DNA from: Thermodesulfovibrionales bacterium
GTDB taxonomy: Bacteria > Nitrospirota > Thermodesulfovibrionia > Thermodesulfovibrionales > SM23-35
NCBI GenBank assembly: GCA_031082155.1
Contig: JAVHLL010000015.1
Span: 1 to 56,816 of the forward strand
Length of the DNA: 56,816 nt
Reading direction: 5' to 3'
In this document: in pieces, positions 1 to 56,816 of the stretch
Position numbering within the stretch: position 1 is the stretch's first letter
How the letters are laid out: the number at the start of each line of letters is the position of its first letter
Position numbers and translations under genes: made by a program
Notes under the pieces: model-generated
What the model was told of the DNA's origin: nothing
The model's database searches: none
The model's input: the letters and a program-made list of their open reading frames with translations, nothing else

Positions 1-105
1 CGTTATCTTTGCTATGCTCACCCAAAGGACAATGTTCAAGAAGGTCTGTGCATAGTTGACTGAAGGCAACGCCTTTCATGTGTGATATAATGCTGAGTAG
101 AACAC

Positions 106-267
106 ATGAAAACCTTTACAACTTTGGGTATTCTTGATCAGAATCATCAAGTTCTTATCATTGGATGTTTATTAATCATAGCTCTAATATGGAAGGCTGC
201 AAACCTTGTGGTGAAAATACCTTTCATAGCAGCGGCAGTCTTTGTCTTGATTGTAATGTTCTCATAA
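106..267 (+). CDS. Small hydrophobic protein, 53 aa, unknown
   Basis: An ATG at 106 opens a 53-codon frame ending TAA at 265-267, twelve bases before the methyltransferase start. The product has two hydrophobic stretches, about residues 17-28 (VLIIGCLLIIAL) and 37-52, separated by a short segment with two lysines, so it looks like a two-helix membrane hairpin. No family is recognised and the ribosome-binding site is weak. The close spacing suggests co-transcription with the next gene. It could also be a fragment of a larger membrane protein or a chance frame. Confidence 0.4.
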   Translation: MKTFTTLGILDQNHQVLIIGCLLIIALIWKAANLVVKIPFIAAAVFVLIVMFS

Positions 268-278
268 GGTAATAAAAT

Positions 279-818
279 ATGGTATGTCCCTCATGGCTAT
301 CCTTTATACTTTATAACCCCATCAGGAAAGCATTCCAGGACAGAAATAAGGTCATCGCTGAGTCCGGTGTTACTTCCACTTCCATAGTACTTGAAGTAGG
401 TGCGGGTAACGGCTTTCTGACAGAGACCCTTGCCGAACATGCAAAGAAGGTTTATGCGGTTGAATTGCAGGAAGGGATGGTGAAAAAGCTCCAAAGAAGG
501 GTTCATCGCTTTGGTGACCGAGTGGAGATTATCCGTAGTGATATTGCCACTTATAGGATGCAAGAACAGTTTACCGATGTATGCATAATGTATTACAGCT
601 TCCATGAAGTCAGCGACAAGGCTGAAGCTGCTTTAAATATAAGCACTGCAGTGAAGTTAAATGGATTACTTTCCATATATGAACCAACAATAGAGGTTAC
701 AAAAACCGGTATGAAGGAGACGGTAAACTTATTTCGAAGTGTGGGCTTTCTGGAAGATATCAATTGGAATAACCTTTTCACAAGATTTATTAGATTAAGA
801 AAGCACAAGAGGATCTGA
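279..818 (+). CDS. Class I SAM-dependent methyltransferase
   Basis: A 179-residue protein with the Rossmann-fold glycine-rich SAM site (VLEVGAGNGFLTE, about residues 38-50), the acidic strand-2 position (AVELQ, about 60) and a motif-II-like aspartate (IRSDIATY). It should transfer a methyl group from S-adenosylmethionine; the substrate cannot be read from sequence. The N-terminus (PSWLSFILYNPIRK) resembles small class I enzymes annotated as phospholipid or rRNA-type methyltransferases. An AAGG element lies just upstream of the ATG at 279. The gene stands alone except for the small membrane ORF before it. Confidence 0.85.
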   Translation: MVCPSWLSFILYNPIRKAFQDRNKVIAESGVTSTSIVLEVGAGNGFLTETLAEHAKKVYAVELQEGMVKKLQRRVHRFGDRVEIIRSDIATYRMQEQFTDVCIMYYSFHEVSDKAEAALNISTAVKLNGLLSIYEPTIEVTKTGMKETVNLFRSVGFLEDINWNNLFTRFIRLRKHKRI

Positions 819-1121
819 CTGCCTTATGGAAATGTGAAGAATGGAACTTGATCTTCCAGACACTGATATTACACGTCTCACTGCCTTCCTGGCAGTTCTT
901 TATCAAAAATAAGGAGTTGATGAATTAGCAATGCCGGATATCCTGTTGTTGATAGATGGTATTGCTTTCTTAGTTCTTAATAATACAAAAAATAGAATTT
1001 GTAGTCATGAGCATCAGCTCGTGCCTTAATATCTCAGGATAATCTGTCTATTTTGCCATTCAGCACGATAAAAACTGACTTTAAATATCTCACTTTAAAT
1101 AACATTTTACAAATAAGATTT
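819..1121. other. Intergenic stretch with a possible cytochrome peroxidase tail remnant
   Basis: No complete gene is visible. At 841-912 (+) a 23-residue frame starting MELDLPDTDITRLTAFLAVL resembles the extreme C-terminus of di-haem cytochrome c peroxidase/MauG proteins, which often end with a 'hydrophobic-S-x-x-D-I-x-x-L-x-A-F-L' helix. An in-frame stop just upstream means that at most a remnant survives. The resemblance is by eye only. The rest is AT-rich and presumably holds the perR promoter. Confidence 0.25.
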
Positions 1122-1137
1122 ATTACTATATAGTTAT
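1122..1137 (+). promoter_or_regulatory. Probable Fur/PerR-type operator before perR
   Basis: ATTACTATATAGTTAT is an imperfect inverted repeat (one mismatched pair) built from the same TAGTAAT/ATTACTA half-sites as the perfect palindrome before the catalase. It ends three bases before the PerR start codon, so bound repressor would block the promoter or translation start. Autoregulation is inferred. Confidence 0.55.
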
Positions 1138-1140
1138 TAT

Positions 1141-1584
1141 ATGGAAGTTGAATTAACAAAAAATGAAATAATAGACATGTTTCATCAGCTATCGAAAGAG
1201 CACGGCCTGAAAATAACACCTCAGCGCACGATTATTTATCAGGAACTGCTTAAAACGAAATATCACCCTACGGCTGATGACATTTATAAGAGAATTATCA
1301 AAAAGATTCCGAATATATCATTTGATACGGTGAACAGGACCCTCTTGACATTCTCTAAAATTGGTATTACAAATGTAGTTGAGGGGTACGGGCAACCAAA
1401 GCGATATGATCCTGATATGGAAACCCATCATCATTTCAGGTGTATTCAGTGTAACAGCATAATAGACTTTCACAACAAGGACTTTGACAATATAACTGTA
1501 CCTGAGGAAATCAATAAACAGTTTACGGTAATAAATAAGAAGGTAGTACTTGAAGGCCTTTGCAGTAAGTGTAAGAGACGCTGA
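1141..1584 (+). CDS. perR: Fur-family peroxide-responsive regulator (PerR-like)
   Basis: This 147-residue protein has an N-terminal winged helix (KITPQRTIIYQ, HPTADDIY) and a C-terminal dimerisation domain. Two CxxC pairs, CIQC (~103-106) and CSKC (~141-144), are the structural zinc site of PerR/Fur. YDPDMETHHHF supplies the regulatory metal ligands, including the histidines that PerR oxidises on peroxide. With Fe bound it should repress oxidative-stress genes; the catalase directly downstream with a matching operator supports PerR over Fur. No Shine-Dalgarno is seen before the ATG at 1141, so the message may be nearly leaderless. A start at M13 is an alternative but would trim the first helix. 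Confidence 0.85.
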   Translation: MEVELTKNEIIDMFHQLSKEHGLKITPQRTIIYQELLKTKYHPTADDIYKRIIKKIPNISFDTVNRTLLTFSKIGITNVVEGYGQPKRYDPDMETHHHFRCIQCNSIIDFHNKDFDNITVPEEINKQFTVINKKVVLEGLCSKCKRR

Positions 1585-1600
1585 TATTTTTTCTTCTCTA

Positions 1601-1617
1601 ATAGTAATTATTACTAT
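1601..1617 (+). promoter_or_regulatory. Perfect PerR-box-like palindrome upstream of katA
   Basis: ATAGTAATTATTACTAT is a perfect 8-1-8 inverted repeat. Its 7-1-7 core (TAGTAAT-T-ATTACTA) has the architecture of the Bacillus PerR box, though not its exact sequence. It lies between perR and the catalase, about 105 bases before the catalase ATG, where it would control the katA promoter. Confidence 0.7.
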
Positions 1618-1722
1618 GTAATAGAAATATCATAACCGGGAAATGCGGAGGGACATGCTTTAATATGATGTTTCCACGGGCAGAAAACAGATATTAAAAT
1701 CTAAATCGGTAAGGAGATTGAA

Positions 1723-3183
1723 ATGGCAAAAAAGAAAAAATTAACCAACAGAAACGGCGCCCCAGTCGTTGACAATCAGAACACCATGACTGCCGGTCCG
1801 CGCGGACCGGTACTGCTTCAGGACGTTTGGTTCCTGGAAAAACTGGCCCACTTTGACCGGGAGGTGATCCCCGAGCGACGCATGCATGCGAAAGGCTCGG
1901 GAGCTTATGGAACATTTACAGTCACTCATGATATTACCAAGTATACCAAAGCTAAAATATTTTCTAAGGTTGGTAAAAAGACAGAGATGTTTACCCGTTT
2001 TTCCACCGTGGCTGGTGAGCGTGGTGCCGCTGATGCCGAGCGCGATATCAGAGGTTTTGCAATGAAGTTCTATACCGAAGAAGGAAATTGGGACCTGGTT
2101 GGTAACAACACTCCCGTATTCTTTCTGCGCGATCCTCTCAAATTTCCGGACCTAAACCATGCGGTCAAGCGTGATCCACGTACAAATCTGCGTAGCGCCC
2201 GCAATAACTGGGACTTCTGGACTTCGCTGCCCGAAGCGTTGCACCAAGTCACCATTGTCATGAGTGATCGGGGCATCCCTGCTTCCTACCGCCATATGCA
2301 CGGTTTTGGCAGCCATACCTTCAGTATGATAAATGCGAAAAATCAACGCGTTTGGGTCAAGTTCCATTTCAAGACACAGCAGGGTATTAAAAACCTTACC
2401 GATGAAGAAGCTGCGAAGGCGATCAGCATTTGCAGGGAAAGCCATCAGAGAGACCTCTATTACAGCATCGAAAAAGGCGATTTCCCCCACTGGATCATGT
2501 TTATCCAGATAATGCCGGAAAAGGACGCAGCAAAATACCGTTTTCATCCCTTCGATCTCACCAAGGTCTGGCTCAAGAAGGATTATCCCTTGATCGAAGT
2601 GGGAGTTATGGAACTGAACCGCAACCCTGAAAACTATTTTGCCGAAGTTGAACAGTCAGCCTTTAACCCTGCAAACGTTGTTCCGGGTATTGGTTTTTCA
2701 CCCGATAAGATGCTGCAGGGCCGTTTGTTCTCCTACAGCGATGCCCAGCGCTACAGGCTCGGAGTGAATCACCACCAGATCCCGGTCAATGCGCCCCGTT
2801 GCCCGTACCACAGCTATCATCGTGACGGTGCCATGCGGGTAGACGGCAATTACGGAAGTACTCTTGGCTACGAGCCCAACAGTTATGGCGAGTGGCAGCA
2901 GCAACCGGAATTCGCAGAACCGCCCCTGGCTTTAGAGGGAGCTGCAGACCACTGGGATTTCCGTAAAGATGATGACGATTACTACACTCAACCCGGCCTG
3001 CTGTTCCGGCTGATGAGCAGAGCACAACAGAAGGTTCTTTTTGAGAACACCGCCCGTGCTCTCGGTGACGCGCCAAAAGAAATTAAGGTCCGTCACATTG
3101 GCAACTGTCTGAAGGCCGATCCAGCTTACGGCAAGGGGGTAGCAGACGCACTTGGTATCCCGCTGAGCAAGGTGCCCATATAG
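1723..3183 (+). CDS. katA: Monofunctional haem catalase
   Basis: 486 residues, the length of small-subunit (clade 3) catalases. It disproportionates hydrogen peroxide to water and oxygen using haem b. Seen directly: the distal histidine in [12 protein letters not shown] (His55), the distal asparagine in [11 protein letters not shown] (~Asn128), and the proximal haem-ligand tyrosine in [14 protein letters not shown] (~Tyr338). There is no signal peptide, so it is cytoplasmic. AAGGAGA sits just before the ATG. The operator-like palindrome at 1601-1617 and the adjacent PerR gene suggest induction by peroxide. A hairpin follows the stop codon. Confidence 0.97.
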
Positions 3184-3207
3184 GAATAAACCAGGTTTCT
3201 CACATAA

Positions 3208-3420
3208 TATCAAATATCCCGGGAGAAATATGCCAGATCAACTGTTCCCGGGATACCTTATGAATTTGCAGGTATTGCAGAAAGCGGCGTCGACAAACAA
3301 TATAAAAAGACAATTTACTCTATGAGAGAGGGTATGAATGAACAGCTCAACATTTCATTCATAAGCAGAGAAAGGGTAACTGATAATTTTAAGGCGCTGG
3401 GCAGGGCAAAATCAGACTGA
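3208..3420 (+). pseudogene. Open frame of 70 codons without a good start, possible gene remnant
   Basis: Between katA and the hydrogenase genes a plus-strand frame is open from the TAA at 3205 to the TGA at 3418. Its composition is protein-like (for example FAGIAESGVDKQYKK and EQLNISFISRERV). The first ATG is at codon 39, and no Shine-Dalgarno is obvious. It overlaps the 3' end of the protease gene by nine bases. No family is recognised. It may be the tail of a deleted gene or a chance frame. Confidence 0.22.
3215..3255 (+). terminator. Hairpin after katA
   Basis: The arms TATCCCGGGA (3215-3224) and TCCCGGGATA (3246-3255) are perfectly complementary with a 21-base loop. No T-run follows, so it may stabilise the 3' end rather than act as a classical intrinsic terminator. 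Confidence 0.5.
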
Positions 3421-3927
3421 ACGGGCGATTTCTTCCTGCACCAGTTCGAGAATCCGGGGCATCTTGGCCTGGATTTCCGGTGTCAGCTCCATGCTCATAT
3501 CGAGGGACTTCGGTTCCACGCCGATGATCGTTGTCCGGGGTTTTTTCCCTATCAGTTCGGATAAATGGATAACCTCCAGGATACCGATCTGATGCACGGA
3601 AGTCTTGAAGCCCGCAGGTGACTGTGTTACCTCATCGATATCAAAGCGGTAGAGAGACCCCGGGTCTCCGCCGCCTTTCACCGCGTCTACAACAATGAGG
3701 CGGTCAGCCCCGGTGATAATGTCTATGAGGCGGAATCCATCAGTCCCACCCTCGAATACCGAAACATTCGGCGGGAAATCAATCTTCAGAAGCTCATTGG
3801 CTACATGCACACCCACTCCTTCATCTGATAAGAGCACGTTGCCCACGCAGAGGACAACAATTTTTTCGGGGGAGATATCGTCTCCCCCTGAGTTATGCTG
3901 AGCGAAAGCCCCTGGCTCTTCCGTCAT
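3412..3927 (-). CDS. [NiFe]-hydrogenase maturation endopeptidase (HyaD/HybD type)
   Basis: 171 residues. This family trims the C-terminal peptide of the hydrogenase large subunit after nickel insertion. The three nickel-sensing positions are visible: Glu in SDEGVGVHV, Asp in VVDAVKGG and His in SVHQIGI. The fold starts with the usual VVLCVGNVLLSDEG strand and turn. An N-terminal extension of about 22 residues precedes it. Start and stop overlap as ATGA with the large subunit gene, so translation is coupled. It lies third in the minus-strand hydrogenase operon. Confidence 0.93.
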   Translation of the reverse strand: MTEEPGAFAQHNSGGDDISPEKIVVLCVGNVLLSDEGVGVHVANELLKIDFPPNVSVFEGGTDGFRLIDIITGADRLIVVDAVKGGGDPGSLYRFDIDEVTQSPAGFKTSVHQIGILEVIHLSELIGKKPRTTIIGVEPKSLDMSMELTPEIQAKMPRILELVQEEIARSV

Positions 3928-5486
3928 TCAACAATAAACTTTCTGACCTCGTTTGTCTGCGGGTCGATAATATGAATTGCACAGGCAAGACACGGGTCAA
4001 AAGAACGGATAACCCTTACCACATTGATCGGATTCTCGGGGTCCGGCACCGGCACACCGATAAGAGATTCCTCGTACTGGCCACGTACACCGTTCTCGCA
4101 TCTCGGTGAAGCATTCCAAGTCGAGGGGACAACGGCCTGATAATTCTCGATCTTATGGTCTTTTATCTTAATCCAGTGGCCAAGCGCTCCCCGTGGGGGT
4201 TCAAAAAAACCTACTCCCATGCCGCTGTATGGCGGATTCCAGTGTTCGGTATCGTGAATCTTAAAACCGGGTTTTGTCATCTCAGCCTGTAATTGATCCA
4301 ACCAGTTATAGCAGGCATCGACCACAAGCTTAGTCTCGATGGCACGGGATGCATGACGGGCAACAGCGCCGGGCTTTGCCCCTTTCTCCACCAGCCCGAG
4401 AATATCCTTGTTCTTCGATATGATCATCCTTGCAAGCGGTCCTACCTCCATGGGGTTGCCGTCGTATCGCGGAGCTTTCACAAAGGAATATGCTCCTTTC
4501 TTGTCGAGATTGAATATCTGCTCTCCGTTATACGGGTGCACAGGTACTTTCTCTTTATACCATGCATATTTTACCGATTCGGTAATCTTTTCTGGATCAA
4601 ACTTGTCAATCCTGATATCCGCCGGATTCAGACCTGTAATGACACCAGGAGGAAAGAGAAGATCTTTCCCGGCTGAGTCTTTTTCGAAAGCTCCGTAGGA
4701 GAGATAGTTATAATGACCTCCCCCTACACCCATAGTTGCAAGTGGCCAGAGGGGCCCGGTTCCGAATGCAAGAACATCAGGGATATAGACTTCCTCAACG
4801 AATTTTTTCTGTTCATCAAGCATGGTGCGGAACCGTGCGACCTGGTTGATGTCGGGATAAGAGGTGACTCCACCCACGACGATATTCTGGTAATGCGGGG
4901 TTCGTCCTCCCCATATGGCCCCCATATTTCTTGCCTTGGCATTCATCTTCAGGGCATCAATATAGTGTTTGACAGCTGTGGTAACAATCTCGGGGTCTTT
5001 GACAGAAAACTCGTCCGGCTCATATCGCGGAGTAAGGGGGAACGTATCCCTGGATTTTACGAGCGATACTATTTTATCCTTCACTGCCAGCAGGTCTTTG
5101 TCTTTTCCTGAATAGTCGGCAATCGCCATGATATCGATGTAGTCAAGAGCGCTGAGCTGGTAGAAATGTATCACATGATCGTAAATATATTCTGCGCCCA
5201 TGACAAGGTTCCTGATAAGGGTTCCTCCCCAAGGGACCTTTGCTCCGAACGCAGCATCGAGCGCGCGGGCCGATGCCATCTGGTGAACGCTGAAGCATAC
5301 TCCGCAGAAACGGCTCGTTACATAGGGCGCATCTCTCGGATCTTTTCCGGTCAGGAGCGCTTCAAACCCCCTTGCCATAGTCCCGCTGCTCCAGGCGTCC
5401 TTGACTTTCCCATCCTCGATCTCAATCTCGATCTTCAGGTGACCTTCAATTCTTGTTACAGGATCTATAGTAATTTTCTTTGCCAT
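3924..5486 (-). CDS. [NiFe]-hydrogenase large subunit, group 1
   Basis: 520 residues. It carries the Ni-Fe(CN)2CO active site that splits H2. The N-terminal motif RFCGVCFSVH and the C-terminal motif DPCLACAIH supply the four cysteine ligands. After the final histidine lies a 15-residue tail (IIDPQTNEVRKFIVE), the peptide the downstream protease should remove. DPVTRIEGH near the N-terminus is also typical. It would be co-exported with the Tat-signal-bearing small subunit. AAGGAGG precedes the ATG, 16 bases after the small-subunit stop. No cytochrome b subunit or Hyp maturation genes are in the window. Confidence 0.97.
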   Translation of the reverse strand: MAKKITIDPVTRIEGHLKIEIEIEDGKVKDAWSSGTMARGFEALLTGKDPRDAPYVTSRFCGVCFSVHQMASARALDAAFGAKVPWGGTLIRNLVMGAEYIYDHVIHFYQLSALDYIDIMAIADYSGKDKDLLAVKDKIVSLVKSRDTFPLTPRYEPDEFSVKDPEIVTTAVKHYIDALKMNAKARNMGAIWGGRTPHYQNIVVGGVTSYPDINQVARFRTMLDEQKKFVEEVYIPDVLAFGTGPLWPLATMGVGGGHYNYLSYGAFEKDSAGKDLLFPPGVITGLNPADIRIDKFDPEKITESVKYAWYKEKVPVHPYNGEQIFNLDKKGAYSFVKAPRYDGNPMEVGPLARMIISKNKDILGLVEKGAKPGAVARHASRAIETKLVVDACYNWLDQLQAEMTKPGFKIHDTEHWNPPYSGMGVGFFEPPRGALGHWIKIKDHKIENYQAVVPSTWNASPRCENGVRGQYEESLIGVPVPDPENPINVVRVIRSFDPCLACAIHIIDPQTNEVRKFIVE

Positions 5487-5502
5487 GGATTCTCACCTCC
5501 TT

Positions 5503-6501
5503 TTATGTATTCTCTTTGTCCGGTTTTTCGTTCTGAGCGTATATCTTCCTGAGCGTTTCCGCCTCTACCGTGTAGAGAGGGGTCATCTGCGCATAAAAAC
5601 CCGGTTCGGCGCACCCGTTGCATACACTCCCGCAATCGATGCAGAAGTTGATGCCGTCGTTCCATCTCCTAATCGGGCAGTCTGCATGCGTCAACGGTCC
5701 CTTGCATCCTTTCTGGATCATGCACCATTCTCTCTGCTTCGGGTCATTCCAGTCCGTCAGGAACTCACCTGCGTTGAAGTGCCCTCTCCTTCTGCAATTG
5801 TCGTGAATGAGTTCACGGTAATACATAAGCGGACGACCGTATTTATCAAGCTCCGGAACCTTTCCCGTTGCAAGATAATAGAGGATTGTACCCGCAAGCC
5901 TATCCGGATGTACGGGACAGGTTGGAAGATTGATCACGGTCTTTTTAGGCAGCGCTTTATCCAGTCCAATGCCTTTGGTAGGTGTGGCAGCCGGAATTCC
6001 GCCGTATGTCGCACATGCTCCGACCGCAATTATCGCACCGGCTTTTGCAGCAGCCTCTTCAAGGATTTTTCTGAAAGAACGCCCTCCGATCATGCAGTAA
6101 CGGTCGTCGGCACTCGGCACGGAACCTTCAACGATCAGCACATAGCCGCCTTTTTTTACTGTCTCATCATATGCCTTTTCTGCTAAATATCCAGCCGCCG
6201 CCATTGCGGTTTCATGGTATCTCAGGGATATAGTATCCAGGATTATTGAAGAAGCGGGTGGATTGAGTATCTGGGTGAAGGCTATTGTACAGCCGGCGCA
6301 ATCCTGTCCCTCCAGCCATATAACAGGAGGTTTCTTTGATGCGGTCTCCATAGCCCTGGCTATACCTGCCGTGAATTCGAATTCGGAGAGACCGAACAAC
6401 GCTGCCGTCGCAGTACAATATTTCAGAAAATCGCGGCGGCTTAATCCTTTCAATTCCAATTCTGTTTCGAGTCCTTTGCTGAGGATAAATTTTTCTTTCA
6501 T
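5503..6501 (-). CDS. [NiFe]-hydrogenase small subunit with Tat signal
   Basis: 332 residues. A twin-arginine signal (SRRDFLKYC, residues 21-29) precedes a hydrophobic stretch, so the complex is periplasmic. Iron-sulfur ligands can be assigned: proximal Cys68, Cys71, Cys163, Cys195; distal His233, Cys236, Cys260, Cys266; medial Cys275, Cys294, Cys297. Cys287 occupies the position that is proline in [3Fe-4S] enzymes, which suggests a medial [4Fe-4S] cluster. Cys290 is an extra cysteine. There is no C-terminal membrane anchor, and no cytochrome partner in the window, so electrons probably go to a soluble or separately encoded acceptor. AAGGAGG lies upstream of the ATG. First gene of the operon. 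Confidence 0.97.
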   Translation of the reverse strand: MKEKFILSKGLETELELKGLSRRDFLKYCTATAALFGLSEFEFTAGIARAMETASKKPPVIWLEGQDCAGCTIAFTQILNPPASSIILDTISLRYHETAMAAAGYLAEKAYDETVKKGGYVLIVEGSVPSADDRYCMIGGRSFRKILEEAAAKAGAIIAVGACATYGGIPAATPTKGIGLDKALPKKTVINLPTCPVHPDRLAGTILYYLATGKVPELDKYGRPLMYYRELIHDNCRRRGHFNAGEFLTDWNDPKQREWCMIQKGCKGPLTHADCPIRRWNDGINFCIDCGSVCNGCAEPGFYAQMTPLYTVEAETLRKIYAQNEKPDKENT

Positions 6502-6582
6502 AATTCACCTCCTTGAAGGTTGTGGTTTACAATATAAAAACCCATCCCCTAACTTTCAATATCCTTTATTACTGTATTCATA

Positions 6583-6598
6583 AGCAAACGCAATGCCA
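6583..6598 (-). promoter_or_regulatory. Sigma-54 (-24/-12) promoter for the hydrogenase operon
   Basis: On the minus strand TGGCATTGCGTTTGCT matches TGGCAC-N5-TTGCT with one difference and has the required GG-N10-GC spacing. It lies about 80 bases upstream of the small-subunit ATG, facing it. An activator gene is not in the window. Confidence 0.7.
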
Positions 6599-6671
6599 TA
6601 TTGCAACTGATTGTTTTCGCGGGTTATTTCTTGAGGGGGAGATGAGGATATCAGGACAATATTCCCTGACC

Positions 6672-7517
6672 TCAGGGCAAAATTCCTTGCGGTTCACTTG
6701 AAGCTATATTCAATGCCCTGCGCATGATTTCTCTGTCAGGCTTCCTGCCTGTCCAGAGTTCAAATGCAAGCGCTCCCTGCCATAAGAGCATTCCGAGACC
6801 GTTGAGGACGATACACTGTCGTTTCGACGCTTCCTTCTGAAGCATCGTCTCCCTATAGACAAGGTCATACACAATTTGTCCTTCCCTGAGGGATTCTGCC
6901 TTTATCGGCATGGGGTCTTGCTCTCTCAATCCGAGTGGTGTTGCGTGGATGATTATCTGAAACCTGCTCAGGTCTGCTAAATCTTCGATAGGAGAACTAT
7001 TGTTTTTTATCCTGCATAAATCCTGCACAAGCCGCTTTGCTTTTTCACTTGTTCTTCCCTGAATAGAAAGACTGTTTGCTCTCTGACACAGGGAATAACC
7101 AACTGCCCTTGCACTTCCGCCTGCGCCTATGATAAGGATGTCCTTTCCTTCTGACGAAATTCCATTCTCTGCAAGCGATTCCATAAATCCCCTCCCATCA
7201 GTGTTGTATCCCGTCAGTTTTCCTTCGTTGTTGACTATCGTATTCACCGCACCAATAAATAATGCTTCATCATTCATATGGTCAAGCAAGGGGATGACCT
7301 TTTCTTTGTGAGGAACTGTTATATTTACTCCGGTAAGGTTAAGCGCCTTCACTGACTGAACAGCCTTATCGAGAAAATCCGGATGTACAAGGAAGGGGAC
7401 ATAGCAATAATTCAGCCCGAGTGCCTGAAATGCCGCATTATGCATGGCAGGCGAGAGAGTATGTTCAATCGGATATCCAAAAATTCCTGTAATCTTTGTC
7501 TTGCCGTTTATTTTCAT
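6672..7517 (-). CDS. aroE: Shikimate dehydrogenase
   Basis: 281 residues from the chosen ATG at 7517. It reduces 3-dehydroshikimate with NADPH in the aromatic amino acid pathway. Seen: the substrate site GYPIEHTLSPAMHNAAF near the N-terminus, the catalytic Lys in NITVPHKEKV, the NTDGRGF loop, and the dinucleotide loop IIGAGGSARAV (~130). GAGGAG lies three bases before this ATG, which is close. A TTG at 7574, two bases after the rlpA stop with AAAGGA before it, is a longer alternative, but its extra 19 residues match nothing known in the family. Last gene of the eight-gene minus-strand operon. Confidence 0.95.
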   Translation of the reverse strand: MKINGKTKITGIFGYPIEHTLSPAMHNAAFQALGLNYCYVPFLVHPDFLDKAVQSVKALNLTGVNITVPHKEKVIPLLDHMNDEALFIGAVNTIVNNEGKLTGYNTDGRGFMESLAENGISSEGKDILIIGAGGSARAVGYSLCQRANSLSIQGRTSEKAKRLVQDLCRIKNNSSPIEDLADLSRFQIIIHATPLGLREQDPMPIKAESLREGQIVYDLVYRETMLQKEASKRQCIVLNGLGMLLWQGALAFELWTGRKPDREIMRRALNIASSEPQGILP

Positions 7518-7576
7518 GCGCTCCTCATTATGGTCTATTGTACCTGAAAATCGTTCATTCATGGATACAGACAAGG

Positions 7577-8251
7577 TTAGATCCTTTCCTCATAGCGTGT
7601 GACAAGAACAGCATATCCCTCTTCTGCAAGTGTCTTTGCAAAAATGTATGCCTCATCTCTCAGGGGATATTTTCCTATCCTTACCCGGTAAAACGTTTCC
7701 CCTTTGATTTCAGTGTTCATGATATACACCCGTTCATACTTGAGTTCGAGAGAATTTTTCAGTCGGACGGCATTCCCGTAGTCGCTGAAAGAACCGACCT
7801 GTATGGTAAATGGTCCGCTGCGGGACATATATTTGACTTCTCTGATATACGCGATATCTCTCCCCATATGCTCTACAGAGACATGCCCTGTGCCTTTCCC
7901 TATGAGACCTATTTCCTTCGCAGCGGCATAGGAAAGATCTATGTCTCTCCCTGCAACAAAAGGTCCTCTGTCGTTAACCACACAGGACACTGCTTTCTGA
8001 TTGTCAACATTCGTCACTCTCAATTGAGTGCCAAAAGGATATTCCCTGTGCGCACAGGTAAGTGCATACATATTGAATGTCTCACCTGACGATGTCGGCC
8101 TTCCATGGAATTCAGAGCCATACCAGGAAGCAACTGCATATCCTTGCGGATAAAGTCCGGTACGGGAAGCGCAGGAAGCGAGGGTAAGGAGAAGAAAGAG
8201 CACAGCAATTGGAATGAGAGTCCTTGTTGCATTGCGGGAGATATTCTGCAC
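7577..8251 (-). CDS. rlpA: RlpA-like lipoprotein with SPOR domain
   Basis: About 224 residues from a GTG at 8251, chosen because AAGGAGG stands five bases upstream; the longer TTG start at 8272 has none. A lipoprotein signal ends LLTLASC. The RlpA double-psi beta-barrel follows (GVASWYG-like AVASWYGSEFHGRPTSSGE, then NDRGPFVAGRDIDLSYAAA with the catalytic Asp). A C-terminal SPOR domain (FTIQVGSFSDYGNA...) binds denuded peptidoglycan. RlpA is a lytic transglycosylase acting at septa. It sits between hslU and aroE in one operon. Confidence 0.88.
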   Translation of the reverse strand: MQNISRNATRTLIPIAVLFLLLTLASCASRTGLYPQGYAVASWYGSEFHGRPTSSGETFNMYALTCAHREYPFGTQLRVTNVDNQKAVSCVVNDRGPFVAGRDIDLSYAAAKEIGLIGKGTGHVSVEHMGRDIAYIREVKYMSRSGPFTIQVGSFSDYGNAVRLKNSLELKYERVYIMNTEIKGETFYRVRIGKYPLRDEAYIFAKTLAEEGYAVLVTRYEERI

Positions 8252-8303
8252 ATCAGCCTCCTTGTGATGCAACTATTGTTGGTTCCGGTAAATCCAGCGG
8301 GGT

Positions 8304-9650
8304 TTAGAGAATATATCGGCTGAGATCCTCGTCTTTTACGATCTCACTCAGTTTCTCTTTCACATAATTTTTATCGATCACGAGATTGCCATTCTTCTTC
8401 TCGGGCGCTTCAAATGAAATATCCTCAAGTAGTTTTTCAAGAACAGTATGGAGCCTCCTCGCTCCTATATTCTCAGTCTTCTCATTTACATGTGCTGCAA
8501 TCTGAGCAATCTCATCTACTGAATCCCCGGTAAATTCAAGATCGACTTCTTCTGTGGAAAGGAGTGCGGTATACTGTTTGATCAGGGCGTTATAGGGCTC
8601 AGTGAGTATCCTGATGAATTCATCTTTCCCAAGCGGATCCAGTTCGACACGGATAGGAAATCTCCCCTGAAGCTCCGGGATAAGGTCAGAAGGCTTTGAC
8701 ATATGAAACGCTCCTGCAGCGATAAAGAGAATATGGTCGGTCTTTACCGGCCCGTGCTTAGTGGTAACAGTAGTCCCCTCAACAATAGGGAGCAGGTCTC
8801 TCTGCACGCCTTCCCGCGAGACATCCGGGCCGTGCGCGTGTCCCCTGCTGGCTATTTTGTCTATTTCATCGATAAACACAATCCCGGACTGTTCGACACG
8901 TTCAATCAATTCCCTCGTGACTTTTTCCATATCTATCAGCTTTGCAGCCTCTTCCTCGGTCAGAATGACAAGCGCCTCGGGAACCTTCACTTTTCTGCGT
9001 TTTGATTTTTCCGGCAAAAAATTCCCCAGCATCTCTTTCAGATTTATTTCGAGGTCTTCAAGCCCCACATTCGAAACAACACCAAAAGGGACCATTTTCT
9101 CCCTGACTTCAATATCCACATACCGGTTGTCGAGTTTCCCTTCTCTCAACTGACCCCTGAGCCGCTCTCTTGTATCCTTATGTTTCTCGCGTTCCTCTTC
9201 TTCCGTTCCCGTACCTGTTCCCCGTGTCGATCTCAGCGGGGGAAGGAGCAGGTCGAGCAGACGATCTTCCGCAAGGCTCTTTGCCTTCTCCTGCACCTTT
9301 TCGACATGCTCTGTTTTAACCATTCCCGCGGATATCTCGGTCAGATCGCGGATCATCGATTCCACGTCGCGGCCCACATATCCTACTTCGGTAAACTTCG
9401 ACGCCTCTACCTTTACAAATGGAGCGTTCGCGAGGCGAGAAAGTCTCCGCGCAATTTCAGTTTTTCCGACGCCGGTAGGACCGATCATGATTATATTTTT
9501 CGGGAGCACCTCGTCTCTCATTTCTGGCGACAGCCTTTGCCTCCTCCACCTGTTCCTCATCGCAATAGCAACAGATTTTTTGGCTTTGCGTTGCCCGATA
9601 ATGTATTTGTCAAGCTCTTCGACTATCTTTCTTGGGGTAAGATTATCCAT
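8304..9650 (-). CDS. hslU: ATP-dependent protease ATPase subunit HslU
   Basis: 448 residues, full length. An AAA+ unfoldase feeding substrates to HslV. The N-terminus ([16 protein letters not shown]), Walker A (GPTGVGKT, ~60), Walker B (VFIDEIDKI, ~250) and the pore motif GYVG (~92) are present. The protein ends LSRYIL, the C-terminal tail that docks into HslV. The variable I-domain lies around residues 110-240. Start codon overlaps the hslV stop by eight bases (ATGGATAA), implying coupled translation and balanced subunits. Confidence 0.97.
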
Positions 9651-10191
9651 TGAGCTCCTCGATGTGAATTTGTTCGTTGGTATAAATACAGATATCCGAT
9701 GCGATCTTCATCGCTTTTTCTACTATCTCATGTGCGGCAAACTCCGTGTTCTCAGAGAGAGCACGCGCAGCTGCCTGGGCATATGGTCCTCCGGACCCTA
9801 TTGCCGCGATTCCGTTTTCCGGTTCGATCACATCCCCTGTCCCTGAGAGAATGAAGATATGTGCCGCATCGGCCACAATCAGAAGGGCTTCAAGCCGTCG
9901 CAGGATTTTATCCGTACGCCAGTCCTTGGCAAGTTCCACCGCCGCCCTTGTGATATTGCCTCTATAGGATTCAAGCTTGCCCTCAAACTTTTCGAACAGA
10001 GTGAACGCGTCGGCAGTGGCCCCTGAGAACCCTGCGAGGAGTTTCTCATTATACATTTTTCTAATCTTCTTTGCGTTGTGTTTCAGGACCGTGCTGCCCA
10101 TAGTAACCTGACCGTCTCCGCCGATTGCAACTTTCCCATTGCGTCGCACGCACAGGATAGTAGTCCCTTTTATCACACGTTCTTGATTCAC
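9643..10191 (-). CDS. hslV: ATP-dependent protease peptidase subunit HslV
   Basis: Threonine protease of the HslUV complex. The mature protein should begin at the Thr of [19 protein letters not shown], with a short propeptide removed. The GTG at 10191 is preferred because AGGAGG lies six bases upstream; an ATG at 10206 inside the xerC stop region would add five residues. [17 protein letters not shown] and the basic active-site region are conserved. The xerC-hslV-hslU order is the same as codV-clpQ-clpY of Firmicutes. Confidence 0.95.
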
Positions 10192-10202
10192 TTCATGCCT
10201 CC

Positions 10203-11090
10203 TCATTTCTTTTTCCCTTTCCCGCGTGCCAGGGGATGGGCCTTGTCATATATATCCATTAAATGCGTTATATCGAGATGAGTATATTTCTGTGTCGTAG
10301 AAAGGGAAGAATGTCCCAGAAGCTCCTGGATAACCCTGAGGTCTGCACCGCCCTGAAGGAGATGACTTGCAAAGGTATGCCTCAGGACATGCGGACCGAC
10401 CCGGGTATTCATAGCCATCCGTTTGGCATATTTTACTACTATACGTCTTACCCCCCGGTCTGTCAATCGTGTACCGAGTCTGTTCAGAAACAGCGCCTTC
10501 TCCTTGCTTTTCAGGAGGAAGCGTTCGATGAGATACGTTTTGAGTACATCCATTGCCTTTGTTCCCACCGGTACGATCCGCTCTTTTTTCCCCTTGCCCC
10601 TTACTTTTACAAGGTGCTCTTTGGTATTTACCTCGTCGGTGTTCAGCCCCGACAATTCACTGACCCGGAGACCGCTGGAATAGAGGAGTTCCAAAATCGC
10701 ACGGTCGCGTGCAGGAAGAAAACCGATACCCTCCGGTTGCTCTACGAGGGAAAAGACGTCGTCAACCGAGAGAAATCTTGGAAGCAGTTTCTGCATTTTG
10801 GGGTTTGATACAAGCTTGGCAGGGTTCGACCTGATAAATCCTTCTCTGTAGAGGAATTTAAAAAAAGACCTGATGCTCGAAAGTCTTCTGCCGACCGTTG
10901 TCTTGTTCAGTCCCTGCTTGATCTGCCCTGCAATAAAACCCCGGACATCGATCACATCTATGTTTTCGGGAGCGGTGTTGACAGTCCCGGAAAAAACTTT
11001 GAGGTCTTTCCTGTATGCCCTCAGCGTATGTGCCGATACCCCTTTTTCGAATTCAAGATACCGGAGAAATCTGTTGATGTGTTCCTGCAC
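10203..11090 (-). CDS. xerC: Tyrosine recombinase XerC/XerD
   Basis: 295 residues. It resolves chromosome dimers at dif. An N-terminal SAM-like core-binding domain (residues ~1-85) precedes the catalytic domain, where Arg (SGLRVSEL), Lys ([12 protein letters not shown]), His/Arg ([12 protein letters not shown]), His ([14 protein letters not shown]) and Tyr are all visible. GTG start with AGGGGA upstream. Its position next to hslV and the housekeeping operon argues for XerC rather than a phage integrase. The far C-terminus is lysine-rich. Confidence 0.91.
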
Positions 11091-11101
11091 TCTGTCCCCT
11101 G

Positions 11102-12028
11102 TTAACCGATACGCATCAGCGTGTTTTCAATGCTTTTTCTGTCTTCCGCATTGTAAATTCCCGCTTCAGGCAGAATCCTCTTTATCAGTCCTGAAAGCAC
11201 TTTCCCGGGACCAACTTCGATAAATGTGGTTGCCCCTGAATCCGCAATCTTCCGTATCGTGTCTTCCCACAGGAGCGGGCTGTTCAACTGTCTCGTGAGA
11301 GAGGATTTTATTGCAAGACTGTCATCGAGAAACACTGCGTCTGCATTGTTCACAAAAGGTATCACCGGTCTTTTCAATTCTATTGTATCAAGGATGTCCG
11401 AAAGTTTCTTCGATGCGCTTTCCATCAGTCTGCAATGAGACGGCGCACTGACCGAAAGCGCAACCGCCCTCTTTGCACCGGACGATTTGCACCGTTCTAT
11501 CGCTTCCTCAACCGCTTCTTTTTCTCCCGCGATCACGATCTGTCCCGGGCAGTTGTAATTTGCAGGCGACACATAGCCTGAGCTTATATTTCTGCAGATT
11601 TCGTCCACAATATTTCTGTCCATACCGAGTATCGCAGCCATAAGACCTTTCCCTTCGGGGACGGCATCCTGCATGAACTGCCCTCTCGTTTCAGTTATTT
11701 TGACCGCGTCAGTGAAGGTCATGACCTCTGCTGCAACCAGCGCAGAATATTCACCGAGGCTATGCCCTGCAACCACAGCCGGCCTGACTCCTTTTGCTGA
11801 GAGCACCCTGTGGATTGCAATGCTCACGGTGAGTATGCATGGCTGTGTTCTGAAGGTCTTGTTCAGTTCTTCAGCAGGCCCGCTGAAGCAAAGGCCTGCG
11901 ATATCATAATGCAGCGCCTCTGAAGCCTGTTCGAATGTCTCCCTTGCAAGACTGAAGGTGTCGTGGATTTCCTTTCCCATCCCTACATACTGAGACCCCT
12001 GCCCCGGAAAGACAAAACATCTGTTCAT
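11102..12028 (-). CDS. fabD: Malonyl-CoA:acyl carrier protein transacylase
   Basis: 308 residues. It loads malonyl groups onto acyl carrier protein for fatty acid synthesis. The N-terminal FVFPGQGSQYVGMG, the nucleophilic serine in GHSLGEYSAL (~Ser92), the CoA-binding arginine region (ETRGQFMQ) and the catalytic His in SAPSHCRLM are all present. It follows etfA by six bases and precedes xerC by eleven, inside one operon. No other fab genes are in the window. Confidence 0.96.
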   Translation of the reverse strand: MNRCFVFPGQGSQYVGMGKEIHDTFSLARETFEQASEALHYDIAGLCFSGPAEELNKTFRTQPCILTVSIAIHRVLSAKGVRPAVVAGHSLGEYSALVAAEVMTFTDAVKITETRGQFMQDAVPEGKGLMAAILGMDRNIVDEICRNISSGYVSPANYNCPGQIVIAGEKEAVEEAIERCKSSGAKRAVALSVSAPSHCRLMESASKKLSDILDTIELKRPVIPFVNNADAVFLDDSLAIKSSLTRQLNSPLLWEDTIRKIADSGATTFIEVGPGKVLSGLIKRILPEAGIYNAEDRKSIENTLMRIG

Positions 12029-12034
12029 CTGGAA

Positions 12035-13225
12035 TTATTGCCCCTTCATTTCCTTTATTCTTTTTATGAGCAAAGGCACTATTTCATGGAGATCCCCTAC
12101 TATCCCGTATGTAGCTACATTGAATATCGGTGCTTCGGGGTTCTTGTTGATTGCGATGATGATGTCTGACGACTGCATGCCGACAAGGTGCTGCACCGCT
12201 CCGGATATTCCGCATGCGATATATATTTTCGGACAGACTGTCTTCCCTGTCTGTCCGACCTGATGCCGGTAAGGTATCCATCCGGAATCAACTGCAGCCC
12301 TCGAAGAACCGACAGCTCCTCCGAATAATTCAGCAAGCTCCTCTATGAGCTTAAACCCTTTCGGGTCTCCAAGGCCTCTCCCTCCTGAGACAATAATATC
12401 GGCTTCCTGCAGGTTCACGGTTATATCCGAAACCTCCTTTACTGTCTCAAGCACTTTCGTCCGTGACGCAAGACCTTCTGTCCTGACCTCTCTGATCTCT
12501 CCGCTTCTCTCTGCGTTATACTGACCACGCTTCATGACCCTAGGCCTGACGGTCGCCATCTGTGGCCTTGTATGGCGACAGAGGATCGTAGCCATGATGT
12601 TACCGCCGAAAGCAGGCCTGACCTGAAGAAGGTTTCCGGTCTCTTTCTCAATTGCGAGAGAGGTGCAATCTGCGGTCAATCCCGTTCTCAGACGTGCCGC
12701 CACCCGGGGGAGGAATGATCTGCCGATAGGGGTAGCGCCTGCGAGGACAATCTCCGGGTTATGTTCCTTTATCAGGGCCGACAGTAATTGGGCGTATGGC
12801 TCGTCATTGAAACTCTCCAGAATCTCATGCTTCCCGATATAAACTTTATCCGCTCCCCATCTGATCAGTTCCTGCGCTGCGGCATCAGATGCGCCAAAAA
12901 GTATTGCCGAAAGGTCGGTGTTCCTGTCGTCAGCAAGGGTCCTCCCGATACCAAGGAGTTCATATGCAACGGACGCTACCTTCCCTCCCCTCTGCTCGGC
13001 AAAAACCCATACCCCTTTATATGCCCCGGTTTCTGCGCCCCCGGTTTTCTCGCTCTCGATTTCTATGATCGCGCCTTCCGGACATACGCTGATACAGGCC
13101 ATACATGACTGGCAGTATTCATTAATAAATGCCTTGCCTTCTTTCATGATTATGGCGTCAAAGGGACATGACGAGAGGCACTCTTCACACCCCTGGCACT
13201 TTTCGAGATTTACGATTACAGACAT
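12035..13225 (-). CDS. etfA: Electron transfer flavoprotein alpha subunit with N-terminal ferredoxin domain
   Basis: 396 residues. Residues ~1-60 form a two-[4Fe-4S] ferredoxin (CQGCEECLSSCPFDAI and CQSCMACISVCPEGAI). The Etf alpha domain follows, with the FAD-binding C-terminal part VSGGRGLGDPKGFKL, GSSRAAVDSGWIPYRHQVGQTG and the IACGISGAVQHLVGM loop. EtfAB moves electrons between dehydrogenases and the quinone pool or ferredoxin. The fused ferredoxin is found in anaerobes and hints at low-potential electron exchange. The start overlaps the etfB end by ten bases. Confidence 0.93.
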   Translation of the reverse strand: MSVIVNLEKCQGCEECLSSCPFDAIIMKEGKAFINEYCQSCMACISVCPEGAIIEIESEKTGGAETGAYKGVWVFAEQRGGKVASVAYELLGIGRTLADDRNTDLSAILFGASDAAAQELIRWGADKVYIGKHEILESFNDEPYAQLLSALIKEHNPEIVLAGATPIGRSFLPRVAARLRTGLTADCTSLAIEKETGNLLQVRPAFGGNIMATILCRHTRPQMATVRPRVMKRGQYNAERSGEIREVRTEGLASRTKVLETVKEVSDITVNLQEADIIVSGGRGLGDPKGFKLIEELAELFGGAVGSSRAAVDSGWIPYRHQVGQTGKTVCPKIYIACGISGAVQHLVGMQSSDIIIAINKNPEAPIFNVATYGIVGDLHEIVPLLIKRIKEMKGQ

Positions 13226-13998
13226 TTCAACCCCCTGAGCTCCTGAAGCAATGCGTCAACCTGTTCATCCGGAGTTCCTTCGAGTATCTTTCTGTCACTC
13301 CTTACTTCAGGAGTAAAAATATTCTTCACCTGTGTTGGTGATCCCTTGAGTCCGACATAATTTTCATCCGCCTGAATATCAGACATCCCCCATTTTTTTA
13401 TCTCTGCTTTCTTTGCGGTCATTTTTCCTTTCAGGGAAGGTAACCGGGGTTCGTTCAGTTCTTTCACAACAGTGAAGAGTACGGGGGTAGACGATTCTAC
13501 CAGGTCATACCCTTCATCCATCATCCGCTGCACCTTTATTGCATCCGGGGTAACCGCTTCAATCTTCCTTACATATGAGATGTGCGGGATATGCAGGAAT
13601 TCGGCTGTTTCAGGGCCGACCTGCGCGGTATCACCGTCTATTGCCTGCTTTCCACATATAATGATATCAGCCCCAATTTTTTGTATCGCTTTCGACAGGG
13701 TATATGAGGTGGCCCAGGTATCCGAACCCGCAAATGCCCGGTCTGAGAGGAGGATTGCCTCGTCAGCGCCCATGGCAACTGCCTCCCTGAGTGCTGTTTC
13801 CGCCTGAGGCGGCCCCATTGTGAGGACCGTGACAGTGCCTCCGGCTTTTTCCTTTATCTGCAATCCGGCTTCAAGAGCATGAAGGTCGAAAGGGTTGATG
13901 ATGCTCGGCACTCCCTCCCGGATCAGTGTTCCTGTTTCAGGGTTGATTTTTACTTCAGCGGTATCAGGAACTTGCTTGATACAGACGATTATTTTCAT
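13216..13998 (-). CDS. etfB: Electron transfer flavoprotein beta subunit
   Basis: 260 residues from the ATG at 13998 (MKIIVCIKQVPDT), with GGAGGA about ten bases upstream. Longer in-frame starts add unrelated sequence. The family features are present: the N-terminal KQVPDTAEVKINPETG, DLHALEAGLQIKE, the GPPQAETALREAVAMGADEA loop, and CGKQAIDGDTAQVGPETAE near the nucleotide site. It heterodimerises with EtfA. First gene of the minus-strand operon; a TATAAT-like -10 lies about 40 bases upstream. Confidence 0.95.
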   Translation of the reverse strand: MKIIVCIKQVPDTAEVKINPETGTLIREGVPSIINPFDLHALEAGLQIKEKAGGTVTVLTMGPPQAETALREAVAMGADEAILLSDRAFAGSDTWATSYTLSKAIQKIGADIIICGKQAIDGDTAQVGPETAEFLHIPHISYVRKIEAVTPDAIKVQRMMDEGYDLVESSTPVLFTVVKELNEPRLPSLKGKMTAKKAEIKKWGMSDIQADENYVGLKGSPTQVKNIFTPEVRSDRKILEGTPDEQVDALLQELRGLKCL

Positions 13999-14065
13999 TT
14001 GAAGAGTATCCTCCATTAAAGAAAGTTTTTTATTATAACAAAACTGTATGAGGTGTGTTTTTCTG

Positions 14066-14096
14066 AAAAAAAGAAGCCCGGAAGATCCCGGGCTTC
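14066..14096 (-). terminator. Intrinsic terminator of the multicopper oxidase operon
   Basis: Read on the minus strand, GAAGCCCGG-GATCTT-CCGGGCTTC is followed by a run of seven T. It ends transcripts coming from the giant surface protein gene and insulates the etfB operon downstream. Confidence 0.87.
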
Positions 14097-14123
14097 TCAC
14101 TAACTATTCCAAAACGTTTTCTC

Positions 14124-17100
14124 TTAGAAACCTGTCGATGATAGTCTTCCTTCAAAATCCTGACCTGCGAAGCTGGCATTTGTTATCGTGATATTTCTGC
14201 TTAAAGGAGAGAATATATACCCTGCCCTGCTCGGGGTCACTACATAACTGCCAGAGGCCAGTCCGGTAATCGTGTAATTTCCAGATATATTTGTAGTGAC
14301 AGTCCGACTAACAGCACCACTGAGTGCTATGGTGACACCTGCCAGATTACGTCCTCTGGAATCCTTCACGTTTCCAGAGATACTGTATACACTTGCAGAA
14401 GCAGTCCCGGTAAAGTTCTGTCCTGTTACATTCACACCGCTGATCGTCACCGCCCTGTTTACCGGTGTAAATGTGTAGCCTGCAAGTGACGGCGTTACTG
14501 TATACGCCCCGTTTGCCAGACCCGCAAAACTGTAATTCCCCAATGCATCAGTCGTAGTCGTTGCATTGGCTGCCCCGGTCAGGGTCATTGTAACCCCCGC
14601 TATCGGTATACCGCCGGCTGTAGCGACTGTTCCGGAGATCGAGTATGTTATCGCAGTAGGAGTCCCGGTAAAGTCCTGTCCTGTTACATTCGCACCGCTG
14701 ATCGTCACCGCCCTGTTTACCGGTGTAAATGTGTAGCCTGCAAGTGACGGCGTTACTGTATACGCCCCGTTTGCCAGACCCGCAAAACTGTAATTCCCCA
14801 ATGCATCAGTCGTAGTCGTTGCATTGGCTGCCCCGGTCAGGGTCATTGTAACCCCCGCTATCGGTATACCGCCGGCTGTAGCGACTGTTCCGGAGATCGA
14901 GTATGTTATCGCAGTAGGAGTCCCGGTAAAGTCCTGTCCTGTTACATTCGCACCGCTGATCGTCACCGCCCTGTTTACCGGTGTAAATGTGTAGCCTGCA
15001 AGTGACGGCGTTACTGTATACGCCCCGTTTGCCAGACCTGCGAAACTGTAATTTCCCGATGCATCAGTCGTAGTCGTTGTATTGGCTGCCCCGGTCAGGG
15101 TTATGGTTACTCCTGCTATCGGTAAGCCAACCGGTGTCCTCACGCTGCCGGAGATTAAATAAATGGTCCCTAAATAGAATTCATCCGCACCACTATCTAT
15201 TCCACCACCCGGATTCGGACGAGCCTGGCCATCATAATCTGCAGACAATTCTGCGAAAGCAAGTGGCCCGGTTCCCAAATCAATTACAGGGGAACCACTA
15301 TTGATATGGTAGTTACCAGAGGGTTTCACGGGAATAAATCTGACTGTTATTGCATTCCCGCCTTCATCAAGTACCGTTGCGGAAAAGAGCTGATTCAGAT
15401 ATCCGCCCAGGAAACCCGGATTTGCCGAAATATTTGAAGGCCCGTACCCTGCTACGTCACTGAGAATACAGTTCTGCGGATTTAATAATCCGGCTACGCC
15501 ACTCACCTGTAGATCCCATGCAGGCATTGCCGGATTTGGCGCCAGTCCCCCGGCCCCCGCGTTCAGAGTGTGATCATTATAGAAAGAACGGTTCTGCCAG
15601 AGAATATTATTCACAAGCGACGGATCAGAGTACATTTGTCCGGTTGCATCAGCCAGAGCTCCGCTATGAGCCGACGAAACGATCCCCGCACCTTGCGGAG
15701 TTGAATCAAGACTCCCTGCGGTAAATGCATTTGCAGCAGTCGCAGTACTATCGTTGTGTGCAATAGTGTTATTGATTATAGTGGACTCAGAAACATCCTG
15801 TATTGCTATGCCACCCCCTGCAAATCCTGCAACATTGTTCACGATCATGTTGTTGAATATGTTCAGAGAATAAGGTGTAGTTGTAACATCCTGTCCGTTA
15901 AACCACAGCGCCCTTATACCACCACCGCTTCCGGAGCCAGAGAGGTTGCCCTGAATCAGGTTGGCATTTACTGTCACATTACCGGCTCCATCCCCGAGAG
16001 CTCCCGGTATCGCTCCATTGGCTATTTCACCGCCGATATAGATACCCCCTCCGTCTCCGCCGATTGCCGCACCGAAGAATACCTCATTGAATGTTATCTG
16101 GTTGTTGACAATCATGCCGTTGTTGCTGAGGCCGTCATGAGCAATGCCTCCCCCGTTCCAGCGCGAGAGATTTCCGACGACGATATTTTTCATAACACGG
16201 TAATTATCACTGCCGCTTGTAATATCAATTCCGCCGGCTCCGAATACACCACCGTTCCCGGCAATTCTGTTATATTGGATGGTAATGTATCCATTATTCA
16301 AAACACCTGTGCCGATATCAGGCTGTCCTAAGGTTATACCTCCGCCATAGCTCCCCTGATTAGCCCTTACCTTGTTATTGCTTATCATAAGATGGTACGA
16401 CTGGTTATATGCACAGACTCCGCCACCCTGCACTGCTCCAAAAATCATGAACGCGTCAACAAGCGGTTTCGATGCAGGAGGAGGATCAAGCACAAATCCT
16501 GAGCCGGGCACATCTCCGAAGACCATGACGCCGGGGGCTTCGTTCGCTCGGAACGGATCGTTTCCGCGTATGGCGACAATCTTGTCATGCCATGCCGCCA
16601 GTTTTTCCTGAGGGCTGGGATTCGCATAAATAATCGTTGCATTCGGATCATTAATCGAAGCTCCTGCTCCCGAACCCTGTAATATTATATTCTTGTAAAG
16701 AATCACGTTCTCATGGTATGTTCCGGGGTTTACGAGGACGATGTCGCCTGGTGATGAGGCATCTATTGCTGCCTGTATGGACTGTCCGCTCGATACGTGG
16801 CGCCGGACAACCGTGCCGCAGTCAACAACATGGAGGGTAACCCCAATCTCCGACGAAATTTTATTGTCGCCACGGATTACCATTAATTGTCCTGTCTGTG
16901 TGCCTATCGAAACTGTTGCCCTGATTGTCGTATTTGACCAGCTATTGATAGAAAGCGCCTGTCCTCCAACCATCACTACTCCTCTGATTGTGCCAAAACC
17001 GTAGTTGCGTGTAATCAGAGTCGGGCTTCCCGGCACTGTTGGATCATAATCGGGGTTAGGCACCTGTACGGACCCTGCAGAAGTTATCGTGAGAGAACTT

Positions 17101-20063
17101 CTGGTGTTCGCACAGACAAGCGGTCCCCCTTCAGGCCCAACAACCTTGGATATTACCGGTGTTCCGGTAGGAGGTTCCATATCTGTTCCACCCTTCGGAA
17201 ACCCTACGAATGCAGCTATGGGAACAATCGGAGTGTCCGTATATGATGTCGTGCCCGGCATGAATTGGAATGTCCATGGGGCTATAGCATATTGCGGGTC
17301 ATAATACGGATCAACTGTACCATTGGGCAGGAACGGATGATTCAACACAATAGTTAACACATTCGGTGAAACACCCGAAGGTGCTGCTATATTCATTGTA
17401 TAGGTGGACGGCAACAGTGCATTATATGTGCCGAATTCGTCTGAATACACCCTGGTTACCTCGTTCCCCTGCCAGTCCTGATAGGAAATCGGAATCCATG
17501 CAGGTGCTGACTTCTCGCCAAAAATAGGACTGTTCGGGTCGAATTCAGCAGCAAGGTCGTTGTTCACAAATCCGACGTTCCTGGCAGCCTTGGGAACCTG
17601 AGTAAAGAAGAAGAAGTCCGCTGCGGTATTCTGCCCTTCGTCTACAAGAACCCATTTCCTGTCACAGAGATTTGTCTGCATTCCCGGGAACCATCCAAAC
17701 ACCTCGATAAATTCATTTGGGAACAGAGACAGATACTGGGGAACAGGATGCAGTCCTCCTACACATGGGGGAAGTGTAGCCGCCGGGACATAGGTCTCTC
17801 CGAAATCTACGTTCTTGTCTTCTTCTTTTAACAGTTCATATCCCGGAGGGGTAACAGCCTCAATTATATAGTGTCCGGTAGGAAGGCCATCGACTTCCGT
17901 ACTTCCGGAATCAAGGCCCCCAGGGAAATATGAAGTGAAAGCATATCCACCGTCAAAAAGTCCCGGCCGTACCTGGTTCCAGGTACCGAAATTATCAAAA
18001 CATTCATTGACCGGGATGCCGTTGATAACCGGCAGGGTCTGGATACACCCTGACGGAAGATTGTCATCCCAGCTATCAGTCGTTGCAACATTGATTGCAT
18101 CGCCTGCGTTAAATTGAGAATTCAGGTTTTCGTCTATATCTTCAGGACCGGGGAAGTTGCCAAAAGGATAATTATCTGCATCTGCCTTTGTGACAATGCC
18201 GTCTCCGGTTATATCATCGATGAGACCGTCAGAGTCCACATCTGCATAGAGATTAACCTGAACCCTCGGTATCCCGGGCTCCCAGGGTTCAGCTGCAGCC
18301 TGCGAAGGATCATTCTCGGCCCTGGTAACGGCATAGTAGACAATACCCGATATGCCGCCGTTTTCACTCTCCCCATAATTTGCCTTTCCCCAGTCTATTA
18401 CGTTCGTCTGATTCAGGAACAGATGCATTGCCTGTGTGAGAACAGGGCCTGTCTCTGTCCTTGAAAGATTATTACCCGTATTGGGGTTCACTGATGCCTG
18501 AGGCTGGGGGGTCAAGGCATTGAAAGAAGGCATGATCCAGGCATTTGCCGGTGGAATCTGTCCCCCGTAATCAATTGCAGTAGTAATGCCTGTAGCCTTC
18601 ATCGTTGCAAAATCAACCTCTGTGACAAGCCATTTAAAGAATGGGAATATTTCTGTCAGCCCATATTCACCAGACGGATCGGAAACGGTTGCCTGATAAA
18701 TCGAACCGTCCCTGAAACGTATATTGACGGCCTTATTCCCTATACCTATTTCATCATCCAAGGCAGGATCGTCACAAAATTCTGTTATACATACATCACA
18801 GGTCGGCGTAAAACAATCCCTGAACCCATTCTGGTTGTTATCCTGGAATACAGTGCCTTCCAGCGTTCCGAACCAGCGGAATGAAAGAACATTGCCCAGA
18901 TTAATGTCTGTAGCCGGGACGGTAACCGCATTAAACCCAAAGAGCGCGTCAAGTGGTCTGTCCCATGTCACCAGTTGATAGGCACCTTGCGGAACCCCCG
19001 GGATTGAGAAATAACTGTCTGCATCGCACGGAAGCGCGATAAGCCCTGTCTGGGATGCAACATCATTGAGACCTATCCAGCATTCCGACACTGGTGGTCC
19101 GGGAAAGAATCCCTGTGTAGTGGGAGGCCGGGAAAAATGATTAAAGACATTTCTCCCTGATATTGTGCTTCCGCCCGGTCCGCTTCCAACCCAGGGTAAT
19201 CCATTCGGATCAACAAATCCGATGAAAACATGGAAAAAGCCGGTACCGAACCCTTCAAAGAATCTCTCGGGTTCATTTGCCTTTACCCATGCATCGACAG
19301 TGAGCGTTCCCTCTATTGTTGCCGTCTGTATCCAATTCGTTCCAAGAGGTGGAACAGCCCTGAGACCATATTTTCCGGGCGGCAGGTTTCTGATTAAAGC
19401 TTCGCCATTGGCATCTGTGATAATCGCGCCGGTCCCGATGGTGTTGACCGATCCGTCAGGATTATAGGTCGTTCCAAGCGGGTTTCCGAACGCATCGTCA
19501 GAGACAGTCCCTCCGAAGTCAAATAACTTGACGGTAAACCCTGAAAGCACCCGTTCACCGGCGTCAAATACATTATTTATTGTGTTGTGGTCCTCAAAGA
19601 CAAGAACGGATATCTGGGCTGTGGGTATCGGCAACCGGTGGACCTTCAGTGTCACATTGCCGCTCACCGACTGGATGTTTGCTCCCCCCATTGTGAATCC
19701 GCTGCCTGGCAGCACGGATATGAAATATTTTTTAGTGGCATCGAGCGGCATTCCATTTACGTCCTGGGTAACAGTCACGCTATTTGTACCTGACATACCT
19801 TTATTGACAAGCGGTGCGTGGCTTTTGTGAATGTCTACCCCTATACTGTCATGCACCCTGATTCCGGGAGGCTTCTGATTTGTGTTGTCCTCCTCAAGAA
19901 CCCACTGGAATCCGTTCACCGGAAGAGTGCAAGCATTGTTCTCGTCGCACCCTACAACGTTGACGGTGAACGCCAGCGCATACTCATGTGAAAGCATACC
20001 GGCAAGAACCACCAGCGCAATCATAAAGAAGTATGCGAATTTTTTCGTTGAAAAGGTATTCAT
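14124..20063 (-). CDS. Giant secreted multidomain surface protein (SdrD-like, beta-helix, repeat domains)
   Basis: 1979 residues from the ATG at 20063, chosen because AAAGGAGGAG lies eight bases upstream. A signal peptide ends near SHEYALA (~31). Then come SdrD/CNA-B-like modules (VFEDHNTINNVFDAGER, VFQDNNQNGFRDC, ~135-850), with a calcium-loop-like DVDSDGLIDDITGDG at ~608. An IPT/TIG-like region follows (~1000-1080), then a right-handed parallel beta-helix (~1086-1628, beginning SIQAAIDASSPGDIVLV). The C-terminus holds four ~86-residue carboxypeptidase-regulatory-like repeats. It ends QDFEGRLSSTGF, close to the end of the neighbouring cupredoxin protein. No sortase LPXTG motif or transmembrane tail is seen. 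Last gene of the multicopper oxidase operon; probably a surface scaffold. Function inferred only. Confidence 0.85.
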   Translation of the reverse strand: MNTFSTKKFAYFFMIALVVLAGMLSHEYALAFTVNVVGCDENNACTLPVNGFQWVLEEDNTNQKPPGIRVHDSIGVDIHKSHAPLVNKGMSGTNSVTVTQDVNGMPLDATKKYFISVLPGSGFTMGGANIQSVSGNVTLKVHRLPIPTAQISVLVFEDHNTINNVFDAGERVLSGFTVKLFDFGGTVSDDAFGNPLGTTYNPDGSVNTIGTGAIITDANGEALIRNLPPGKYGLRAVPPLGTNWIQTATIEGTLTVDAWVKANEPERFFEGFGTGFFHVFIGFVDPNGLPWVGSGPGGSTISGRNVFNHFSRPPTTQGFFPGPPVSECWIGLNDVASQTGLIALPCDADSYFSIPGVPQGAYQLVTWDRPLDALFGFNAVTVPATDINLGNVLSFRWFGTLEGTVFQDNNQNGFRDCFTPTCDVCITEFCDDPALDDEIGIGNKAVNIRFRDGSIYQATVSDPSGEYGLTEIFPFFKWLVTEVDFATMKATGITTAIDYGGQIPPANAWIMPSFNALTPQPQASVNPNTGNNLSRTETGPVLTQAMHLFLNQTNVIDWGKANYGESENGGISGIVYYAVTRAENDPSQAAAEPWEPGIPRVQVNLYADVDSDGLIDDITGDGIVTKADADNYPFGNFPGPEDIDENLNSQFNAGDAINVATTDSWDDNLPSGCIQTLPVINGIPVNECFDNFGTWNQVRPGLFDGGYAFTSYFPGGLDSGSTEVDGLPTGHYIIEAVTPPGYELLKEEDKNVDFGETYVPAATLPPCVGGLHPVPQYLSLFPNEFIEVFGWFPGMQTNLCDRKWVLVDEGQNTAADFFFFTQVPKAARNVGFVNNDLAAEFDPNSPIFGEKSAPAWIPISYQDWQGNEVTRVYSDEFGTYNALLPSTYTMNIAAPSGVSPNVLTIVLNHPFLPNGTVDPYYDPQYAIAPWTFQFMPGTTSYTDTPIVPIAAFVGFPKGGTDMEPPTGTPVISKVVGPEGGPLVCANTRSSLTITSAGSVQVPNPDYDPTVPGSPTLITRNYGFGTIRGVVMVGGQALSINSWSNTTIRATVSIGTQTGQLMVIRGDNKISSEIGVTLHVVDCGTVVRRHVSSGQSIQAAIDASSPGDIVLVNPGTYHENVILYKNIILQGSGAGASINDPNATIIYANPSPQEKLAAWHDKIVAIRGNDPFRANEAPGVMVFGDVPGSGFVLDPPPASKPLVDAFMIFGAVQGGGVCAYNQSYHLMISNNKVRANQGSYGGGITLGQPDIGTGVLNNGYITIQYNRIAGNGGVFGAGGIDITSGSDNYRVMKNIVVGNLSRWNGGGIAHDGLSNNGMIVNNQITFNEVFFGAAIGGDGGGIYIGGEIANGAIPGALGDGAGNVTVNANLIQGNLSGSGSGGGIRALWFNGQDVTTTPYSLNIFNNMIVNNVAGFAGGGIAIQDVSESTIINNTIAHNDSTATAANAFTAGSLDSTPQGAGIVSSAHSGALADATGQMYSDPSLVNNILWQNRSFYNDHTLNAGAGGLAPNPAMPAWDLQVSGVAGLLNPQNCILSDVAGYGPSNISANPGFLGGYLNQLFSATVLDEGGNAITVRFIPVKPSGNYHINSGSPVIDLGTGPLAFAELSADYDGQARPNPGGGIDSGADEFYLGTIYLISGSVRTPVGLPIAGVTITLTGAANTTTTTDASGNYSFAGLANGAYTVTPSLAGYTFTPVNRAVTISGANVTGQDFTGTPTAITYSISGTVATAGGIPIAGVTMTLTGAANATTTTDALGNYSFAGLANGAYTVTPSLAGYTFTPVNRAVTISGANVTGQDFTGTPTAITYSISGTVATAGGIPIAGVTMTLTGAANATTTTDALGNYSFAGLANGAYTVTPSLAGYTFTPVNRAVTISGVNVTGQNFTGTASASVYSISGNVKDSRGRNLAGVTIALSGAVSRTVTTNISGNYTITGLASGSYVVTPSRAGYIFSPLSRNITITNASFAGQDFEGRLSSTGF
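14404..15177 (-). repeat. Three tandem 258-bp repeats inside the giant gene
   Basis: Copies start at 14404, 14662 and 14920, exactly 258 bases (86 codons) apart. Copies one and two are almost identical at the DNA level except near the first 30 bases; the third diverges toward 15177. Each encodes one carboxypeptidase-regulatory-like beta-sandwich. A more diverged fourth unit lies at 14124-14403. Confidence 0.92.
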
Positions 20064-20124
20064 TTCAACTCCTCCTTTGTTTTCCATTCAAAATCTGTCA
20101 TTTTCGCCATAAATATAACGCTCA

Positions 20125-22203
20125 TTATGGTGTTGAGCTTATCTTTCCTTCAAATTCCTGGCCGGTAATGTTCTGATTTGTTATTGTGACAGTCCTGCTT
20201 AGCGGAGAAAAGACATATCCGGTTTTGCTCGGATTCACCGTATATGTACCGGGCAACAACCCGGAGAACTGGTAATTACCGAGTGCATCCGTGAGCATAG
20301 TCATGGTTGCAGCTCCGGTCAGCCTCATTGTTACTCCGGACATCAGCCGGCCGTTTGAGTCCTTTACATACCCGCGTATAAAATATGTCGCCGCTGCGGT
20401 CCCTGTAAAGTTCTGGTTCGTTACGTTTGCATTACTTATCGTCACATTTCTGTTTATAGGAGTAAATGAATACCCTGTCAGACTTGGGGTAACTGTGTAC
20501 GCACCGTTTGTCAGACCTGCGAAACTGTAATTTCCCGATGCGTCAGTCGTAGCCGTTGCATTGGCTGCTCCGGTCAGGGTCATCGTGACCCCCGCTATCG
20601 GTGTACCGCCGGCTGTAGCGACTGTTCCGGAAATCAAGTATGTCAAAGGACTACCGGTGAAGTTCTGGCCTGTCACATTCGCATTGCTGATCGTCACCGC
20701 CCTGTTTACCGGTGAGAACGTATAGCCTGCAAGAGACGGTGTTACTGTATACGCACCGTTTGTCAGACCTGCGAAACTGTAATTTCCCGATGCGTCAGTC
20801 GTAGCCGTTGCATTGGCTGCTCCGGTCAGGGTCATCGTGACCCCCGCTATCGGTGTACCGCCGGCTGTAGCGACTGTTCCGGAAATCGATGCTCCGATAC
20901 CCCCTGTAAAGGTTGCAGTGACTGACTTGGCCGCATTCATAGTTAAGGTACACGTTCCAAGCCCCGTGCAGTCACCGGACCATCCGGCAAAGGAAGAAAC
21001 CGCTGCTGCGGTGGCAGACAAAACAACCGATGTACCGTCATTAATAAGTTCTGTACAGTCCACATTCCCCATCCCGCAATTGATACCACCCGGAATACTG
21101 ACAAGCTCGACCTTACCCGTTCCAGTCCCTGCCAGGTTCACAGTGAGGAGATATTGCGTGGCAGATTGTACCATGAGATATCTGAACATGCCGCCTGGTG
21201 AAGCTGCTGCGTTGGTCAGATAAAGTCTTCTGTCGTAGAGAGGATAATACCCCGCCGATGGCGCCGATATAAGAACATCAGCGGTTTTCCCGGCCGAAAG
21301 GTGAAGAGAGTATTGATCTTTTTGATAAGGATAGAGTTTTCCGTCCTCAGCGATAATTTTTACATAAAATCCCTGAAAAACCGGCACATGGTCATCGAGT
21401 CCTGCATTCAAGAACCGTAGTAACGTAGTTTGTGTTGGTGTCCCTATTGGTATGGCACTTTCTCCATACGTAAAAGGTTTTCCATTGATGAGAAAATATT
21501 TCGGATTATAATGGATTGTGCTGGTTGGATTCGCACCGTATGTCCCTGCAGCAACCGCAGTATGGATTACCGGATCTATCTCACTGAATACAAGCGTAAG
21601 ATCGATATCATATGATATTGCAGGATATGCCTGCAGAGGCGGGCCGGCTGCTGCATTCACCTCTAGGACTCCGAACAGCCCCATCTGTATCTGAACAGAT
21701 GGATGGGTTGCGCTCTGATAAAGGTATGTTCCTGCTTTGATATTGTTCCACGTATAGGTAGCGGTACCGCCTCCCTGGGCAGCTTCATGGGCAAAGGACC
21801 TCACCCTTTGCGTCACGGAGATCCGGTTTCCGCTTGAGCCATCGGTCCACGTCGGCGTCATAACAGCTATCTGGCCGGGGATATGGATCGATACAGGTTC
21901 TGTGTAAAGACCTGTCAGATTATTTTGAACATGGAGATTTACTGTATCCCCTGCCAGCGCATTTATCTGCGGTCCCGGCACTGAAGGCAATTGTCCGGGC
22001 AGAGGAGTATACGTATTGTCCGTCTGGACAAACCCCCACATGGTGATCATCTGGCCATCCGGCATTGTGACTGTGAATGTATCCGCCCTCAGATATACAT
22101 CCACGACAGCTGCAGAAGATACCTGCAGCATAACAGTCAGGACGAAGAATAAAGACAGGAGTATCTTCATCCCTGCTCTTCTATTCATGGTACATGTATC
22201 CAT
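20125..22203 (-). CDS. Cupredoxin-fold multicopper-oxidase-like protein lacking copper ligands, with repeat tail
   Basis: 692 residues with signal peptide (ends near VSSA). Residues ~35-350 align by pattern with the two downstream-type multicopper oxidases in this operon, but the copper motifs are degenerate: VSIHIPGQ replaces the HWHG site and YLYQSATHPSVQIQMGLFG replaces the HCH...M site. An InlB/Ig-like module follows (AGWSGDCTG...VTATFTG, ~360-440), then three carboxypeptidase-regulatory-like repeats, ending QEFEGKISSTP. AAGGAGG precedes the ATG. The gap to the previous gene is eleven bases. It probably serves as a structural subunit or adaptor linking the oxidase to the surface. An independent enzymatic role seems unlikely. 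Confidence 0.78.
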   Translation of the reverse strand: MDTCTMNRRAGMKILLSLFFVLTVMLQVSSAAVVDVYLRADTFTVTMPDGQMITMWGFVQTDNTYTPLPGQLPSVPGPQINALAGDTVNLHVQNNLTGLYTEPVSIHIPGQIAVMTPTWTDGSSGNRISVTQRVRSFAHEAAQGGGTATYTWNNIKAGTYLYQSATHPSVQIQMGLFGVLEVNAAAGPPLQAYPAISYDIDLTLVFSEIDPVIHTAVAAGTYGANPTSTIHYNPKYFLINGKPFTYGESAIPIGTPTQTTLLRFLNAGLDDHVPVFQGFYVKIIAEDGKLYPYQKDQYSLHLSAGKTADVLISAPSAGYYPLYDRRLYLTNAAASPGGMFRYLMVQSATQYLLTVNLAGTGTGKVELVSIPGGINCGMGNVDCTELINDGTSVVLSATAAAVSSFAGWSGDCTGLGTCTLTMNAAKSVTATFTGGIGASISGTVATAGGTPIAGVTMTLTGAANATATTDASGNYSFAGLTNGAYTVTPSLAGYTFSPVNRAVTISNANVTGQNFTGSPLTYLISGTVATAGGTPIAGVTMTLTGAANATATTDASGNYSFAGLTNGAYTVTPSLTGYSFTPINRNVTISNANVTNQNFTGTAAATYFIRGYVKDSNGRLMSGVTMRLTGAATMTMLTDALGNYQFSGLLPGTYTVNPSKTGYVFSPLSRTVTITNQNITGQEFEGKISSTP
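20501..20887 (-). repeat. Exact 135-bp duplication within repeat domains
   Basis: Positions 20501-20635 and 20753-20887 are identical over 135 bases, 252 bases apart (84 codons). They encode consecutive repeat domains very like those of the giant protein at 14404-15177, so the two genes share a mobile or converting repeat unit. Confidence 0.9.
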
Positions 22204-22214
22204 TTGTATCCTCC

Positions 22215-23537
22215 TTACTCTGCAGGCAAAATGACTGACGGATATTCAACGGATGCCCATGTCATCATTCCACCGGGGAAAATATTATTCGTTGTCAGCT
22301 CTTTTTCATTATGGGAATGCCACATGAAGAATAGACCTGCAGTCGGATTCAGACCGCCTTCCCCTGGAGGTAGAGCACCCGGAGAACCGATATACGGACT
22401 GCCGCTGTAAAATATGCCAAAAGTCAGATCATTCTGGTCCGGCAGTCCAACAGGCAAAGGTTTTCCGTGATTGGGGCAGTATTCCTTTGTTACAGGATCA
22501 AAATTATCGGGTCCCGGGTTACAGGTATGAGAGGTAGTTCCATAAATATCCCAGCCGATATTCTCACCTGTCCAGGTAAATAAAGCATCCGTTGTCTGGC
22601 CGGGTGCAACTGTCGTGGTAAATAAGCCTTCGGATAAATCTTCGCCTGCAGGACCTTTCAGAATCCTCCCATCCCTTGCAATCACATAGTGCTGATTCCC
22701 ATGCATGTGGTGAGGATGGAGATCCCTAACCCCACCTATCATTCTCACGAGGATTTTTTCACCCGGATGCATCCTTGCCATTGCGCTGTATGGCTGGTAC
22801 GGAAGATAGGGTGCAAAATTCTTCGCTACGGTATCGAGCCCTGCACGGCCGTTTATGAACCAGTACACAGGATATGCTATCGTGTTGTCCACATTTGCGG
22901 TTTTATTCAACAAAACAAGATCATGGATCGTGTGATCAATGTCGGTGAGGAGCTGCAGGTATTCTCTGTGATAACAGGAATCGACAGTATTGTATGCGCA
23001 TCCTGCAAATCCTGCCGGCGTGGTAATCGCTGCAGGCCTTACGATCAGTGCACCCAAAAGGCCCATTTCCACCTGTAATTCCGGCCTTGTTCCGCTATAG
23101 TAGATATACGTTCCCGGTTCGCTTGCCGCAAACGTATAAGAAACACTTCCTCCGGGTGGTGCTTCGCGGGTAAGCATACCGGGCACACCACCAACGGCAT
23201 TAACATTATTCTGTCCCGGGAAGACAATAGAGACCGGTACAGGAAGAGTATTTGTCAAATTTACGGTTACCGTCTGCCCCTGATTGACAATTAGGGTGGG
23301 ACCGGGATACTGGAATCTTACTCTTGCGGTAGATGCATTCGCAAACCCCCACATGAATATGCTTTTCCCGTCATCTGCTATGATATTGCCTTTCATGGCT
23401 CTCAGATTGAAAGTCGGACCGCTGATACCATAAATCTTGGCATCGGCCTGCTGGACTCCAAAAAGGAAAACAAGCGCCAGAATGACGAGTGCTTCCATGA
23501 TATTAATTTTTTTTATCATCATTATTTCCTCCCTCAT
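22215..23537 (-). CDS. Multicopper oxidase homologue carrying only the second half of a trinuclear copper site
   Basis: 440 residues with a signal peptide ending near QQADA (33). Two cupredoxin domains. Domain 1 (~45-170) has lost the ligands: VSIVFPGQ (~102-109) for HWHG and YIYYSGTRPELQVEMGLLG (~144-162) for the HCH site. Domain 2 keeps HPHHMHG (His277 and His279 as the likely pair) and WHSHNEKE (His407, His409), the histidine pairs of a domain without type-1 copper. It therefore seems to need a partner domain to complete a trinuclear centre; the first gene of the operon encodes one. Good ribosome-binding sequence at both ATG 23537 and ATG 23522. Confidence 0.85.
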   Translation of the reverse strand: MREEIMMIKKINIMEALVILALVFLFGVQQADAKIYGISGPTFNLRAMKGNIIADDGKSIFMWGFANASTARVRFQYPGPTLIVNQGQTVTVNLTNTLPVPVSIVFPGQNNVNAVGGVPGMLTREAPPGGSVSYTFAASEPGTYIYYSGTRPELQVEMGLLGALIVRPAAITTPAGFAGCAYNTVDSCYHREYLQLLTDIDHTIHDLVLLNKTANVDNTIAYPVYWFINGRAGLDTVAKNFAPYLPYQPYSAMARMHPGEKILVRMIGGVRDLHPHHMHGNQHYVIARDGRILKGPAGEDLSEGLFTTTVAPGQTTDALFTWTGENIGWDIYGTTSHTCNPGPDNFDPVTKEYCPNHGKPLPVGLPDQNDLTFGIFYSGSPYIGSPGALPPGEGGLNPTAGLFFMWHSHNEKELTTNNIFPGGMMTWASVEYPSVILPAE

Positions 23538-23564
23538 TTCGTTCCTCCTCCAAAATATTTCCTG

Positions 23565-24752
23565 CTATGGAGAAATAACAATCTCGGTCATCATACCGCC
23601 GAAATCTTCCTGATCGTTGCTCAGTTCGTTCAAATTGCTGGTATAGAGAAAAAATCGCTGAGGTGCTGCTATTGGTCCGATAACCGATGTATCTATAAGC
23701 ACATCAGCTGACTGTCCACCCCCAAGGGTGATGGAATTCGTCTCATAATAAAGGTCGTGTCCTGCAGTACCCCGCAGCAGCATCGCATCCTTGCCTACCA
23801 CCTTCATGGGAAGGTTCGGAGAGATCAGGGTATAGAATCTCACAGTTGCCAAACTGGAAATACGCAGGAGCAGCATATCGCCCCACTGAGCTTCTATTAA
23901 TGAAGGCAGATTCTGGGACGGCTTGAAATTATTCTCCGCACTTGTGCCGAGCGTAGTTGAAGGGTTTATCGTATCAGGATATCCCCTGCCGTTTATCAGC
24001 GGATAGGTGTCTTCCATTGCAGCAAAGGGAAGCGGCTGAACATTCAGGTTGGCGTCATGGAACAAAGGATCGATAGACGTTATCTGTATCGGATAGTCTT
24101 TGGTATATCCTGTCGAACCGTCCTCGTCGTTGTAGGCAAATTGCGTAAAACCATTCAGGAGCTGTCCGTCCTGAAGAGGAGTCACGTAGAGAGTTCCCAG
24201 CATTCCCATTTGCATGTGCTCTGTTGCTTCAACATGGCAATGGTACATGTAAGTCCCCGGACCCGGCACCTGATAGTAATAGGTCAGACTCGCATTCGGG
24301 TTAATTGCTATCGATGCCATTGGTTCGCCGTCAAATACAGTCGCTGCATTCGGAAATCCGTGCCAGTGAACGGTGTGAGGGTCGAAAAGGTCCGGACGCA
24401 TCGACATCGGAAGCGTCGTCAATGTCAGATAAAACTCCTGCCCTTCCTTCACCTTGATAAGCGGAGCAGGTATTCTTGCATCAAGCTCAGCGGTAACGAG
24501 GATCTGATCAAGCGGGAGTTGGTTGGTAACATCGCTGAAGCCGAAAGTATAGAGAACCCTTCCGTCGGCCATTGTTGCAAATCCGTCGCTACCTGTGATG
24601 TGCTTGCAGATAACATTCGGATTCGCAGTATTCCCCTGGTCATCAATAATGGTATAGGGGCATTGAACGGATACTGCCGCTTCAGATATGGCCATTCCCA
24701 AAATGAGAACAGCGAGCAGGGAAAAGAGAATTATTAACCTTGCCTTGTTCAT
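23565..24752 (-). CDS. Multicopper oxidase homologue with type-1 copper site and first half of trinuclear site
   Basis: 395 residues from the ATG at 24752 (AAAGGAG upstream; signal peptide MNKARLIILF... ends near ISEAA). An upstream in-frame ATG at 24830 also has AAGGAG but would bury the signal. Domain 1 contains DPHTVHWHG (His126, His129, His131) and YHCHVEATEHMQMGM (His171, Cys172, His173, His179, Met184), which are type-1 copper ligands plus four trinuclear histidines. Domain 2 has no HxH pairs. Two-domain multicopper oxidases need both sets. Known roles of such enzymes include Mn(II), Fe(II), Cu(I) or phenol oxidation; the substrate here is unknown. First gene of the operon. Confidence 0.88.
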   Translation of the reverse strand: MNKARLIILFSLLAVLILGMAISEAAVSVQCPYTIIDDQGNTANPNVICKHITGSDGFATMADGRVLYTFGFSDVTNQLPLDQILVTAELDARIPAPLIKVKEGQEFYLTLTTLPMSMRPDLFDPHTVHWHGFPNAATVFDGEPMASIAINPNASLTYYYQVPGPGTYMYHCHVEATEHMQMGMLGTLYVTPLQDGQLLNGFTQFAYNDEDGSTGYTKDYPIQITSIDPLFHDANLNVQPLPFAAMEDTYPLINGRGYPDTINPSTTLGTSAENNFKPSQNLPSLIEAQWGDMLLLRISSLATVRFYTLISPNLPMKVVGKDAMLLRGTAGHDLYYETNSITLGGGQSADVLIDTSVIGPIAAPQRFFLYTSNLNELSNDQEDFGGMMTEIVISP

Positions 24753-24873
24753 AAATACACTCCTTTCTGTTTTGAGTAAATTCCTTATTATTTTCATAAA
24801 GTATTGAGCTAAACCACCAGGAAAATACATCTCACTCCTTTTTTGCTAAATTTATATCGTATAAGCAAATTAA

Positions 24874-24902
24874 GAAATAGCGCTTCTCGTATGAACATTC
24901 AA
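24874..24902 (-). promoter_or_regulatory. Possible sigma-70 promoter of the multicopper oxidase operon
   Basis: On the minus strand, TTGAAT (24897-24902) and TATTTC (24874-24879) are 17 bases apart. The -10 is weak. It lies in the AT-rich gap just upstream of the operon. Confidence 0.3.
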
Positions 24903-25284
24903 AATACTTATTAATATATTATATATTTTATTTATTATTTATTTTATTAGTATATATAATTACTGTCATATAGCAAAAAGAATACCACTTTAAATCTATT
25001 TGTTTTTCAAGCTTTTCATCCGTATAGTATGCATTCTGCAGGACATATTTCCTCATATTGTGGTAATTTGCCTTGCCAATTACAGGTTGAAGAGTGTTCC
25101 TGCTTTGCAAATATTCGCTGGATTCTTCACATAGCTTGTTTCGGATATATGCAAAAGAATATCCGTTTATTTCCTCTCTCTTTGCATGAAAATGGGTTCT
25201 TTCTTGCAGGATAAAATATGACATGAATAAATGGCCGCATGATTCCTTGCGAGGTCTGCTCACTTTTATTTAAGATTACTGTTG
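24903..25284. other. AT-rich divergent intergenic region
   Basis: This gap separates the minus-strand oxidase operon from the plus-strand YtkA-like gene. A 111-codon minus-strand frame crosses it (24928-25263, GTG start), but it has no Shine-Dalgarno and a composition dictated by AT richness, so I do not call it a gene. I see no other structure. Confidence 0.4.
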
Positions 25285-25313
25285 TTGAAGGCACCCCAAT
25301 AATTTGCTAATCT
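25285..25313 (+). promoter_or_regulatory. Possible sigma-70 promoter of the YtkA-like gene
   Basis: TTGAAG (25285-25290) and TAATCT (25308-25313) are 17 bases apart, about 70 bases before the ATG at 25385. Confidence 0.4.
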
Positions 25314-25384
25314 TATATGAACCAATTTACAAAAACGGGAACCATTTAATCGTTCTTTATGGTATCCAAATTAAGGAGGCATAC

Positions 25385-25825
25385 ATGAGATCATTCATCA
25401 TGGTTTTGGTTATTTGCTCATTTTTTCTCCCCACCGCTATTTCACTAAGTGCGGGAACAGGTTCTCCGGAAGAACCATCGGTTGTCCTCACCAAGCCTAC
25501 AGAGAATAAGCTTTTTACTGTTGAGATTCGTCTTTCCAGAAAAAACCTTGTGGTGGGACAAAACAGCGCGACACTCTTTCTTTGTGATGATAAGCAAAAC
25601 AGCATAAACGGCGCTGAGGTGAGGGTTCTGCCTGTTATCACCGCCCATGGCGAAAGCACCTCGCCCAGACCGTTTGTGCAGGAAAAATCAGACGGTAACT
25701 ACTCCGTTGAGAACCTCTATATTGATATGGAAGGAAACTGGACATTAAAAATCATGATACGAAAAGATGGAATTTCCGACAATGTTTCTTTTGATTTCCC
25801 GGGTGTAAAAAGAAGAGCACCTTAA
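25385..25825 (+). CDS. Secreted YtkA-like protein
   Basis: 146 residues from the ATG at 25385, preceded by AAGGAGG; an earlier in-frame start at 25304 has none. A signal peptide (MRSFIMVLVICSFFLPTAISLSAG) leads into a beta-sandwich like the YtkA/FixH-type domain (VEIRLSRKNLVVGQNSATLFL ... NWTLKIMIRKDG). Such domains often accompany copper-handling genes. It stands between the multicopper oxidase operon and a NosL/ABC operon and has a distant paralogue at 30324. No copper-binding Met or His cluster is evident, so the role is inferred from context. Confidence 0.7.
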   Translation: MRSFIMVLVICSFFLPTAISLSAGTGSPEEPSVVLTKPTENKLFTVEIRLSRKNLVVGQNSATLFLCDDKQNSINGAEVRVLPVITAHGESTSPRPFVQEKSDGNYSVENLYIDMEGNWTLKIMIRKDGISDNVSFDFPGVKRRAP

Positions 25826-25858
25826 CCCGAAACGAGCAACATCAGATGCGTTGTTTTT

Positions 25859-26863
25859 TTAATAGCCCTTCAACATCAGCGGGGATGAGATCATAGCATA
25901 GGTTGCCACTGCACTGAAGAGGAAATATGAGATAAGCGTGACGGCAATTAATTTCCTTTGAGTCACAGGGACAGCATCATTCAGGCTCTCTATGGTACGG
26001 AAAGATGCAAGCACCCCAACTCCAGACCCTGTTACCGCAGCACAGAGGAGCGGGAGATAAAAAACATAACCGAGGTAGCGATACTCTCTCTGGAGCATGC
26101 AAAACGGACAGTGATGGGTAGGAAGTTCATAGAGATAAAGAGAGAAAAATGAGATGACTGCAGCTATGGATATCAGGAAGGTTATCCCGCTTGCAAGGGA
26201 AAACAGCACTCCTTTACTGTTTTCCTTCCACAGGAAAATAAACCCGGACATGAAAGTACATGCAATGCTGGAATAAAACGCTATCTTAAGCGGAATCACC
26301 GGCAATGAAGCCAGTTCAGAAGCAACAGTGCCCTCTCCGCTACTGAACTGGCTGCCGCAGCATGAAGTGATAAGGTCTGCTTTCATCCCCGCGAAATACA
26401 GTCCCTGAATCGCTGCCTCCAGGAAAACAAATGGCGTTATTACAAGCAGCAACGCATATTTTTTTTTTATTAGCGGATAGTCATATGCCCTGTTATCTAC
26501 ATAATTAACGATCAGCCAGAGACCCGCGAGAATAAAATTGACCATCTTCAGGATGAGTGCAGGATAACCGTATTCGTTTACGTTCAACGTTCCGGCAGCG
26601 CACATCGCGCCGACAAAAAGTTCGTGGAGACGGTCGGCAGTAAAAATGAACAGAAAAAAAGACGCAAGCTGAAACCAGAGCACATACATCATTAAGGTAG
26701 AAATGAGATAGGTTTTGCGCTCCAGATTCAATTGAAGCTCGCTCCCGCTCCTGATATCCCAGCTCCTGAAAATGGATACCCCGAAGAATGCCGATAGCAG
26801 AAGCATAACGCTCACCATAAGAGATCCGGCAATGAGTGCAATGACCGCGGGATGAATGATCAC
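25859..26863 (-). CDS. Polytopic membrane protein with DsbB-like CxxC motif
   Basis: 334 residues, GTG start overlapping the ABC ATPase stop as GTGA. About eight to nine hydrophobic helices are visible. HHCPFCMLQREYRY (~250) recalls the redox CxxC of DsbB/VKOR-like proteins, and TSCCGSQF (~167) offers another cysteine pair. It is not a recognised transporter family. Position at the end of the NosL-NosL-permease-ATPase cluster suggests work on copper or thiol redox at the membrane. Function unknown. Confidence 0.72.
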   Translation of the reverse strand: MIIHPAVIALIAGSLMVSVMLLLSAFFGVSIFRSWDIRSGSELQLNLERKTYLISTLMMYVLWFQLASFFLFIFTADRLHELFVGAMCAAGTLNVNEYGYPALILKMVNFILAGLWLIVNYVDNRAYDYPLIKKKYALLLVITPFVFLEAAIQGLYFAGMKADLITSCCGSQFSSGEGTVASELASLPVIPLKIAFYSSIACTFMSGFIFLWKENSKGVLFSLASGITFLISIAAVISFFSLYLYELPTHHCPFCMLQREYRYLGYVFYLPLLCAAVTGSGVGVLASFRTIESLNDAVPVTQRKLIAVTLISYFLFSAVATYAMISSPLMLKGY

Positions 26864-27546
26864 GCTCTGTTTTCCGAACCTGTTATTGTCCCGTCGCGCA
26901 TTTCGACGACGCGGTCTATAATTTTACAATCGTATACAATAGGGTCGTGGCTCGCAATAAGAACTGTCTTGCCTCTGCTCTTCATCTCGCCGAGGATGTC
27001 CATAAATTCCTCCGACAGTTTTGTATCGAGGTGAGCAGTTGGTTCATCCGCGATGATCACTTCAGGGTCGTTCATAAGTGCGCGGGCGATGCTCACCCGC
27101 TGGGCCTCTCCTCCTGAAAGCCACTCGATTTTCGATTTGGCTTTATCCTCAATCTTGAGAATATCCAGAATCTGAAGCGTCCTTTTCTTCATAGTTCCGT
27201 ACGGATCTCCACAGGGAAAAGCTGGAAGCATCACATTCTCGATCACAGACAATCCTTTTATGAGGTTGAACTGCTGGAACACAAAACCGAACGTCATACG
27301 TCTGGTCCCGGTGAGAAATCTCTCCGGCAGGCTCGTGATCTCTTTGCCATTGACCAGGACCCTCCCTGCCGTTGGCCTGATCATGCAGCCGATGATGCTG
27401 AGGAGCGTCGTCTTTCCTGATCCGCTCGGTCCTTTCAGGACAGTCACTCTTCCGGGGTCTATTGACATACTGATATTCCTGAGTGCGGTAAATTCATTCT
27501 GTTTTCCCGCATTGTAGACCTTTGTGACCGCGGACAGTTGTATCAT
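26860..27546 (-). CDS. ABC transporter ATPase, MacB/LolD subfamily
   Basis: 228 residues. Walker A GPSGSGKTT (~39), Q-loop FVFQQFNLI, signature LSGGEAQR (~144), Walker B VIIADEPTAHLD and the H-loop IASHDP are complete. The partner permease gene lies 19 bases upstream. MacB/LolD ATPases power mechanical transmission across the periplasm or release of lipoproteins rather than classical import. With NosL genes next door, delivery or removal of copper at envelope proteins is a reasonable inference. Confidence 0.95.
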   Translation of the reverse strand: MIQLSAVTKVYNAGKQNEFTALRNISMSIDPGRVTVLKGPSGSGKTTLLSIIGCMIRPTAGRVLVNGKEITSLPERFLTGTRRMTFGFVFQQFNLIKGLSVIENVMLPAFPCGDPYGTMKKRTLQILDILKIEDKAKSKIEWLSGGEAQRVSIARALMNDPEVIIADEPTAHLDTKLSEEFMDILGEMKSRGKTVLIASHDPIVYDCKIIDRVVEMRDGTITGSENRA

Positions 27547-27565
27547 AGGGAAAGCCCTCCCATAG

Positions 27566-28699
27566 TCATAACCGCATTACAGAATCGGGGTCTATCGTTG
27601 CAGCCCTCCATGAAGGGATTATAGTCGCAACGGTATACGGGGCAACCGTAAGAAAAAAGATCGTTGTTATTTGAAACATATCAAGGAATGGTACGAGCCT
27701 GAATTCAGGGTAAAGAACAGACCACCCTTTCAACACCGGCATGAAGAGAAAAGCCGAAGCGAAATAAATATGGATATACGCGAAGAACACGCCGAGGAAG
27801 AATGCGGAAAGCGAAATAATTAAACCTTCCCACGTTTTCATGAAAAGCACGTCTGATGTCTCCCATCCGATACCTTTCAATATCCCTATTTCTTTTTTCT
27901 CCTCTGAACTCAGTCCGGTTGCTTTATCCCATGCAAATATTATGAACGCGAATGCGGCTCCTGAAATGACTGCAAGGAGAATGCCGCTACGCCAATCGAA
28001 AATCGCTTCATAAGTTCTCATTATCTCATTTCTTGTTATCGGCCTCGTATCAGGCAGTATTCGCCGGATCTTGTCAGTTATAGCCTGCAGTTCCCTCGTA
28101 TTTCTTACCTTAAGGATCATATCCGTATAGAAACCTTTCTGCATTCCCGTCACTTTCCTGAAATCATACTCGGAGAGCAAGATAAGATCAGAGGATACGA
28201 TTTCAGAATCAGGGGAGAGAATATCGGCGACTTCCAGACTCGTGTAGGAACCGTCAAGAGTTTTGAAAGGAAGAATATCTCCTTTCCCCGCGAGAAAAGT
28301 TTTTGAGACGCCATTGCCGATAACAATATATCCGGGACCGTATAGGAACTCATCAGGGACGACGAACGTGTAATTCGCCTGTACACCCGGTTCAAAGTAA
28401 TATCCCCACAACCGCCCTTTCACCTCCTGAACTCCCCTGATGGATTTGAGCTGTCCGATATACTGTTCCGGGATAAGATCATGCCTGCCGGCGATTGTTC
28501 TCTGCACAACGACCTCCGGGCTGTTTTCCAAAAGGATTTGGGATTCTCTTTTGATCGATTCTGATGAAAAAATAATCGAGGAAACAAGAAAAATTATACC
28601 GGTGTAGACAACGAAAAGGGCCGAGTTTTTCCCTTTGCGCCTCAACAGTGAGTTGAGGGCAAAGTCCAGAATATTTCTCTGTTTATTGATCCAACCCAT
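27566..28699 (-). CDS. FtsX/MacB-like ABC transporter permease
   Basis: 377 residues from the ATG at 28699, which overlaps the end of the upstream small gene by 17 bases. An N-terminal helix (~20-40) is followed by a periplasmic domain (~45-245) and three C-terminal helices with the FtsX pattern (EEKKEIGILKGIGWETSDVLFMKTWEG). It pairs with the ATPase at 26860. The start rests on coupling, since no strong Shine-Dalgarno is present. Confidence 0.9.
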   Translation of the reverse strand: MGWINKQRNILDFALNSLLRRKGKNSALFVVYTGIIFLVSSIIFSSESIKRESQILLENSPEVVVQRTIAGRHDLIPEQYIGQLKSIRGVQEVKGRLWGYYFEPGVQANYTFVVPDEFLYGPGYIVIGNGVSKTFLAGKGDILPFKTLDGSYTSLEVADILSPDSEIVSSDLILLSEYDFRKVTGMQKGFYTDMILKVRNTRELQAITDKIRRILPDTRPITRNEIMRTYEAIFDWRSGILLAVISGAAFAFIIFAWDKATGLSSEEKKEIGILKGIGWETSDVLFMKTWEGLIISLSAFFLGVFFAYIHIYFASAFLFMPVLKGWSVLYPEFRLVPFLDMFQITTIFFLTVAPYTVATIIPSWRAATIDPDSVMRL

Positions 28700-28994
28700 A
28701 AGAGTGAATATGTGAAGGAGGGAAAACAATAGCCCCGGACGGGAAATGCTCAAACGACATCGGATGGTCCTGGAATGCCGTATGCAGATCAGCCATTGAA
28801 GGGTGACGGGTATAACGGGCATCAGTGAACAGGCTGAGGTCGGTGAGATGAAGTCCCCTTACCATTCTGGCTTTCGCCTGAATGTTTGGCATTGCATGCC
28901 TTACGGAAAAAGCGGCATGAACGGTCATGAGCAGCAGGAGCATTAAACAGATCACCAAGAAAGCTATAAAGAAGTCTGACTTGCGGGACAGCAT
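28683..28994 (-). CDS. Small membrane-anchored protein of the NosL/ABC cluster
   Basis: 103 residues. An N-terminal helix (FLVICLMLLLLMTVHAAF) anchors a short extracytoplasmic domain with many histidines (for example DLHTAFQDHPMSFEHFPSG and PPSHIHSYG). Its ATG overlaps the NosL stop (TAATG) and its end overlaps the permease start. The tight packing in the cluster makes it a genuine gene. Histidine and methionine content would suit copper binding, but no named family is claimed. Confidence 0.75.
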   Translation of the reverse strand: MLSRKSDFFIAFLVICLMLLLLMTVHAAFSVRHAMPNIQAKARMVRGLHLTDLSLFTDARYTRHPSMADLHTAFQDHPMSFEHFPSGAIVFPPSHIHSYGLDQ

Positions 28995-29467
28995 TAATCG
29001 AGGCCTTCGATCGTTTTTGGCGTTATATCCTGAAACTTCAGGATGGCGTTACCCTTGTGGTCCCTCATGAATTCCCGGGCGTCAGAGTAGTTCCTGAACA
29101 GAATAAGTTCACGACCCATGGGGCCGTATACATCACTCCCTATCACATAGAATGCTTTTCGGCCGTCTATGAGGACCAAGTCATAATAATCTGTGCCATA
29201 AAGTGAATCAATCTCCTCATGTGTCTTTTTCGGATTGTATTTTTGCAGGTTGAAATAGTATTTGAACATATCTTTTACCCCATCGAATACCGCATATGAA
29301 CCATCCCGGAAAATAATCTCAGCGACGAAGTCAGGGTATTTCGCTACGAACATCCCGCATACCGGGCACTTGTCTTTTTGTGCCGGGGTCAAAGGTTTCT
29401 TTTGTCCGGCTACAGCAGGCACTGTTACAATATAAAGCATGACAAGAGTGATTATCCAAATTCTCAT
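28994..29467 (-). CDS. nosL: NosL-like copper-binding protein
   Basis: 157 residues from the ATG at 29467 (GGAGAAG upstream); a TTG at 29485 is a weaker alternative. Signal peptide ends near VPAVAG. The NosL motif CPVCGMFV (~36-43) is present, with the FRDGSYAVFDGVKDMFKYYF region that follows in the family. NosL is a periplasmic Cu(I) chaperone for nitrous oxide reductase. There is no nosZ here, so it may serve other copper proteins, possibly the multicopper oxidases. No lipobox cysteine is seen. Confidence 0.88.
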   Translation of the reverse strand: MRIWIITLVMLYIVTVPAVAGQKKPLTPAQKDKCPVCGMFVAKYPDFVAEIIFRDGSYAVFDGVKDMFKYYFNLQKYNPKKTHEEIDSLYGTDYYDLVLIDGRKAFYVIGSDVYGPMGRELILFRNYSDAREFMRDHKGNAILKFQDITPKTIEGLD

Positions 29468-29657
29468 TCTCTTCTCCCGGTTCAACTTTCCAAAGAGGAA
29501 GGAAATCCTTACTTCTCCGGTCGTTCAGTCTATTTAGATTCTATTCATACCGTATGATTCCGATAAAAAATCGTCATTCTCTCGAAGGCGGAAATCGAGT
29601 AGTTTCAATGCCCGGTCAAGCCGTACAATGACAAATTATGAAGGCTATAAACAGACT

Positions 29658-30164
29658 CTATTTATGCTCCATTTTCTTCATTTTCATCATTTTTCGCTTA
29701 TCACGGATCATTTTCGTATCGGCATACATATCCTCATATGCAGCCTTCATCGCTTCATCAAAGGTAGCGGCAACGCCTCCGTTTTCCTTCATGAAAGCCT
29801 CTGCATCACTTTTATTCTCAAATGCCCATTTCGGTCTCTTGGTCATTACTCCGGGTTTATTCCCCCCTATGACCCACGGTGCTTTCTCAGCGTCAATCAG
29901 TTTTTTTGTGTTATAGTCCCCGACGTGTATCTTCACCGGAGTCTTATCAATATGAAGAGCAAGCTCCAGGGAGGCACAGTGAATACTGCAAAACCCCTGC
30001 TTTTTGCCGTCGTCATATTCTATAACCATCCAGCTGTGTCCGAATTTTTCCTTCTCCATGCCGCAGAACGGACATGCATCTTTGCCATGTGTTTCCGCAA
30101 AACCAATCGAACTCATGCAGAGCACCAAAGAAATCGTGATAAGTACCATCGCGCTTCTTTTCAT
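29658..30164 (-). CDS. Second NosL-like protein with Met/Lys-rich tail
   Basis: 168 residues, signal peptide ending near IGFA, strong GAAGGAGG. It carries CPFCGMEKEKFGHSW (~31-45) and a second cysteine pair FCSIHCAS (~58-65). The tail KMMKMKKMEHK is rich in methionine and lysine, suited to copper. It resembles NosL-like and copper-sensor-related small proteins. It is separated by 190 bases from the first NosL gene and divergent from the YtkA-like/CusBA genes. Confidence 0.85.
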   Translation of the reverse strand: MKRSAMVLITISLVLCMSSIGFAETHGKDACPFCGMEKEKFGHSWMVIEYDDGKKQGFCSIHCASLELALHIDKTPVKIHVGDYNTKKLIDAEKAPWVIGGNKPGVMTKRPKWAFENKSDAEAFMKENGGVAATFDEAMKAAYEDMYADTKMIRDKRKMMKMKKMEHK

Positions 30165-30323
30165 AATTTTTCCTCCTTCATGGAAAATATTCCGAAATAT
30201 TTAGATTGCATAAAAGTCTGACTGCTATAAAATGTTACCACAAAAATTATGCTTTGTAAGCTCTTTCTCTTAACTGCTGTTGTCTGAGCGTCCTTCCACC
30301 AGACGCATGAAGTATAATTAAGT

Positions 30324-30737
30324 ATGCTGAAGTTTATGAAAATATCCGTGAAAACACTCTTCATTTCGGTTGTCGCTCTCCTCCTGATCGCTGACATGTC
30401 ATTCGCACGGGAATACAAAGCGAGAAAGATAATTGCTGCTTATACGATCGAGATGAGCATAGACAGAAACCCTCCCATAGTGGATAAAAATACTCTGAGT
30501 CTCGAAATTAAAGATCCCTTTGGCAAGCATGTTACCGATGCCAAAGTGCTCGTGAATTATTACATGCCGCCAATGCCCGGCATGCCGCCGATGAACTACA
30601 AGACATTGGCAAAACTGTCCGGGAAGAAATATGTCATTATCATGGACCTTATCATGTCGGGCCCCTGGAACATCGTAATAAAGATATCCCGCGCCGGTAA
30701 AATAGAAACCGTGCGGTTTTCGATTGATGTCCGTTGA
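30324..30737 (+). CDS. YtkA-like periplasmic protein with Met-rich loop, first gene of cus operon
   Basis: 137 residues with a signal peptide (ends near DMSFA). The YtkA-like beta-sandwich contains a methionine- and proline-rich loop, YYMPPMPGMPPMNY (~86-99), a plausible Cu(I)/Ag(I) site comparable in role to CusF. It precedes cusB and cusA. The ribosome site is weak at either ATG 30324 or 30336. Confidence 0.72.
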   Translation: MLKFMKISVKTLFISVVALLLIADMSFAREYKARKIIAAYTIEMSIDRNPPIVDKNTLSLEIKDPFGKHVTDAKVLVNYYMPPMPGMPPMNYKTLAKLSGKKYVIIMDLIMSGPWNIVIKISRAGKIETVRFSIDVR

Positions 30738-30852
30738 ACAGCATGAGGCGTGCATGGTCTGTTGCAGGGACTTGACTCTGCTGCGCATACACGATACATT
30801 TGTATTGACCGTTGGAGGAGCAGCAGTGAGAATAGTCTTTGATATCATGTAA
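30727..30852 (+). CDS. Possible 41-aa Cys/His-rich small protein
   Basis: A frame from ATG 30727 to TAA 30850-30852 overlaps the end of the YtkA-like gene and ends inside the cusB ribosome-binding site (TAAGGAG). The product contains HEACMVCC (His6, Cys9, Cys12, Cys13) and His22, a candidate metal site. There is no Shine-Dalgarno, and 38 open codons could occur by chance. It may be a coupled leader for cusB. Confidence 0.3.
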   Translation: MSVEQHEACMVCCRDLTLLRIHDTFVLTVGGAAVRIVFDIM

Positions 30853-30865
30853 GGAGTTGCCCGGG

Positions 30866-32110
30866 ATGAGAAAGAACAAAATCATACTGGCCATATGCGT
30901 AGTAATTGTCGGAGGATTTCTTGTATTCCTTTCTTTTGCAGGGTTCGGTGTTCATGAAAAGAATTCTGACGCCGTTGCAAAAAATACAATCACAGACAGA
31001 ACGCTGGGTATCCCTGCTGCTGATGCCGTGGGGAAACAAACTGATCGGAGTGAATTTGGAGAAGATGTTCCGACCGTTGATATCCCTCCGGACAAACAGC
31101 AGTTAATCGGGGTTCAGATAACCGAGGCAGCGTTAAAACCACTCTGGAAAACGATCAGGACAGTCGGCCGTATTGAGTCTGATGAACGGAAGATTACTAC
31201 GATTAATATCAAAGTGGAAGGCTGGGTCGAAAAACTCTATGCCGATTTTGCTGGGAAGCCTATAAAAAAAGACGATCTGATCGCAGATATTTACAGTCCC
31301 GAACTGGTTTCGACTCAACTGGAATTCATCAACCTCCTGAAATGGAAAGAAGAAAAGGGACACCGTTTTCAGCGAAATGTCGAGTTCCAATGGGGTGACC
31401 GTTATGGCACAACCGGTCAGATGCTCACCTTTGATATCGAGGCGCTTATTCTGGTAGCAAAACAGAAAATGATGCTCTGGGAGATACCCGTCGATCAGAT
31501 CAACAAAATTGAAGAGACAAAAGAACCTGTAAAAATATTGACGGTACGAAGCCCTGTGAACGGTTTTATACTGCAGAAGCCGGTTGTGAAAGGTACAAGG
31601 GTTTTACCGGGAGATAAGATCGTCGATATCGTCGATCTTTCTTCCGTCTGGATAATCGCTGATATTTACGAACCTGATCTGCCTCTCATCAAAACCGGGC
31701 AGCAGGCAAAGATCACCCTAAGCTCCTTCCCTCAAAAAACGATTCATTCGAAAATAGATTTCATCTATCCCTTTCTTGCTGAAGCAACACGTTCTGTAAA
31801 AGTGCGTTTCAGCGTGCCGAACCCCCGGACAGAGCTTAAACCCCAGATGTTCACCACAGTAGAGATAACCATTGATTTGGGGAAACGCCTTGCCATACCC
31901 GAAAGTGCTGTCCTTGATTCAGGGAAAAGGCAGCTCGTCTATGTTGACAAAGGAGAGGGACTGTTCGAACCACGTGAAATTGCTGCAGGAGTCAGAGCCA
32001 ACGGCCTGGTAGAAGTTTTGCGGGGACTGAAAGCAGGGGAAAGGGTTGCTTCTTCAGCCACTTTCCTTATCGATTCCGAATCAAAGTTGCAGGGAATCGT
32101 TCAGGAATGA
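30866..32110 (+). CDS. cusB: CusB-like periplasmic membrane-fusion protein
   Basis: 414 residues from the ATG at 30866 (AAGGAG nine bases upstream). A single N-terminal helix anchors it. The adaptor core shows the barrel-sandwich (NIKVEGWVEKLYADFAG, PVNGFILQKPVVKGTRV) and beta-barrel (VWIIADIYEPDLPLIKTGQ) segments of heavy-metal efflux fusion proteins. It bridges CusA to an outer-membrane channel. CusA overlaps its stop (ATGA). No cusC lies in the window. Confidence 0.93.
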   Translation: MRKNKIILAICVVIVGGFLVFLSFAGFGVHEKNSDAVAKNTITDRTLGIPAADAVGKQTDRSEFGEDVPTVDIPPDKQQLIGVQITEAALKPLWKTIRTVGRIESDERKITTINIKVEGWVEKLYADFAGKPIKKDDLIADIYSPELVSTQLEFINLLKWKEEKGHRFQRNVEFQWGDRYGTTGQMLTFDIEALILVAKQKMMLWEIPVDQINKIEETKEPVKILTVRSPVNGFILQKPVVKGTRVLPGDKIVDIVDLSSVWIIADIYEPDLPLIKTGQQAKITLSSFPQKTIHSKIDFIYPFLAEATRSVKVRFSVPNPRTELKPQMFTTVEITIDLGKRLAIPESAVLDSGKRQLVYVDKGEGLFEPREIAAGVRANGLVEVLRGLKAGERVASSATFLIDSESKLQGIVQE

Positions 32111-35100
32111 TCAGCAGAATCATCGAATTCAGCGCAAAAAACAGGTTCATTGTACTCATTTTTGTGGTTCTCCTGACCGGATGGGGTATCTGGTCCCTGA
32201 AAAATACCCCGCTCGATGCACTTCCTGACCTCAGCGAAACACAAGTCATCATATATACAGACTGGCCAGGGCGGAGCCCTGACCTTGTCGAAGACCAGAT
32301 AACCTATCCTATCTCGTCAACGCTTCTCGCTGCTCCGGAGGTTGAGGTAGTGAGGGGCTTCTCCTATCTCGGAAGCTCGTTCATCTATGTGATCTTTAAA
32401 GAAGGAACCGACATCTACTGGGCAAGGAGCAGGATAATCGAGTATCTCCAGAGCATCAGGAATAAGATTCCGTCTGATGTCAATCCCGTACTCGGTCCTG
32501 ATGCGACAAGCCTCGGTTGGGGGTTCTCCTACGCAATTGTAGATGAGTCCGGTTCACTGAATCTCGCGGACCTGAGATCACTGCAGGACTTCACGGTAAA
32601 ACTCGCCGTAGAGAGCACACCGGGTGTTGCTCAGGTAGCCAGTATCGGCGGGTTTATAAGACAATACCAGGTAACAGTCGATCCGGCCCGGCTTCTCGCA
32701 TATGATATCCCACTCACTGCAGTGCTTGATAGTGTACGACGGAGCAATATCGATGTCGAAGGCCGGGTCATCGAATCGGCGGGAAGAGAATTCGCAGTGA
32801 GGGGAAGAGGGTATATCAAAAATATTTCTGACCTCGGCAACACTGTTGTTTCTACAGACAGAGCAGGCACTCCTGTCTTGCTGAAAGATGTGGCACGGAT
32901 ACAACTCGGGCCGGAGATCCGGAGGGGAATCGCAGACCTTGACGGAAAAGGTGAGGTGGCAGGCGGGATCGTCATTGTCAGGTTCGGTGAAAATGTCCTG
33001 AATGTTCTTGACCGGGTAAAAAAGAAATTGAAAGATATTGAACCGAACCTTCCGAAGGGAGTAAAGATTGTCCCTACTTATGACAGATCTGACCTCATTC
33101 ACAAATCAGTGGACACTCTCCGGAACAAGTTGATCACCATCTCTCTCGTCGTAGGCATTTCCTGTGTTATTTTCCTCTTTCATCTGCCCAGCACCTTTGT
33201 AATTCTCATTACACTCCCCCTTGCCATTCTTATGTCTTTTATATGCATGCATGCTCTCAATGTAACTTCCAATATTATGAGTTTGAGCGGTATCGCCATT
33301 GCCATCGGCACAATGGTCGACGCCTCGATCATAATGGTCGAAAATGCCCATAAGAGGCTTGCGGACTGGGAAAAACATGGAAGCCGGGGATCGAAAACAG
33401 AAGTGATTATCGATGCCGCCAAAGAGGTTGGACCTTCCCTCTTCTTTTCTCTCCTGGTCATTACGGTTGCGTTTCTGCCTGTGTTCTTTCTCCAGGCGCA
33501 GGCGGGAAAACTCTTCAGACCGCTTGCATATACGAAAACGTTTGCCATGCTCTTCGCTTCTTTTCTTGCAATCACGCTGACCCCTATGCTTATGACACTA
33601 CTTATCAGGGGAAAGACACGCAGCGAGGAAGAAAATCCGTTCAATATATTCCTTCACAAAATCTATGGACCGGCAGTCCGGTTTGTCCTTGCAAAAAAGA
33701 GAATGGTCATTGCACTGGCCCTGGTAATTATGGCTATCACCGCCTATCCATTCCTGAAACTGGGGTCCGAGTTTATGCCCCCCCTCTATGAAGGATCATT
33801 GTTTTACATGCCGGTGACAGTCCCGGGACCTTCGATAACCGAAGTATCAAAGCTGCTGCAGATTCAGGACAAGCTTTTAAAGACCATCCCGGAAGTCTCT
33901 CAGGTATTCGGTAAGGCCGGCCGTGCGGAAACCGCTACAGACCCTGCCCCTCTCGAAATGTTTGAAACGGTCATAAACCTGAAACCCGAAAATCAATGGA
34001 GAGAAGGGATTACCGTGGATATGCTGAAAGATGAGATGAACGATATTTTGACAATCCCCGGTGTTGCGAATTCTTTTACCTACCCCATTAAAGCCCGTAT
34101 AGACATGCTTTCTACCGGTATCAGAACGCCCCTCGGCATAAAGGTTATCGGCACTGAGCTCAAAGAAATCGAGCGTGTTGCGCTCGAGATCGAACAACGT
34201 CTGAGGGATATCCCGGGCACGAGAAGTATTTACGCCGAGCGGGTAAATACCGGTTATTATCTGGATATCAATGTGAAGAGAGAATCAGCAGCCCGGTATA
34301 ACCTGAATGTAAACGATGTTCTCGATATTGTTCAGTCTGCCGCCGGCGGGCTGAACCTTACCACAACAGTCGAGGGACGCGAGCGATATCCGGTGAACGT
34401 CAGGTATGCAAGGGAATTGCGTGACAACAGTGAATCGATCAGAAACCTTCTTGTGCCATTACCCTATACCCCAATCGTCTCGAACCCTGTCAGTAATGTA
34501 TTCAGGGGCTCATCCATGGTCCCCGTGTCCGAACTTGCAGATATCCACGTTGTAAAAGGACCAAATGTGATAAAAAGCGAAGAAGGCTTCCTTACCGCCT
34601 ACATCTACATTGACTATACTGGGAGCAATATCCAGAGTTATATGGAGAAAGCCGGTGAAAAAATATCGTCGGTCAACATTTCTCCGGGTTATCAAATTCT
34701 CTGGAGCGGTGACTTTGAGTACCTCCTCAAGACCCGACAGAGGCTGAAAATGGTGATCCCTCTTACTCTCATCATTATATTTTTCCTTCTCTATTTCAAT
34801 ACAAAATCTCTTGTGAAAACAGCGATTATTCTGCTCGCCGTACCATTTTCGCTCGTGGGTTCGTTCTGGCTTTTGTATATTCTGAACTACAACATGAGCA
34901 CCGCTGTCTGGATCGGTATTATCGCGATGGCCGGCATAGACGCGGAGACCGGGGTTATTATGCTTCTTTACCTCGACCTTGCCTATACTCAGTGGAAAAA
35001 GGAGGGCAGGATGAAGACGGCCGAGGACCTGAAGGAAGCTATCATGTTCGGTGCAGTAAGAAGAATCCGTCCAAAGCATATGACCGTTACCGTCATCATT

Positions 35101-35292
35101 GCAGGACTCCTCCCTATTCTGTTCAGTTCAGGTATAGGGTCTGATGTTATGAAAAGGATTGCCGCACCCATGGTAGGAGGGATCGTCACGTCAACGCTTC
35201 TGGAACTCCTGATCTACCCCGCCCTCTTCATGATATGGAAAGAGAGAGAAATCAGGGGTGCTACTCCTCCACAATCAGGTTCTCTATCTTAA
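32107..35292 (+). CDS. cusA: Heavy-metal efflux RND pump, Cu(I)/Ag(I) type
   Basis: 1061 residues with twelve-helix RND topology. GTMVDASIIMVENAHKR and IDAETGVIMLLYLDLAY contain the proton-relay acidic residues. Methionines corresponding to the CusA metal triad are visible in FMPPLYEGSLFYMP, PAPLEMFET and RIDMLSTGIRTPLG, which supports Cu/Ag rather than Co/Zn/Cd specificity. It expels monovalent copper from the periplasm or cytoplasm. Its 3' end overlaps a convergent gene by 32 bases. Confidence 0.97.
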   Translation: MISRIIEFSAKNRFIVLIFVVLLTGWGIWSLKNTPLDALPDLSETQVIIYTDWPGRSPDLVEDQITYPISSTLLAAPEVEVVRGFSYLGSSFIYVIFKEGTDIYWARSRIIEYLQSIRNKIPSDVNPVLGPDATSLGWGFSYAIVDESGSLNLADLRSLQDFTVKLAVESTPGVAQVASIGGFIRQYQVTVDPARLLAYDIPLTAVLDSVRRSNIDVEGRVIESAGREFAVRGRGYIKNISDLGNTVVSTDRAGTPVLLKDVARIQLGPEIRRGIADLDGKGEVAGGIVIVRFGENVLNVLDRVKKKLKDIEPNLPKGVKIVPTYDRSDLIHKSVDTLRNKLITISLVVGISCVIFLFHLPSTFVILITLPLAILMSFICMHALNVTSNIMSLSGIAIAIGTMVDASIIMVENAHKRLADWEKHGSRGSKTEVIIDAAKEVGPSLFFSLLVITVAFLPVFFLQAQAGKLFRPLAYTKTFAMLFASFLAITLTPMLMTLLIRGKTRSEEENPFNIFLHKIYGPAVRFVLAKKRMVIALALVIMAITAYPFLKLGSEFMPPLYEGSLFYMPVTVPGPSITEVSKLLQIQDKLLKTIPEVSQVFGKAGRAETATDPAPLEMFETVINLKPENQWREGITVDMLKDEMNDILTIPGVANSFTYPIKARIDMLSTGIRTPLGIKVIGTELKEIERVALEIEQRLRDIPGTRSIYAERVNTGYYLDINVKRESAARYNLNVNDVLDIVQSAAGGLNLTTTVEGRERYPVNVRYARELRDNSESIRNLLVPLPYTPIVSNPVSNVFRGSSMVPVSELADIHVVKGPNVIKSEEGFLTAYIYIDYTGSNIQSYMEKAGEKISSVNISPGYQILWSGDFEYLLKTRQRLKMVIPLTLIIIFFLLYFNTKSLVKTAIILLAVPFSLVGSFWLLYILNYNMSTAVWIGIIAMAGIDAETGVIMLLYLDLAYTQWKKEGRMKTAEDLKEAIMFGAVRRIRPKHMTVTVIIAGLLPILFSSGIGSDVMKRIAAPMVGGIVTSTLLELLIYPALFMIWKEREIRGATPPQSGSLS

Positions 35293-35722
35293 AATCGCCG
35301 ATCATGACCGTTACCTTGTCTCCTGTTTTCACCAGTCCGTTCCTGTTCGCAAAGAATATGAGGTAGTCGCGGCCCTCTGCAGGCCTGACAGAAGTCTGAC
35401 GCATTGCTCCAAGCCTTGTCGTAGGGACATGCATCACAGTTCCGTTCTCCTGGTGGATAAGGGTTGCCTTCTCCTGACGGTTCAGAATAGAAGACGCCTT
35501 TTCGGAATCGGTAACACAATAACGGAAATCAAGCATATAGTCAGCAGCGGTGAGCCTGATCCCCTTGACCTGAATGCCCCACTGTTCTTCAATCTTTTTC
35601 CTCTCCGCATCACTGCTGGTCTTCGTCTCTTCCCCGGAACCTTTCTTGTCTTCCGCATATACAGGGAATACAACGAGGAGTACGAAAAAAAACATGATAA
35701 GATATCGTAGTATCTTTTGCAT
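35261..35722 (-). CDS. Conserved periplasmic protein convergent with cusA
   Basis: 153 residues with a signal peptide (ends near FPVYA) and AGGAGA upstream. After a charged linker, the segment EEQWGIQVKGIRLTAADYMLDFRY begins a beta-rich domain ending VMIGDFKIENLIVEE. I know no function. The tail-to-tail overlap with cusA makes antisense effects possible. It lacks Cys/Met clusters expected of a metal carrier. Confidence 0.75.
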   Translation of the reverse strand: MQKILRYLIMFFFVLLVVFPVYAEDKKGSGEETKTSSDAERKKIEEQWGIQVKGIRLTAADYMLDFRYCVTDSEKASSILNRQEKATLIHQENGTVMHVPTTRLGAMRQTSVRPAEGRDYLIFFANRNGLVKTGDKVTVMIGDFKIENLIVEE

Positions 35723-35843
35723 TGCGATCTCCTTTCGTAATTATAAAAAATCAATGGGGTTTCAACAAGTCACGTTCGTCTGAATAAAAAACGACTTCCT
35801 GTATCCTCATTGCATGCTCATTGTTCAACTCCCATAGTGTTCA

Positions 35844-36611
35844 CTATTGAATTCCAATGCGGAACCGGTAATTTCGGTAGCTGAGTATTGCTCCATGTTC
35901 AATGATTTGCTCAAGCTTCAGCCCCGGTGCAAGGTCCTGGCCCTCCCGAAGAGACTGTCCGTCAATTCTTGCAACACGGGTAGCTGGGTCGTCCGAATAC
36001 AGGGCGATGGAAAGAGACAAAGGGGGAAGTTCTTTTCTTATGCCTTCAGGGAGTTCCTTGAACGAATAAATTTTTTTCAGGTCAGGTTTTGGGATTCCCT
36101 CCTGGGAGCGAGGGGAATTGAACACAGTATCCTTTGACTGAGGGTTTTTTACGGTATGAACCTGATCCACCTCATCGTTTTTCTGAGGAATGCCCTTCTT
36201 GACTGTTTCAATCACCGCCTTCATGGATTGCGTCTCCTGGAGTGAACGATTATTCATTTTCGTGACCAGAGGCTGTGTTTCTCCCACTAGCATCGTCTTT
36301 TCTTTTTTTCGCAATGTGTTTGTATCAGCCGGGAATTGCGCCGGATTTCCTGGAGTTGTTTCCTGCGCCCCGGATACGATTTCACGCACGGCATCCGAAT
36401 TTCCAGGGACTTTATTCTTTTCCGGTGAAAATGCCAGCCACCATATCAGTATCGCTGCGTTCACGAGCAGTGCAATGGCAATAAGAGAGAGCAAGATATT
36501 CCTTTTTTTCCTATCATATGCTATAGGTTCCTGAACGGTAAGGACGTCCGGAACTGTACCGCGGTTTCTTTCTTTCCCGGATTTCTTCAGCGCATCAAGG
36601 ATATATGACAT
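35844..36611 (-). CDS. gspB: GspB-like type II secretion assembly protein
   Basis: 255 residues. The N-terminus MSYILDALKKSGKERNRGTVPD is the GspB/ExeB signature, followed by one transmembrane helix (~40-58), a long low-complexity periplasmic linker and a C-terminal domain (~185-255, PPLSLSIALYSDDPATRVARIDGQ...). It partners GspA to help build the secretin. It starts two bases after the gspA stop. No other type II secretion genes are here; the pair may serve type IV pili or another secretin. Confidence 0.82.
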   Translation of the reverse strand: MSYILDALKKSGKERNRGTVPDVLTVQEPIAYDRKKRNILLSLIAIALLVNAAILIWWLAFSPEKNKVPGNSDAVREIVSGAQETTPGNPAQFPADTNTLRKKEKTMLVGETQPLVTKMNNRSLQETQSMKAVIETVKKGIPQKNDEVDQVHTVKNPQSKDTVFNSPRSQEGIPKPDLKKIYSFKELPEGIRKELPPLSLSIALYSDDPATRVARIDGQSLREGQDLAPGLKLEQIIEHGAILSYRNYRFRIGIQ

Positions 36612-36613
36612 AC

Positions 36614-38212
36614 TTATGTCTTCCCCCTTCTGTTCAACACCGGTTCATCGCGTCCCTCTGCGTTATACAGATGAATAATCGTGAGAGGTCCGACAATACC
36701 GTCAGGCTTCAACCCCCTGTCCAGCTGAAACGTTCTCACCTTTCTCAGCAGTTCCTCGTCATATATTTTTTTCCACTGTCTTTTCTCCGGTTCTCCCTGA
36801 ATAAGGGAAATTTGCCGGTCCAGCCATTCAACTCCTGCGCTGGCAGAACCCGGATGTATCTCTTCGCGGTAATGTTCGGGAGGCTTCCATAAAAGGGTGT
36901 AATCACCAAGCCAGTGTTTTTTTAATTCTGAAAGATCAACTTCCTTGGGCTGAGAGGCGATAAGAACTATCGCAGTCTGATCTTTCATACTGATAATCGT
37001 GACATAGAATTCACGGTTATTGTCGTCAAAGAGATTTAACACTGCAGGTCTGTTCAGATCCTTTAACCCTTCAAGGCTTGCCGCGTCGTGCAGACATGCC
37101 AATCCTCTTTCCCGGGCTGCACTGCATATGCCGGTTTCGTCAAACACCGGTACATTGAGGTTCCAGAGATTTGCGAGGGATTGAAAGGCCATTTGCCTGC
37201 TCTTCTCTATCGGCTGGTCCGCCGGCCAAACCCGCAAAGGTTCCGTTGCATCTATGGGAGTTTCTGAACCGCCTGCAGTTGGAGGAGATGCTGCCTGATG
37301 CCTTTGATTGTATGATACAAAGGCCATAGTGAAAGCAATGATAAGAAGGAAAATGCTTATGCCACTCCACAGAAACAGTCGCCCTCTAAAACTATTTAAA
37401 CTGCTGCCCGAAAGAATTTCGCGTGCCGCATTTACTAAGGTCTTTCTGTCGACAGTTTGCTTCCCCTGAACATATGTGCCGAGCAGCGCCCTGTCACAGA
37501 TCACGTTTATCAGCCTCGGAATTCCCCGGCTCATCCGGTAAATCCTGTCCATAAGGGAAACGGGGAATAACTGGCTGCTGACCCCGGCTATGGTAAGACG
37601 ATGATTGATGTATTCATTCACTTCTTTTTTACTCAGGGGTCCGAGATGATATCGTGCGGTGATCCTCTGGGAAAGCTGTTCCATACCGGGTCGCTCCAGG
37701 ATATCCCTCAACTCAGGCTGTCCAACCATGATTATCTGGAGAAGTTTCTTCTGGTCTGTTTCCAGGTTGGTGAGGAGCCTTATCTGCTCCATGACATCAG
37801 CAGTGAGATTCTGCGCTTCTTCAATAATAAGTATTGTCTTCCGGTCCTTCCCATGAGTAGTGAGAAGGTGTGTATTGATGCTGTCTACAAAAACCTTGAT
37901 GCTCTGATTTTGCTCAGGGTATTGTATTCCCAGTTCGTCGCATACTGTTGCGAGCAGTTCTCCGGCAGAGACTTTTGGATTCAGAATAAATGCGATATCA
38001 GTATTGTCCGGTATCTGTTCCAGCAGGCCACGGCAGACAGTTGTTTTTCCTGTCCCGATTTCACCGGTGAGGAGCACGAATCCTCCGTCGGCGGTTACTC
38101 CGTAAAGAAGATGAGCGAGGGCTTCACGATGCTGTTCGCTCATATAGAGATAGCGCGGATCAGGCGCTATGGAAAACGGAAGTTCGATGAAACCAAAATA
38201 TTCTTTATACAT
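36614..38212 (-). CDS. gspA: GspA/ExeA-like AAA+ ATPase with peptidoglycan-binding domain
   Basis: 532 residues from the ATG at 38212 (MYKEYFGFIELPFSIAPDP, the family's usual start); longer frames add unrelated residues. Walker A GEIGTGKTT (~48), Walker B ILIIEEAQNL, a transmembrane helix at ~280-300, and a C-terminal PG-binding domain (DRGLKPDGIVGPLTI, ~505). It remodels peptidoglycan for secretin assembly. Coupled to gspB. Confidence 0.9.
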   Translation of the reverse strand: MYKEYFGFIELPFSIAPDPRYLYMSEQHREALAHLLYGVTADGGFVLLTGEIGTGKTTVCRGLLEQIPDNTDIAFILNPKVSAGELLATVCDELGIQYPEQNQSIKVFVDSINTHLLTTHGKDRKTILIIEEAQNLTADVMEQIRLLTNLETDQKKLLQIIMVGQPELRDILERPGMEQLSQRITARYHLGPLSKKEVNEYINHRLTIAGVSSQLFPVSLMDRIYRMSRGIPRLINVICDRALLGTYVQGKQTVDRKTLVNAAREILSGSSLNSFRGRLFLWSGISIFLLIIAFTMAFVSYNQRHQAASPPTAGGSETPIDATEPLRVWPADQPIEKSRQMAFQSLANLWNLNVPVFDETGICSAARERGLACLHDAASLEGLKDLNRPAVLNLFDDNNREFYVTIISMKDQTAIVLIASQPKEVDLSELKKHWLGDYTLLWKPPEHYREEIHPGSASAGVEWLDRQISLIQGEPEKRQWKKIYDEELLRKVRTFQLDRGLKPDGIVGPLTIIHLYNAEGRDEPVLNRRGKT

Positions 38213-38324
38213 GGGGAACCTTTTTACTGACTTATTAAAGATAGTAATATATGGATCAGGGAAAATACAATTCCTGCACTTTGAGTAAAGGTGCAGTATC
38301 CTTAATTTGTCTGGAGGTGCTACA

Positions 38325-38576
38325 ATGCTTATCCCAAATGAAGAGATCAAGGAACTTATCGTTGAGATACCAGAGGGACACACGCATCTGAAGGTAACAT
38401 TCGTTCTCAAAGATAGGCAGGAGATTACCTTTCTTGAAGCAGCCATCGCCAACCTCGTGAGGGCCTATGTCACTGTGAAGACACACCCTACGAAAGCAAG
38501 AATTCACCTGGTCGGTCAGTATATTGACAAAGGCAAACAGGGGTTTGCTGAATGGCAACTGCTCGAAGACGATTAA
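38325..38576 (+). CDS. Conserved small protein, unknown
   Basis: 83 residues from the ATG at 38325 with CTGGAGG seven bases upstream. It is acidic, has regular alternating beta-like segments (KELIVEIPEGHTHLKVTFVL, ITFLEAAIANLVRAYVTVK) and no motifs that suggest a function. It is divergent from gspA and convergent with the kinase gene. Good codon structure and ribosome site make it a real gene. Confidence 0.75.
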   Translation: MLIPNEEIKELIVEIPEGHTHLKVTFVLKDRQEITFLEAAIANLVRAYVTVKTHPTKARIHLVGQYIDKGKQGFAEWQLLEDD

Positions 38577-38585
38577 AGGATTACT

Positions 38586-40352
38586 TCAGCCTTCTTCTAT
38601 CGGGGTAACATGCAGCCTGGCGCCTAACTCCTCAACCGTACCATGGAAAGCGTCTATTACATTATTTAAGGCAAGCTGATGTTCTTCTTCATAGAAGAGA
38701 AACATCCCCATGATCTTCGGCTTCTTCCCGATTCGCGGTTGGCAGGTCACGCCGAATCTCTCTCCGAGCGGTGAGAGCATATCAATGATCTGAGCAACAT
38801 TCTGCGGTCTTTCGTCCGGACTCTTTCTTATACACATCATGACGAACTCACTCAATTCAGAAGGCAGCTCAGGTATCAGCAACCGGGGGTCGGGACCGTC
38901 TTCGTTGAGGTGTTTGTCCATTACCAGCGCTATCGTATCCTCAGGGAACGGTCTTCCTCCGGTCATCATTTCATAGACGAGGATCCCAAGCGAATATATG
39001 TCGGTACGTGCATCAACAGGTTCGCCCTGTATCTGTTCAGGCGCCATATAATATGCAGTTCCGGGGAGATCAAAATCAACGTTGCCTGCAGGACAGGCCA
39101 GGCCGAAATCAACGATCTTTATCTGTCCGTCGGGCTGGATGAAAACATTCGCGGGTTTAATATCCTGATGGACAATGCCGTGCTTATGGGCATATTCCAG
39201 CCCGTTGCACACCTGAAGCAGAATATCCAGGACAGCCGGAAGGGGCATTTTCGGCATGTTCTCCAGATGCTCCTCAAGAGAATACCCTTCAAGATATTCC
39301 ATAATAATAAAGAGTGTCCGGTACATTTCCTCGATATCATATACTTTCACAATATTGGCATGGTTCAGACCTGCAATGGTTTTTGCCTCATTCTGGAACT
39401 TCTCCTGAAAATCATGGTCCATCGCCATGGTATGTTTCATCATTTTGATGGCGACAGGAAAGTTCAGGGTTACATGGTTCCCTTTGTAAACAATACTCCA
39501 AGCACCCTGCCCCAGTACATCGCGTATTACATATTTTCCGATCCTTCTTGCAGACGTCATTTTCAGGGATGACAGTCGTTCCGTAATAATTTCAGTGAGG
39601 AAATTCCTCAGATCAGGATATTCCCGGGCAAGTTCATCGAACTGTGTGCTTGCAAGGCTCCAAACTTCCACATCAGTCTCGGCATCGACATGCGAACTCC
39701 TCTTTTCACCGGTCAATACCGCCATCTCTCCTACTACGTCACCGGCTTTCAGCCGCGCAACAGGGTGCAGGGTATTGTCTTTTTCGATACTCACTATGCA
39801 GGACCCTTTTCTGATGATATAGAAGCAGTCTCCTTCATCCCCCTGTGCAATGAGCCTTTCCCCCTTTCTGAATTGTTCGAACTTCAGGCTGTTGAGAAGA
39901 GGGACGAGAGATTCACGGGGAACAGCCTGGAAAAGCTTCGTATCGAGAAGGAATTCAAGGTCGGAAGGATAGATTGTTCTCCCTGCCGGGAGACCTTCAG
40001 AAGGAGCGGTTTCCAGCGCGGGTTTCTCCTCACGGTTCTCGATCCCTATAAGGAAATAATCCGGCCTGGACGGATCATGGTTCACCCATACAACCCGACC
40101 GTGAACTGCCATCCACCCTTTTTCGTGATGGTTCCAGATTCTCATATTGAGTGTCGACCGCTGTCTGAATCTAACCGGCGACTGGAAAAGCAACCCCTTA
40201 TCGCTCATGTTCAGAACATTGATATAGAGGACATGTGGTTTCTTCTTCCCGTCTGAATGTTCCTTCTTTTGATCATCAGAATAGATAATCCCCGTTTTCG
40301 GCGGGTCAATAACTTCTCTCGGCCATTGCCTGCGTTCTTGCGGTTTCTTCAT
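38586..40352 (-). CDS. Fusion of PilZ, cyclic-nucleotide-binding and Ser/Thr kinase domains
   Basis: 588 residues. N-terminal PilZ domain (RRQWPR at ~8-13 and NMSDKGLLF at ~48, the c-di-GMP motifs RxxxR and [DN]xSxxG). A cNMP-binding domain follows (~140-260; GDCFYIIRKGS, GEMAVLTGEKRSS). Residues ~272-530 form a Hanks kinase: GQGAWSIVYKG, VAIKMMK, catalytic loop HQDIKPANV, DFGLA, YMAPEQIQG. The arginine of HRD is glutamine. A ~60-residue C-terminal extension is unassigned. No transmembrane segment, so cytoplasmic. It could integrate c-di-GMP and cNMP signals into phosphorylation. Confidence 0.92.
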   Translation of the reverse strand: MKKPQERRQWPREVIDPPKTGIIYSDDQKKEHSDGKKKPHVLYINVLNMSDKGLLFQSPVRFRQRSTLNMRIWNHHEKGWMAVHGRVVWVNHDPSRPDYFLIGIENREEKPALETAPSEGLPAGRTIYPSDLEFLLDTKLFQAVPRESLVPLLNSLKFEQFRKGERLIAQGDEGDCFYIIRKGSCIVSIEKDNTLHPVARLKAGDVVGEMAVLTGEKRSSHVDAETDVEVWSLASTQFDELAREYPDLRNFLTEIITERLSSLKMTSARRIGKYVIRDVLGQGAWSIVYKGNHVTLNFPVAIKMMKHTMAMDHDFQEKFQNEAKTIAGLNHANIVKVYDIEEMYRTLFIIMEYLEGYSLEEHLENMPKMPLPAVLDILLQVCNGLEYAHKHGIVHQDIKPANVFIQPDGQIKIVDFGLACPAGNVDFDLPGTAYYMAPEQIQGEPVDARTDIYSLGILVYEMMTGGRPFPEDTIALVMDKHLNEDGPDPRLLIPELPSELSEFVMMCIRKSPDERPQNVAQIIDMLSPLGERFGVTCQPRIGKKPKIMGMFLFYEEEHQLALNNVIDAFHGTVEELGARLHVTPIEEG

Positions 40353-40656
40353 TACTCCCCCCCGAATAGTCTTTTTCTTTTATATTTCATTGATAGAAGA
40401 ATCCGAACCGTTTTGTATATGTTACCATCATTTTTTTCCACTGAAAAGCTTTGCGCATCACTTATTCTCAGGATTGCTCAATTATTTTCGTATGGAATAT
40501 TTCGATAAGAAATACATTTGAATTCCCGATATTCTTATCAATACATGGATTCAACAGCGTGGATATTAATTAATATTTATCAAATTGTTATAAGCAATAT
40601 ATAATGTATTACATTATTATTATGCTGCCATGAAATTGAGGATTATTTGTGGTGCA
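40353..40656. other. AT-rich intergenic region
   Basis: Very AT-rich around 40560-40625, with no open frame of note on either strand. It contains the upstream region of the kinase gene and the 3' flank of the 40657 gene. I see no terminator or defined promoter. Confidence 0.5.
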
Positions 40657-41043
40657 TTATAACGGAGGGATATTTTTTCTTTTTATTGTATGAAGGTGGA
40701 TCTTTTCGTCCTTTTCAATTGTTTCGAATAGTGCCCTCGCTTCCTGTTCGATTGTGCTGTTTTCGTCTGTTGCAAGCACAAGGCGGAACCGGTTGAACTG
40801 CAGGCTGTCCCTCTCGGTTTTCCCCTTTTCAATAAGGAACGGCAGCAGGGACATGAGGGTTTCTTCTTCTTTTATATCAACGATATAAATCAACAACCTG
40901 TTCCCTACATTGATTCTTCCCGCACGCACATGATCGTCCAGAAGAACATCCGCCTGTGATTCTATCTTTCTGAACACTTCTTCCGGACACCCGCAGCCGA
41001 GAGTCTTCTGAATAAATTCTTTTAGTGCTTCTTTCCCGTCCAT
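40657..41043 (-). CDS. Conserved protein with LGCGCP motif, unknown
   Basis: 128 residues from the ATG at 41043 (MDGKEALKEFIQKTLGCGCPEE). The preceding in-frame residues look unrelated, although the Shine-Dalgarno is poor. The Cys-Gly-Cys-Pro motif (~17-20) suggests metal or redox activity. The rest is alternating alpha/beta (LLIYIVDIKEEETLMSLLPFL). I do not recognise a named family. It is divergent from the FadL-type porin gene. Confidence 0.65.
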   Translation of the reverse strand: MDGKEALKEFIQKTLGCGCPEEVFRKIESQADVLLDDHVRAGRINVGNRLLIYIVDIKEEETLMSLLPFLIEKGKTERDSLQFNRFRLVLATDENSTIEQEARALFETIEKDEKIHLHTIKRKNIPPL

Positions 41044-41204
41044 CCTATTGCAAGTATAGCATTTATGCCCCAAATATTCAGAAGATTCAGCTTCTTTTTT
41101 TCTTTCACACGGATACATTTTGTGATACACTTGAAACGATTAGATAAAGGCAGAGAGTGAATCATTAGTTCAGTATATATCTCATCAAAAAAGGAGGGTC
41201 TTTC

Positions 41205-42479
41205 ATGAGATCAAAGAAGAGTAAGAGAATGCAGAAGCTTTCGGTCCTTGCGTTTGCAACGCTCATGCTGATTGCCTTTGCTGCAGGGAATGCATTCGCG
41301 ACAAACGGATACTTTTCAAACGGGTACAGCTTGGAGAGTAAATCAATGGCCGGCGCAGGCGTTGCACTACCGCAGGGGTCCCTCGATGCGTCTTCCAATC
41401 CCGCATCTATGGTATTTGTCGGCAAACGGATTGATGTTGGATTATCTTTTTTTAATCCGAACAGGAAATACACAGTTACAGGGAACCCGTCCCCGCCTCC
41501 CGCTTTCGGATTGACACCGGGAAGTGTGGACAGCGATGCAAAATGGTTTATTATTCCCTCATTCGGGTTCAACTGGATGATCGATGATAAGAGCTCTGTC
41601 GGGGTCTCCATATACGGCAACGGCGGGATGAATACGGATTATGATACAAACACCTTTTACGGATCCTCTCCCACCGGTGTTGACCTCATACAGCTCTTTA
41701 TTGCGCCCACCTATGCCAGAAAGTTTGCCGCAAAGCATGCCTTTGGCATTACCCCTATTTTTGCGTATCAGAGCTTTGAAGCAAAAGGCTTGCAGGCATT
41801 CTCCGGGTTTTCAAGCAGACCCGACAAACTCACCAACAATGACCATGACAGTTCGTATGGCTTTGGATTAAAAGTCGGCTATCTCGGTGAAATTCTTCCT
41901 AACTTAAACATCGGAGCTTCTGTACAGACAAAGATTTTAATGTCAAAGCTTAACAGCTATAAGGGTCTTTTCGCTGAACAGGGAGATTTCGACATACCCG
42001 CCACAACAACTGTCGGTCTTGCCTATAAAGTAACACCTGAATTGACGATAGCCCTCGACTGGCAGAAGATATATTACAGTGATGTTGATGCAATCAACAA
42101 TCCGCTCCTGCCCAACATCATGATCAGCCAACTCGGCAACGACAATGGGGCGGGCTTTGGCTGGGAAGATATCAATATCATCAAGGTCGGCGTCCAGTGG
42201 CAGAGCTGCAAGGACTGGACCTGGAGAGCCGGATATTCTTACGGTGAACAGCCGATCCCGGGCAGCGAAATTTTGTTCAATATCCTTGCTCCCGGAGTCA
42301 TTAAGCATCATGCGACTGTAGGACTGACAAAAACAATGGGGAACAATGAACTGAAATTCGCTCTCATGCATGCCTTCAATGAGAAAGTGAAAGGAACAAA
42401 CCCGCTCGATCCGGCACAACAGATAGAACTTAAAATGAACCAGTGGGAAATTTCCGCAGGGTACACCTGGAAATTCTAA
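41205..42479 (+). CDS. FadL/TodX-family outer membrane protein
   Basis: 424 residues. A signal peptide ends at GNAFA, giving a mature N-terminus TNGYFSNGYSLESKSMAGAG, the FadL-type hatch sequence. Alternating beta strands follow, ending with aromatic ...YTWKF. FadL channels import long-chain fatty acids or other hydrophobic compounds. Strong AAAAGGAGG upstream, and an intrinsic terminator downstream, so it is monocistronic. Confidence 0.93.
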   Translation: MRSKKSKRMQKLSVLAFATLMLIAFAAGNAFATNGYFSNGYSLESKSMAGAGVALPQGSLDASSNPASMVFVGKRIDVGLSFFNPNRKYTVTGNPSPPPAFGLTPGSVDSDAKWFIIPSFGFNWMIDDKSSVGVSIYGNGGMNTDYDTNTFYGSSPTGVDLIQLFIAPTYARKFAAKHAFGITPIFAYQSFEAKGLQAFSGFSSRPDKLTNNDHDSSYGFGLKVGYLGEILPNLNIGASVQTKILMSKLNSYKGLFAEQGDFDIPATTTVGLAYKVTPELTIALDWQKIYYSDVDAINNPLLPNIMISQLGNDNGAGFGWEDINIIKVGVQWQSCKDWTWRAGYSYGEQPIPGSEILFNILAPGVIKHHATVGLTKTMGNNELKFALMHAFNEKVKGTNPLDPAQQIELKMNQWEISAGYTWKF

Positions 42480-42496
42480 GATTCTGCTTAAAACAT

Positions 42497-42545
42497 AAGG
42501 GCGGAGGAGAGCCGGTGAAACAGCTCTTCGCCGCCCTTTTTCTTT
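42497..42545 (+). terminator. Intrinsic terminator after the FadL-type gene
   Basis: AAGGGCGG (42497-42504) pairs with CCGCCCTT (42531-42538) around an inner stem-loop (AGAGC/GCTCT), followed by a T-rich run. Confidence 0.78.
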
Positions 42546-42608
42546 AGTGCATGGAGAGTACTGCACTCACATGCTTATGGTCATTTAAAAGCGGAATCTG
42601 TCTTATTT

Positions 42609-43061
42609 TTATGTGTACAGTACGAGCTTGCAATCCTTTGCGTGTTTGAGGAATTCCTCGGCAGTCTGTATGATGACCCCATCTATAAAATCCTTCTGGG
42701 TAAAGCCCATCATATCAACAGTCATCCTGCAGGCTATGAACTGCACTCCTTCAAGCTGGGCCATTTCCTGGAGATCAGGGAGAGCAGGGATACGGGCTTT
42801 TTCTATCTTTCCCTTCATCATCCATGTAGCAGCAGCAGCCATTCCGGGTATTGCGCCCATAAACCCCGGAGGCTGGAACTTGGCCTTCTCTGCCCATCCT
42901 TTACGGATAACATTGAGACCCATAAAGGTATAAAAGACCGATGCATCCATACCAAGCCGACGTGCATTAATGCCCAGGACCAACCCGGGATACGCACCGT
43001 CGAGGGTATCCTTTGAAGTGATAAACGCTGCTGACTCTTTTTTCGCTTTCTCTTGAGGCAT
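42609..43061 (-). CDS. DsrE2-like protein A
   Basis: 150 residues of the DsrE/DsrF-like superfamily (DsrE2 branch). The family deals with protein-bound sulfane sulfur. A conserved-looking cysteine lies in FIACRMTVDMMG (~112). PPGFMGAIPGMAAAATWMMKGK is a long hydrophobic segment that may associate with membrane. AAAGGAG upstream. A close paralogue lies at 44907 on the other strand; the region between contains small genes. No dsrAB or sulfur-carrier genes are in the window. Confidence 0.86.
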   Translation of the reverse strand: MPQEKAKKESAAFITSKDTLDGAYPGLVLGINARRLGMDASVFYTFMGLNVIRKGWAEKAKFQPPGFMGAIPGMAAAATWMMKGKIEKARIPALPDLQEMAQLEGVQFIACRMTVDMMGFTQKDFIDGVIIQTAEEFLKHAKDCKLVLYT

Positions 43062-43438
43062 CTCTTTCTCCTTTCTTTATTGCTCTGTAATCTGAGCGTC
43101 TTACTTATTATTATAGTAACTTTCCGGACAAATAATTTATTTTATTCTTTCACCCAGGGTATCTCATGAAAAAAATTGTCGTATGTACCGGTTAAGTTAC
43201 TGATATGTGATATGTCGGGCTGATAAAAATGGTTAAAGAGAATGCAGTGGAACATAAAAAGACAATTTACGGAGTAAAATACATGTGCTTCTGTGTTTTT
43301 TAGAGACAGGCCAAGTGAGTTCAACTATTCCAGAGTATAGTGTCCTGTTAAAACTGCGGCCAATAGTAAAGTTTGCACCACTCATATCACTTTATGATTG
43401 ATTAACTGTATTCAATGCTTTTCTTTAAGAATTTTCTC
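43062..43438. other. Intergenic region with gene-fragment-like short frames
   Basis: No gene is supported. Short plus-strand frames such as MKKIVVCTG (from 43168) and one ending KYMCFCVF (from ~43229, 24 codons) read like broken gene ends. The promoter of the DsrE2-like gene A, read on minus, must lie near 43110-43140, where a TATAAT-like element occurs. Confidence 0.35.
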
Positions 43439-43612
43439 CTATCGTTTTGAGACTTTTTGTTTCTTCACCAGGGCCGGGTTTTCGTCCTGCATCAGCAGGT
43501 CAATTAACTCTTTATGAATCTGTGGTATCCCGGACCTGCATAATGCACACGTGGCACCCTGTAATGTTTCATTTCCACATACCTGACATTTGGTAGGTTT
43601 TATTTTCGCCAT
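43439..43612 (-). CDS. Small zinc-ribbon protein, 57 aa
   Basis: A 57-codon frame starting MAKIKPTKCQVCGNETLQ with ATG at 43612 and AGGGGGG just upstream. Two CxxC pairs (Cys9/Cys12 and Cys22/Cys25) form a zinc ribbon, followed by a helix (IHKELIDLLMQDENPALVKK) and a basic tail. Such ribbons occur in small nucleic-acid-binding or regulatory proteins. No family name is given. Confidence 0.75.
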   Translation of the reverse strand: MAKIKPTKCQVCGNETLQGATCALCRSGIPQIHKELIDLLMQDENPALVKKQKVSKR

Positions 43613-43838
43613 ATTCCCCCCTAAAGGAATGGTAGATTCTTGTTTTCTATATATTTTATATGGTTAAATAATAAAAGGTCAATTGATAATATCTATAGAC
43701 AATTGATATATATATTTGTTGCTTATGGCGTACATTGCCGGAGATATTCACGGATTACTTCTGATTCAGCCATGGACAGCAATGTTTTCTTTCATGTCCA
43801 TTATTCGTAGAATAGACATAACCATATAGGAAAACGGT

Positions 43839-44228
43839 ATGAAGAAAAAAGAAGAATTTAAAAAGCTCATAGATTCGGTTTTGAACAGATTTACCCAGGC
43901 AAAAGATCACATGGGTAGAGTGTATATTGATACCGAAGAAATACTGAGAATATTCATCAATTTAAACAAAAGGATCGAGGAGCAGAGCGAACATATCGAT
44001 GAGTTGTCCAAAAGGATTAAAGACTCCGAGAAAAATCTGAACCTTGTAATCAAAGAATTGGTACGGTCGGGATATATCAAGGTAGGGGAGAAGAGACATT
44101 ATCTGCAAAGGAACATCCATAATGTCGAGGCCATTACCGCTTTGTTACTGAAAAAGAACATATTGAACGAGAAGGAACTGGGCAGGGAGTTGAAGAAGGG
44201 ACGAGAAACGAAAAAGAAAGTCAAATAA
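43839..44228 (+). CDS. Coiled-coil protein, unknown
   Basis: 129 residues, highly charged. Residues ~40-75 form a probable coiled coil (LNKRIEEQSEHIDELSKRI) and the C-terminus is strongly basic (KKGRETKKKVK). The segment VIKELVRSGYIKVGEKRHYLQ looks winged-helix-like but is too short to assign. AT-rich, unlike neighbouring housekeeping genes. No clear Shine-Dalgarno. Convergent with the PAS gene. Confidence 0.6.
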   Translation: MKKKEEFKKLIDSVLNRFTQAKDHMGRVYIDTEEILRIFINLNKRIEEQSEHIDELSKRIKDSEKNLNLVIKELVRSGYIKVGEKRHYLQRNIHNVEAITALLLKKNILNEKELGRELKKGRETKKKVK

Positions 44229-44246
44229 CAGGATCTGATGTTTTTG

Positions 44247-44597
44247 TCAGGGAGAAGCATCCCGTATAAAATGAGGCATGGAAGACGGCAGTTCAATCAC
44301 AATCTCGACAAAACCCTGGTATTGGCCATTCACATACCATGGAGCCTGATAAACCAGTTTTCTGATTCCCTTTTTCTCGATTGTGTAGACATTTTTTCGC
44401 CGCTCTTCCATCAGCTGTCTGAGTTTTGAACAGGCCGGTTCCGGGTGGCATTCGAGCAGATTCGAACCCAAAAGCTGTTTCCCTCCCCATTTCCGGAAAG
44501 CTCTATCCGCCTCATCATTCATCTCAAGGACAGTCCCTTCCGGGTCGCAAACCGTAACGGCCCCTGAAAATTCCTGTATCCATTTATGCCCTCCCAT
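44247..44597 (-). CDS. Single PAS-domain protein
   Basis: 116 residues, essentially one PAS fold: FSGAVTVCDPEGTVLEMND, then GGKQLLGSNLLECHPEPAC, then the beta strands IRKLVYQAPWYVNGQYQGFVEI. No output domain is attached, so it may act in trans on a kinase or regulator. Cysteine and histidine in LLECHPEPAC could bind a cofactor, but this is not established. The gene ends close to the coiled-coil gene. Confidence 0.72.
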   Translation of the reverse strand: MGGHKWIQEFSGAVTVCDPEGTVLEMNDEADRAFRKWGGKQLLGSNLLECHPEPACSKLRQLMEERRKNVYTIEKKGIRKLVYQAPWYVNGQYQGFVEIVIELPSSMPHFIRDASP

Positions 44598-44845
44598 TTG
44601 TCAGCTCCTTCCTGTTTACTTGTAACAATATTTTCATCTGTTCAAGGCACACAGTATGCTTTAAAAGATACAATATCGCTGTTGTACAGAGGTTATCTTG
44701 GGTAGTCATTAGTTTATATAGTGTACTTCAAAAAATAAAATTGCAAATATGCTATTGGGACAAAATAACTGCAGCGGGGACATATTGCCTGACATATCGA
44801 TTCCATACATTATTATTAAACCAAATAATTCAATAAGTTATATCA

Positions 44846-44861
44846 TGGCACCTCTTTTGCT
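44846..44861 (+). promoter_or_regulatory. Sigma-54 (-24/-12) promoter for DsrE2-like gene B
   Basis: TGGCACCTCTTTTGCT is an exact match to TGGCAC-N5-TTGCT with GG-N10-GC spacing. It lies 45 bases before the ATG at 44907 in the correct orientation, giving a leader of about 35 bases. Confidence 0.78.
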
Positions 44862-44906
44862 TTATATCAGACAATAAGAATTCGTAATTATCGAAAGGAG
44901 AAAACA

Positions 44907-45356
44907 ATGAAAACAATCGACCAGAAAGAAACTGCTGCATTTATTACGTCACGGGATACCCTTGATGGGGTCTACCCAGGATTAATTTTAGGCATGAATG
45001 CAGTGCGGTTAGGAATGGAAGCCCGGATATTTTATACTTTTATGGGCATTAATGTGATAAGAAAAGGATGGTCTGAGAAAGCCAAATTTCAACCTCCGGG
45101 ATTTATGGGCGCAATACCAGGAATGTCCGCAATTGCAACATGGATGATGAAGTCGAAAATAAAAAAGGCACACGTACCGTGTGTTGGTGACCTTCAGGAA
45201 ATGGCACAGTGTGAGGGAGTTAAATTTATCGCCTGCAAAATGACTATTGATATGATGGGTTTTACTAAAGACGATTTCATCGAAGGCGTCGAAATACAGG
45301 CTGCCGAGGAATTTCTGAAATACGCAAAGGACTGTAATATCGCTCTATTTACTTAG
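44907..45356 (+). CDS. DsrE2-like protein B
   Basis: 149 residues, obviously paralogous to the protein at 42609: shared blocks include AFITSRDTLDGVYPGLILG, FYTFMGINVIRKGW and KFQPPGFMGAIPGM. The cysteine in FIACKMTIDMMG is kept, and extra cysteines appear in VPCVGDLQEMAQCEG. AAAGGAG upstream and a sigma-54-type promoter before it; a strong hairpin follows. The different promoter suggests conditional expression compared with copy A. Confidence 0.86.
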   Translation: MKTIDQKETAAFITSRDTLDGVYPGLILGMNAVRLGMEARIFYTFMGINVIRKGWSEKAKFQPPGFMGAIPGMSAIATWMMKSKIKKAHVPCVGDLQEMAQCEGVKFIACKMTIDMMGFTKDDFIEGVEIQAAEEFLKYAKDCNIALFT

Positions 45357-45399
45357 AAAGAGCTATTCAAAAGGTACGCAATAAAAGAGAACAGCCTAT

Positions 45400-45424
45400 G
45401 CGATAAGGGCGATGCCCTTATCGC
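45400..45424 (+). terminator. Hairpin after DsrE2-like gene B
   Basis: GCGATAAGGGC-GAT-GCCCTTATCGC is a perfect 11-bp stem with a three-base loop, followed by TTGTTCCTT. Likely terminator with a short T-rich tail. Confidence 0.65.
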
Positions 45425-45852
45425 TTGTTCCTTCCTGAACATTGTATGTGAAAACCTGAAAGATAAATATTTACAGGGATTTTTCAAATTTTCCCGTAAA
45501 AATTATTTGGTTTGTATACTCTGCGTATTCTATACATTCCTACCTACTCTGCTGATTGCTAAGATGTTCTCTGCTACTCGGCAGGTGTCATAACCGTCTT
45601 GGGCTTTCCCGCTTCACCGGTCATATCTTCCCTGATATGGTTTGCTGATTCCATGGGAAAATAGTATAGTCTATAGCATAATCCTTTGACGACATGAGGA
45701 AGCTTTTATTCTATGCGCGAACAAGATGTACCTGAAAGGAGGTAATATTTTCCGCCATATCATGAGACGTGTTTCTGAAAAGTCGAAAGTAATTGAAAAT
45801 TCACATGCGAATGTGTTTTCAATGTCGGCAAACTATAAAACAGGAGGATACA
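45425..45852. other. Intergenic region without a supported gene
   Basis: No open frame with a good ribosome site is seen on either strand. A minus-strand stretch around 45535-45600 encodes AQDGYDTCRVAENILAI in one frame, reminiscent of a dehydrogenase C-terminus, but stops interrupt it. The DUF1566 gene's promoter should lie here. Confidence 0.35.
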
Positions 45853-46374
45853 ATGGAATTCAAACAAAAAAGCAGCTTTCTTATTGGTTTGTTTCTCACA
45901 GTCTTTTTTCTTGTGTGTTGTTTACTCCCTCAAATGAGCTTCGCCGGTCCGACTGTTCCCCCATCCTGGTATCAGAAATTATCAGGTACAAAGAGATTTG
46001 TAATGGTTTTAGACGGCACTGCTGTTCTGGACAAAGAGACAGGGCTTGTTTGGGAAAAAGAGCCTGCTGGAGCAGGTGTTAAATGGGTTGATACTTTTGC
46101 AACATGCGCTCATAAGGTTTTAGGCGCTCGCAAAGGATGGCGGGTTCCTACAGTGGAAGAGTTAAACAGCTTGGTTGACACAACAAACATTTATCCCTCT
46201 TTGCCCACCGGACATCCGTTCAACAATATACAACATACCCTTTACTGGTCCTCAGACTCTGGTATAGAAAACTCTAATTATGCCTGGTATGTAGACTTTG
46301 GTACAGGGAATGCCGGGTTAGAAATCAAACCGAATAGCCGGTTTATCTGGTGTGTTCGGGGTGGGTCAAACTGA
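45853..46374 (+). CDS. Secreted DUF1566 (Lcl C-terminal domain) protein
   Basis: 173 residues from the ATG at 45853, preceded by CAGGAGGA; an earlier in-frame ATG at 45793 has none. Signal peptide ends near MSFAG. The domain shows the usual pattern: DKETGLVWEKEP, WRVPTVEELNSLVD, YWSSDSG, AWYVDFGTG, and FIWCVRGG at the end. The fold is related to lectin-like/formylglycine-type domains. Function of the family is not well defined. It is adjacent to a decayed transporter gene. Confidence 0.82.
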   Translation: MEFKQKSSFLIGLFLTVFFLVCCLLPQMSFAGPTVPPSWYQKLSGTKRFVMVLDGTAVLDKETGLVWEKEPAGAGVKWVDTFATCAHKVLGARKGWRVPTVEELNSLVDTTNIYPSLPTGHPFNNIQHTLYWSSDSGIENSNYAWYVDFGTGNAGLEIKPNSRFIWCVRGGSN

Positions 46375-46389
46375 TTCAGCTGATCCCCC

Positions 46390-46786
46390 TTATCTCCCCA
46401 GCAATATCGACCCTTCGGTAAAAAATGTCCCGGCGACTGCAGCAGTCATGAGGCAGGCAAGGGTTGCTGCGATGAGCGCCCTGAAACCGACAGCGGAAAG
46501 GTCCCTTGTCCTTTCGGGCACAAGCGCTGCTGTGCCACCAATAAAGATGGCGAGCGAGGCAACATGTGTAAACCCGCAGAGGGCATAGGCCGCAAGCACC
46601 GCGGAACGGGGACTTGTGAGTGTTCCCTGTGAGAGAAGGACTGCCAGGGCACTATAAAGCAACAACCAGTTGCAGCGCAGTGCCCCAAATAATCACACGC
46701 CAATTGATCACTTTCCTGTCTGAAGAGACCATCCAGGCGATCAGCATGAGAATGAATATTCCCGAGAAACTTATGAGGTTATGCAT
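46390..46786 (-). pseudogene. Decayed concentrative nucleoside transporter (NupC family)
   Basis: On minus, ATG 46786 begins a frame with the NupC N-terminal pattern (LISFSGIFILMLIAWMVSS and INWRVIIWGTALQL) that stops at TAG after 44 codons. In another frame, 46390-46665 continues with the family's C-terminal part (ALCGFTHVASLAIFIGG, FRALIAATLACLMTAAVAG). The middle, about 250 residues in intact members, is missing. A deletion with frameshift has joined the two ends, so it is not functional. Confidence 0.78.
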
Positions 46787-46850
46787 ATTGCCGGTTGCAC
46801 TATACCTAAAAAATCATTCTCTTTGCAAAAATAGCATACGCTAATTTTCC

Positions 46851-46879
46851 TTGAAAGACCTGTACCCTTGTGGTAATAT
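46851..46879 (+). promoter_or_regulatory. Sigma-70 promoter of the formate dehydrogenase operon
   Basis: TTGAAA (46851-46856) and TAATAT (46874-46879) are exactly 17 bases apart. Predicted transcription start is near 46886, about 105 bases before nuoE. Confidence 0.65.
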
Positions 46880-46889
46880 AACGAACCGG

Positions 46890-46945
46890 CCCTCCCGTAC
46901 GGAGGGTTTATTTATCATTACTCAAACCTCGACGTGAGATTTGAG
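46890..46945 (+). promoter_or_regulatory. Two hairpins in the formate dehydrogenase leader
   Basis: First: CCCTCC-CGTAC-GGAGGG (46890-46906), followed by TTTATTTATC, terminator-like. Second: CTCAAACCTC-GACGT-GAGATTTGAG (46921-46945), ten pairs with one mismatch. Both lie between promoter and nuoE, so attenuation or mRNA stabilisation is possible. Confidence 0.5.
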
Positions 46946-46991
46946 GACTGTCTGCATCTTCTACTCAATACAAGATGTGAAGAGAGAACGG

Positions 46992-47453
46992 ATGGAAGAG
47001 ACCCTTCAAAAGATACTGGAAGAGTACAGAAAGAATGAGGGGAATATCGTGACCATCCTCCAGGACATCGAGAAAACCTTCGGATACATCCCGGAAGAGG
47101 CAGTAACCTGGTTTTCGAAGAAACTCGATATTCCGGCAAGCCGTTTCTTCGGCGTCGCCACATTCTATTCGCAGTTTCACCTCAAACCGCGGGGCAGGAA
47201 CATCATCACCGTCTGCCGCGGTACAGCCTGCCATGTGAAAGGTTCGGAGCGTCTGATCAACAGACTGTTCATCGAACTCGACATTACTGACAACGAGGAT
47301 ACAACATCCGATCAGAAATTTACCGTCGAAAAAGTGAACTGTATCGGCGCCTGCGGAATTGCACCCGTTGCCGTTGTCAACCATGAAGTGCACGGGAAGA
47401 TGTCCCTTGACAAGATGATGAAGGAAGTCAGGAAGCTTAAAAAGTCTGAATAA
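46992..47453 (+). CDS. NuoE-like [2Fe-2S] subunit of formate dehydrogenase
   Basis: 153 residues from the ATG at 46992 (AGAGAGAAC upstream); an in-frame TTG at 46941 would add 17 unrelated residues. The thioredoxin-like fold binds a [2Fe-2S] cluster through CRGTACHVKG and CIGACGIAP. It works with NuoF to pass electrons between FdhA and NAD(P). Overlaps nuoF start as TAATG. Confidence 0.95.
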   Translation: MEETLQKILEEYRKNEGNIVTILQDIEKTFGYIPEEAVTWFSKKLDIPASRFFGVATFYSQFHLKPRGRNIITVCRGTACHVKGSERLINRLFIELDITDNEDTTSDQKFTVEKVNCIGACGIAPVAVVNHEVHGKMSLDKMMKEVRKLKKSE

Positions 47454-49231
47454 TGGACAAAGAGATCGTCATTAAAGTCTGCACCGGTACCGGAGGAGTC
47501 GCATCAGGCGGTGAAAAGGTCCTCTCGGCGTTTCAGGATGCCATTGCAGCAACAGGTATCGAAGCCACCTTCTATGAAAAATGTACCACCAAAAAAGTCG
47601 GCTGCCGCGGCTTCTGCTCAAAAGATGTCCTCGTTGACATTCTTATCAATGGGGAAAAGACAACATACAAGCATGTCAAAGTTGATATGGTCCCGCGTAT
47701 TTTCGATGAACATATTGTGAAAGGAAATCCTGTCGCAGAATGGACTGTTGAAGACGACTATTACACTTTTCATGAGAAACAGCAAAAAGTAGTCCTGTCG
47801 CACTGCGGAGAAATAGACCCCGAGGATATCGATGCCTATATCGCAGTCGGCGGGTACGAAGCTGCCCGGAAAGCAATCCTTTCCATGAGTCCTGAAGAAA
47901 TTGTGGATGCCGTAAAAAAATCAAACCTGCGCGGTCGGGGCGGCGCAGGGTTTCCAACCGGACTCAAATGGGAGCTCGGACTCAGGATCAGGTCGGATAT
48001 CAAGTTTGTTATCTGCAACGGAGACGAGGGGGACCCGGGAGCCTTTATGGACAGGTCTGTTATGGAGGGTGATCCCCACTCTGTCATAGAAGGCATGATC
48101 ATCTGTGCAAAAGCTACTGGTTCCCGCAGGGGATACATTTATGTAAGGGCAGAATATCCCCTGGCTGTCAAGCGCCTTCAGTTGGCAATAGATATGTGTC
48201 ATAAGCAAAAGTTTCTCGGCAAAAAAATCTTCGGCAGTGATTTTGACTTTGATCTCAGTATATTTCAGGGCGCCGGTGCTTTTGTATGCGGAGAGGCAAC
48301 CGCACTCATGCGTTCGATTGAAGGAAAACGGGGAATGCCGAGTCCAAAAATGTGGCGCTCTGCGGAGAAAGGGCTCTGGGATAAACCCACTGTGTTAAAT
48401 AATGTTGAAACATTTGCAAATATACCTCGCATCATCCTGAAAGGCGCATCGTGGTACAGGAATCTCGGGACCGAGAGAAGCGGAGGTACAAAAGTCTTTT
48501 CCATCACTGGAAAAGTGAAAAATACAGGCCTTGTCGAAGTACCGTTAGGAGTATCCCTGAGACATATCATCTATGACATAGGCGGAGGCATCGAAGGAGA
48601 CAAAACATTCAAGGCTATTCAAACCGGCGGCCCTTCAGGAGGGTGTATTCCTGCTGAACATCTCGATATCGAGGTCGATTATGAATCGCTCGCACAGGTT
48701 GGTTCGATCATGGGCTCGGGCGGGATGGTTGTGCTCGATGAGACAAGCTGCATGGTCAATACTGCAAAATTCTTCCTCGAGTTCACACAGGAGGAATCAT
48801 GCGGCAAATGCACTCCCTGCAGAATTGGCACAAAGAGGATGCTCGAAATACTCGGCAGAATAACCCGTGGAAAGGGCAGGGACGGAGACATTGAACTGCT
48901 TGAAGAACTCGGCCGTTACATCAGGGCCGCTTCTTTATGCGGTCTCGGCATGACTGCGCCAAATCCTGTGTTGAGCACTCTCAGATATTTCCGCCATGAA
49001 TACGAAGCACACATCAAAGAGAAAAGATGCCCTGCTGCAGTATGCAGGGATTTGATTACCTATACGATTCACGAAGAAATCTGCAAGGGATGCGGAGCAT
49101 GCAAGAAGGTATGTCCTGCGGACGCAATTCGCGGCACCAGGAAAACCCCGCATAAAATCGATCAGTCACTCTGTGTAAAATGCGGGACCTGTTTTGATGC
49201 ATGCAAGTTCAAGTCGATAATGAAGGCATAA
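47453..49231 (+). CDS. NuoF-like NAD(P)/FMN subunit with C-terminal ferredoxin domain
   Basis: 592 residues. An N-terminal thioredoxin-like [2Fe-2S] domain (Cys10, Cys51, Cys55 and possibly Cys44; the usual second cysteine at 15 is glycine). The NuoF core has the nucleotide site GRGGAGFPTGLKW, FMN region NGDEGDPGAFMDR, and [4Fe-4S] motif ESCGKCTPCRIGTKRM. A two-[4Fe-4S] ferredoxin ends the protein (CKGCGACKKVCPADAI, CVKCGTCFDACKF). It is of the HydB/HndC or FdhB type used in NAD(P)-linked and electron-bifurcating enzymes. Confidence 0.95.
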   Translation: MDKEIVIKVCTGTGGVASGGEKVLSAFQDAIAATGIEATFYEKCTTKKVGCRGFCSKDVLVDILINGEKTTYKHVKVDMVPRIFDEHIVKGNPVAEWTVEDDYYTFHEKQQKVVLSHCGEIDPEDIDAYIAVGGYEAARKAILSMSPEEIVDAVKKSNLRGRGGAGFPTGLKWELGLRIRSDIKFVICNGDEGDPGAFMDRSVMEGDPHSVIEGMIICAKATGSRRGYIYVRAEYPLAVKRLQLAIDMCHKQKFLGKKIFGSDFDFDLSIFQGAGAFVCGEATALMRSIEGKRGMPSPKMWRSAEKGLWDKPTVLNNVETFANIPRIILKGASWYRNLGTERSGGTKVFSITGKVKNTGLVEVPLGVSLRHIIYDIGGGIEGDKTFKAIQTGGPSGGCIPAEHLDIEVDYESLAQVGSIMGSGGMVVLDETSCMVNTAKFFLEFTQEESCGKCTPCRIGTKRMLEILGRITRGKGRDGDIELLEELGRYIRAASLCGLGMTAPNPVLSTLRYFRHEYEAHIKEKRCPAAVCRDLITYTIHEEICKGCGACKKVCPADAIRGTRKTPHKIDQSLCVKCGTCFDACKFKSIMKA

Positions 49232-49267
49232 AATAAGTGCTATGAGCTATCAACGATGAGCTAAATT

Positions 49268-52042
49268 ATGGTAACCTTTAAAATAGACGGGCAAAAAGTC
49301 ACTGTCAGGAAATTATCAACAATTCTTGATGCGGCACGCAAGCTCGATATCCCCATACCCACACTCTGTCATCACCCTGCCCTCTCCCCTTTTGGCGGAT
49401 GCAGGCTCTGCATCGTTGAGATCAAGGGGAGTCCCAAGCCAGTCACTTCCTGTACCACATTCGCCCGTGACGGGATGGAAGTGAAAACATCCAGCCCCCA
49501 ACTGGAAAACATGCGAAAAATGACGCTTGAGCTGCTCCTCTCTGACCATCCAACAGACTGCATGGTGTGTGAAAGAGCGGGAGACTGCAAACTCCAGGAA
49601 CTCGCTTACTTTTATGGAATAAAGGAAAACCGTTTTATCGGAGAGAGAAGGACTTACGATAAGAAAGACGGGAACCCGTTTATCGCAAGAGACATGGAGA
49701 AATGCATCCTCTGCGGCCAGTGCGTGAGGATCTGTGACGAGATACAGGGTGTCGGCGCGATTGATTTTGCGTACAGAGGATTGAAGACAAAAATCTGCCC
49801 TCCTTTTGATAAAGACCTGAATTGCGAATTCTGCGGTCAGTGTGTCGCAATATGCCCCACCGGGGCTCTCACAGGGAAAATGTGGAAGCAGAAAGGCAGG
49901 CAGAATTTCACGAAAATTGATACCATCTGTCCCTACTGCGGCTGTGGATGCAATATAACCCTCCATGTCAGACGGAATGAAGTAATGCGGGTGTCTTCAA
50001 AACCTGAGACACTCAACGAAGGATGGCTCTGTCCGAAAGGGAGATTTGGTTATCAGTTCATCAGTAGTCCCGACAGATTGACAAAGCCGTTGATACGAAC
50101 CATTTCCAAAGAATATTCAGCCTCCGACACTTGGAACATACCCCCCTATCCCCCCCTTGCCAAGGGGGGACGCAGGGGAGGTAGTGATATTTTCCGTGAG
50201 GTCTCCTGGGATGAAGCCTTTGATTATATTGCAGAACGGCTTAGGGACATCAGAGAAAAATCAGGACCTGATGCGATCGCCGGTCTTGCATCCGCCCGCT
50301 GTACGAATGAAGAGAATTATCTTTTCCAGAAATTCATGAGGGCTGTTATTGGTACAAACAACATCGACCATTGCGCCCGTTACTGACACAGTGCTTCAGT
50401 GGCCGGTCTGGCCACGGTATTCGGTTCAGGCGCCATGACAAATTCTTTGCCTGAAGTCGAAAACCACGACGTCATTTTTGTCATCGGTTCGAACACAACT
50501 GAGACTCACCCGATCATCGGACTCAAAATGAAAAATGCCGTAAGAAAAGGCGCGGAGCTCATTATCGCCGACCCCCGCAGAATAGACCTTGTCAGATTTT
50601 CTCATCTTTGGCTCCAGCACAGACCGGGAACTGATGTTGCGCTTCTCAATTCCATTATGCATATCATCATGAAAGAGGATATGACAGACACGAAATTCAT
50701 CGAATCCCGTACCGAGGGATTCGAATCTTTCAAGGACTCCCTCGAAGAGTATACGCCTGAATATGGCGAGCGTATAACCGGCGTTCCGAAACAGGATATC
50801 ATCAAAGCAGCTCATTTCTACGGGAATGCAGTGCGTCCCGGTATCTATTACACCATGGGAATCACCCAGCACACTCATGGTACAGAAAATGTATATGCAA
50901 TCGCAAACCTGGCCCTCATGACCGGAAATCTTGGACGGGAAAGTACCGGAGTCAATCCACTTAGAGGCCAGAATAATGTGCAGGGCGCCACAGATATGGG
51001 CTGCATACCGAACTTCTTTCCCGGTTATCAGCCTGCAGCAATGCCGGGTATCAGGGCGAAATTCGAAAAAACATGGGGAGTGAAACTTTCCGATAAAAAA
51101 GGTCTGACAGCAACCGAAATGACCGGGGAAGCGTTTGAGAGAAAACTCAAGGCGCTTTATATCATGGGAGAAAATCCTGTTTTGAGCGATCCTGATATAC
51201 AGCATACGGTAAAAGCTTTGCAGAAACTTGATTTCCTTGTTGTTCAGGACATATTTCTCACTGAAACTGCGGCTCTTGCAGACGTCGTCCTCCCCGCAGC
51301 CTGTTTTGCCGAGAAAGACGGCACGTTCACCAATACGTCCCGCCGGGTACAACGGGTGAGAAAAGCGGTACAGCCGCCGGGAGAAGCCCGTGAAGATTCT
51401 CATATCATTACGGAACTTGCAAAGAGGTTCGGATACCACATGGATTACAACCTTATCGAAGAGGTTTTCCAGGAATCAAAAAAACTCTGGCCTGCACTGG
51501 CAGGCATAACATACAAACGAATTGCAAAAACAGGCCTGCAGTGGCCCTGTCCTACACAGGACCATCCCGGCACCCCTTATCTTTTCAAAGGCGGTTTTCC
51601 CCGTGGCAAGGCTGCGTTTACAGTTGTAGCGTACAGGCCGTCAGAGGAACTTCCGGACGCTGAATATCCTTTTTTGCTCTCGACAGGGAGACAGCTTTTC
51701 CAGTATCATACAGGATCAATGACCAGAAGAAACGAAGCAATAAATGCTGTTTCTCCTACCGCATATATCGAGATACATCCCGAGGACGCAGCAGTTCTTG
51801 GTATTAAAGACGGAGAAAGAGTATGCGTAACATCGAGGAGGGGTTCAATAAATATTCAGGCCTGGGTTACAGAACGCCCTTTATCAAAGACCGTATTCAT
51901 TCCTTTCCATTTCCGGGAAGCTGCAGCAAATATGCTTACAAATAAAGCATGCGATCCGATTGCAAAAATACCGGAATTCAAGGTCTGTGCGGTAAGGATT
52001 AACCGGACAGTGGACTCAGAGGAAAACGTTAACAAGGGGTGA
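49268..52042 (+). CDS. fdhA: Selenocysteine-containing NAD(P)-linked formate dehydrogenase catalytic subunit
   Basis: Read through the TGA at 50384 as selenocysteine (Sec373), this is one 924-residue protein. N-terminal NuoG-like part: [2Fe-2S] (Cys34, GGCRLC), His-ligated cluster (DHPTDCMVCERAGDCKL), two ferredoxin-type clusters (CILCGQCVRICDE, CEFCGQCVAICPTG), then CPYCGCGC...CPKG. The catalytic part shows [27 protein letters not shown] across the TGA, the formate dehydrogenase active site. It oxidises formate (or reduces CO2) at a Mo/W-bis-MGD. An 18-residue insertion around residues 290-307 comes from a palindromic element. 3' part without the TGA would be two unrelated frames, so treating it as Sec is required. 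Confidence 0.95.
50136..50190 (+). repeat. Palindromic repeat element inserted in frame in fdhA
   Basis: CCCCCCTTG-C-CAAGGGGGG (50151-50169) is a perfect 9-1-9 palindrome in a C/G-rich tract (50141-50180) unlike the flanks. It encodes IPPYPPLAKGGRRGG, a low-complexity insert between a linker and REVSWDEAFDYIA. Resembles small dispersed palindromes seen in some bacterial genomes. Confidence 0.6.
50384..50415 (+). promoter_or_regulatory. SECIS element for the fdhA UGA codon
   Basis: The hairpin GTGGCC-GGTCT-GGCCAC (50399-50415) has the GGTCT loop of the E. coli fdhF SECIS, and the loop begins 18 bases after the TGA, as I recall for fdhF. It recruits SelB to decode UGA as selenocysteine. Confidence 0.87.
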
Positions 52043-52079
52043 GTTTTACTCAGCCTTAGATGCAGAGGAGGATGTCATC

Positions 52080-52535
52080 ATGGTTAAACCAGAGTTATTG
52101 AAGCAACAGGTTTTGCTGCAGGATATTGATAAGGTCGGTCTTGCGAAAATGGCAAAAATCATGCAGCAGTTCACCGTGAAAAAAGGGGAGCCTCTCTTCA
52201 AGGAATCCGACCAGACACAGGGCTTCTGGCTTATCGTCTCCGGCAAGATAGAGATATCAAGGGTGACGGCCGACGGCTGGAGGCAGACACTTGTCGTTCT
52301 GCCCGCAGGTCATTTCTTCGGAGAACTTTCTATCCTTGAAAACAGGAAACATGTAGCGTCTGCGGTCGCGCTTGATGATACGGAACTCCTTCTCATCCCG
52401 AAAGCAGAATTCGAAAAATTGATGAATGAAGACTGTGCGCTTGCGTTGATCATTGTCAAAAAAATCGCCATCGTCATGAGCAAGAACCTGAGAAGGATGA
52501 ACGATAAGTTTCTGAGTGCTCTCATAAGCTACTAA
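52080..52535 (+). CDS. Cyclic nucleotide-binding domain protein without DNA-binding domain
   Basis: 151 residues with one cNMP-binding beta-barrel (FTVKKGEPLFKESD, GFWLIVSGKIEIS, GHFFGELSILENRKHVASAVA) and a C-terminal helix. No helix-turn-helix follows, so it is not a Crp-type regulator by itself. GAGGAGGA upstream; located between fdhA and fhs, 37 bases after fdhA, likely co-transcribed. It may sense a nucleotide and act on a partner protein. Confidence 0.86.
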   Translation: MVKPELLKQQVLLQDIDKVGLAKMAKIMQQFTVKKGEPLFKESDQTQGFWLIVSGKIEISRVTADGWRQTLVVLPAGHFFGELSILENRKHVASAVALDDTELLLIPKAEFEKLMNEDCALALIIVKKIAIVMSKNLRRMNDKFLSALISY

Positions 52536-52641
52536 CCACAGAGAAGAGAAACCGGGAGACAGAGTTTGGACCATCAAGAACCAGCTGTCTCCTTAATTTT
52601 CTTTAGTCGCTGCAATATTTCAAAAAAGGAGGGTTTAAATC

Positions 52642-54405
52642 ATGCCGCTTGATCCAACCAAACATGCAGACTGGGAGATTGCGGAGGCTGCCGAAACCCA
52701 CATGAAGACAGTCTACCAGTTAGGCGAGCAATTGGGACTGGAAAAACACGAACTTCTTCCACACGGGCATTATATTGCAAAACTCGATTTCAAGAACATC
52801 CTGAAACGTCTGGCAGGGAAACCTGACGGAAAGTACATTAATGTAACCGCCATCACCCCGACTCCCCTCGGAGAAGGCAAGTCAACAACAACAATGGGCC
52901 TTACTCAGGGTCTCGGGAAGCGGGGCAAAAACGTCATCGCCGCAATTCGTCAACCCTCCGGCGGACCCACAATGAACATCAAAGGCTCTGCTGCAGGAGG
53001 AGGACTCTCGCAGTGCATCCCTTTGACACCGTTTTCCCTCGGCCTGACCGGAGACATCAATGCCATTATGAACGCTCACAACCTCGCTATGGTGGCGCTC
53101 ACCTCAAGGATGCAGCACGAATTCAATTATACAGACGATCAACTTGCGAAACGAAAACTGAAGCGGTTGAATATCGACCCCCGGAATGTCGAGATGAAAT
53201 GGATCATCGATTTCTGCGCACAGTCGTTGCGGGATATCATCATCGGGATCGGCGGCAGAATAGACGGATTCATGATGCAATCGGGTTTTGCAATAGCAGT
53301 TTCGTCCGAGATCATGGCGATCCTTGCAGTGGCAAAAGACCTCAAAGATATGCGGGAACGCATGGGAAAGATTGTCGTTGCCTCCGACAAGAGCGGTCAT
53401 CCGGTTACTACCGAAGACCTTGAAGTTGCCGGCGCCATGACTGCATGGATGGTCGAGGCACTGAATCCAAACCTCATGCAGACTATCGAGGGGCAGCCTG
53501 TCCTTGTCCATGCAGGGCCCTTTGCCAATATCGCCATCGGCCAATCGTCTATCATTGCCGACAGAATCGGCCTGAAACTCGGCGATTATCATATTACTGA
53601 ATCAGGGTTCGGCGCCGACATCGGATTCGAGAAATTCTGGAACCTCAAGTGCAGGTTCTCAGGGCTCAAACCCAATGCATCGGTTATTGTATCCACTATC
53701 CGCGCACTCAAATGCCATGGAGGAGCCCCGATTCCTGTACCGGGAAAACCCATGCCTGCTGAATATAAAGGTGAGAATGTCGCCTGGGTCGAAAAAGGCT
53801 GCGAAAACCTTGTCCATCACGTTCGAACTGTAAAGAAGGCCGGTATCAATCCTGTCGTCTGTATTAATGCATTTTTTACAGATACGGAAAATGAGATTAA
53901 GGCAGTAAGAAAACTGGCAGAGGCTGCTGGGGCCCGGGTTGCCGTCTCAAAACACTGGCAGTTTGGAGGCGAAGGAGCGCTCGAACTTGCAGATGCGGTT
54001 GTAGACGCATGCAACGAACCGAATGATTTCAAATTCCTCTATGATCTTTCGGTGCCTCTCCGTCAGCGGATAGACATAATAGCAAAAGAGGTATATGGCG
54101 CAGACAGCGTTGAATATTCAATGGAAGCGCTTGCAAAAGCAAAAAAAATGGAAGCGGACCCTGATATAACACAGCTGGGCACCTGCATGGTGAAAACCCA
54201 TCTCAGTCTCTCCGACAATCCAAACCTTAAGGGCGTTCCAAAAGGGTGGAAGCTCATCATCCGTGATATCCTCACCTATAAGGGAGCAGGGTTTGTCGTT
54301 CCGGTTGCCGGCGCTATCAAACTGATGCCGGGCACTGCCTCTGATCCGGCATATAGAAGAATTGATGTAGATGTTGAAGCTGGAAATGTTAAAGGGTTGT
54401 TTTAA
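52642..54405 (+). CDS. fhs: Formate-tetrahydrofolate ligase
   Basis: 587 residues, slightly longer than most family members. ATP-driven formation of 10-formyl-THF from formate. The P-loop [16 protein letters not shown] (~73) and adjacent conserved [17 protein letters not shown] are present, as is [12 protein letters not shown]-like [13 protein letters not shown]. Strong AAAGGAGG upstream. Next to formate dehydrogenase, it would assimilate formate to C1 units (methyl branch of Wood-Ljungdahl or purine/serine synthesis). No further folate genes are in the window. Confidence 0.98.
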
Positions 54406-54434
54406 TTAATTATTACAGTCAATTAAACTGCAGG

Positions 54435-54465
54435 TACTACCCTGTGCCATAACCACAGGGTAGTA
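54435..54465 (+). terminator. Hairpin after fhs
   Basis: TACTACCCTGTG-N7-CACAGGGTAGTA is a perfect 12-bp stem. The downstream T-run is short (GTTTC), but the position right after the operon supports termination. Confidence 0.7.
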
Positions 54466-54509
54466 GTTTCGCACACGCTGAAACTTTCACGTTTTCTGCA
54501 TTTTGAATT

Positions 54510-55442
54510 ATGAGAAAAGTTGGATTTTTATATGACGATATCTTCCTGAAGCATGAAATGCCTCCGGGACATCCTGAGTCTTCGCAGAGGCTCCTGCATA
54601 TTCTCGATACGCTGAAAAAATCCGACCTGTGGGACAACCTTATTCATATCAAACCGCGCAGGGCCACAGAGGAAGATATCCTCAGGGTGCATACCAGGGT
54701 TTATCTTGATCACATAAAGAAATTTACGGGATTCTTCGATGGCGATACCTATGTTTCGCCCCATTCTTTTGAGGCTGCGTTATATGCAGCAGGCGCGGTG
54801 ATCGAGGCAATAGACCGCTGCAAAAGCGGTGAATTAGACAGGGCCTTCTGCGCGGTTCGTCCTCCCGGCCATCATGCCGAAGCAGACCGTGCCATGGGTT
54901 TCTGCATTTTCAATAACGTGGCAGTCGGCGCCCGATATGCCCAGAAAATCGGTTACGAGAAGGTGTTTATTATCGACTTCGACGTCCATCACGGCAACGG
55001 AACGCAGCATATATTCGAGAACGATGATACCGTATTTTATTTCAGCACCCATCAGTATCCTCATTACCCGGGTACCGGCAAAGACTTCGAGATAGGAAAA
55101 GGAAAAGGCGAGGGATACACATATAATATTCCCATGTCTTTCGGTGCAGGAGACAAAGACTTTTTCTACGCCTACAGGGATATCCTTCCGCAAAAAGTGA
55201 AAAGTTTCAGGCCCGATATCATGCTCATCTCCGCCGGCTACGACATTCATGTCCACGATCCCCTCTCCGGCATCAATATCACCAATGAAGGCATGCGGCA
55301 TATCATTCGGGGAATTCTTCTCCGTTCGACTGCAACCTACCTCCCGACGCTTCCCTATGTGTTCACCCTTGAAGGTGGTTACGACCTGCAAGCTCTCGGC
55401 GAATGCGTATTAAATACGATCAGGGAACTGCTAGAAGAGTAA
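54510..55442 (+). CDS. Histone-deacetylase-family hydrolase (AcuC-like)
   Basis: 310 residues. Zinc ligands and active-site residues are visible: RPPGHHAEADRAMGFC, IIDFDVHHGNGT, SAGYDIHVHDPL and LEGGYDLQAL. The HHAE and DVHHGNG motifs mark a deacetylase of the AcuC/acetylpolyamine type. It probably deacetylates a small molecule or acetyl-lysine protein such as acetyl-CoA synthetase. No Shine-Dalgarno is obvious before the ATG. The gene stands alone after the fhs hairpin. Confidence 0.92.
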   Translation: MRKVGFLYDDIFLKHEMPPGHPESSQRLLHILDTLKKSDLWDNLIHIKPRRATEEDILRVHTRVYLDHIKKFTGFFDGDTYVSPHSFEAALYAAGAVIEAIDRCKSGELDRAFCAVRPPGHHAEADRAMGFCIFNNVAVGARYAQKIGYEKVFIIDFDVHHGNGTQHIFENDDTVFYFSTHQYPHYPGTGKDFEIGKGKGEGYTYNIPMSFGAGDKDFFYAYRDILPQKVKSFRPDIMLISAGYDIHVHDPLSGINITNEGMRHIIRGILLRSTATYLPTLPYVFTLEGGYDLQALGECVLNTIRELLEE

Positions 55443-55499
55443 AGTTCTCACCAATTCAATTGACAAAAATAGATTTTATGTTGTATAAAAGTAATTCTT

Positions 55500-55575
55500 G
55501 GGCGGATAGCTCAGCTGGGAGAGCGCAGCCCTTACAAGGCTGATGTCACAGGTTCGATCCCTGTTCCGCCTACCA
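55500..55575 (+). tRNA. tRNA-Val (UAC anticodon)
   Basis: Cloverleaf with acceptor GGGCGGA/TCCGCCT, anticodon arm CAGCC-CTTACAA-GGCTG giving TAC, T-arm ACAGG-TTCGATC-CCTGT, and encoded CCA. Confidence 0.96.
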
Positions 55576-55687
55576 TTAAAAACAGTAAAAAGGTAAAGAC
55601 ATAGGCACAGCAGAATAGAGCTTCAGCAGTGTTAATCCTTGTTGTTTTTTCTTTACCTATTTCCTGTTTACTGTCTCCTTATCTTTT

Positions 55688-55764
55688 GGGGCGGTAGTTC
55701 AGTTGGTTAGAACGCTGGCCTGTCAAGCCAGAGGTCGCGGGTTCAAGTCCCGTCCGCCCCGCCA
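55688..55764 (+). tRNA. tRNA-Asp (GUC anticodon)
   Basis: Acceptor GGGGCGG/CCGCCCC, anticodon arm CTGGC-CTGTCAA-GCCAG giving GTC, T-arm GCGGG-TTCAAGT-CCCGT, encoded CCA. tRNA-Val lies 112 bases upstream; an AT-rich region follows. Confidence 0.97.
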
Positions 55765-55812
55765 TTTCTTCTCTTTAATATCAATAAGTTACAAACTCAT
55801 TATGTAAAATAT

Positions 55813-55834
55813 GACTGTCACCAGACTGTCACCA
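55813..55834 (+). repeat. Tandem 11-bp direct repeat downstream of tRNA-Asp
   Basis: GACTGTCACCA occurs twice in a row, 49 bases after the tRNA. It may be a recombination or integrase-binding trace at the edge of an island. Confidence 0.45.
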
Positions 55835-55945
55835 GAAACCTTCTTGCTCTGTTCTTCCAATGAATAACTAGTGCATAAATAAAAGGAATGCTATAATTCT
55901 TTTGGTATTACAAGTAAATACGATAAGGAGAAAGCAATTGAGCTT

Positions 55946-56431
55946 ATGTTTGAATTTTTGAAATCAAAAGATACTCAAAAAAAAGAGACCGAAATTCACA
56001 AGGTTGGAGAAGAACTGTTCAGGCAGATTTCTAGAGCAAGAAATATTCTTGATGAAGATAATTTTAATAGAAGAATTAATAGCATGTTCTCTGCGGGTTA
56101 TATAGCAGGCTTTATTGCTCCGAAATTAAGTTATTTGTTTGAAGACAATAAAACGAAAAGAAAATATCTTGAACAAGTTCTTTCAAGCATATTCCCCTCT
56201 TCCGGTATTAAATTTTTTGATAGCAAACTTAATGCTTATAACTTAGGGAAATCTCTTCTTGAAAATGAAAATAGCAACCTCAATCCTGAAGACTTATATA
56301 AAGTTATGGAAGAAATAAAAGAATATGAACTTGGAGTCGCTACTGGAAATGATGAAATATCTGCATGGGAAGCAGATAACAATTATGCCCCCTTTTTACT
56401 TCTGGATTATTTAAAAAGTGCAGATAACTAA
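55946..56431 (+). CDS. Hypothetical protein in AT-rich region
   Basis: 161 residues, mostly helical and charged, with one mildly hydrophobic stretch (AGYIAGFIAPKLSYLF, ~51-66). AAGGAG lies about 16 bases before the ATG, which is far. AT-rich with different codon use from neighbours, so probably acquired. No family is recognised. Its neighbour at 56475 is similarly AT-rich. Confidence 0.62.
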   Translation: MFEFLKSKDTQKKETEIHKVGEELFRQISRARNILDEDNFNRRINSMFSAGYIAGFIAPKLSYLFEDNKTKRKYLEQVLSSIFPSSGIKFFDSKLNAYNLGKSLLENENSNLNPEDLYKVMEEIKEYELGVATGNDEISAWEADNNYAPFLLLDYLKSADN

Positions 56432-56474
56432 TTGCAAGAATAAGTTAAAAAGGGAACAATAAATACGAGTAAAA

Positions 56475-56759
56475 ATGAATATCACCATCCCATACTGGAT
56501 TATAATAATATTGGTAATAATAATCTATTTTTATCTTACAAGTCGTTTTGAAGTAAGAGACTGGCTTGTTTATGTTGGCTTTCTATTCGGCATTCCCGTT
56601 TTTTTGATTATCTTGTTCCTTATCTTAAAATCAATAGGAGTTTATATTAACATCCCCTCTAATGGAGATTGTGTGGAATGGACTTGGTGGGGAGATTGTA
56701 AGATAGTATGGAGGTACCCCCCGAAAAGAGTGCCACTTGTAAATAGAGTGTTGGCATAA
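56475..56759 (+). CDS. Small two-helix membrane protein
   Basis: 94 residues. Two transmembrane helices (IPYWIIIILVIIIYFYL and LVYVGFLFGIPVFLIILFLIL) then a Cys/Trp-containing hydrophilic tail (CVEWTWWGDCKIVW). The last residues (PPKRVPLVNRVLA) lie over the putative mobile-element end, so the original C-terminus may have been altered. No family is recognised. Confidence 0.55.
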   Translation: MNITIPYWIIIILVIIIYFYLTSRFEVRDWLVYVGFLFGIPVFLIILFLILKSIGVYINIPSNGDCVEWTWWGDCKIVWRYPPKRVPLVNRVLA

Positions 56760-56816
56760 TATGACCTTTCCCCAAAAACTGTGCCGGTCAGAAGTGGAAA
56801 ATTCGGCTTCATGCAG
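56716..56816. mobile_element. Possible terminal region of an insertion sequence
   Basis: The sequence to the window edge contains repeated motifs with AGTGCCACTT and TGTGCCGGTC about 55 bases apart, each preceded by a short A-run (CGAAAAG and CAAAAACT). Multiple imperfect terminal repeats with such a core are typical of IS21-type ends. The transposase would lie beyond the window, so this is tentative. Confidence 0.27.

Follow-up and report, generated by a model that had tools for sequence, protein, structure and literature searches.

An apparent secreted oxidase with its metal site divided between two sister proteins, accompanied by a copper-less third sister and a giant surface protein in bacteria of several phyla

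Introduction

How many oxidases does a gene cluster encode when three of its products resemble multicopper oxidases, and what is the role of the giant fourth protein? This question is raised by contig JAVHLL010000015.1 of a Thermodesulfovibrionales bacterium (assembly GCA_031082155.1), of which a stretch of 56,816 nucleotides was analyzed in full and is referred to here as the window. A preliminary description of this locus envisioned a copper-loaded surface complex of three multicopper-oxidase-like proteins and a scaffold protein that possibly oxidizes metals, an overall interpretation that is partly supported by our data. Judged from its genes, the cluster appears to encode a secreted oxidase whose metal site is divided between two sister proteins, together with a copper-less third sister and a giant surface protein, and it appears to occur in many bacteria belonging to several phyla.

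Organization of the gene cluster and its neighborhood

The list of open reading frames (ORFs) of the window contains four co-oriented minus-strand genes, designated A, B, C and D in that order. Gene A (positions 23565-24752, minus strand) is listed with 421 amino acids and comprises 395 when read from the ATG at position 24752, which has the sequence aaaggag just upstream; gene B (22215-23522, minus strand) is listed with 440 amino acids and comprises 435 from position 23522. Genes C (20125-22203, minus strand) and D (14124-20087, minus strand) encode proteins of 692 and 1987 amino acids, respectively. The notion of a single secreted unit that includes a giant protein is borne out by the common strand, by gaps of 27, 11 and 37 bp between the listed ORFs, and by Sec-like signal sequences recognized by eye at all four N-termini. 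A terminator had also been placed at the end of this unit; a 12-pair stem followed by a T-run (14071-14098, minus strand) is found immediately 3' of D. Ten terminator-like sites were counted over the two strands, a number that equals chance (10.7), and this one is the longest of them. The promoter scan was uninformative (27 matches versus 18.6 expected).

Among the neighbors are two NosL-type proteins (28994-30164, minus strand), which are likely periplasmic copper carriers, two YtkA proteins, a CusB/CusA-type pair, and an ABC ATPase with its FtsX-type permease; the latter two form, with a polytopic membrane protein of 334 amino acids, a trio (25859-28822, minus strand) that recurs beside the operon elsewhere. 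A YtkA-like secreted protein (25304-25825, plus strand) is related to the YtkA portion of a protein in which YtkA is fused to SCO1, encoded near a distant B-A gene pair (locus L149). Copper-handling neighbors recur in part, but the adjacency of CusAB is not general; it was found at one other locus only (L039), and CusAB was rejected as a conserved partner. Gene E (35261-35722, minus strand) encodes a small secreted protein with no fold assigned; its relatives directly follow the operon in 53 of the 60 loci with room for it, whereas the window has E at a distance from D. Cytochrome and SCO1 genes are often located near the cluster (SCO1 follows E in L107). The genome of the window yielded no match to the MofC-like cytochrome, a single match to SCO1 that stays below the cut-off, and no match to an S8 protease that is encoded near 33 of 47 loci elsewhere.

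A copper-ligand set divided between A and B

Cu-oxidase domains are recognized by Pfam in A, B and C, and by fold all three are the multicopper-oxidase-like proteins they had been taken for; residues of copper sites, however, are present only in A and B. Domain 1 of A carries all type-1 copper ligands and four of the eight histidines of a trinuclear center, while its domain 2 has no ligand set. The ligands reside in the motifs H126-x2-H129-x-H131 (PHTVHWHG; 24360-24377, minus strand), aligned with PHTIHWHG of the Protein Data Bank entry 3g5w and conserved in 90 of 90 sequences, and H171-C172-H173...H179...M184 (24201-24242, minus strand), likewise aligned with 3g5w and with each residue present in 90 of 90. 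The remaining four trinuclear histidines are contributed by domain 2 of B, which lacks a Cys. Its motif H269-x2-H272-x-H274 (HPHHMHG; 22701-22718, minus strand) aligns with HAIHTHG of 3g5w and is found in all 88 sequences with letters at this site (two gaps among 90), and H402-x-H404 (WHSH; 22311-22319, minus strand) aligns with IHDH and is found in all 85 (five gaps among 90). Domain 1 of B has no ligand set; a remnant histidine persists there at one position in 48 of 90 sequences, and remnants also occur in C. The acids adjoining the trinuclear histidines are kept as well (D141 and E175 of A).

These counts exclude identical sequences, loci L001-L002, and ORFs with a score of less than 100 bits or with a higher score for a different subunit; the score rule also removed loci L023-L032, which were studied separately. 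An alignment of all families misplaced the last B motif, probably through an insert in B, and the family alignment and that with 3g5w were used instead.

As far as the ligand residues tell, a complete trinuclear site is possible only from A and B together, and there is one oxidase site for the whole cluster; that A and B share this site is, in our view, highly probable. Three independent oxidases can be ruled out because no single chain has the full trinuclear set.

Relationship to type-C two-domain oxidases

The best match in the Protein Data Bank is 3g5w for the profiles of A, B and C alike (E-values of 6.8e-24, 2.5e-20 and 6e-20, respectively). In these alignments, the domain-1 ligands of 3g5w match A and its domain-2 ligands match B, and the C profile aligns over positions 70-336. 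AlphaFold single-chain models of A and B (pLDDT 90.6 and 93.6) have two cupredoxin domains per chain and superpose nearly end to end on 3g5w and 2zwn, their top structural matches (Z scores of 29.1 for A and 30.2-30.6 for B). From the aligned ligands, we take 3g5w (Nitrosomonas europaea BCO) and 2zwn (a metagenomic laccase) to be type-C enzymes. As in type C, the type-1 ligands are situated in the N-terminal domain, in A only (90/90) and in neither B nor C. Curated cut-offs exclude membership of A, B and C in the CopA/PcoA family (TIGR01480; 42.6, 53.5 and 35.9 bits versus 478.95) and the copper nitrite reductases (TIGR02376; 35.0, 34.1 and 24.3 bits versus 296.3), and scores for ascorbate oxidases are far under their cut-offs as well.

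According to the accessible parts of PMC13151041, type-C two-domain oxidases are normally homotrimers in which domain 1 of each chain and domain 2 of the adjacent one share a trinuclear center. The predicted A/B site would follow the same inter-chain location rule; A, B and C have their best sequence match in these enzymes, and A and B also resemble them in ligand motifs and fold. In contrast to the homotrimers with both halves in every chain, however, the halves reside here in separate genes, that of domain 1 only in A and that of domain 2 only in B, and the third copy, C, has neither.

The third sister and the giant protein

The cupredoxin part of C (residues 1-360; 21124-22203, minus strand) contains a complete copper-ligand set in neither domain and is the sister of B in phylogenetic trees. 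Its tail (20125-21123, minus strand) consists, according to Pfam, of an InlB-like segment and three CarboxypepD_reg/SdrD_B repeats of a type common to D. We consider it fairly likely that C serves as the third member of a ring with A and B.

The N-terminal conserved region of D (about residues 1-1100; 16788-20087, minus strand) has no solved relative; D had no sequence relative in the Protein Data Bank at E<=0.01, which excludes sequence-detectable relatives only. It is followed by a NosD-like region (about residues 1104-1640; 15168-16778, minus strand) with weak matches, putatively a right-handed beta-helix, that is conserved in homologs. The beta-helix proposed for D draws solely on a weak NosD match (residues 1104-1146; 25.8 bits against a cut-off of 300) and the residue pattern; a choice-of-anchor Q match is also below cut-off. 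SdrD_B modules are indeed present, but they are confined to the four C-terminal CarboxypepD_reg repeats (14124-15167, minus strand; Pfam) and do not run along the whole of D. The D proteins of 60 loci share 42-61% identity with that of the window along some 1600 residues. That D binds a complex of A, B and C seems likely to us.

Distribution and evolution

The search for the same operon that had been suggested for Nitrospirota and Geobacter-like genomes recovered it in both. Of 395 Nitrospirota genomes, 20 contain A at E<=1e-20, and it is these 20 that contain B at E<=1e-50. D without A or B was encountered in four of the 395, and in three of these its frame reaches the contig end; the fourth, G303, has E after D, and no A, B or C was found. 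Among 379 genomes from the order of locus L054, there were six matches. Gene order was compared in the best 80 of 127 matches to A, a sample in which conservation is biased toward close members. The order D-A-B-C is present in 59 of these 80 loci, D-A fusions in five and C-D fusions in three; most others have parts missing, and none has an A-B fusion. C is kept alongside A and B nearly everywhere in the surveyed loci. Further C-D fusions occur in Cupriavidus, Paraburkholderia, G001, G020 (where the C-D gene is about 7 kb from A/B) and G272, and the relatives from Cupriavidus and Paraburkholderia, with 38-40% identity, retain the A/B ligands. One annotated Paraburkholderia record labels the genes of its cluster as hypothetical proteins, and such annotation hides the system from view. 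Many of the hosts are anaerobic, a lifestyle less consistent with an enzyme that reduces O2.

Four distant B-A pairs exhibit the same ligand division, and no C was seen near them in the stretches read. Ten intact relatives possess both trinuclear halves in one chain; these controls do not include L133, whose frame of 285 amino acids covers just domain 1. Trees group B with C (support 98/92) and the B of the distant pairs with B and C (99/94), and place the A of the pairs weakly (90/68). Phylum labels change 23 times on the A tree, with seven as the least possible number, and the distribution across phyla is patchy. Mirror-tree correlations for A-D range from 0.41 to 0.59 (null maximum 0.29); such values are in keeping with co-inheritance, yet they would equally be expected from cassette transfer on its own. 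A, B and C probably descend from a type-C two-domain oxidase whose chains then specialized. A scenario to which we give even chances is that of a new class of heteromeric oxidase, in which a homotrimer with three catalytic centers became, through duplication and reciprocal half-site loss, an A-B-C assembly that has a single center. The B-A pair would have come first (it still occurs with NHL-propeller partners), then the dead C, followed by the spread across phyla as a surface metal-oxidizing complex with a giant scaffold.

Proposed mode of action and alternatives

The best overall explanation, to which we assign a probability of roughly 0.7, is an A-B-C assembly with one A/B oxidase site that is held by D and placed on the cell surface. 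Its direct support comes from the ligand sets, the co-occurrence of the genes, their fusions, and the predicted folds of A and B; the complex, its stoichiometry, localization and substrate we infer. The active domain 1, with type-1 copper and four of the trinuclear histidines, would be retained by A, and the active domain 2, with the other four, by B. C would be a copper-free copy of B, giving a ring with a single type-1 site and a single trinuclear site where A and B meet. Copper loading would follow Sec export, through the NosL and ABC proteins here and SCO1 elsewhere. Electrons would then enter singly at the type-1 site of A, the most probable external donor being a reduced metal, for instance Fe(II), and O2 would be reduced to water at the A/B site.

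That neither chain has a full ligand set could also mean that the two proteins act separately, with A carrying electrons through its type-1 copper and B binding copper, without a common trinuclear site or O2 reduction, and the frequent proximity of cytochrome and SCO1 genes makes electron transfer without O2 conceivable. This is improbable, however, given that all eight trinuclear histidines, four per protein, and their adjoining acids are kept, which a plain electron carrier would not need, and that distant B-A pairs show the same division. Those pairs bear differently on stoichiometry: with no C nearby in the stretches read, it is probable that A and B do not require C for assembly. They might form A2B or AB2, and C and D might build an adhesive stalk of their own. 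We consider this arrangement unlikely, though the least so of the alternatives, as C retains both cupredoxin domains with a full core alignable to 3g5w, nearly always accompanies A and B, and is often fused to D. C and D could instead be ordinary surface proteins that merely co-travel with the oxidase on mobile cassettes, as the patchy distribution and the label changes on the A tree would allow; the in-frame D-A and C-D fusions, which physically join the proteins, and the long conserved stretch of D make this a slim prospect.

A role as cuprous oxidase in copper tolerance, akin to CueO or PcoA, is suggested by the adjoining CusB/CusA and NosL genes of the window and by the existence of a relative in Cupriavidus metallidurans, but it appears rather unlikely in view of the single further case of CusAB adjacency and the low CopA/PcoA scores. 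A secreted partner of such size is not known as a typical feature of CueO or PcoA, and this also counts against copper tolerance. Metal oxidation by the A-B-C-D system, as the preliminary description had it, is plausible because a Sideroxydans cluster of the same layout is raised on magnetite, according to the accessible parts of PMC12016527; oxidation of Fe or Mn as the main role is a tentative proposal with slightly less than even odds.

If the D-held A-B-C assembly exists, it would be a natural case of an obligate heteromeric enzyme whose origin lies in duplication and reciprocal loss within a ring. Apparent intermediates survive: the intact homomer, the B-A pair, A-B-C, and the latter together with D, either as a fusion or as separate proteins. 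The assembly would also provide a mechanism for a cluster tied by proteomics to growth on solid Fe(II), with hosts over several phyla. A, B and probably C would need to be expressed jointly, and either A or B alone should look inactive.

Comparison with known systems

The accessible parts of the literature on split or heteromeric oxidases, SdrD, MofA/Mnx, Cupriavidus, Nitrospirota and Sideroxydans yielded no description of divided ligand sets in bacteria; 'heterodimeric laccase' is a term already in use there, several cases being fungal by title. The accessible copper-related passages of PMC10734462, PMC12442390 and PMC8788666 contained nothing useful, and those of PMC9040806 and PMC10732223 general mentions only.

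The Slit_1812-1818 cluster of Sideroxydans lithotrophicus ES-1 reached a higher abundance in cultures on magnetite than in those on Fe(II)-citrate and was proposed to serve in solid Fe(II) oxidation, as stated in the available portion of PMC12016527. It contains two proteins with oxidase motifs, a larger motif-free third one with adhesin- and polysaccharide-lyase-like domains, small proteins, SCO1 and a cytochrome, and homologs were named in Paraburkholderia, where we find A, B and a C-D fusion. Judged by layout and description, it is probably the same family in C-D fused form. The corresponding stretch of Cupriavidus CH34 contains A, B, a C-D fusion, E, a LolA-like protein and a MofC-like cytochrome, with no clear SCO1; in the window, C and D are separate, the cytochrome was not found, and SCO1 only below cut-off. 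In contrast to our reading, the portion of PMC12016527 available treats these proteins as separate cupredoxins and does not mention divided ligand sets.

OmpB/MofA is likewise a large secreted oxidase with an adhesion-type domain, encoded near a MofC-like cytochrome and SCO1, but it is a single-gene enzyme (PMC5566968, accessible parts). The Mnx complex of Bacillus (MnxE3F3G) resembles the proposed system in that a multicopper oxidase requires partner subunits, and it performs a mineral-forming metal oxidation; MnxG, however, is described as the only oxidase of its operon and MnxE and MnxF as small proteins without known homologs (PMC5622069, accessible parts). In six-domain oxidases (ceruloplasmin, hephaestin and bacterial representatives), at most one trinuclear center is left between domains 1/6 or 2/3, the other sites having been lost, and type-1 sites are found in even-numbered domains (PMC3600357, accessible parts). 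A, B and C together also amount to six cupredoxin domains, and their ligand count permits exactly one trinuclear center in the assembly that we infer. The six-domain enzymes are single chains, however, whereas here three two-domain genes are involved and type-1 copper would be bound by the first domain of A; A, B and C may represent a heteromeric, non-covalent counterpart of the six-domain oxidases that is held together by D.

Division of the copper ligands

The four genes form a run of co-oriented open reading frames on the minus strand in the order A-B-C-D, from the start of A at 24752 to the stop of D at 14124; the listed frames are separated by gaps of 27 (A/B), 11 (B/C) and 37 bp (C/D), and directly 3' of D lie a stem of 12 pairs and a T-run. 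Pfam recognizes Cu-oxidase domains in the two-domain cupredoxin proteins A (23565-24752), B (22215-23522) and C; both C and the giant secreted protein D end in CarboxypepD_reg/SdrD_B repeats. The host genome comprises 2.65 Mb in 56 contigs.

Type-1 copper is bound by two histidines, a cysteine and usually a methionine, and the trinuclear centre of multicopper oxidases by eight histidines, with two cupredoxin domains contributing four apiece, as outlined in PMC3600357. In domain 1 of A, the residues H126, H129, H131, H171, C172, H173, H179 and M184 are kept in all 90 distinct sequences counted (that of the window and 89 others). In domain 2 of B, H269, H272 and H274 are present in 88/88 and H402 and H404 in 85/85 sequences with letters at these positions (n = 90, the remainder being gaps). 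Alignment against an intact relative revealed that the ligand sets have been lost from domain 2 of A and domain 1 of B, and that C is devoid of a ligand set in both of its domains; remnant single histidines persist at one position in domain 1 of B (48/90) and at one in domain 2 of C (50/87). Judged by these sequences, A is predicted to provide the type-1 site and one trinuclear half-site, B the complementary half-site, and C nothing complete. Given such ligand sets, a homo-oligomer of none of these proteins can form a trinuclear centre, and A and B together can form exactly one. Two acidic residues adjoining the ligands of A, D141 and E175, are also kept in 90/90 sequences; O2-reducing oxidases make use of acids at these positions. 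The new point that we wish to make is that A, B and C would together constitute a single oxidase with a divided active site.

Fold and assembly

The blue copper oxidase of N. europaea (3g5w) is the first match of the A, B and C profiles (E-values of 6.8e-24, 2.5e-20 and 6e-20, respectively), and the profile alignments map its domain-1 ligands to A and its domain-2 ligands to B. AlphaFold2 models of A and B (pLDDT 90.6 and 93.6) have their best matches in 3g5w and 2zwn, both homotrimeric two-domain oxidases of type C: for A with Z-scores of 29.1 and 29.1, an rmsd of 2.0 and 265 and 264 aligned residues, and for B with Z-scores of 30.2 and 30.6, rmsd values of 2.7 and 2.5, and 276 and 275 aligned residues. 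The least certain stretch of the A model is the loop after the first motif, where residues 134-136 score below 50. According to PMC13151041, type C denotes a type-1 copper in the N-terminal domain, and two-domain oxidases form trimers in which the trinuclear centre is placed at the junction of domain 1 of a chain with domain 2 of its neighbour. Since the centre sits between domains of neighbouring chains, an A-B-C ring would possess one such centre; this ring is our inference from single-chain models.

Distribution and gene order

A search with A across 84,980 species genomes yielded 127 relatives, and the best 80 of these 127 loci were kept; the conservation figures rest on these and on relatives within the phylum. 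Within this best-80 set, the order D-A-B-C on one strand prevails (59/80), of which the A-B-C-D order in the window is a rotation. D and A share one frame in five loci (L063, L082, L095, L096, L101), C and D are fused in three (L107, L110, L112), and these fusions tie D to the proposed complex. B is divided into two frames in L090, and the listed order of L076 deviates due to an overlapping frame. At least one part is missing in 10/80 loci, and L068 has a short D match on the opposite strand; many of these loci are on short contigs. Across about 1600 residues, D shows 42-61% identity with that of the window in 60 of the best 80 loci, and many of its residues are invariant; no relative was found in the PDB by sequence. 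Such conservation appears to exceed the needs of a mere stalk.

A (E<=1e-20) and B (E<=1e-50) occur in the same 20 of 395 genomes of the phylum, and the N-terminal part of D in 24; in three of the four additional genomes D runs to the contig end. In the fourth (G303; L116, 7877-14924), E directly follows D and A, B and C were not found, which may reflect a D-E unit that stands alone or a gap in the assembly. At these thresholds, A and B are missing from all 14 further members of the family to which the window belongs, and one of these members has D at a contig end. Phyla are intermixed on the A tree (23 label changes versus a possible minimum of seven), and the cassette is thus probably mobile, although genome bins are not always reliable in this respect. 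Cupriavidus metallidurans CH34 and Paraburkholderia possess A, B and a C-D fusion with every ligand kept (A identity 38-40%); in P. largidicola, A, B and the fusion are annotated as hypothetical proteins.

Proposed origin of the divided site

With an A-like relative as query, 43 of the 395 genomes contained matches (E<=1e-12), a good many being A proteins already known; motifs were read in 20 returned loci and in fetched stretches. This uncovered ten intact single-chain relatives with both halves, and four B-A pairs (G269, G016, G253, G124), in which the first gene is B-like with ligands in domain 2 only and the second A-like with ligands in domain 1 only. These pairs are distinct from the A-B-C system and show the divided site in a second natural version. 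A 50-row tree separates split from intact proteins with a support of 100/99, unites B with C (98/92) and groups pair-B with these two (99/94); an earlier tree agreed on B, C and pair-B. The placement of pair-A is weak (90/68). The simplest order of events would be a homomer, its split into A and B, and the emergence of C, an inactivated duplicate of B. An NHL propeller gene follows two of the four pairs (pair loci L121, L122, L148, L149); one of these two, L149, also has genes for a YtkA-SCO1 fusion, for a MofC-like protein and for a relative of the window's permease after it.

Neighbours, copper supply and secretion

Among the 60 loci that leave 700 bp or more after the operon, 53 carry the gene of a small secreted protein, E, at that place; in the window it is encoded away from D, at 35261-35722 on the minus strand. 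A subtilase gene follows in 33/47 loci with room and has no match in the window's genome. SCO1 (18/80) and a cytochrome c/periplasmic-binding protein (17/80) accompany the best 80 of 127 loci; in the window's genome, SCO1 gave no match above the cut-off and the latter no match. Next to the operon, the window carries two genes of the NosL type and a trio encoding a polytopic protein, an ABC ATPase and an FtsX permease; the members of this trio recur in seven, six and five other loci, respectively. NosL/ABC and SCO1 can be read as alternative means of copper supply. Eight of the best 80 of 127 loci are flanked by type II secretion genes, and GspB-like (T2SSB) and GspA-like (AAA+, C39-like, peptidoglycan-binding) genes adjoin E in the window (35844-38452), which suggests a secretion link; both fit the predicted surface delivery.

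In C. metallidurans CH34 (L113, 25803-27461), two tandem similar proteins stand between E and a MofC-like cytochrome, the first a LolA-like match below threshold; similar tandem proteins were seen by eye in Paraburkholderia (L114). The window also encodes a protein of unusual signalling architecture (38586-40352; PilZ, cyclic-nucleotide-binding and Ser/Thr kinase domains) and two DsrE_2-family proteins on opposite strands (42609-43061 and 44907-45356), either side of an A+T-rich stretch.

Function and comparison with Sideroxydans

The preliminary description considered metal oxidation, a role that is plausible and was partly anticipated by work on Sideroxydans lithotrophicus ES-1; we place its probability, as a matter of judgement, at 0.45. 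As reported in PMC12016527, Slit_1812-1818 encodes two cupredoxin proteins with the motifs, a third that is larger and lacks them, small proteins, and also SCO1 and a cytochrome. In cultures with magnetite the cluster reaches a higher abundance than with Fe(II)-citrate; the authors suggested that it takes part in the oxidation of solid Fe(II) and named similar clusters in Paraburkholderia. Three tandem genes in ES-1 had been noted earlier (PMC5566968, section 13). By its layout rather than by sequence, Slit_1812-1818 matches the C-D fused form of the cluster, and the published cluster is the best lead to the electron donor.

Follow-up and report, generated by a model that had tools for sequence, protein, structure and literature searches.

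A trinuclear copper site probably split between two gene products in a bacterial group of two-domain multicopper oxidases

Results

Two adjacent genes encode complementary halves of a copper site

The DNA analysed here, hereafter called the window, is a stretch of 56,816 nucleotides from a Thermodesulfovibrionales bacterium (contig JAVHLL010000015.1). Transcribed from its minus strand, in this order, are the genes encoding proteins B, A, C and D. A gene for a small protein, E, lies ~10.5 kb off the operon. The features are listed below.

23565..24752, minus strand: protein B, a two-domain cupredoxin protein with a Sec-type signal (translation, Pfam Cu-oxidase_3/_2, fold match)
24360..24377, minus strand: B His126-x-x-His129-x-His131 (HTVHWH), the type-1 His and two trinuclear His, invariant in 28/28
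24201..24242, minus strand: B His171-Cys172-His173...His179...Met184, the type-1 Cys, His and Met and two trinuclear His, invariant in 28/28
22215..23537, minus strand: protein A, a two-domain cupredoxin protein with a Sec-type signal (translation, Pfam, fold match)
22701..22718, minus strand: A His274-x-x-His277-x-His279, invariant in 29/29
22311..22319, minus strand: A His407-Ser408-His409, both His invariant in 29/29
20125..22203, minus strand: protein C, a third two-domain paralogue that has no copper ligands and continues into CarboxypepD_reg repeats
14124..20087, minus strand: protein D, a secreted protein of 1987 aa with CarboxypepD_reg/SdrD_B repeats and a NosD-like beta-helix stretch, a conserved operon member
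35261..35722, minus strand: protein E, a small secreted protein with the motif GIxxxxIRLTAxGxMLDFRYRVxD

Translation of B from the ATG at position 24752 puts all ligands of a type-1 copper site, together with four trinuclear-cluster histidines, in domain 1. The ligands are His126, His129, His131, His171, Cys172, His173, His179 and Met184, and the HTVHWH motif aligns with HTIHWHG of 3g5w. Domain 2 of B has no ligands; YTLISPN and YTSNL occupy the would-be ligand positions. Conversely, domain 1 of A has no ligands, and reads VFPGQ and YYSG, while domain 2 carries four trinuclear histidines (His277, His279, His407 and His409; HPHHMHG...MWHSHNE). An earlier reading, made from the letters alone (the sequence-only reading), had described this arrangement. 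Its coordinates and residue numbers are exact for both proteins. Protein A is without a type-1 site because the residue equivalent to the ligand Cys is Ser408; among 29 orthologues this position is Ser in 28, Asp in one and Cys in none. His274, at the usual type-1 position, is also invariant, as is His205 (29/29). The type-1 ligands are thus found in the N-terminal domain of B, and neither A nor C has a type-1 site.

Both A and B match the cupredoxin fold, which places them in the multicopper oxidase/cupredoxin superfamily. PF07732 and PF07731 scored above cut-off for the two proteins, and PF07732 did so for C. The best fold matches of A were the type C enzymes 3g5w and 2zwn (Z 23.8, 263–265 residues, 3.0 Å, both domains); B matched two-domain and longer cupredoxin chains, again across both domains. 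Hence, like type C enzymes, A and B have two cupredoxin domains per chain; the A half aligns with domain 2, and the B half with domain 1, of the solved type C structures. A further type C trait, the presence of all eight trinuclear histidines on one gene product, is absent; at every locus four are on B and four on A.

Ordinary complete two-domain enzymes of the same phylum served as a control. In these, one chain carries both HTIHWHG..HCH (domain 1) and HxxHxHGH..HDH (domain 2). Since the ordinary enzymes hold all eight histidines in a single chain, the motifs missing from A and B are losses at homologous positions. Copper nitrite reductase (NirK) shares the two-domain cupredoxin trimer fold, but the NirK-like sequences of the phylum differ at the A and B motifs and are without the HxH pairs of B and A. 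The NirK type-2 copper His pattern was not found in A and B, and NCBIfam Cu_nitrite_red scored far below cut-off.

The partition of ligands is conserved in distant bacteria

We searched 396 genomes of the window's phylum. Full-length A was present in 20, and a separate search recovered full-length B in the same 20; no genome had only one of the two. Nine further loci came from a scan of genome contigs and are labelled Deltaproteobacteria, Desulfuromonadales/Geobacter, Gammaproteobacteria, Proteobacteria and Bacteroidales MAGs. The class I set comprises 29 loci, the window and 28 others from several phyla. One B gene runs off the end of its contig and was left out, so the B alignment has 28 members. 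The sequence-only reading had named conserved pairing in other genomes as a check. Such pairing is what we see: at 29/29 loci B and A are neighbours that share strand and gene order, and they occur one-to-one in the 20 genomes. Across the 29 loci C adjoins A or is fused to D, one contig being too broken for C.

The four A histidines are invariant in 29/29 orthologues, which are 37–59% identical to the window protein, and all lie within 52 invariant positions of 440 (hypergeometric P 1.8e-4). Similarly, the eight B ligands are invariant in 28/28 orthologues of 38–60% identity, and all lie within 49 invariant positions of 421 (P 2e-8). Invariant ligands at 37–60% identity indicate strict selection on two complementary half-sites. 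The proposal that four and four make up the eight histidines of one trinuclear site is thus matched by a complementary partition at every locus, distant bacteria included.

Half of the ancestral ligands are gone from A and half from B, as expected if both were decayed copies of a complete oxidase that had lost different halves by drift. We rejected this reading, which is extremely improbable, because the remaining ligands are strictly conserved across wide divergence. Furthermore, the same halves are found in every aligned orthologue and the frames are open in nearly all loci. Homologues with complete sites, of which A and B would be decayed copies, were what the sequence-only reading had set against itself; no aligned A or B orthologue has a complete site.

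A mononuclear or partial metal site is also plausible in each protein taken alone. Hence, B might be a blue-copper electron carrier and A a copper-binding or storage protein, with no trinuclear cluster. We consider such separate roles very unlikely. The four trinuclear histidines of B are invariant in 28/28, including the pair that flanks Cys172, and this pair would be useless without a cluster. In addition, full-length A and B were never apart in the 396 genomes and, in the second class described below, B itself lacks an export signal.

Mixed trimers are conceivable, in which another complete multicopper oxidase of the cell completes the site of B or of A. However, in the window's own genome (2.65 Mb, estimated completeness 100%) PF07732, PF07731 and PF00394 matched no proteins beyond the operon genes. 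With no other multicopper-oxidase domain detected in the genome, B and A have only each other. A partner from elsewhere was therefore rejected, and we give it almost no weight.

The operon is present in cultured bacteria. In a tblastn search of plasmid records, Cupriavidus metallidurans CH34 and Paraburkholderia proved to carry class I, and their ligands are partitioned in the same way. The order there is B-A-(C fused to D)-E. In CH34 (NC_007974.2, minus strand) B occupies positions 1345058-1346572, A 1343416-1345047, C-D 1335302-1343398 and E 1334801-1335289. The P. largidicola copies are annotated as hypothetical proteins (BEI72461.1, BEI72460.1, BEI72459.1 and BEI72458.1). Because C. metallidurans CH34 is in culture, the system is testable.

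In a second class of split pairs, most A genes have a twin-arginine signal

Thirteen adjacent pairs from the same phylum show the same partition and form class II. In 12 of these the A-type gene has a twin-arginine (Tat) signal (RR-D/E/Q-F/V-L/I) and is followed downstream by a B-type gene without a signal; one class II A was matched by Pfam TAT_signal. The remaining pair, L063, has the same ligand partition and no Tat signal.

Tat pairs: L064, L068, L107-L113, L115, L116 and L120, with several copies in G270

The Tat system carries folded proteins, and a partner without a signal can ride along (PMC4273604). As class II B is signal-less, it most likely leaves the cytoplasm bound to A, that is, as a preformed complex. 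In E. coli PaoABC one twin-arginine subunit exports its signal-less partners (PMC4273604), as we propose for class II; the enzymes themselves are unrelated. Class II pairs are without a third gene. Hence, C is not needed in every version of the system.

Class II also has named examples. In Indioceanicola profundi one split pair was fully read and a second is indicated by search. In Arthrobacter sp. FW305-BF8 (L121:3719-6066) the A and B parts are joined and the frames differ around positions 5190-5224; this may be a frameshift, a sequencing error or recoding. The joined Arthrobacter gene lies beside an Nramp transporter and a metal-dependent regulator. Paenarthrobacter plasmid pTC1 carries a class II A, and no B was found on the plasmid, an observation that speaks against the split-site model. 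Another class II A-type ORF (L114:6097-7002; G113:C16) stops before the second HxH motif, and no B was found nearby. It is possibly a broken copy.

Proteins C, D and E

Protein C, directly downstream of A, was absent from the sequence-only reading. In an alignment of 27 loci it has two cupredoxin-like domains, in which no ligand motif was found. A phylogenetic tree placed each subunit type in one group, with C beside A (SH-aLRT 95). The AU test did not reject grouping of B with C (p 0.31), nor other placements of C, nor of A beside B. Since these alternatives stand, we keep the origin of C from A as a suggestion only. B, A and C are encoded by three ORFs, and each has a signal region of its own; six domains in one chain, as in ceruloplasmin, were not encountered. 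We also considered, and rejected, a hint of read-through from an in-frame B stop and A start. The two are in frame in 12/29 loci, near the third expected by chance.

Some lineages have C and D fused into a single protein of ~2170–2720 aa, with C at the N-terminus of D. The C-termini of C and D share CarboxypepD_reg repeats that are ~75% identical. Protein C is probably a third ring subunit and D probably a surface anchor. The usual place of the gene for E is directly after C or C-D. Homologues of E were found at 20/28 other class I loci, as well as in Cupriavidus and Paraburkholderia, and E has no match in Pfam or NCBIfam. A role for E as an assembly factor is a guess.

A proposed model for assembly of the probable split oxidase

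The sequences make it highly likely that the trinuclear site is split between A and B. A working enzyme would almost certainly be built from different protein chains and not from copies of one and, to judge from the ligand counts, neither A nor B should be active alone. We infer that the proteins form a physical complex, load copper and have oxidase activity, and we infer likewise the ring order and the roles of C and D.

We propose a heteromeric oxidase that descends from two-domain homotrimers of type C. In it, the type-1 copper and one half of the trinuclear cluster would reside in domain 1 of B, and the other half of the cluster in domain 2 of A. These two domains would meet at a subunit interface, as domains 1 and 2 of adjacent identical subunits do in known two-domain oxidases. 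Electrons would enter at the type-1 copper of B and travel through the His-Cys-His segment to the cluster shared by both proteins, where O2 would be reduced. Protein C would most likely take the third position of a six-domain ring, and link it to the large surface protein D. Such a ring would be a ceruloplasmin-like enzyme in unfused form, with a single trinuclear site and not three.

On balance we favour a B:A:C ring of 1:1:1 composition. With B, A and C at the three positions, eight histidines come together only at the interface of B domain 1 and A domain 2, and the other two interfaces have none. This is the distribution seen, and the ligand content of B, A and C is compatible with a single trinuclear site among six domains. 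The sequence-only reading had proposed a hetero-oligomer of A and B in 1:1 or 3:3 form. The hetero-oligomer is supported by the conserved partition, the adjacent one-to-one pairing, the lack of any other partner and the Tat signals of class II; the two-protein make-up is amended, as C is probably needed.

The same split site could instead be formed by A and B alone, in a four-domain ring, an A2B or AB2 complex or something larger, with C only an anchor or adaptor to D. We regard this as a real but less probable alternative. It fits the class II pairs, which have no C gene, and the fusion of C to D in several lineages. Moreover, AlphaFold2 did not resolve the ring. For this modelling, fusions were read through the stop codons as one chain and rows from whole-genome loci were left out of the alignments. 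With 17-row alignments, pTM was 0.47 for the B-A fusion of the window and 0.39 for the B-A-C fusion of locus L039. Many MAFFT runs put rows of A or C in the place of B or A, and only alignments with correct row identities were folded. The top rows from VIA-align held no six-domain chain, which is uninformative because the domain order of the ring would differ. Against assembly from A and B alone, C retains both cupredoxin domains and is present in those class I loci that extend far enough to include it. The two-domain oxidases known so far are trimers (PMC13151041), and exactly two ligand-free interfaces are predicted by the B:A:C ring.

Discussion

Catalysis by laccases, ceruloplasmin and their relatives centres on the trinuclear cluster. 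To our knowledge, the trinuclear ligands of such enzymes come from one gene product, even when the site lies between subunits. Fungal laccases of Pleurotus are described as heterodimeric in the literature. In these heterodimeric laccases the whole copper site lies in one chain. We found no heteromeric trinuclear oxidase in the open-access papers searched.

Two-domain oxidases are divided into types A, B and C by the location of the type-1 copper, and each of their trinuclear sites receives residues from two protomers of the trimer (PMC13151041). The best matches by fold and motif are of type C, namely the Nitrosomonas europaea blue copper oxidase (3g5w) and a metagenomic laccase (2zwn). Both have two cupredoxin domains, with the type-1 site in domain 1 and trinuclear halves in domains 1 and 2. 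The difference is that one product of the type C enzymes has all ligands and forms a homotrimer, whereas here the halves are on different products and there is a ligand-free third paralogue.

Ceruloplasmin, hephaestin and the bacterial MnxG type have six cupredoxin domains and one trinuclear site, as proposed for B:A:C, but do so in one fused chain as opposed to three separate chains. The bacterial six-domain type also differs in having its type-1 copper in domain 2 and its cluster between domains 2 and 3. Only one trinuclear site is kept in six-domain multicopper proteins (PMC3600357). Ceruloplasmin has been proposed to descend from a six-domain ancestor that had three trinuclear sites, some of which were lost later; in this scheme fusion comes first (PMC3600357). 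A split oxidase bears on how one of the three ancestral sites came to be kept. If our model is true, redundant copper sites can be lost through duplication and complementary loss in a heterotrimer, with no prior six-domain fusion. The two halves, on different genes in many bacteria, would be a natural experiment in the passage from homomeric to heteromeric enzymes.

We lean towards the view that these proteins represent a widespread, undescribed family of obligately heteromeric oxidases, with a B:A:C ring and a Tat-exported two-gene class. The examples found here are annotated as hypothetical proteins or as generic multicopper oxidases. As a consequence, entire enzymes of this kind may go unnoticed or be taken for inactive ones.

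Other features of the window

Copper-related genes lie at positions 25304-35292. They encode a YtkA-like protein, an ABC ATPase, an FtsX-type permease, two NosL proteins and CusB/CusA-type efflux components. The NosL, CusBA and YtkA genes are not conserved neighbours at other oxidase loci. Hence, they were left out of our inference of function, and a metal ion such as Cu(I) as the substrate is a guess drawn from these nearby genes. Further along, a formate-dehydrogenase-like gene (49268-52042, plus strand) consists of two ORFs that make up one frame across an in-frame TGA at 50384-50386. From its context (CARY-U-HSASVAGL), the TGA is probably a selenocysteine codon.
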